Source: Nocardia goodfellowii
Lineage (GTDB): Bacteria; Actinomycetota; Actinomycetes; Mycobacteriales; Mycobacteriaceae
Assembly (NCBI RefSeq): GCF_017875645.1
Contig: NZ_JAGGMR010000001.1
Coordinates: 496,001-560,000, forward strand
Direction: 5' to 3'
Length of the DNA stretch: 64,000 bases
Shown: positions 1 to 64,000 of the stretch, piece by piece
Layout: each line of letters begins with the position of its first letter
Numbering within the stretch: the stretch's first letter is position 1
The notes under the pieces: model-generated
The model's input: only the letters and a program-made list of their open reading frames with translations
Database searches by the model: none
What the model was told of the DNA's origin: nothing
Position numbers and translations under genes: made by a program

Positions 1-2060
1 AGATCAGCCGCCGGAGCGGCGACCACGAGGGCCGCGCCCTGCCCGCCCGCGGCGACGAGCTCGATCAGCCCGCCCGCGGACACCGGATCCGAGGTGGCGA
101 AGGTCCGGGACTCGTAGGTGAGGCCCGCGCGAAGGGCGAATCGGTCGGCGGCCGCGGCCAGCTGGTCGTAGGTCAGCGTGTGGTCCGCGGTGCGCAGCGC
201 CGGATCGCCGCCGCGCAGGGTGCGCAACCGCGTCGCGTAGGTGACCGGGCGGGTGGACTGGGCGTCGAGCTCGGCGCCCAGGGCGGGGTCGTCGAGCGTC
301 AGCCAGTCCACCCGGTCGGACGCTTCCGGTGTCCGCCGGGATGGCGACGCCGAACTGGTGAGGCCGAGCATCAGGTTCAGGCCCACCGGCTGGTCCCCGG
401 GTAGCAGCGCGGCACCCGCTTTGAGCACCGCCCAGCTCGCCACCATCGCCTCCACTCCGCGCGGTAAGCGCAGCGCGACGCCGGTGCCCGGACCGCAGCC
501 ATGGGCGATGAGCAGCCGCGCCAGCTGCGAGGAGCGCGCGTCCAGTTGCCGATAGGTGAGGACCTGGTCGCCCCAGACCAGCGCGGGGCTCTCCGGGTCG
601 TCTTCCACCGCGGCGGTCAGCGACTGCGCCAGCGCCGCGCCGGCTGTGCCGGTGGTCTCGGCGGTCGCCACCTGGGCGGCTTGCACGACCGGTTCCGGAT
701 CCGGTGTCACCTCGTCCAGCAGGTCGATCGCACCGACGGCGATCTCCGGGTCGGCGGCCACCACGGTCAGGATCCGCTCGAAGCTGCGGCCGAAGGCCTT
801 GATCGTCGACTCGTCGAAAAGATCGATCGCATAACTCAATACGACGTTCAACTCACCGGAGGCGCGCGGGTCGACGATCACCTGCAGATCGAACTCGGCG
901 GCGAGCGCGCCGGTGTCGAGGCCGGAGATCGTGAGTCCGGGCAGGGTCAGCGTCGGCGCCTCGGCGTTGTCGAACGACAACGCCACCTGGAACAGCGGGT
1001 CGGGTGCGGAACGACCGGCCGCGACCTCCTCGACCACCCGCTCGAACGGCACATCGGCGTTGCCGAAGGCCGACAGATCGGCTTCGCGCGCCTGCTCGAC
1101 CAGATCGTCGAAGGAAGCCTCGCTGTCGACGGTGATGCGCAATGCCAGGGTGTTGGCGAACATGCCGACCAGATCTTCGAGTGCCCGTTCCCCGCGTCCG
1201 GCGACAGCGGTGCCGATGGCGATATCGGAATTGCCGGACATGCGCGCCAGCAGCACCGCGAGCGCCGCGTGCACCACCATGAACAGCGTCGAATTGTGTT
1301 CGTGGGCAAGCTCGTCGAGATTGCGGTGCACCTCGGCGGGCAAGCTGATCCGAATCGACGCGCTGCGCCGCGACGGCACCGGCGGCCGCGGGCGATCCAG
1401 CGGCAGCGCCGGCGCTCCGGTCGATCCCGCCAGGCGATCCCGCCAGTAGGCGACTTGCTTTGCCGCCGCCGAGGTTTCGTCGTCCTCGGTGCCGATCGCG
1501 GTCCGTTGCCACAGCGCGAAGTCGGCGTACTGCACTTCCAGCGGCACCCAGGCGGGCGAACGACCCTCGACACGGGAGACATAGGCGGTCACCAGGTCAC
1601 GAACGAGCGGCGCCATCGATAGTCGATCCACCGAAATGCCATGCGCCACAATAACGAGAAGATGCTCCTCGGGGTTGTCGGCCGAGTTCAGCAACACCGC
1701 GCGCAGCGGGGGCGCGGTGGTGACATCGAATCCGCGCGACATCATGTCGGTGATGTGCGCGATCGGGTTCGTGGTCGTTTCCATATCCAGCCCGCCCGGC
1801 AATGCCTCGGCGACCGACACAATCTCCTGATACGGCACCCCGTCCGGCCCGATGGCCGGATAGCGGGTGCGCAGCACCTCATGCCGCTCCAGCACGTCGG
1901 CGACGGCATAACGCAGCGCGGACACGTCGAGCACGCCGGTGAGCCGGATCGCCAGCGGCAGGTTGGCGACGGGTGCGGCCGGATCGAGCTGGTTGCGAGC
2001 CCACACCGGCTGCTGCACCAGCGACAACGGAATTCGGGCGGGCCGCTCACCCCGGGCGAG
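1..2060 (-). other. NRPS3 degenerate C domain plus P-loop-less A domain
   Basis: The C domain entry motif is altered (LVQQPVWARN instead of [10 protein letters not shown]), and the active-site motif HHxxxDG reads HGISVDR at about 1635-1660. The catalytic second His is Gly and the Gly is Arg, so condensation activity is unlikely. The A domain that follows (about 690 to 1, running out of the window) retains TYRQLDARSSQLAR, but RTADHTLTYDQ stands where YTSGTTGRPKG should be. It closely parallels the half A domain at the end of the giant NRPS. Confidence 0.8.
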
Positions 2061-5000
2061 CGGCGGCCGGGTGGACGCCCCCAGGGCAACGCGGGCGGCC
2101 AGTGCCGCGACCGTCGAGGCCTGGAACAGTTCCCGCACCGCGAGATTCGCGTCCAGAGCCGCGTTGATCCGGGCCACCGCGCGGGTCGCCAACTGCGAAT
2201 TTCCGCCCAGGGCAAAGAAATCGTCGTCCAGGCCGATCTCCGCGCGGTGCAACAGGGTCGCGAAGACTTCCGCGACGGCCAGTTCGATCGGCGAGGAAGG
2301 AGCACGGAAGGTCGCGCCCGCGAATTCCGCCGCGGGCAGTGCCTTTCGGTCCAACTTTCCGTTCGGAGTGAGCGGCAGCGCGTCCAGCACCACGATGGCG
2401 TCCGGCACCATGTAGGCGGTGAGGAATTCCGCGGCCCGAGTACGCAATTCGTTCGGATCGAGCTGAGTGTCTTTGTCCGGCACCGCGTATCCGACGATCC
2501 GGTCACCCGCATGCTCGTCGGCGCTGACCAGCACCACCGCCTGGCGCACACCCGGGCAGCGCAGCAGCGCCGACTCGATCTCACCGAGTTCGATGCGGAA
2601 CCCGTGCAACTGCACCTGCTGGTCACTGCGCCCGGCGTACTCGAGGTTCGCGCGGCCGCCGAGCCCGACCCACCGGCCCACGTCACCGGTCCGGTACATC
2701 CGCGAACCGGGTTCGCCGAACGGATTCGCCACGAAACGGGTCGCGGTGAGCCCCGGGCTGCCGAGGTAGCCGCGGGCGAGCTGCTTACCGGCGACATTGA
2801 TCTCACCCGCGACACCGACCGGCGCGGGGTGCAGTCGCTCCTCGATGACGTATGCGTGCAGTCCTGGCAACGCCCGGCCGATCACGCTGGCCGCGTCGTC
2901 GACCATCTGCGCGTTCAGCGCCAGGAACGTCACGTGCACCGTGGCCTCGGTGAGGCCGTACATATTGACCAGCCACGGCGCGTCCATCGGATGCCGTTCG
3001 TACCAGCGCTTCAACTGACGCAGGTCCAGCGCCTCGCCGCCGAAGACGACGTAACGCAAGGGCAGGTCGGCCGCGGACGGCGCGGTCCGATCCGCTTCGG
3101 CCAGTTGATAGAACGCCGACGGTGTCTGGTTCAGCACCGTGACCTGTTCCCGAATGAGCAACTCACGGAACGACTCCGGCGAGCGGGCGGTGTGGTGGTC
3201 GACCACGACGACGGTGCCGCCGTTGGCCAGCGCACACCACAGTTCCCACACCGAGAAGTCGAAGGCGACCGAGTGGAACAACGTCCACACGTCGGTTTCG
3301 TCGAAGTCGAACAGGAGCTGGGTGTTGGCGAACAGCTCCACCACGGCGCGGTGCGGGACTCCGACACCCTTGGGCACGCCCGTCGACCCCGAGGTGTACA
3401 TGACGTACGCCAAATTGTCCGGGCGCAGCGGCGCGAACCGATCCCGGTCCGTGACGGGGCCGTCCGGCCGGTCACCGGTCCGCTCCAGCAGCAACACCGG
3501 CTGGGACGGCCGCCACCCCCAGGTTCCGATCACGTCGGCCGTGGTCAGGAGGGCGGCGGGCGCGGCGTCGGAGAGCATGAAATCCAGGCGCTGCGCCGGG
3601 TAGGTGGTGTCGATCGGAAGGTAGCCGGCACCGGTGAGCAATACCGCGAGCAAACCGACCGGCAGCTCCTCGGTGCGCGGAAGCGCCACGGCGACAATCG
3701 TTTCCGGGCCGGCGCCGTGGGCGATCAGCGCCCGTGCCGCCCGGTTCGCCCGGCGCTGCAATTCGGCGAAGGTCAGCGCGACGTCCCCGCAGCGCACCGC
3801 GATCGCGTCCGGGCGGCGGCGCGCCTGTGCCGCAACGAGATCCACCAGGGTGACCTCGGGGATGGCGGCGCCCTGGGTGTTCCACTCGCGCAACACCAAC
3901 GCCCGCTCCCCCGGAGCGAGCAGGTCGACATCACCGACCACAGCCGTGGTGTCGGTGGTGAGCGCGGACAATATCCGACGGAAGCGATCCGCGAAATCCG
4001 CCACGGTGGGCTCGTCGAACAGATCGGTGGCGTACCGGAAGGTGAGCGAAAGGCCCTGCGGTGAACCGTCTTCGGCGAGTTCCTCGACCAGTTCCAGCTG
4101 TAGGTCGTACTTCGCCAGCGGCACCGTGGGTGCCGTGCCCGCCACGCTCAGTTCGGGCAGTTCGAGCTGGGTGCGCGCCATGTTCTGCCCCACGAGCAGC
4201 ACCTGGAACAGCGGGTGCCGGGCCGTGGAGCGCACCGGATCCAGTGCTTGCACCAGCCACTCGAACGGCAGGTCTACGTGCTCCAAGGCTTCGAGATCGG
4301 TTCTGCGGACCTGGGCGAGCAGGTCCGCGAAGCTGATCCCCGGGTCGATCTCGGTGCGCAAGACCAGGGTGTTGACGAACATGCCGATCAGCTCGTCGAG
4401 CCCGTCCGCGTTCCGGCCCGGGACCAGCGTGCCGATGACGATGTCGCGGGTGCCCGACAGCCGGGACAGCAGCACCGCCAGTGCGGTGTGCGCCACCATG
4501 AACAAAGTCGAGTCAGTGTGCGAAGCAACCGTTTTCAGGGCGTCGTGCAATTCGGCGTCGACCGTGGTCTGGAACGTCGCCCCCCGGTTCGACGCGACGG
4601 CGGGCCGCGGCCGGTCGGCGGGCAGATTCAATTGCTCTGGCAGTGCGGCCAATTGACGCTGCCAGTACGCGCTCTGCGTGCTCAGCAACGATTCCGGATC
4701 ATCCTGCGAGCCCAGCAGCTCACGTTGCCAAATGGTGTAGTCGGCGTACTGGAGCCCCGGCATCGGCCGATCCGGCCGCCCGCCGCGGACGCGCTCCGCA
4801 TAGGCGGACATCAGATCCCTGATCAGCAGATCCATCGAGAAACTGTCACCGGCGATGTGGTGGACGACGCACACCAGCACATGCTCGTGATCACGCAACC
4901 GCAACAGTTGCACCCGAATCGGCGGCTTCACAGTGACGTCGAACTTGGTCATCGCCACCCGGGTGACGAACCCCGCAACCTGCTCCGGCGTCGAATCCAG

Positions 5001-8000
5001 CGTCGGCAGCGGCGGCACCGCCCGCGGATCGGTCAGCGGCAGCACAACCTGCACCCCGCCGCCGTCGACCTCCGGATAAACCGTCCGCAACACCTCGTGC
5101 CGCTGCACCAGATCCCGCATCGCCGACTGCAACGCCACCACATCCAGCCGCCCGGACAACCGGACCGCCACCGGAACATTGTCGACCGCCGAAGACGGTT
5201 CGAACCGATTCCGAAACCACATGCGCTCCTGCGCATAAGACAACGGCACCACCGCAGGCCGCTGCACCGAATGCAGCACGCGCCGCGCGGGACGGGCCGT
5301 TTGACCCGGCGCTGCGGCGAGGTCATCCTCGGGCATACCCGTCCGCGGTGACGCCGATTCAGGCAGCGTTCCGTCGGACAACGCCTCCTCTGGTGACGCG
5401 TCCGTCCGCGACACCGGCTCCGGAGACAACGGCTGGGGCGGTGCCGCATGCCGTGACGCCGACTCAGGGACTGCACGCTCAGACTCCGACCGGCCCGGGA
5501 ACGCCGACTCGGATGACAACGGATCCGAGGATGTCAGGTGCTGCGACGGGGACTCAGGCACTGCACTCTCAGACCCTGTCCGGCCCGGCAACGCCGACTC
5601 CGACGACAACGGCTCCGACGGTGTCGCGTGCCGCGACGCCGACTCAGGCACCGCTCTGTCAGCCCCCGTCCGGCCTGGCAACGCCGACTCCGACGACAAC
5701 GGTTGCGACGCTGCCCGGTGCTGCGAGACTGAATCGGGCACCGCTCGGTCGGGCAACGCCCGATCCGGCGACGCCGTCTGCCGCGACGCGGACTCAGGCG
5801 GGACACCCTCGAAACCCGCCCGCCCCGGCAACGCCGACTCGGATGACAACGAATCCGACTGTGCCGCGTGCCGCGACGCCGGCTCAGGCAGCGCCCGCTC
5901 ACGCACTGCCTGCTCCGGCGAGGCCGACTCCGATGACAACGAATCCGACTGTGCCGCATGCCAGTACGGCGACTCAGGCACTGCTTCCTCAGACCTCGAC
6001 CGCTCCGGCAATGCCGACTCGGACGTTAGGGGTTCCGGCGGTGCCACGTGCCGCGACGCCGACTCGCGCAGTACGTCCACACGCTTCGCCTGCTCCGGCA
6101 ACGTCATCCGCTGCCGCGCTGTCTCCGACGACACTCGCTCGGGCGTTGCCGTCTCTCGCGACACTGCCCCCGGTAGCGCGTCCTCCGGCGACGGCCGCTC
6201 CGGCGACGCCGAATCCCATGCCGCCGACTCAGGCCCTATCGACTCCGACAACGGCGGCCCGAACGGTTGTCCCTCGCCCCACTCCGACTCGCTTACTTCC
6301 GGCTCGGGCAAGGACTGCTCGGCCGGAGCCACGTGCCGCGACGCCGAATCAGGCCCTACCGACTCAGGCGACAATCGATCGGGCGGCGCTACACGCCGCG
6401 ACGCCCACTCGGGCTGCGCCCCTTCGGGCAATGATCGCTCGGGGCGTTCCACCCGACGAGGCACTGACTCGGGCAACGACCGCTCGGAAAGATGCTCCTG
6501 CCACCCCGACTCGCTCGACTCCGGCAACGACCGGTCAGACGGTGCCACGTGCTGCGGGGCACGCTCGAGTTGTGCTTCCTCCGGGCGTGGGATCTGCTGC
6601 CGTGACGACTCAGGATCTGCCGGTGCGAATGGCGGCGCGAGTGGTGCGGCAGCCCGCGATGCCGGGTCAGCAAGCGTCGCATGAGGTTCCGGTCGCTCAG
6701 GCAATCCCTTCTGGTGCCGTGCCGACTCGGACGACGTGGGCTGGGTGGGTGCCGCGTGCCGGGGCGGCGCCTCAGGCAATGACCATTGCGGCGCTGCCGA
6801 CTCGGGCAACGCAGATTCGCTCGGTCTCGACTCCGGTAATGGCCGATCGGACGGTGGTATCTCCCGCGAGGACTGCGGCGGCAGCTCACCGAATCTCGGT
6901 CGCTGTGGCAATGCCGGCTCTGGCGACTCCGGCTCGGACAACGACCGGTCGGACGGTGCCGTCTTCGGCGACGCGGACTCGGGCACTGCTGAATCCGTCA
7001 ACGATGGCTCGGATGGTGCCGCGTGCCGCGACGCCGAATCGGGCAATGTCGGTTCAGGCAGCGGCCGTTTCGGCGTCGAGTCCCGAGACGCCCACTCGGG
7101 GGCTGTCGTCCCGGGCGACGGCCGCTCGGCCGATGCCGCCTCGGCCGATGCCCACTCGCGGCGCACTGCTCGAGGCAATGGTCGCTGCGGGCGGCCCATC
7201 GGCCGTGGCACCGGCCCAGGTACCGCCGACTCGGGCAATGACGGCTCGGACGGTGCCGCATGCTGTGGGGTGGAACCAGGCGGCAGCTGCTCGGACGCCG
7301 GTCGTTCCGGCAACGCCGGACCACGCAACGCGGAATTCGGCGATGACGACTGGGGCAAGGACGGCTCGGACGGCGCCCGGTGCCGCGACGCCGAATCACG
7401 CAGTGCTGGTTCAGGCGACTGCTGCTCCGGCGCTGCGGTCTCCCGCGGCGCAGACTCGGGCGCTGCCGGATTCCGCGACGCCGGAGCACGCAGGGTCTGC
7501 TCAGACGCCGGTCGTTCCGACGATGCGGTCTCCGGCAACCCCGGCTCGGGCGTCGACAACTTGGGCAACGACGACTTGGGCGGTGCCAGATGCTGCGGTG
7601 CCGAATCAGGCAATACCTGCTCCGGCGCTGCAATCTCCTGTGACGACGGCTCATGTCCTGCCGACTCGGACAACCGTGGCTCGAATCCCGCTGACTCGGT
7701 CAGCGCCGAATCGGACGATGCCACATGCCGCGACGCCGACTGGCCCCCGGACGACGCGCTGAACGACCGCTCGGGCGCGGTCGCGTGCTGCGGCGGCGGC
7801 TCAGGCAGCGTCCGCTCCGGCGAACTCGATTGATCCAAAGCCCGCTCTGGCGAACTCGTGTCACGCAATGCCCGCTCCGGCAACCCCCGCTCACGCAACG
7901 CGGGCTCCAGCAACCCCGGCTCATCCGAGATCCGCTCCGGCGACCCCGACTGACCCAACGCCCGCTCCCGCGAGCTCGTCTCACCCAACGTCCGCTCCGG

Positions 8001-9341
8001 CAACCCCGGTTCGCGCAACGCCCGCTCCAGCAGGGCGGCCCGGTCCAATTTGCCGAGTGGGTCCGGTGCGGTCTTGTCGAGTGGTGATGTCGACGCCTCG
8101 GCGGCGGGGGGTTGCGCGGGGATGAGGACGCCGTCGGTGGTGCGGCGTACCAGTTTTCCGGTGCGGTAGAGGCGGGTTCCGGGGGTGTCGGTTTTCGCGC
8201 CGAAGGGGTTGGCTATGAAGCGGTCGGAGGTGGGGGCGGGGTCGCGGAAGTAGCCCTGGGCGAGGGCTGGGCCGGAGAGGTAGAGCTCACCGGTGGCGTC
8301 GGTGGGGACGGGGCGTAGTCGGGGGTCGAGTACGAATGCGTCGATGCCGGGGATCGGGGTGCCGAGGGTGATCGGGTCGGCGGTGCGGATGGGTGGGGTG
8401 CTGGTGGCGAGGGTGGTGGTTTCGGTGGGGCCGTAGCAGTGGTAGAGGTCGCGGGTGGGGGCGGTCCAGCGGGTCAGCAGGTCCGGATCGAGGGTGTCGC
8501 CGGTGACGACTACGACCTGGAGGTCGGGGAGGTCCGCGGGGTCGATGGAGGTCAGCGTGCGCGGGGTGCTCAGAAGGTGGGTCACCTGTTCGGCGCGGAG
8601 CAGGTCGGTCAGTTCGGGTCCGCCGGATATCGACGGCGGGGACACCACCAGCGTCGCGCCTGCCGAGCAGGCGAGCAGCAGTTCCAGCACCGACACGTCG
8701 GCGTTCGGCGAATGACCGTGCAAGACCCGGGAATCGGCGGTGACGCGATAGTGGGCGGAGGCGGCGACCAGCCCGGCCAGGCCGGTGTGCGTGACCACCA
8801 CGCCCTTCGGCTCATCGGTGTAGATGGCGTACGCCGGGTGCCGTTCGTCGAGCGAGCGCACGCGCTCGGCCTCGGTGATCGGATGCTCCGGGCGGTCCAG
8901 AATCCGCTGCGCCACCACCGGATCGTCGAGCTCGATCCAGTAGATGTCCGAGCCGAGGGCGCGCCGATGCCGCGAGGTGGTGACTCCGATCGTTGCGCCG
9001 CAGTCCCGCACGATGTGCGCGACCCACTCCGTCGGATCAGCCGGGTCGACGGGCACGTAGGCGGCGCCGGTTTTCGCGATCGCCCACACCGCGAGAACGG
9101 ATTCGACACCGCGCGCGACGCCGAGGGCCACCATGTCACCGGGGCCGAGACCGCGCGCGATCAGCTCCCGGGCCAGCCGCGAAGAGTCCGCGTCCAGTTG
9201 GCGGTAGGTGAATTCCTCGGCTCCGGCTCGCACGGCCACCGCGTCGGCGGCGGCTGCCACGGCGGCGGTGAGCAGGTGATCGAAGGTGAGGCGGGCCGCC
9301 CCGGGATGGGCACTACGACCGGAACGATGGGTGATATCCAT
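1..9341 (-). CDS. NRPS3: non-ribosomal peptide synthetase with dead N-terminal A domain and decapeptide repeat array (3' end outside window)
   Basis: A cytoplasmic multimodular synthetase; 3113 codons are visible and no stop codon is reached. The ATG at 9341 follows a GAGAGGTG-like ribosome site. The frame is continuous: the start, the C-domain motif near 5222 and the left edge all fall in the same phase. Domain order: degenerate A (about residues 20-430), about 90 ten-residue repeats (about 436-1332), C (HHIAGDS, about residue 1495), A (A3 P-loop intact, specificity residues DFWNVGMVHK, the textbook Thr code), T (LGGNSQ, about residue 2380), C with broken motif (AHGISVDR), then an A domain without a P-loop. 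Only the middle C-A-T looks catalytically competent. It lies 93 bp downstream of a LuxR-type regulator. What it joins to lies outside the window. The NRPS family is certain; the role of the decayed ends is inference. Confidence 0.95.
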   Translation of the reverse strand, partial: MDITHRSGRSAHPGAARLTFDHLLTAAVAAAADAVAVRAGAEEFTYRQLDADSSRLARELIARGLGPGDMVALGVARGVESVLAVWAIAKTGAAYVPVDPADPTEWVAHIVRDCGATIGVTTSRHRRALGSDIYWIELDDPVVAQRILDRPEHPITEAERVRSLDERHPAYAIYTDEPKGVVVTHTGLAGLVAASAHYRVTADSRVLHGHSPNADVSVLELLLACSAGATLVVSPPSISGGPELTDLLRAEQVTHLLSTPRTLTSIDPADLPDLQVVVVTGDTLDPDLLTRWTAPTRDLYHCYGPTETTTLATSTPPIRTADPITLGTPIPGIDAFVLDPRLRPVPTDATGELYLSGPALAQGYFRDPAPTSDRFIANPFGAKTDTPGTRLYRTGKLVRRTTDGVLIPAQPPAAEASTSPLDKTAPDPLGKLDRAALLERALREPGLPERTLGETSSRERALGQSGSPERISDEPGLLEPALRERGLPERALRDTSSPERALDQSSSPERTLPEPPPQHATAPERSFSASSGGQSASRHVASSDSALTESAGFEPRLSESAGHEPSSQEIAAPEQVLPDSAPQHLAPPKSSLPKLSTPEPGLPETASSERPASEQTLRAPASRNPAAPESAPRETAAPEQQSPEPALRDSASRHRAPSEPSLPQSSSPNSALRGPALPERPASEQLPPGSTPQHAAPSEPSLPESAVPGPVPRPMGRPQRPLPRAVRREWASAEAASAERPSPGTTAPEWASRDSTPKRPLPEPTLPDSASRHAAPSEPSLTDSAVPESASPKTAPSDRSLSEPESPEPALPQRPRFGELPPQSSREIPPSDRPLPESRPSESALPESAAPQWSLPEAPPRHAAPTQPTSSESARHQKGLPERPEPHATLADPASRAAAPLAPPFAPADPESSRQQIPRPEEAQLERAPQHVAPSDRSLPESSESGWQEHLSERSLPESVPRRVERPERSLPEGAQPEWASRRVAPPDRLSPESVGPDSASRHVAPAEQSLPEPEVSESEWGEGQPFGPPLSESIGPESAAWDSASPERPSPEDALPGAVSRETATPERVSSETARQRMTLPEQAKRVDVLRESASRHVAPPEPLTSESALPERSRSEEAVPESPYWHAAQSDSLSSESASPEQAVRERALPEPASRHAAQSDSLSSESALPGRAGFEGVPPESASRQTASPDRALPDRAVPDSVSQHRAASQPLSSESALPGRTGADRAVPESASRHATPSEPLSSESALPGRTGSESAVPESPSQHLTSSDPLSSESAFPGRSESERAVPESASRHAAPPQPLSPEPVSRTDASPEEALSDGTLPESASPRTGMPEDDLAAAPGQTARPARRVLHSVQRPAVVPLSYAQERMWFRNRFEPSSAVDNVPVAVRLSGRLDVVALQSAMRDLVQRHEVLRTVYPEVDGGGVQVVLPLTDPRAVPPLPTLDSTPEQVAGFVTRVAMTKFDVTVKPPIRVQLLRLRDHEHVLVCVVHHIAGDSFSMDLLIRDLMSAYAERVRGGRPDRPMPGLQYADYTIWQRELLGSQDDPESLLSTQSAYWQRQLAALPEQLNLPADRPRPAVASNRGATFQTTVDAELHDALKTVASHTDSTLFMVAHTALAVLLSRLSGTRDIVIGTLVPGRNADGLDELIGMFVNTLVLRTEIDPGISFADLLAQVRRTDLEALEHVDLPFEWLVQALDPVRSTARHPLFQVLLVGQNMARTQLELPELSVAGTAPTVPLAKYDLQLELVEELAEDGSPQGLSLTFRYATDLFDEPTVADFADRFRRILSALTTDTTAVVGDVDLLAPGERALVLREWNTQGAAIPEVTLVDLVAAQARRRPDAIAVRCGDVALTFAELQRRANRAARALIAHGAGPETIVAVALPRTEELPVGLLAVLLTGAGYLPIDTTYPAQRLDFMLSDAAPAALLTTADVIGTWGWRPSQPVLLLERTGDRPDGPVTDRDRFAPLRPDNLAYVMYTSGSTGVPKGVGVPHRAVVELFANTQLLFDFDETDVWTLFHSVAFDFSVWELWCALANGGTVVVVDHHTARSPESFRELLIREQVTVLNQTPSAFYQLAEADRTAPSAADLPLRYVVFGGEALDLRQLKRWYERHPMDAPWLVNMYGLTEATVHVTFLALNAQMVDDAASVIGRALPGLHAYVIEERLHPAPVGVAGEINVAGKQLARGYLGSPGLTATRFVANPFGEPGSRMYRTGDVGRWVGLGGRANLEYAGRSDQQVQLHGFRIELGEIESALLRCPGVRQAVVLVSADEHAGDRIVGYAVPDKDTQLDPNELRTRAAEFLTAYMVPDAIVVLDALPLTPNGKLDRKALPAAEFAGATFRAPSSPIELAVAEVFATLLHRAEIGLDDDFFALGGNSQLATRAVARINAALDANLAVRELFQASTVAALAARVALGASTRPPLARGERPARIPLSLVQQPVWARNQLDPAAPVANLPLAIRLTGVLDVSALRYAVADVLERHEVLRTRYPAIGPDGVPYQEIVSVAEALPGGLDMETTTNPIAHITDMMSRGFDVTTAPPLRAVLLNSADNPEEHLLVIVAHGISVDRLSMAPLVRDLVTAYVSRVEGRSPAWVPLEVQYADFALWQRTAIGTEDDETSAAAKQVAYWRDRLAGSTGAPALPLDRPRPPVPSRRSASIRISLPAEVHRNLDELAHEHNSTLFMVVHAALAVLLARMSGNSDIAIGTAVAGRGERALEDLVGMFANTLALRITVDSEASFDDLVEQAREADLSAFGNADVPFERVVEEVAAGRSAPDPLFQVALSFDNAEAPTLTLPGLTISGLDTGALAAEFDLQVIVDPRASGELNVVLSYAIDLFDESTIKAFGRSFERILTVVAADPEIAVGAIDLLDEVTPDPEPVVQAAQVATAETTGTAGAALAQSLTAAVEDDPESPALVWGDQVLTYRQLDARSSQLARLLIAHGCGPGTGVALRLPRGVEAMVASWAVLKAGAALLPGDQPVGLNLMLGLTSSASPSRRTPEASDRVDWLTLDDPALGAELDAQSTRPVTYATRLRTLRGGDPALRTADHTLTYDQLAAAADRFALRAGLTYESRTFATSDPVSAGGLIELVAAGGQGAALVVAAPAAD
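2060..5270 (-). other. NRPS3 complete module C-A(Thr)-T
   Basis: The condensation domain opens with LSYAQERMWF near 5222 and carries HHIAGDS at 4842-4862. The catalytic second His is present, and the usual Gly of HHxxxDG is Ser. The A domain has an intact P-loop (about 3370-3405) and specificity residues DFWNVGMVHK, identical to the established threonine code. A8 reads [14 protein letters not shown], with K-to-Q and R-to-H changes. GKLDRKALP (A10) and a T domain with LGGNSQ (about 2195-2215) complete it. Confidence 0.85.
5345..8034 (-). repeat. Decapeptide (30-bp period) repeat array inside NRPS3, about 90 units
   Basis: About 2690 bp encode about 896 residues of Ser/Pro/Glu/Ala/Arg/Leu-rich sequence with a ten-residue period. 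Consecutive units at the N-terminal end read GLPERTLGET, SSRERALGQS, GSPERISDEP, GLLEPALRER, GLPERALRDT, SSPERALDQS, SSPERTLPEP. Further in, units such as AAPEQVLPDS, QSPEPALRDS and SLPQSSSPNS keep the same spacing. A SASRHxAP variant recurs at intervals close to multiples of 30 bp. No hydrophobic core or catalytic motif is visible, so it is probably disordered or an extended linker. It sits where the A-domain C-subdomain and T domain of module 1 would be, directly before the C domain. I know of no NRPS linker of this kind. Confidence 0.9.
8035..9300 (-). other. Degenerate N-terminal adenylation domain of NRPS3
   Basis: The first 430 residues align by eye with the N-terminal A domain of NRPS2 (shared LLTAAV, TYRQLD and GPGDM stretches). 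Three features needed for adenylation are missing. The A3 P-loop (normally [11 protein letters not shown]) is shortened to YTDEPKG at 8802-8822. The A7 motif YRTGD reads YRTGK at 8151-8168, losing the ribose-binding Asp. The whole C-terminal subdomain with the A8 hinge is absent, so the sequence jumps from A7 to an A10-like LGKLDRAAL at about 8035-8060. No thiolation domain follows. Family knowledge says such a domain cannot activate an amino acid. A structural or docking role is inference. Confidence 0.85.
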
Positions 9342-9434
9342 TCGGGTGTAAGCACCTCTCGCGTCTAGCTCGGCCGCATGGCCGTTCATCTCATCGACCG
9401 CTCGGCCCCGATGCGGTCCGGGCCATCATAAGTC

Positions 9435-10418
9435 TCAGAGCCAGCCGCGCCGGGTGGCCTGCACTCCGGCCTGGAACCGGGTGCTCGCGCCCAGCCGTTC
9501 CAACAGCCGCGCGGTGCGCCGCACCACGGTGCGGCGGGACATGCCGAGCCGGCGGGCGATGGTGTCGTCGGTGGCACCCAGGCCCATCAGGGTGAGGATC
9601 GCTTTGTCGCGTTCGTCGAGTTCCTCGGCGGAGGGATTGACCGAGATCGGCGCGGCCAGCGACCACAGGACGTCGAAGGTTTTGATCATCAAGCGCAACG
9701 CGGGCGAGCCGGAGACTCTGATGCCCATCGGATCCGGTCTGCGTTCGTCGGCGTGCAGGACCAGGATGCCGCGCTCGTCGTCGACGACGATCATCTTGAA
9801 CGGCGGTTCCGGCAGCGTACGGGCCTGCGCCCCACTGGCATTGGTGGCCAGCGCGTGACGTAGTCGTTCCGCGTCCTGATAGATGGTGTCCTGGTACAGC
9901 GTCTGGTAGCGGATGCCCTCGGCGAGGCGGGCCCGTTTCAGCTGGAACTGGCGCTGTTCGCGTTCGGAATCGCTGAGGTAGGGCCCGCGTTCGATGAGCT
10001 TCACCGAAGCTCGTGCGGCGGACTGGATTTCCTCGAAGTCGGCCAGCATCTCGACCCGCTCGAACACCGGCACGATAGCGCCGTTGCTGCGCGGGGAGCG
10101 CCGCACCGAACGGAAGGTTTCGCTGAGTCGTGCCGCGGCGGCGTGCATCTGGCTGATCTCGTGCTGACGGCGGCGCGCCTCGGATTCCGAGAGTGATTCC
10201 GGCGCATGCGCATCCCAGACGGGCGCGCCGTCGCCGTTGGAAAGCTGTACCGCGGCTTGCAGTTCGCACAGCACCTTCAGCGAGGCGGCCGCGGACTCCT
10301 CCGAAACATCCAGATAGCGGGCGATATCGGCCAACTCGGAGCGCGGATGATGCACCAGCACGGCGTAGGTACGTCCGTGCGGAGAATCCGGTTCGAAGAT
10401 ATCGCCCAGCTCGGTCAC
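9435..10418 (-). CDS. LuxR-type helix-turn-helix transcriptional regulator
   Basis: A 327-residue cytoplasmic DNA-binding protein. The C-terminal 55 residues form a LuxR-like helix-turn-helix (DERDKAIL, then ATDDTIARRLGMSRRTVVRR). The N-terminus (residues about 15-65, YAVLVHHPRSELADIARYLD) looks like a TrmB-type winged helix. No receiver domain is evident in the middle. This TrmB-plus-LuxR layout is common in actinomycetes. The start is GTG at 10418 with a weak ribosome site. It ends 93 bp before NRPS3 on the same strand and is the obvious candidate for its control. The gap holds a small hairpin, CGGCC-GCAT-GGCCG, at 9371-9384. The target genes are inference. Confidence 0.8.
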   Translation of the reverse strand: MTELGDIFEPDSPHGRTYAVLVHHPRSELADIARYLDVSEESAAASLKVLCELQAAVQLSNGDGAPVWDAHAPESLSESEARRRQHEISQMHAAAARLSETFRSVRRSPRSNGAIVPVFERVEMLADFEEIQSAARASVKLIERGPYLSDSEREQRQFQLKRARLAEGIRYQTLYQDTIYQDAERLRHALATNASGAQARTLPEPPFKMIVVDDERGILVLHADERRPDPMGIRVSGSPALRLMIKTFDVLWSLAAPISVNPSAEELDERDKAILTLMGLGATDDTIARRLGMSRRTVVRRTARLLERLGASTRFQAGVQATRRGWL

Positions 10419-10479
10419 GACAGGAGCCTAACCAGCGTCCTGCCGCTCTGTAGGCGAGATGTCGAGCTGGGCAACGAGA

Positions 10480-11343
10480 TCAGTGCTTGGACGGGCCCCA
10501 CTGCATCGGCACGCCCTTGGCGGCCAGATACGGCAGGGGATCGATTTTCGCGCCGCCCTGGTCCCAGATTTCCAGGTGCAGGTGCGGGCCGCTGGAGTTG
10601 CCGCGGTTGCCGACCGAGGCGATGACATCGCCCGCCCGCACCCGCTGGCCCTCGTGCACGAACATGTCGTTGACGTGGCCGTAGACCGCGGTGGTGCCGT
10701 CGTCCTGCAGCACCCGCACCCAGAGGCCGAAGCCCGATGCCGGGCCGGCCTCGATGACGGTGCCGCTGCTGACGGAGTGGATCGGGGCGCCGAGATGGTC
10801 GGCGAAGTCGACACCGTAATGCATGGTGCCCCAGCGGGCGCCGTAGCCGGAGCTGATCTGGCCGGCTACCGGGCGCACCGCGGTGGCCGGGGCGACCTGC
10901 TGCTGCACACCTTTGAGGACCTCTTCGACCTGGGACAGCGGGCCCGCGATCTCCGGCGGCAGGTTCTGGATGCCGAACGGCTGCGCCACGGGGGCGGCGA
11001 CCTGGGCCGCGACCGGAGTGGGCTCGGGCGCGACATCGGCCACCGGGGTGGCGAACTTGGCCTGGGTGGCGGAGATGTCGCCGGCGCCCTTGAAGGTGAT
11101 GGGCTCGGCGGCCTTGTCGTCGCTGTCGTGATGCGGCGACAACGGCGCGGCCAGGGCCGGTGCGACCTGAGTTGCGGTGCCGACCAGGGCGCCCGCGGCG
11201 ACCGCGAAGGTGGCGACGCGCTTGACGCGCTCGGTCGAGGCCGACTCGGCGCGATGCCGGGTGGGGCGCTCGGAGACCGCAACCTGATCGCCCAGAAGGC
11301 TCATGACGGTGATGGAACTGGGGCCAACCCGGTGCTGCGACAA
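10480..11343 (-). CDS. Secreted M23-family (LytM-type) peptidoglycan endopeptidase
   Basis: A cell-wall metallopeptidase expected to cut peptidoglycan cross-bridges outside the membrane. A signal sequence (hydrophobic VATFAVAAGALVG, Ala-rich cleavage region APALA-AP) is followed by a Pro/Ala-rich spacer and a C-terminal M23 domain. Zinc-site motifs are HYGVDFAD (about residue 175) and HLHLEIW (about 255); GYGARWG and YGHVND are also typical. The reading frame opens at a TTG (11343) preceded by AGGACG about eight bases upstream. An ATG at 11304 is an alternative, giving a shorter N-terminus, but has no visible ribosome site. It is transcribed away from the nitronate monooxygenase gene and appears unrelated to the NRPS genes. 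Confidence 0.88.
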   Translation of the reverse strand: MSQHRVGPSSITVMSLLGDQVAVSERPTRHRAESASTERVKRVATFAVAAGALVGTATQVAPALAAPLSPHHDSDDKAAEPITFKGAGDISATQAKFATPVADVAPEPTPVAAQVAAPVAQPFGIQNLPPEIAGPLSQVEEVLKGVQQQVAPATAVRPVAGQISSGYGARWGTMHYGVDFADHLGAPIHSVSSGTVIEAGPASGFGLWVRVLQDDGTTAVYGHVNDMFVHEGQRVRAGDVIASVGNRGNSSGPHLHLEIWDQGGAKIDPLPYLAAKGVPMQWGPSKH

Positions 11344-11421
11344 AGCTTCGTCCTAGCGTCCGACCTACAGGGAGAACGGAGGTCCGAAATTTGTAACGTT
11401 TCGGCTTCCGTTGTGACGGGA

Positions 11422-11449
11422 ACTCTACCCTGTCGTGACCATTCCGCAA
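11422..11449 (-). promoter_or_regulatory. Possible sigma-70-type promoter for the M23 peptidase gene
   Basis: On the minus strand TTGCGG and TAGAGT are separated by 16 bases, about 80 bp before the TTG start. This is a pattern match only. The 206-bp divergent gap (11344-11549) holds no other feature I can name. Confidence 0.3.
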
Positions 11450-11549
11450 CCTTCTCTTATGTTTACGCTGGTCGCGGGCAGGTAAAGGGTCCAGATTTCG
11501 GTAACGTCCCACCGTTATCCGTGACCTCGGCAGTGCCAGACTGGATCTC

Positions 11550-12578
11550 GTGATCCTCGATGAGTTGCAGACGCCGATCGTGCTCGCGCCCATGGCGGGT
11601 GGCCCTTCCACACCGGAGTTGACCGCGGCCGTGTCCGAGGCGGGCGGCCTCGGACTGCTCGCCGCCGGATATCTCGGCACCGCGGAGACCGCCGCTCGGA
11701 TCGAGCAGACCCGCGCGCTCACCGGCAAGCCGTTCGGCGTGAATCTCTTCGCGGCGGGCGCGCCCACTCCCCCGGCCGAATTCGCCGGCTATCTGGACGC
11801 GTTGGCGACCGGGCACGAACTCGGCGCACCGAAGTACGACGGCGACGCCTGGGACGCGAAGATCGATCTGCTTGTCGCGGCACCTGTTCCGGTGGTCACA
11901 TGTACCTTCGGCTGCTTCACCGCGGACGAGGCCGCCCGGTTGCATGCCGTCGGCTCGGAGGTGTGGGTGACGGTGACCTCGGTGGCCGAAGCGACCGTGG
12001 CCGCCGAAGCGGGTGCGGACGTGCTCGTCGCCCAGGGAGCCGAGGCCGGCGGTCATCGCGCGACCTTCACCGATCGGGTCGCCGACGATGTGGTGGATCC
12101 GATCGGGTTGCTGTCCCTGCTCCAATTGCTGTCCGCCGCCGTGGATCTCCCGCTGGTGGCGACCGGCGGAATCACCACGGGCGCGGGTCTCGCCGGGGTG
12201 CTGGCCGCCGGCGCACGCGCGGCGCAATTGGGCACTGTCTTCTTGCGCTGCCCGGAAGCCGGTACCAATCCGGTGCACAAGGGCGCGCTGGGTTCGCCGG
12301 CCCCGACCATGCTCACCCGGGCGTTCACCGGGCGACGCGCCCGCGGCATCCGCAATCGCTTCATGCTGGAGCACACCGACGCGCCCGCCGCGTACCCGGA
12401 GATCCATTACGCGACCGCCCCATTGCGCGCCGCCGCGCGCGCCGCCGGGGACGCCGAAGAGGTGAACCTCTGGGCCGGGCAGACCCACTCGCTCGCGCCC
12501 GAGTTGCCCGCCGGTGAACTGGTCACGCGGCTGACCACGGAAGCGAAAACCGCTCTGCACAAGGCTCTTTCACGCTGA
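11550..12578 (+). CDS. Nitronate monooxygenase (2-nitropropane dioxygenase family)
   Basis: A 342-residue FMN-dependent TIM-barrel enzyme that oxidises alkyl nitronates such as propionate 3-nitronate. Characteristic stretches are LAPMAGGPSTPEL near the N-terminus, QGAEAGGHRA (with the family's active-site His) near residue 165, and VATGGITTG and GARAAQLGT for phosphate/flavin binding. The length is normal. The start is GTG at 11550 with little upstream ribosome-site signal, so it may be leaderless. It is followed after 21 bp by the lipase gene, probably co-transcribed. No link to the NRPS genes is evident. Confidence 0.88.
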   Translation: MILDELQTPIVLAPMAGGPSTPELTAAVSEAGGLGLLAAGYLGTAETAARIEQTRALTGKPFGVNLFAAGAPTPPAEFAGYLDALATGHELGAPKYDGDAWDAKIDLLVAAPVPVVTCTFGCFTADEAARLHAVGSEVWVTVTSVAEATVAAEAGADVLVAQGAEAGGHRATFTDRVADDVVDPIGLLSLLQLLSAAVDLPLVATGGITTGAGLAGVLAAGARAAQLGTVFLRCPEAGTNPVHKGALGSPAPTMLTRAFTGRRARGIRNRFMLEHTDAPAAYPEIHYATAPLRAAARAAGDAEEVNLWAGQTHSLAPELPAGELVTRLTTEAKTALHKALSR

Positions 12579-12599
12579 ATCCAGGGAGGCAGGTCCACC

Positions 12600-13292
12600 A
12601 TGACGACTGCGGATCGACGCGCTACCGAAGGTGACACCCGGCGGAGCGGGCGGTTACCGGTCATCGTGCTCGCCTTACTGATCGCCCTGGGCCTCAGCAC
12701 TCCGGCCCACGCGGACGTGGGCCGCGAGCCGGTGCTTCTCATGCACGGCTGGCAGGGCTCGACTACGCAGTTCGCGGCTATGCGGACCGCGTTGGAGCAG
12801 GACGGTTTCCCGGTCTACGTGGTGGATCTGCCCGGCGAGGAGAACCTCGCCAACGCCCAGGCGATCGCCCGGGTCGTCGAACGGGCCCGGCAGGAGCACG
12901 GCGACCGCCAGGTCGCTCTCGTCGGCCACAGTATGGGCGGGCTGTCCGCACGGCACTACCTGAAATTCCTGGGCGGCACCAAGCACACCCGCCACTACAT
13001 CTCGATGGGCACCGCGCAGCGCGGCTACGCCCCGGCCTGCCTGCTGCCGCCCGCCGACGGTGGCCAACTGTGCCCGCTGAACAGCTTCATCATCCAACTG
13101 AACAGCGGTGACCCGACCCCGCCGCCGGTCACCTACACCTTCCTGAACAGCTCGCTCGACGCCACCCGCAACGACACCATCGGCGGAAACTGGTGCCGCG
13201 CGGAGATTCCCGGCGTGGAGCATGCCGACGAACCCGCAGACCCCCGCTTCATCGCGGCCGTCCGGCACGCGCTCGACGGAGGCTGCGGATGA
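12600..13292 (+). CDS. Secreted lipase/esterase (alpha/beta hydrolase)
   Basis: A 230-residue exported hydrolase. A signal peptide (hydrophobic IVLALLIALGLS, cleavage near PAHA-DV) precedes a minimal alpha/beta-hydrolase fold. The oxyanion region is HGWQG (about residue 48), the nucleophile elbow GHSMGG (about 109-114) and the likely catalytic His is in GVEHAD. Four Cys in the mature part could form disulfides. It resembles the small secreted class-2 lipases of actinomycetes. A clear ribosome site (GGGAGG) precedes the ATG. It is convergent with the FadD gene, 25 bp away; no clear terminator was seen between them. Confidence 0.85.
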   Translation: MTTADRRATEGDTRRSGRLPVIVLALLIALGLSTPAHADVGREPVLLMHGWQGSTTQFAAMRTALEQDGFPVYVVDLPGEENLANAQAIARVVERARQEHGDRQVALVGHSMGGLSARHYLKFLGGTKHTRHYISMGTAQRGYAPACLLPPADGGQLCPLNSFIIQLNSGDPTPPPVTYTFLNSSLDATRNDTIGGNWCRAEIPGVEHADEPADPRFIAAVRHALDGGCG

Positions 13293-13317
13293 TTCGGCTA
13301 CCCGTTCACCGTGCGGC

Positions 13318-14955
<1,638 letters not shown>

Positions 14956-15010
14956 CGGGGTACTCCTCTTTTCCTGCCGGTGGCCGAAGAGAGCCACGTC
15001 ACATCCGGGG

Positions 15011-15038
15011 ATGCTACCCAAAGGTAGTCACGGCGGAA
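15011..15038 (-). promoter_or_regulatory. Possible promoter with overlapping operator-like palindrome upstream of the FadD gene
   Basis: On the minus strand TTCCGC and TAGCAT are 16 bases apart. A perfect inverted repeat CTACC-CAAA-GGTAG (plus strand, 15014-15027) overlaps the putative -10. It could be a repressor site serving this divergent pair. Pattern only. The rest of the 266-bp gap (14956-15221) shows nothing I can name. Confidence 0.25.
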
Positions 15039-15221
15039 TCCCGGTGGCCCGAAATCTGAAACTGCGGAGCATCAAATATGTATCCGCTGGTCATAGCGAT
15101 TCGACATCGGCAACCGCCGAGCCGCGACGGCAAGCCGGATGCGCCGGGCCGGGACGCAGCGCGGGCCTCCGGGAGGCGCGGTCCTGTCGGCGGCGACGGA
15201 CCGGCCGGGTAGAACAGGGGC

Positions 15222-16364
15222 ATGCCTGTTGATCGGATGCTGCCCACCCCCGAGGCTCGCGACCTCATCGAGCTCACCCGCGATATCGCCGACAAGGTGC
15301 TGGAGCCGCGGGTGGTCGAGTGCGAGAAGACCGGAACCTTCCCCGAGGGGGTCTTCCCCGCGCTCGGCGCCGCCGGGCTGCTGAGCCTGCCCTACCCCGA
15401 GGAATTCGGCGGCGGCGCACAGCCCTACGAGGTGTACCTGCAGGTGCTCGAGGAACTGGCGAGCCGCTGGGCCGCCGTCGCGGTCGCGGTCAGCGTGCAC
15501 AGCCTGTCCTGCCACCCGCTGTTCACCTTCGGCACCGACGCGCAGCAACAGCAGTGGCTGCACACCATGCTTTCCGGTGAAACCATCGGCGCCTACAGCC
15601 TTTCCGAGCCGCACGCCGGTTCCGACGCCGCCGCCCTGCGCTGCCGGGCCACCAAAACCGACGACGGCTACCGCATCACCGGCTCGAAGGCCTGGATCAC
15701 CAACGGCGGCCGCGCCGACTTCTACACCCTGTTCGCGCGCACCGGCGAAGGCTCCCGCGGCATCTCCTGCTTTCTGGTCCCCAAAGACACCGCGGGCCTG
15801 AGCTTCGGCAAGCCTGAGGAGAAGATGGGCCTGCGCGGGATCCCCACCACCACCGCCGCCTACGACGACGCCCTGCTCCCGGCCGAACGCCTGATCGGCG
15901 CGGAGGGCCAAGGTCTTTCGATCGCCTTCAGCGCCTTGGACTCCGGTCGCCTCGGCATCGCCGCCGTCGCCACCGGTCTCGCCCAGCGCGCGCTGGACGA
16001 CGCCGTCGCCTACGCCAAGGAACGCGAAGCCTTCGGCCGGCACATCATCGACCATCAGGGCCTCGGCTTCGTCCTCGCCGACATGGCCGCCGCCGTCGAC
16101 TCCGCCCGCGCCACCTACCTCGACGCCGCTCGCCGCCGCGACGCCGGCCTGCCGTACTCCCGCCAGGCCAGCGTCGCGAAACTCGTCGCCACCGACGCCG
16201 CCATGAAGGTCACCACGGACGCGGTCCAGGTCTTCGGCGGCTACGGCTACACCCAGGACTTCCCCGTCGAGCGCTACATGCGGGAAGCGAAGGTCATGCA
16301 GATCTTCGAGGGCACCAACCAGATTCAGCGTCTGGTCATCGCCCGCGGACTCGCCGCGGGCTGA
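15222..16364 (+). CDS. Acyl-CoA dehydrogenase
   Basis: A 380-residue FAD flavoenzyme that makes the alpha-beta double bond in acyl-CoA thioesters. The family signature LSEPHAGSDA (about residue 127), the FAD/substrate loop WITNGGRADF, VFGGYGYTQDFPVER and the C-terminal FEGTNQIQRLVIAR are intact. The Glu of FEGTN (about 363) is at the position of the catalytic base in short/branched-chain members. Length is typical. It is divergent from the FadD gene, so the two may share fatty-acid-responsive control. Its 3' end is 22 bp from the convergent end of NRPS2. Confidence 0.92.
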   Translation: MPVDRMLPTPEARDLIELTRDIADKVLEPRVVECEKTGTFPEGVFPALGAAGLLSLPYPEEFGGGAQPYEVYLQVLEELASRWAAVAVAVSVHSLSCHPLFTFGTDAQQQQWLHTMLSGETIGAYSLSEPHAGSDAAALRCRATKTDDGYRITGSKAWITNGGRADFYTLFARTGEGSRGISCFLVPKDTAGLSFGKPEEKMGLRGIPTTTAAYDDALLPAERLIGAEGQGLSIAFSALDSGRLGIAAVATGLAQRALDDAVAYAKEREAFGRHIIDHQGLGFVLADMAAAVDSARATYLDAARRRDAGLPYSRQASVAKLVATDAAMKVTTDAVQVFGGYGYTQDFPVERYMREAKVMQIFEGTNQIQRLVIARGLAAG

Positions 16365-16386
16365 GTTCCGGGTCCGGCGGTTCGGG

Positions 16387-17520
16387 TCAGCGGGCCGCCC
16401 CGACCTCGTCGAGTTGCTCGCCCAGCGGAGCCGGGAAGAAGCCGACCTCGACGTAGTAGTCGAAGTAGCGGGCCAGGATTTCCGGGCCCACCGTGGGCAT
16501 GGTGTATTCCACTTCGCTTTCGTGCGGGGCCGGGTGCTCCTCGACGGTGCCCGGATCCTCCTCGGCCCGATCGGCCGCGGCGGCGCCCTCACCGGCGTAA
16601 TTGATGATGAGGGCCGCTGCCCGGATCAGGGGCTCGTCACCGGTGGCGATCGCGTGCTCGGCGGCTTCGGCGACCGCCTGCACGAACTCCCTGGGCTCGA
16701 CCATGGATACCGGGTAGCCGCGCCGCCGTGCCTCCGCGGTGACGGTCTCCCAGACGCCCTCGCTCGTACCGGTGAGGAAGTGCACGGCGTGCTCCGGATC
16801 CGGTTCACCGGAGAGCCGGATCAGCTCGGCGGCGACGTGGTCGACCGGCGCCATCGGCTGTTCGATGACACCGAAGTCCGGCCACACCCCGAGAACCAGC
16901 ATGGCGCGGATCATCGTCATCGCGGCGTCGTCGACCGGGGCCGCGCCGGTGCGGGAATCGCCGGTAAGCAGGCCCGGTCGATAGATCGTGGCCGGGATAC
17001 CACGGTCCAGGGCGGCCCAGACCAGCTGTTCGCCAACCCATTTGGAGAGTGCGTAGCCCTCCATCCCGATCGGTACCCCGCCCTCCTGCGGAGTGCCCTC
17101 CAGCACGGACACCGTCGACACATAGTGCAGCGGTTTGATCCGGGTGGTGGTCGCCAACCGCAGCACCTCGACGGTGCCGCCGACGTTCGCCGCCCGCATT
17201 CGCGAATACGGTTCGATGTGGTTGACCTGAGCGCCGTTGTGGTAGATCACGTCGATCCGCTCCGCCAGCATCGCGAACCGAGCCGGTTCGAGGCCGAGCC
17301 GCGGGCGGGCCAGGTCGCCGGTGACCGCGACGATCCGGTCGCGGTAAGGCTCCAGATCGACCCGATACTGTCGTGCCACCGCGTCGATTCGGGCCGCACC
17401 GGCGGCGTCGTCGGTGGCGCGGACCAGGCAGTAGACGGTCGCGGTCGTCCGTTCGAGCAACTCACGCAGCAGGAAGCTGCCCAGGAAGCCCGTGGCCCCG
17501 GTGATCAGGATGGATTCCGG
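16387..17520 (-). other. NRPS2 terminal thioester reductase (R) domain
   Basis: A short-chain-dehydrogenase-like domain with nucleotide-binding GATGFLGS and catalytic Thr (YVSTVSV), Tyr and Lys (YALSKW). Such domains reduce the T-bound thioester to an aldehyde, often onward to an alcohol, replacing a thioesterase. A Glu/Pro-rich insert ([11 protein letters not shown]) lies near the C-terminus. Confidence 0.9.
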
Positions 17521-20500
17521 CGCACCCGCGCGCGGCGCGGCGCAACCGGCGACGCTGATGGCGGCGTCCAGCACCGTATCGGCCATGGGGTCGGAGCCGT
17601 CGGAGGCTTCGGCTCGGTCGCCGTCGCGCAACGCGATGGCCAGCGCGCCGACACTCGAGTGCGCGAACAGCATCTTGATCGAGACCGGCCGGCCGAGTTC
17701 GGCGGTGAGCGCCGCGCAAGCCCGGATACCCAGCAGCGAATTGCCGCCCAGCTCATAGAAATCGTCGTCCAAGCCGACCTGTTCGGCATCGAGCACGGCG
17801 GCGAAGACCTTGGCGATGGCCTGCTCCTCCGGGGTGCTGGGTGCCCGGTATTCCCGCGCGACGGCCAGCGGAGCCGGCAGCGCCGCCCGGTCGAGTTTGC
17901 CGTGCGCACTGACCGGGATCTTGTCGAGCACCACGAAGGCCGCGGGCACCATGTAGGTGGGCAATTGCCGCGCCGCCGCCGATTTCACGTCCTCGATCGA
18001 GATCACGGCGCCGGGGGCCGGCACCAGATAGGCGACCAGCTGTTCGCCCAGGCGCTCGTCGGCGCGCACTATCACGGTCGCCTGTGCCACCGATTCGACG
18101 CCGGCGAGCGCGGCCTCGATCTCGCCCAGTTCGATCCGCTGGCCCCGCAGCTTCACCTGGAAGTCGGTGCGGCCCAGGTACTCCAGCTCACCGGCGGCGG
18201 TCCAGCGCACCAGATCGCCGGTGCGATACATCCGCTCGCCCGCGACGAACGGATCGGCGACGAAGCGATCCGACGTCAGATCCGGACGCCCCACGTATCC
18301 GCGCGCCAGTTGCACACCGCCGAGATACAGCTCACCGACCACGCCGACCGGCACCAGCCGCAGCCGCGCGTCCAGTGCGTAACCGCGCGTGTTCAACAGC
18401 GGGCGGCCGATCGGCACCGACACCACGTCGTCGTCGACCACCTCGTGGAAGGTGGCGTGCACCGTGGCCTCGGTGGGGCCGTACAGGTTGTGCAGGGCGG
18501 AGCCGGTCAGCTCACGCAACTGCTGGGCGGGCTTGGGCGCCAAGGCTTCGCCGACCGCGATCACGTGGCGCAACGAGGTGCATCGGGCCACCGTCGGCTC
18601 GCCCACGAACACCGCCAGCATCGAGGGCACGAAATTGCCCATCGTCACGCCCTCGGCGGTGATCACCTCCGCCAGATACACCGGATCCTGGTGCCCGTCC
18701 GGTCGGGCGATCACCAGCCGCGCACCGATCTGCAAGGGCAGGAAGAACTCCCACAGCGAGACGTCGAAGGTCGCCGGGGTCTTCAGCAGCATCACGTCAT
18801 CGGCCGTCAACTCGTACTCGGTGCGCAGCCACACCAGGTGGTTCACGATCGCCGCGTGCGACACCCCGACGCCCTTCGGGCGGCCCGTCGAGCCCGAGGT
18901 GAACAGGACGTAGGCCGTGTTCGCGGAGCGCAGCGGCGCGATCCGGTCCGCGTCGGTCACCAGTGCGGCCGAGTATCCGGACAGGTCCAGCGAGTCCAGA
19001 TCGACGAGCTGGTGTCCGCCCTCCGCCGCGGCGGCCGCGACATCGGCGATATCGGTCGCGGTGGTCAGGACACAGACCGGGTCCGCGGTCGCCAGGACGT
19101 ACGCGGTGCGTTCGGCCGGATGGTCCGGGTCCAGCGGCACATAGCCACCGCCCGCCACCGTGATCGCGTAGATCCCGATCACCAGGTCCAGCGAGCGGCG
19201 CATGCCCAGCGAGACCAGCCGGTCCGGCCCGACGCCCAGCGAAATCAGATGCCGCGCAAGCTGATTCACCCGTGCCGCGAATTCGGCGTAGGTCAGGGAC
19301 TCGCCCTCGAAGCTCACCGCGACCGCGTCGGGCGTGCGCTCCACCTGCGCCTGGAACAGCGCTGCCAGGTTCGCTGACGCGTCGATCGGGGCGATGGCGC
19401 CGGTGCCCGCCCGCAGCAGAGCGTTTCGCTCGGCCGGGGCCAGCAGATCGACATCGCCGACCACGGCCCGCGGATCGGCGGCCACCGCCGCCAGCACCCG
19501 GCCGAACTGTTCGGCGAGTGCCGCGATGGTCGCCTCGTCGAAGATGTCGGTCGCGTAGCCGAAGCCGACCGACAGCTCACCGAAGGTGCGATCGGCGTGC
19601 ACCACGGGGGCGACGCCGATACTCAGGTCGAACTTCGCCGCGAAGGCGCCGTCGTGCTCGCCCGCGATGGTCAGTCCCGGCAGTTCGAGGTGCACGGGTT
19701 CGGTGTTCTGGAACGCCAGCAACACCTGGAACAGCGGATTCTGATTGCGACCCCGGTGCGGGGCGACCTCGTCCACGATCCGTTCGAACGGGAGGTCGGC
19801 GTTGTCCAGGGCGGCCAGGTCGATCTCACGGATCCGGTCGACCAGGGTGTCGAAACCGAGGGCGCTGTCCACCTCGGTGCGCAATGTCAGGGTGTTGACG
19901 AACATACCCACGAGGTCGTCCAGCGCGCGGGCGCCGCGGCCCGCGACCGGCGTGCCGATCGCCACGTCGGTGCGCCCGCACACTCGGGCCAGCAGCACGG
20001 CGAGCGCCGCGTGCACCACCATGAACAGCGTCGCGTTCCGTTCCCGCGCAAGATGATCCAGTGCGCGGTGCACCTCCGCGGGCACCATGAGCGTGGTCAC
20101 CGCGCCCCGCGCCGACGGCGTCGGCGGATGCGGGCGATCCTGCGGCAGGCCCGGCAACGCGGACAGTCCGGCCAGCTGTTCCCGCCAGTAAGCCAATTGG
20201 CTTGCGGCAAGCGAATTCTCGTCGTTCTCGTCACCGAGAACGCGGCGCTGCCACAGGGCGTAGTCCGCGTACTGGACTTCCAGCGGGGCCCACCCGGGGG
20301 TAGCGCCGGTGCTGCGCGCGATGTAGGCCGTCATCAGGTCGCGTGCCAGCGGCGGGACCGAGGAGCCGTCGCCGGTGATGTGGTGGATCACCATCGCGAA
20401 CACATGATCCCGCGCACCGGACGGGTCGACCGCCGCACTGGTGAACAGGGCCGCGCGCAGCGGAACCTCCTGTGTCACATCGAATCCGCGGGACATCAGC

Positions 20501-23500
20501 GTGGTGGCGTCGGCCAGCGGATCGACGGTCGAGTGCACCTGCAGTCCACCCGGCATCGCCGCCGCGGCGGACAGGATCTCCTGGTAGGGCAGACCGGTGG
20601 CGGCATCGACGGGGTACCGGGTGCGCAGCGACTCGTGCCGCTCCAGCACGTCTTCGACGGCCGCACTCAGCGCCCGCACATCCAAGTCGCCGGTGAGCCG
20701 CAGCCCCAGCGGAATGTTGTAGGCGGGCGATTCGGTATCGAGCTGATTCAGCGTCCACATCCGCTGCTGAGCCAGCGACAGCGGCACCCGGCCGGGCCGC
20801 TCCTGCGGGACCAGTTTGGGCCGTAGCGCACCGGCGGCGCCGGGCACGATCCGTTCCGCGAGCGCGGCGACGGTGGGCGCCTCGAACAGGACGCGCACCG
20901 CGATGTTTCCGTCGATGGCCTCGCCGAGACGGGCCGCCGCACGGGCGGCGAGCAGCGAGTTGCCGCCGAGGGCGAAGAAGTCGTCATCCAGCCCGACCCG
21001 CTCGACACCGAGCAGGTCGGCGAACACACCGGCCACGATCTCCTGCAGCGGCGTCACCGGCGCACGGAACTCGCGCGCCTCGAACACCGGCTCCGGCAAC
21101 GCTTTCGGATCCAGCTTGCCGGAGGCGTTGACCGGGAACTCCGCCAGCACCAGCAACGCCGAGGGCACCATGTACGACGGCAGTCGCAGGCCGAGCGCCG
21201 CCCGCACCGCCTCCACATCGAGGTCGTCGGCGCCCACCAGGTAGCCGACCAACTGGTCACCGGTGACCGTCGTCACTACCTGCACGATCGCCTGCCGCAC
21301 CCCGGAGCACGCCAGCAGCGCGGCTTCGATCTCGCCCAGTTCGATGCGCTGACCACGGAATTTCACCTGGAAGTCGGTGCGACCGATGTATTCCAGCGCC
21401 CCGGAGGGCTTCCACCGCACCAGGTCACCGGTCCGGTACATCCGTTCGCCCTCGGCGCCGAACGGATCGGCGACGAAACGATCGGCCGTCAGGTCGACGC
21501 GTCCGTGGTAGCCGCGTGCCAACTGCGCACCGGCCAAATACAATTCGCCGCGCACACCCACCGGCACCGGCCGCAACGCCGCGTCCAGCACATAGGCCCG
21601 GGTATTCCACACCGGACCACCGATCGGCACCGTATTCGGCGGCACCTCGTCCACCCGCCACGAGCTGACGGTAATGGTGACCTCGGTGGGACCGTAGGTG
21701 TTGTAGAGCGCCGCGTCCGACACCTCACGGAACGCGCTGACCGTCGCGGGCGCCAAAACCTCGCCACCGGCGAGCACCGCACGCAGCGAACGGCATTCGG
21801 CGGCCGAGGCGGCGGTGGCGAACACCGACAGCAGCGACGGCACCATTTCCATCATGGTCACGCCGTATCGACCGATCAGCTGGGCTTGCAGCTTCGGATC
21901 GCGGTGGCTGTCGTGCGCGCCGAGAATCAGGCGTCCGCCTGCCATCAAAGGCGTGAACAGCTCCCACACCGACGGGTCGAAGGTGAACGGCGTCCGCTGC
22001 AACACCACGTCGGCGTCGTTCAGCCCGAATTCGCCGATCATCCAGCTCATCTGGTTGACCATCGCGGCATGGCTGATCGCCACGCCCTTCGGGCGGCCGG
22101 TGGAACCGGAGGTGTAGATCAAGTAGGCGATATTGCCGGGACGCAGCGGCCCGCGCCGCTCCACCGGCGTCAACGGCGCACCGGAATACCCGGCCAGTTC
22201 CAGTTCGTCCACCTGCCAGACCGGCGGCGCGCCGGCGGCGTCCGTGGTGTTAATGGTGTCGCGGGCGGTGTCAATGGTGTCGCGGGCGGCGCCGACGCCG
22301 TCGCGGCTGGTGGTCAGCACGACGACCGGGCGGGCACTGGCCAGCACATAGTCGATGCGCTCGGCCGGGTGATCCGGATCGACCGGCACATAGGCACCGC
22401 CTGCGGCCAGCGTCGCGTACAAGGCGACCAGCATGTCGACCGACCGCCGCATCGACACCGCCACCACGGCGTCCGGGCCGACACCCGCCTCGATCAGCTT
22501 GCGCGCCAAACGATTCACCCGCACGGAGAACTCCGCGTAGGTGAGCCGCACCTGTGCGCCCTCGCCCGGATCGAAGATCAGAGCGGTGTCCTCCGGCCGC
22601 AACCGGACCTGCGCCTCGAACCGATCCAGCACGGTCACCAGTTCCGGCACGACCTGCTCGGTCCGGTTCCAGTCCCGCAGCACCAGGGCCCGCTCGGCCT
22701 CGTCGAGCAGATCGATATCGCGCACCCGCCGTTGCGAATCCTCGGCGATCGACTCCAGCACCCGCAGATAGCGGGCGGCGAAACCGGCGACCGTGTCGGC
22801 GTCGAACAGATCTGTGGCGTAAGAGAATTCGGCCTGCAGGCCCACCGCGCCCGGCTCGTCGCCGGCGGCCGCGGCCTCCATGATGTTCAGCGACAGGTCG
22901 AACTTTTCGGTGACGTTCTCGAATTCGACGCCGGAAACCTGCAGCCCCGGCAGCTCGAACGTGCCCTCGGGCATGTTCTGGAACGCCAGCATCACCTGGA
23001 ACAGCGGGTTGCGGCTCATCGAGCGCTCCGGCGCGAGCAGGTCGACGAGACGCTCGAACGGAATGTCGCTGTGCGCGAACGCCTGCAAGTCGATGTCGCG
23101 GGTCTCGGCGAGCAACTCGGCGACGGTGACTTCACCGCGCACGTGGGTGCGCAACACCAAGGTGTTGACGAACATGCCGATCAGGTCGTCCAGCGCCGCC
23201 TCACCACGACCGGCCACCGGCGTGCCGATGGCGATGTCGTCGGTACCCGACACGCCCGCCAGCATGACGGCCAGCGCGGCGTGCAGCACCATGAACAGCG
23301 AACCTTGCTGTTCCCGGGCGACCTCTTGCAGCCGCTGGTGCAGCTTGGCCCCGATCGGGAACACCAGCTGCGCGCCGGCGAACGACTGGGTGATCGAGCG
23401 CGGGCGGTCGAACGGCAGGGGTAGCTCGTCCGGAAGCCCGGCCAGCGTGTTCCGCCAGAATTCGGCCTGGGCCGAAAACAGGCTCCGCGCATCATCTTCC

Positions 23501-25905
23501 GAGCCGAGCACACTGCGCTGCCAGATGCTGAAGTCGGCGTACTGCACCGGTAACGGCGCCCACGCGGGGGCCGCACCGGCGGCCCGCGCGACATAGGCGG
23601 TCATCAGATCGGTGGTCAGCGGGCGCAGCGACCAGCCGTCGCCGGCAATGTGGTGCACCACGCACACCAGCACGTGCTCGGTGTCGCTGAGCCGCAACGC
23701 GCGCAACCGCAACGGCGGCGCGGCGGTCACATCGAAGGCGCCCGCGAAAGTCTCCACGACCAGCCCGCGCAGCTGCTCCAGATCCGCCGGCACCACCGGC
23801 AGGTCCGGCACCGCGCGCGGGTCGTCGACGGGGAGCACCACCTGGTAGCCCTCGCCGTCGACGCCGGGGTAGATGGTGCGCAGCACCTCGTGCCGCGCGA
23901 CCAGGTCGCGTACCGCCGCGTGCAGCGCGTCCAGATCCAGCGGGCCGGACAGGCGCACCGCCATCGGGATGTTGTCCACCACGCTGTCCGGGTCGAACCG
24001 GTTCAGGAACCACATGCGCTGCTGGGCGTAGGACAGTGGGATGCGTTCGGGCCGCGGCATCGGCCGCAACGGCACCTGCTGGGCACTGTCGGCACCGGTC
24101 AGCCCGGCGTGCCGCTCCACCAGTGCGGCCAGGTCGGCGACGCCGCTCGCCTCGAAGATCAGGTGCAGCGGTATCCGGGTGCCGAGCGCGGCGCCGAGAC
24201 GGGCGGCCACCTGGGTGGCCAGCAGCGAATTGCCGCCGAGTTCGAAGAAGTCGTCGTCGGCGCCGACCGGCTCGTCCTCGTCGGGACGCAAGACCGCGGC
24301 GAAGACCTCCGCGACGATCTCTTCGGCCCGGGTGGCCGGTGCGCGGAACTCCCGCACCACGAAGACGGGTTCCGGCAGCCGGGCACGGTCCAATTTGCCG
24401 ACCGGCGTGAGCGGAAGCTCGTCGAGCACCGTGATGGAGGTGGGAACCATGTAGGCGGGCAACGAGGTCGACAGGAACTCCGCCAGCTCGGACGGTTCGA
24501 GCACGGCGCCGGGATGCCCCAGCACATAGGACACCAGCGCGGTTGTCCCGGAGGGCAGAGCCTTTCCGAGGGTGACGGCGAAGGCGACGTCCGGATGCGC
24601 GGACAGCGCGCTGTCGATCTCGCCCAGCTCGATGCGCAGACCGCGGATCTTCACCTGGAAGTCCGACCGGCCCAGATACTCCAGACTGCCGTCCTCGGTC
24701 CGGCGCACCAGATCGCCGGTGCGGTACATCCGCGCACCGGACAGGCCGAGTTCGGCCGCGAACGGGTTGGCCACGAAACGTTCGGCGGTCAGTTCCGGGC
24801 GACCCAGATACCCTTGGGCCAGACCCGATCCCGCGATATACAGCTCACCGGCCACGCCGCTGGGCACCATCCGCAAACGCGAATCCAGGATGAGCGGACG
24901 GGAGCCCTCGGTGATCCGGCCCAGGGTGACGGGCGCACCGGCGGTCATCGGGCCGGTCGTCACGATCACCGTGGTCTCGGTCGGGCCGTAGGCGTTGAAC
25001 ACCGCCCGATCGGCCGTGGTCCACCGGTCCACCAGCGCGGGCGCCAGGGTGTCACCGGCGCAGATCACGGTCCGCAGATCGGGATAGTCCTGCAGCGGTA
25101 CCGATTCCAGTGCGCCGGGCGTGATCGTCAGATGGGTGATGCGCTCCTGCTTCAGCAGCGCCGCCAATTCCTCACCGCCGAAGACGGTCGGCGGGACGAC
25201 CACCAGCGTGGCGCCGGCGACGAAGGTGTGCAGGAATTCGAGGATCGAGAAATCGAAACTCGGTGAGCTCAAATGGGTTACCCGGGAATCGGCCGTGATG
25301 CCGTACTGCGCGCCGGCCACCCGCGCGAAACCGTCGCTGGTGACGACGACCGCTTTGGGCCGGCCGGTGGAACCCGAGGTGTAGATGATGTAGGCCGGAT
25401 GCTGCACGGTCAGCGGGCGCACGCGATCGCCGTACCAGAACGGGTGTGTCGGCCGGGCCGCGACTCGCTGCGCGACCGCCGGATCATCCAGTTCCAGCCA
25501 TTCGACGCTGTCACCCAGTCCCGGCCGGTGCGCCCCGGTGGTGAGCCCGAGCACGGACCCGGAATCGGCCAGCATGAACTCGATCCGGTCTCTCGGATAG
25601 ACCGGATCGACGGGCACGAACGCGGCGCCGGTGCGGGCGACCGCCCAGACGGCGAGCACCGATTCGATGCTGCGGGCGATCGCGATCGCGATCATGTCGC
25701 CGGGGCCGATGCCGCGATCGATGAGCTCGCGCGCCAGCTGTGCCGAGCGCTCGTCCAGTTGCCGGTAGGTGAGTTCGCGATCCTCGAAGCGGACGGCCAC
25801 GTTATCCGCGGCCGTTTTCACCGCTGCTGTCAGCAGGTCGCCGAAGAGTGGAACCACCGACCCACGACGACGACCGGAGCGCCCTTCTCGACGCGCGTTC
25901 AGCAT
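16387..25905 (-). CDS. NRPS2: A-T-C-A-T-C-A-T-reductase non-ribosomal peptide synthetase
   Basis: A 3172-residue cytoplasmic synthetase that adds three residues and releases the peptide reductively. Order with approximate residues: A1 20-520, T1 (LGGNSL, 558), C1 (HHIAGDG, 752), A2 (P-loop 1267), T2 (1645), C2 (HHITGDG, 1842), A3 (P-loop 2340), T3 ([10 protein letters not shown], 2720), NAD(P)-dependent reductase (GATGFLGS, 2805; YALSKW, 2955). Specificity residues read by eye: A1 DFLTIAAVIK (unassigned), A2 DPWELGTITK (unassigned), A3 DVWNIVLVHK (Thr-like). The ATG at 25905 follows GAGGAAGTGG. It starts with an A domain and no C domain, while the upstream giant NRPS ends in C plus half an A; a split module is the likely explanation. 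It is the last gene of the probable esterase-NRPS operon. Confidence 0.95.
17560..20795 (-). other. NRPS2 module C-A-T (Thr-like code)
   Basis: HHITGDG is present in C. Specificity residues DVWNIVLVHK resemble the Thr code DFWNIGMVHK at seven of ten positions. T reads [11 protein letters not shown]. Confidence 0.75.
20795..24050 (-). other. NRPS2 module C-A-T (code DPWELGTITK)
   Basis: [12 protein letters not shown] and HHIAGDG mark an ordinary L-accepting C domain. The A domain has an intact P-loop and the Asp-Pro-Trp-Glu pocket; the substrate is not assigned. T carries [10 protein letters not shown]. Confidence 0.8.
24060..25850 (-). other. NRPS2 loading or split-module A1-T1
   Basis: Complete A domain with [10 protein letters not shown] (the last Gly of A3 is Ala), [20 protein letters not shown] and VGKLDRARL, then T ([12 protein letters not shown]). 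Specificity residues DFLTIAAVIK match no code I know. The N-terminal leader is basic ([11 protein letters not shown]). It either starts a chain or accepts one from the giant NRPS's terminal C domain. Confidence 0.8.
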
Positions 25906-25922
25906 TCCACTTCCTCACTCTC

Positions 25923-25938
25923 CGGACGCACCCGTCCG
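25923..25938 (-). promoter_or_regulatory. Small hairpin just upstream of the NRPS2 ribosome site
   Basis: A perfect six-base stem CGGACG / CGTCCG with a four-base loop, ending only a few bases before GAGTGAGGAAGTGG. It could affect translation initiation. No ligand-binding leader is recognised. Confidence 0.4.
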
Positions 25939-25947
25939 AATAACGGA

Positions 25948-25976
25948 GCGGGCGGCACGTCTTCCGCGCCGCCCGC
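25948..25976 (-). promoter_or_regulatory. Strong GC hairpin between the esterase gene and NRPS2
   Basis: A perfect nine-base stem GCGGGCGGC / GCCGCCCGC with an 11-base loop in the 112-bp gap. On the minus strand it is followed by TCCGTTATT rather than a clean T-run. It could be a weak terminator, an attenuator, or an mRNA-end stabiliser that separates expression of the two genes. Confidence 0.5.
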
Positions 25977-26017
25977 AGGTCGATCTCACACCACGGGTTG
26001 TCGCCCGGTCGGTTTCG

Positions 26018-27037
26018 TCAGGGGGTCAGGCCCATGCCGCGCGCGAGCATCGGCCAGGAGTCACGGAAGGTGTCGTCCCAATACGACCAGCGATGCGTGC
26101 CGATCGAGTTGAAGTCGTACTGGGCCGGGATGTTCAGCGAATCCAGTTTGTTCTTCAGGTTGCGCGTGCACTGGTCGACCGCGGCTTCGATGACCGAGCC
26201 GACGGTGAGGTTCACCATGCCGACCGGACCGGGTGCGTTGGTCTGGTACCACTGCAGGTCCGCGAACACCGGGATGCCGCTGCCGGTGGAGATGTAGAGC
26301 TCGGTGCCGCGCAGCTTCTCCGCGTTGATCACCGGGTCGTTGTCCTCCCATAGCGGGCTGTCGGCGGGGCCGTACATGTTGTCGATATTGCCGCCGGCCC
26401 AGTTCTCGACGGACAGCTTGAGCGCCGTCCGGCCCAGCGGGTCGGCGATCTGCGCGCAACCGCTGTAGGCGGCGACCGACTTCCACAGCCCCGGCTTGGC
26501 CTCGGCCAGCTGCAGCACCGAGGTGCCCGAGGTGGAGACCCCGGCCAGCGCGTTGCGACCGGTGGACTGCAGCGTCTTGTCCAGCAGCGGAGGCAGTTCC
26601 GAGGTGAAGAAGGTGCGCCACTTGTTCACGCCGAGCACCGGATCGGCGTTCACCCAATCGGTGTAGTAGCTGCCGCGACCACCGATCGGCTCGATGACGT
26701 TGACGTGCTTTTCGGCGAGGAACGGCAGCACGGTGGTCTGTTCCCGCCAGCTGGCGGAACTCTCACCGGCGTCCAGACCGCTCATCAGGTAGAGGTTCGG
26801 AGCGGGCGTGGACTCATCGACCGGGCGTTGCACATCGATGGTGACTTCTTTGTCCATTGCCGCCGAGTACACCTTCAGATGCCAGGTGCGCCCGTCCTTC
26901 TCGACGGAGGTGACGGCAGGTGCTTTCGCCGGCTCCGCGACGCCGGTGCCACCGAAGGCCGTCACCGACACCATGGCGGCGAGCACCGCCACCATGCTGC
27001 GGCGCAGGTTGACCCTGTTTAGTACAGAACGCTTCAT
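26018..27037 (-). CDS. Secreted antigen-85-type esterase (mycolyltransferase-like)
   Basis: A 339-residue exported alpha/beta-hydrolase of the antigen 85 / mycolyltransferase family. These enzymes move mycolic acids onto trehalose or arabinogalactan outside the membrane. A signal peptide (MKRSVLNRVNLRR, hydrophobic core, cleavage near GVA-EP) is followed by the nucleophile elbow GVSTSGTS (about residue 167; family GLSMAGSS) and GTHRWSYWDD (His about 315; family GTHSWEYW). Length is normal. The ribosome site is AAAGGAG, eleven bases before the ATG. The position is notable: it lies between two NRPS genes on the same strand with gaps of 144 and 112 bp. It may be an ordinary mycolyltransferase, or it may act on the peptide product; the latter is speculation. 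Confidence 0.87.
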   Translation of the reverse strand: MKRSVLNRVNLRRSMVAVLAAMVSVTAFGGTGVAEPAKAPAVTSVEKDGRTWHLKVYSAAMDKEVTIDVQRPVDESTPAPNLYLMSGLDAGESSASWREQTTVLPFLAEKHVNVIEPIGGRGSYYTDWVNADPVLGVNKWRTFFTSELPPLLDKTLQSTGRNALAGVSTSGTSVLQLAEAKPGLWKSVAAYSGCAQIADPLGRTALKLSVENWAGGNIDNMYGPADSPLWEDNDPVINAEKLRGTELYISTGSGIPVFADLQWYQTNAPGPVGMVNLTVGSVIEAAVDQCTRNLKNKLDSLNIPAQYDFNSIGTHRWSYWDDTFRDSWPMLARGMGLTP

Positions 27038-27181
27038 CGAACAGTCGACTCCTTTGATCGGCCGCGGCCGGGCCCGCCCGAGTTGTCCGGCCCGCCGTGT
27101 CGATCATCGCTACAGCGTCGAACTTTGCTACAGCTTCCGGGACGGGCCGGGGTGATTTCGTCACCGCCGGGTGTGACCGCG

Positions 27182-64000
<36,819 letters not shown>

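Follow-up and report, generated by a model that had tools for sequence, protein, structure and literature searches.

The window analysed here (the whole 64,000-nucleotide stretch of the Nocardia goodfellowii genome) holds at its left edge gene 1, which encodes a nonribosomal peptide synthetase (NRPS) subunit with an annotated start at 9341. From N- to C-terminus, this subunit consists of a dead A-domain core (A*), a remnant of the A C-terminal subdomain, a long tandem repeat array, a C domain (C1), an A domain (A2) with its C-terminal subdomain, a carrier (T) domain (T2), a second C domain (C2) and half an A domain (Table 1). Module 1 departs from the canonical form: the A3 P-loop of A* reads TD----EPKG in place of TSGSTGKPKG, A7 reads YRTGK in place of YRTGD, with loss of the aspartate, and no T domain was found between A* and C1. 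The subdomain remnant, about 36 residues long, compares with a profile of 104 positions in orthologues; the array starts right after its A10-like motif and ends some 30 residues ahead of C1. In module 2, A3, A7 and T2 are intact, and C1 has the final glycine of HHxxxDG changed, with both histidines and the aspartate kept. The half A domain covers about the first 241 of 357 core positions. A partial A domain also closes all 28 other gene-1 proteins compared (in two pieces in the sister genome G120, and limited to the first 127 positions in G004), and this element may possibly serve in docking.

Table 1. Features of the locus and of related loci; positions are those of the window unless a contig or another stretch is named.
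Feature	Position	Strand	Basis
NRPS subunit 1 (gene 1), 3176 aa in all (P0032), running off the left edge of the window	3..9341	-	ORF; orthologues
Dead A-domain core (A*)	8142..9209	-	449 bits to the A-core profile built in this analysis; motif alignment
Remnant of A C-terminal subdomain, about 36 aa, ending in A10-like GKLDRAA	8034..8141	-	Sequence; orthologue comparison
Tandem repeat array of 896 aa; base unit 5 aa (15 bp), higher orders of 10 and 30 aa	5346..8033	-	Period analysis, Tandem Repeats Finder
C domain of module 2 (C1), motif HHIAGDS	3903..5252	-	Profile and motif alignment
A domain of module 2 (A2), A3 TSGSTGVPKG and A7 YRTGD intact	2673..3776	-	Profile and motif alignment
A C-terminal subdomain of module 2, A10 GKLDR	2334..2645	-	Profile
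Carrier (T) domain of module 2 (T2), LGGNS with phosphopantetheine serine	2097..2294	-	Profile and motifs
C domain of module 3 (C2), motif HGISVDR (second His and Gly lost)	714..2036	-	Motif alignment
C-terminal half A domain, running off the window	3..560	-	Domain matching
LuxR-type regulator, 98% identical in G120	9438..10418	-	
M23 metallopeptidase (GCF 6 marker), 94% identical in G120	10486..11352	-	
Nitronate monooxygenase / nitropropane dioxygenase (GCF 6 marker), 88% identical in G120	11550..12578	+	
Stand-alone AMP-forming acyl ligase, 95% identical in G120	13321..15021	-	
Next NRPS gene (gene 2), 5623-codon frame without a stop	G000:C1:477495-494363 (outside the window)		Joined L095 and L030
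Carrier-less NRPS-like protein	L091:846-10283; relatives in L092, L093, L094, L096		

GCF 6 is a conserved orphan NRPS assembly line of Nocardia with 7-13 modules, whose invariant environment comprises nitropropane dioxygenase, metallopeptidase, esterase/hydrolase, epimerase and enoyl-CoA dehydratase genes, according to the accessible part of the report describing it (Maennle et al. 2020, PMC7413640). By gene content our locus falls within this family, as it contains a nitronate monooxygenase, an alpha/beta hydrolase, an esterase, an M23 peptidase and an enoyl-CoA hydratase, an assignment made from that list of neighbour genes. For the epimerase of the list there is only an ORF, partially matched by a reductase profile at 61 bits, which lies beyond gene 2 together with the enoyl-CoA hydratase. 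Regulator, peptidase and ligase genes were also found in G128 and in three genomes of a second clade considered below (G106, G127 and G070), the acyl ligase being 79-83% identical in G128 and three second-clade genomes. The dioxygenase had no match in the searched stretches of these same four genomes, the hydrolase none in any searched relative stretch, and in the G043 stretch no flanking gene was matched; these absences count against a uniform locus. In the G120 stretches upstream of the acyl ligase (L064, L067, L097) no NRPS was found. A 380-residue plus-strand ORF at 15222-16364, opposite a listed minus-strand ORF, is 97% identical in G120 and for that reason is probably a real gene.

The window's other large NRPS ORFs (16390-25914 and 27185-64000) carry a T domain with LGG[ND]S after 13 of 13 pairs of A domain and subdomain. 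The first encodes a three-module NRPS with a terminal reductase. The second, on the minus strand, encodes the last 12,272 residues of a giant NRPS that likewise closes with a partial A domain and whose final E domain lacks HHxxxDG; GC content probably explains the long ORFs on the opposite plus strand, such as 48977-64000.

A first-pass annotation of this DNA, made from the letters, had proposed a continuous in-frame array of about 896 residues between a dead A domain and a C domain, and this description holds: the 896 codons are free of stops and in frame with the NRPS ORF, and the remaining five frames across the stretch contain 1 to 32 stops each. The repeats had been read as decapeptides; they are indeed tandem, but their base period is five residues, ten being a higher order. 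Identity at a lag of 15 nt is 0.470, compared with 0.359 (sd 0.008) for codon-shuffled arrays (z 14.7), and the higher orders give z 14.6 at lag 30 and z 16.7 at lag 90, so that the 30-bp periodicity on which the earlier claim had been staked stands clearly above composition-matched shuffles. When the array is split in thirds, each third exceeds 500 codon shuffles at lags 15 and 30 (equalled by 0/500 shuffles). Erosion is strongest in the middle third, where lag 90 is only weakly above control (5/500), and the clearest 90-bp units lie in the last third (lag-90 identity 0.64). Tandem Repeats Finder, the check suggested at first pass, returned periodic rows of 15, 30, 60, 90 and 120 bp that cover parts of the array and not the whole.

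Serine, proline, alanine, glutamate and arginine make up 619 of the 896 array residues. The array falls on the disordered side of the charge-hydropathy line, with 78% disorder-promoting residues, A*, C and A2 falling on the folded side, and an AlphaFold2 model of it, built from one sequence only, has a mean pLDDT of 34.6. These predictions agree with the earlier suggestion of a probably disordered spacer, and the array is likely disordered. Against 5.8 billion protein sequences, the only one to score among 7975 scored candidates (those of matching length that shared the most words) was the array's own protein (E 1e-5), so the proposed comparison across related proteins returned the window's own NRPS and no relatives. 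A search of genome contigs gave 171 stretches with the pattern, none of them related, in a collection that possibly excludes the window's own genome. The Pfam pentapeptide-repeat profile was unmatched, Condensation, AMP-binding, AMP-binding_C and PP-binding being the sole matches at E 0.01. A composition scan of the 120 listed A*-domain matches out of 2348 flagged the window's own protein and P0093 (4 scan windows). The latter is a Nocardia yamanashiensis NRPS whose A domains contain two low-complexity inserts, each of roughly 100 residues (at about 1960-2110 and 3900-4060); these adjoin an intact-looking A3 in an otherwise intact-looking synthetase.

What the array replaced can be read from G120, which at this place has an A C-terminal subdomain, next a T domain reading LGGNS, and then the C domain. 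The right edge of the array matches a 26-letter stretch of G120, at which the window reads TARPARRVLHSVQRPAVVPLSYAQERM. This alignment and the matching edge place the array in the carrier's position, as opposed to being an enlarged linker beside a carrier, and the initial view of an expanded inter-domain spacer gives way to one in which the array, not being an addition to a normal module, stands in for both the subdomain and the carrier domain. In 15 of 29 gene-1 proteins the A core is followed by subdomain and T, and 202-221 residues separate it from the C or E domain that comes next; in the window's protein this distance, to C1, is 963 residues, and there is no T. The 29 proteins of our tree were chosen from 150 genus genomes with weak matches deliberately included, so the 14 of 29 lacking an intact pair of subdomain and T are not a frequency. 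A strong A-domain match occurs in all 150 genomes, a match not being a proven orthologue; G023, whose best match is another kind of NRPS ending in a domain beyond the profiles, was left out of the tree, and the G143 and G118 loci were left unclassified. Among 43 loci checked from the A* search (L003-L014, L033-L063), T was present in 31, and the 12 negatives comprise three of the T-less group (L013, L014, L062) and nine in which the locus ends before T can be judged.

On the tree, the window's protein is sister to the intact G120 protein, on a branch about nine times longer (0.25 vs 0.028), and since it sits outside the other T-less clade, the carrier was lost independently in the window's lineage. 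Gene 1 is 75% identical to its G120 counterpart, compared with 94-98% for the regulator, peptidase and ligase and 88% for the dioxygenase. Between the window and G120, dN/dS is 0.29 for A*, 0.25 for C1, 0.17 for A2, 0.10 for the subdomain, 0.15 for T2, 0.28 for C2 and 0.41 for the half A domain; in the array region, 211 codons that align only loosely give 0.62. The dN/dS values between genes given here and below are pairwise estimates (Nei-Gojobori for the second-clade pairs) and not a codon-model test, and those on the window's branch, a lineage sampled by one genome, may blend pre-loss constraint with relaxation that came later.

Thirteen other Nocardia genomes form the second clade, in which module 1 of gene 1 is damaged and to which the intact G128 is sister. 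T is absent in 12 of the 13, and in the thirteenth (G084) its serine is changed to threonine; G004 retains the A C-terminal subdomain. In the 12 T-less proteins 55-510 residues separate the A core from the C or E that follows, with 449-510 in G075, G106, G073 and G112; the G106 linker, the one tested among these four long ones, is periodic (best lag 49, z 10.1; lag 25, z 8.2). If T was never regained and G084 and G128 keep theirs, at least four losses are counted on the tree, some nodes of which have 62-82% support. Motifs deviate well beyond the lost carrier: A3 of the first A domain, C1 and C2 each in 13 of 13, E in all 12 proteins having one, and A3 of A2 in 12 of 13 (intact in G084). The second histidine of C2 is changed in all 13, and T2 keeps LGG[ND]S in all 13. 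Some changes are milder, as the module-1 A7 aspartate is kept (YRTGD or FRTGD) in 10 of 13, in 5 of 12 E domains only the final glycine is affected, and the same holds for C1 in G084 alone. In the pairs tested, dN/dS is 0.04-0.40 for folded domains and 0.43-0.71 for linkers that follow the A core or precede the half A domain; over the whole of gene 1 it is 0.18-0.23 for three intact pairs and 0.25-0.31 for nine pairs within the clade. These pairwise values support purifying selection on the folded domains of proteins whose catalytic motifs have largely changed, and the second-clade subunits have likely been put to another use.

In the second clade, gene 1 has as its neighbour a gene for an NRPS-like protein of about 3,000-3,700 residues. 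The order of its parts is A, linker, C, A with C-terminal subdomain, E, linker and A, and there is no T among them. In G128 it is the third gene, next to a pair of NRPS genes whose A3, HHxxxDG and T motifs are intact. This carrier-less protein occurs in 15 of 150 genus genomes, counted at an identity of at least 79% across the E-like part, and the match contains no stop. For closer comparison, 24 proteins were chosen from the 120 listed of 1655 matches by their having no carrier Pfam, so that the count of T domains by profiles, 0 of 24, is partly so by construction. First linkers measure 248-442 residues and last linkers 461-866 (in the 20 proteins with both ends), and some proteins have an extra linker before E; these linkers look disordered. 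In the first linker, islands are conserved in at least 70-90% of the 24 proteins (D.EQSLPIR, sRLASE.RDm.LpGRGYLeMPDR and A.AFYEnp), which argues for sequence-specific roles of linkers in this family; the last linker carries 9-19 LP[QRK][RQ] motifs per protein in the 20 that were counted. The dN/dS of the carrier-less protein is 0.07-0.43 in folded domains and 0.35-0.67 in linkers. NCBI names the protein 'AMP-binding protein' in N. fusca, N. sienata, N. testacea, N. jinanensis, N. carnea, N. flavorosea and others.

Gene 2 of the window's own genome has three further in-frame arrays, with units of 6, 11 and 20 residues. Its first A domain has neither subdomain nor T ahead of the next C. The 6-residue array precedes a later A domain whose A3 region has become eight tandem 11-residue A3-like copies (YISGTAGSPQV type), and the 20-residue array occupies the expected site of subdomain and T in that same module; on the charge-hydropathy plot the 6-residue array lies on the disordered side and the other two on the folded side. 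Two C-A-T modules are retained, one with the A3 lysine changed to glutamine. The A3 array shows that an array of this type can be built up by duplicating an NRPS motif in tandem, and together with the 15-bp base unit it fits growth of the window's array by in-frame duplication. At first pass, growth by 30-bp slippage had been proposed; the base unit is 15 bp. Compared with one another, units of the window's array give dN/dS of 0.57-1.22 depending on lag and cut-off, with a weak codon-position test, which points to little constraint on array residues. In favour of a maintained frame, 339 of the 896 array codons are one change from a stop and yet none is present, and when random replacement of the array was simulated at 10%, 10 of 2000 runs stayed free of stops; against it, 126 of 2000 did so at 5%.

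As for the source of the unit, the A10 motif is the candidate to which the G106 array points, with module-2 A10 ranking first and module-1 A10 fifth of 3140 sequence windows. We dropped the same motif as the seed of the array in the window's protein, for which A10 ranked 10 and 15 of 2457, with the T-C linker higher and a mixed DNA-level test; G112 was ambiguous too (A10 rank 5, an unrelated sequence window first).

Our preferred reading, to which we give a probability of roughly 60%, is that the array is an in-frame repeat at the carrier site of a dead module, likely a disordered tether, in a synthetase that is probably becoming a mostly non-catalytic scaffold. The carrier of module 1 would have fallen out of use and then been lost, with the array taking its place. 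The repeats would have grown by duplication in multiples of 15 bp, whereby the frame is kept, once the carrier was no longer needed; growth after module 1 lost function, as envisaged earlier, is compatible with the data, which do not establish the sequence of events. The dead A core may be retained for its fold, in docking or structure, as may the folds on both sides of the array. T2, the sole surviving carrier of subunit 1, would still take its phosphopantetheine arm and likely still be charged, by its own A domain here or in trans, and with the array acting as tether the whole NRPS could be reused as a scaffold. Because the A2 and T2 motifs are kept and gene 2 has two C-A-T modules, some peptide synthesis is possible in the window's strain.

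The same observations could in part reflect plain decay, in which GCF 6 is dispensable in this strain, the NRPS is becoming a pseudogene and the array is slippage junk that stayed in frame by chance. The fast branch of the lineage, the loss of several catalytic motifs, four distinct arrays across two adjacent genes, and divergence among the units of the window's array at dN/dS 0.57-1.22 all suit decay, yet we regard it as unlikely in view of stop-free frames of 3176 and 5623 codons, folded-domain dN/dS of 0.10-0.41 between the window and G120, and second-clade proteins that have most motifs changed and have nevertheless diverged among species at dN/dS mostly 0.1-0.3. Still less probable is a bypass, in which a shorter peptide continues to be made and the long, flexible array gives partners access to module 2 despite the dead module 1 before it. 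The motifs retained by A2, T2 and parts of gene 2, and the two histidines and aspartate kept in C1, would permit this; the C domain of module 3 reads HGISVDR, though, the module bridging genes 1 and 2 has no T, a later gene 2 module combines a broken A3 with a missing T, and the second histidine of C2 is changed throughout the second clade. It is very unlikely that the repeats recruit a specific partner protein, for which the conserved motifs in the first linker of the carrier-less family might offer a precedent, as the array units are variable and occur in no other protein of our search. Long GC-rich repeats are error-prone in sequencing and assembly, and an artefact of this kind has a negligible chance given a 7.98 Mb genome in just 2 contigs, a frame held across 896 codons, units that are diverged and not identical, and 12 separately assembled genomes that also have carrier losses with low-complexity linkers.

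A broader form of the scaffold reading is more tentative, and we hold it at somewhat under even odds: NRPSs may have turned into non-catalytic megaproteins at least twice in Nocardia, with carriers replaced by disordered arrays derived from their own sequence, dead folds under selection and the carrier-less protein with its linear motifs as an adjacent scaffold, the window showing a case of its own that changes fast and has four arrays spread over two genes.

Several known systems offer partial parallels. The locus resembles GCF 6 in its large NRPS line and its neighbour genes, and it differs in the repeat arrays, lost carriers and dead motifs, which the accessible part of that report does not mention (PMC7413640). 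With a canonical A-T-C module it shares an A core, an A10-like motif and a C domain in the usual order, but here A3 and A7 are broken, the subdomain is mostly gone and an 896-residue array stands in for T. In-frame minisatellite or VNTR proteins have tandem units in multiples of three bases and hierarchical higher-order units, as this array does, although here the array sits in an NRPS at the place of a carrier domain. Catalytically dead pseudoenzymes retained as scaffolds are a general concept, and the second clade resembles them in having changed catalytic residues in folds under purifying selection; the difference is that here the proteins are multidomain NRPSs some 3,000 residues long that have lost carriers. 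Catalytic loss combined with dN/dS well below 1 is supported in the second clade by pairwise values, and the window's lineage is represented by one genome. In searches of an open-access library, no paper brought together 'pseudoenzyme' and 'nonribosomal peptide synthetase', and we recognised none describing an NRPS with such an array or this carrier loss. The type of NRPS and the locus are already known; of the replacement of carriers by arrays in motif-changed, fold-constrained proteins we recognised no account in the literature searched.

In conclusion, a widely conserved NRPS locus exists in several species without many of its catalytic motifs and carriers, while its folds are still constrained. 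NRPS genes are annotated and mined on the premise that they produce peptides, and some 'NRPS clusters' may have no NRPS product. The array is a natural record of repeats taking over the place of a domain within an ORF, and the locus offers a testable case of a megasynthase turning into a scaffold.
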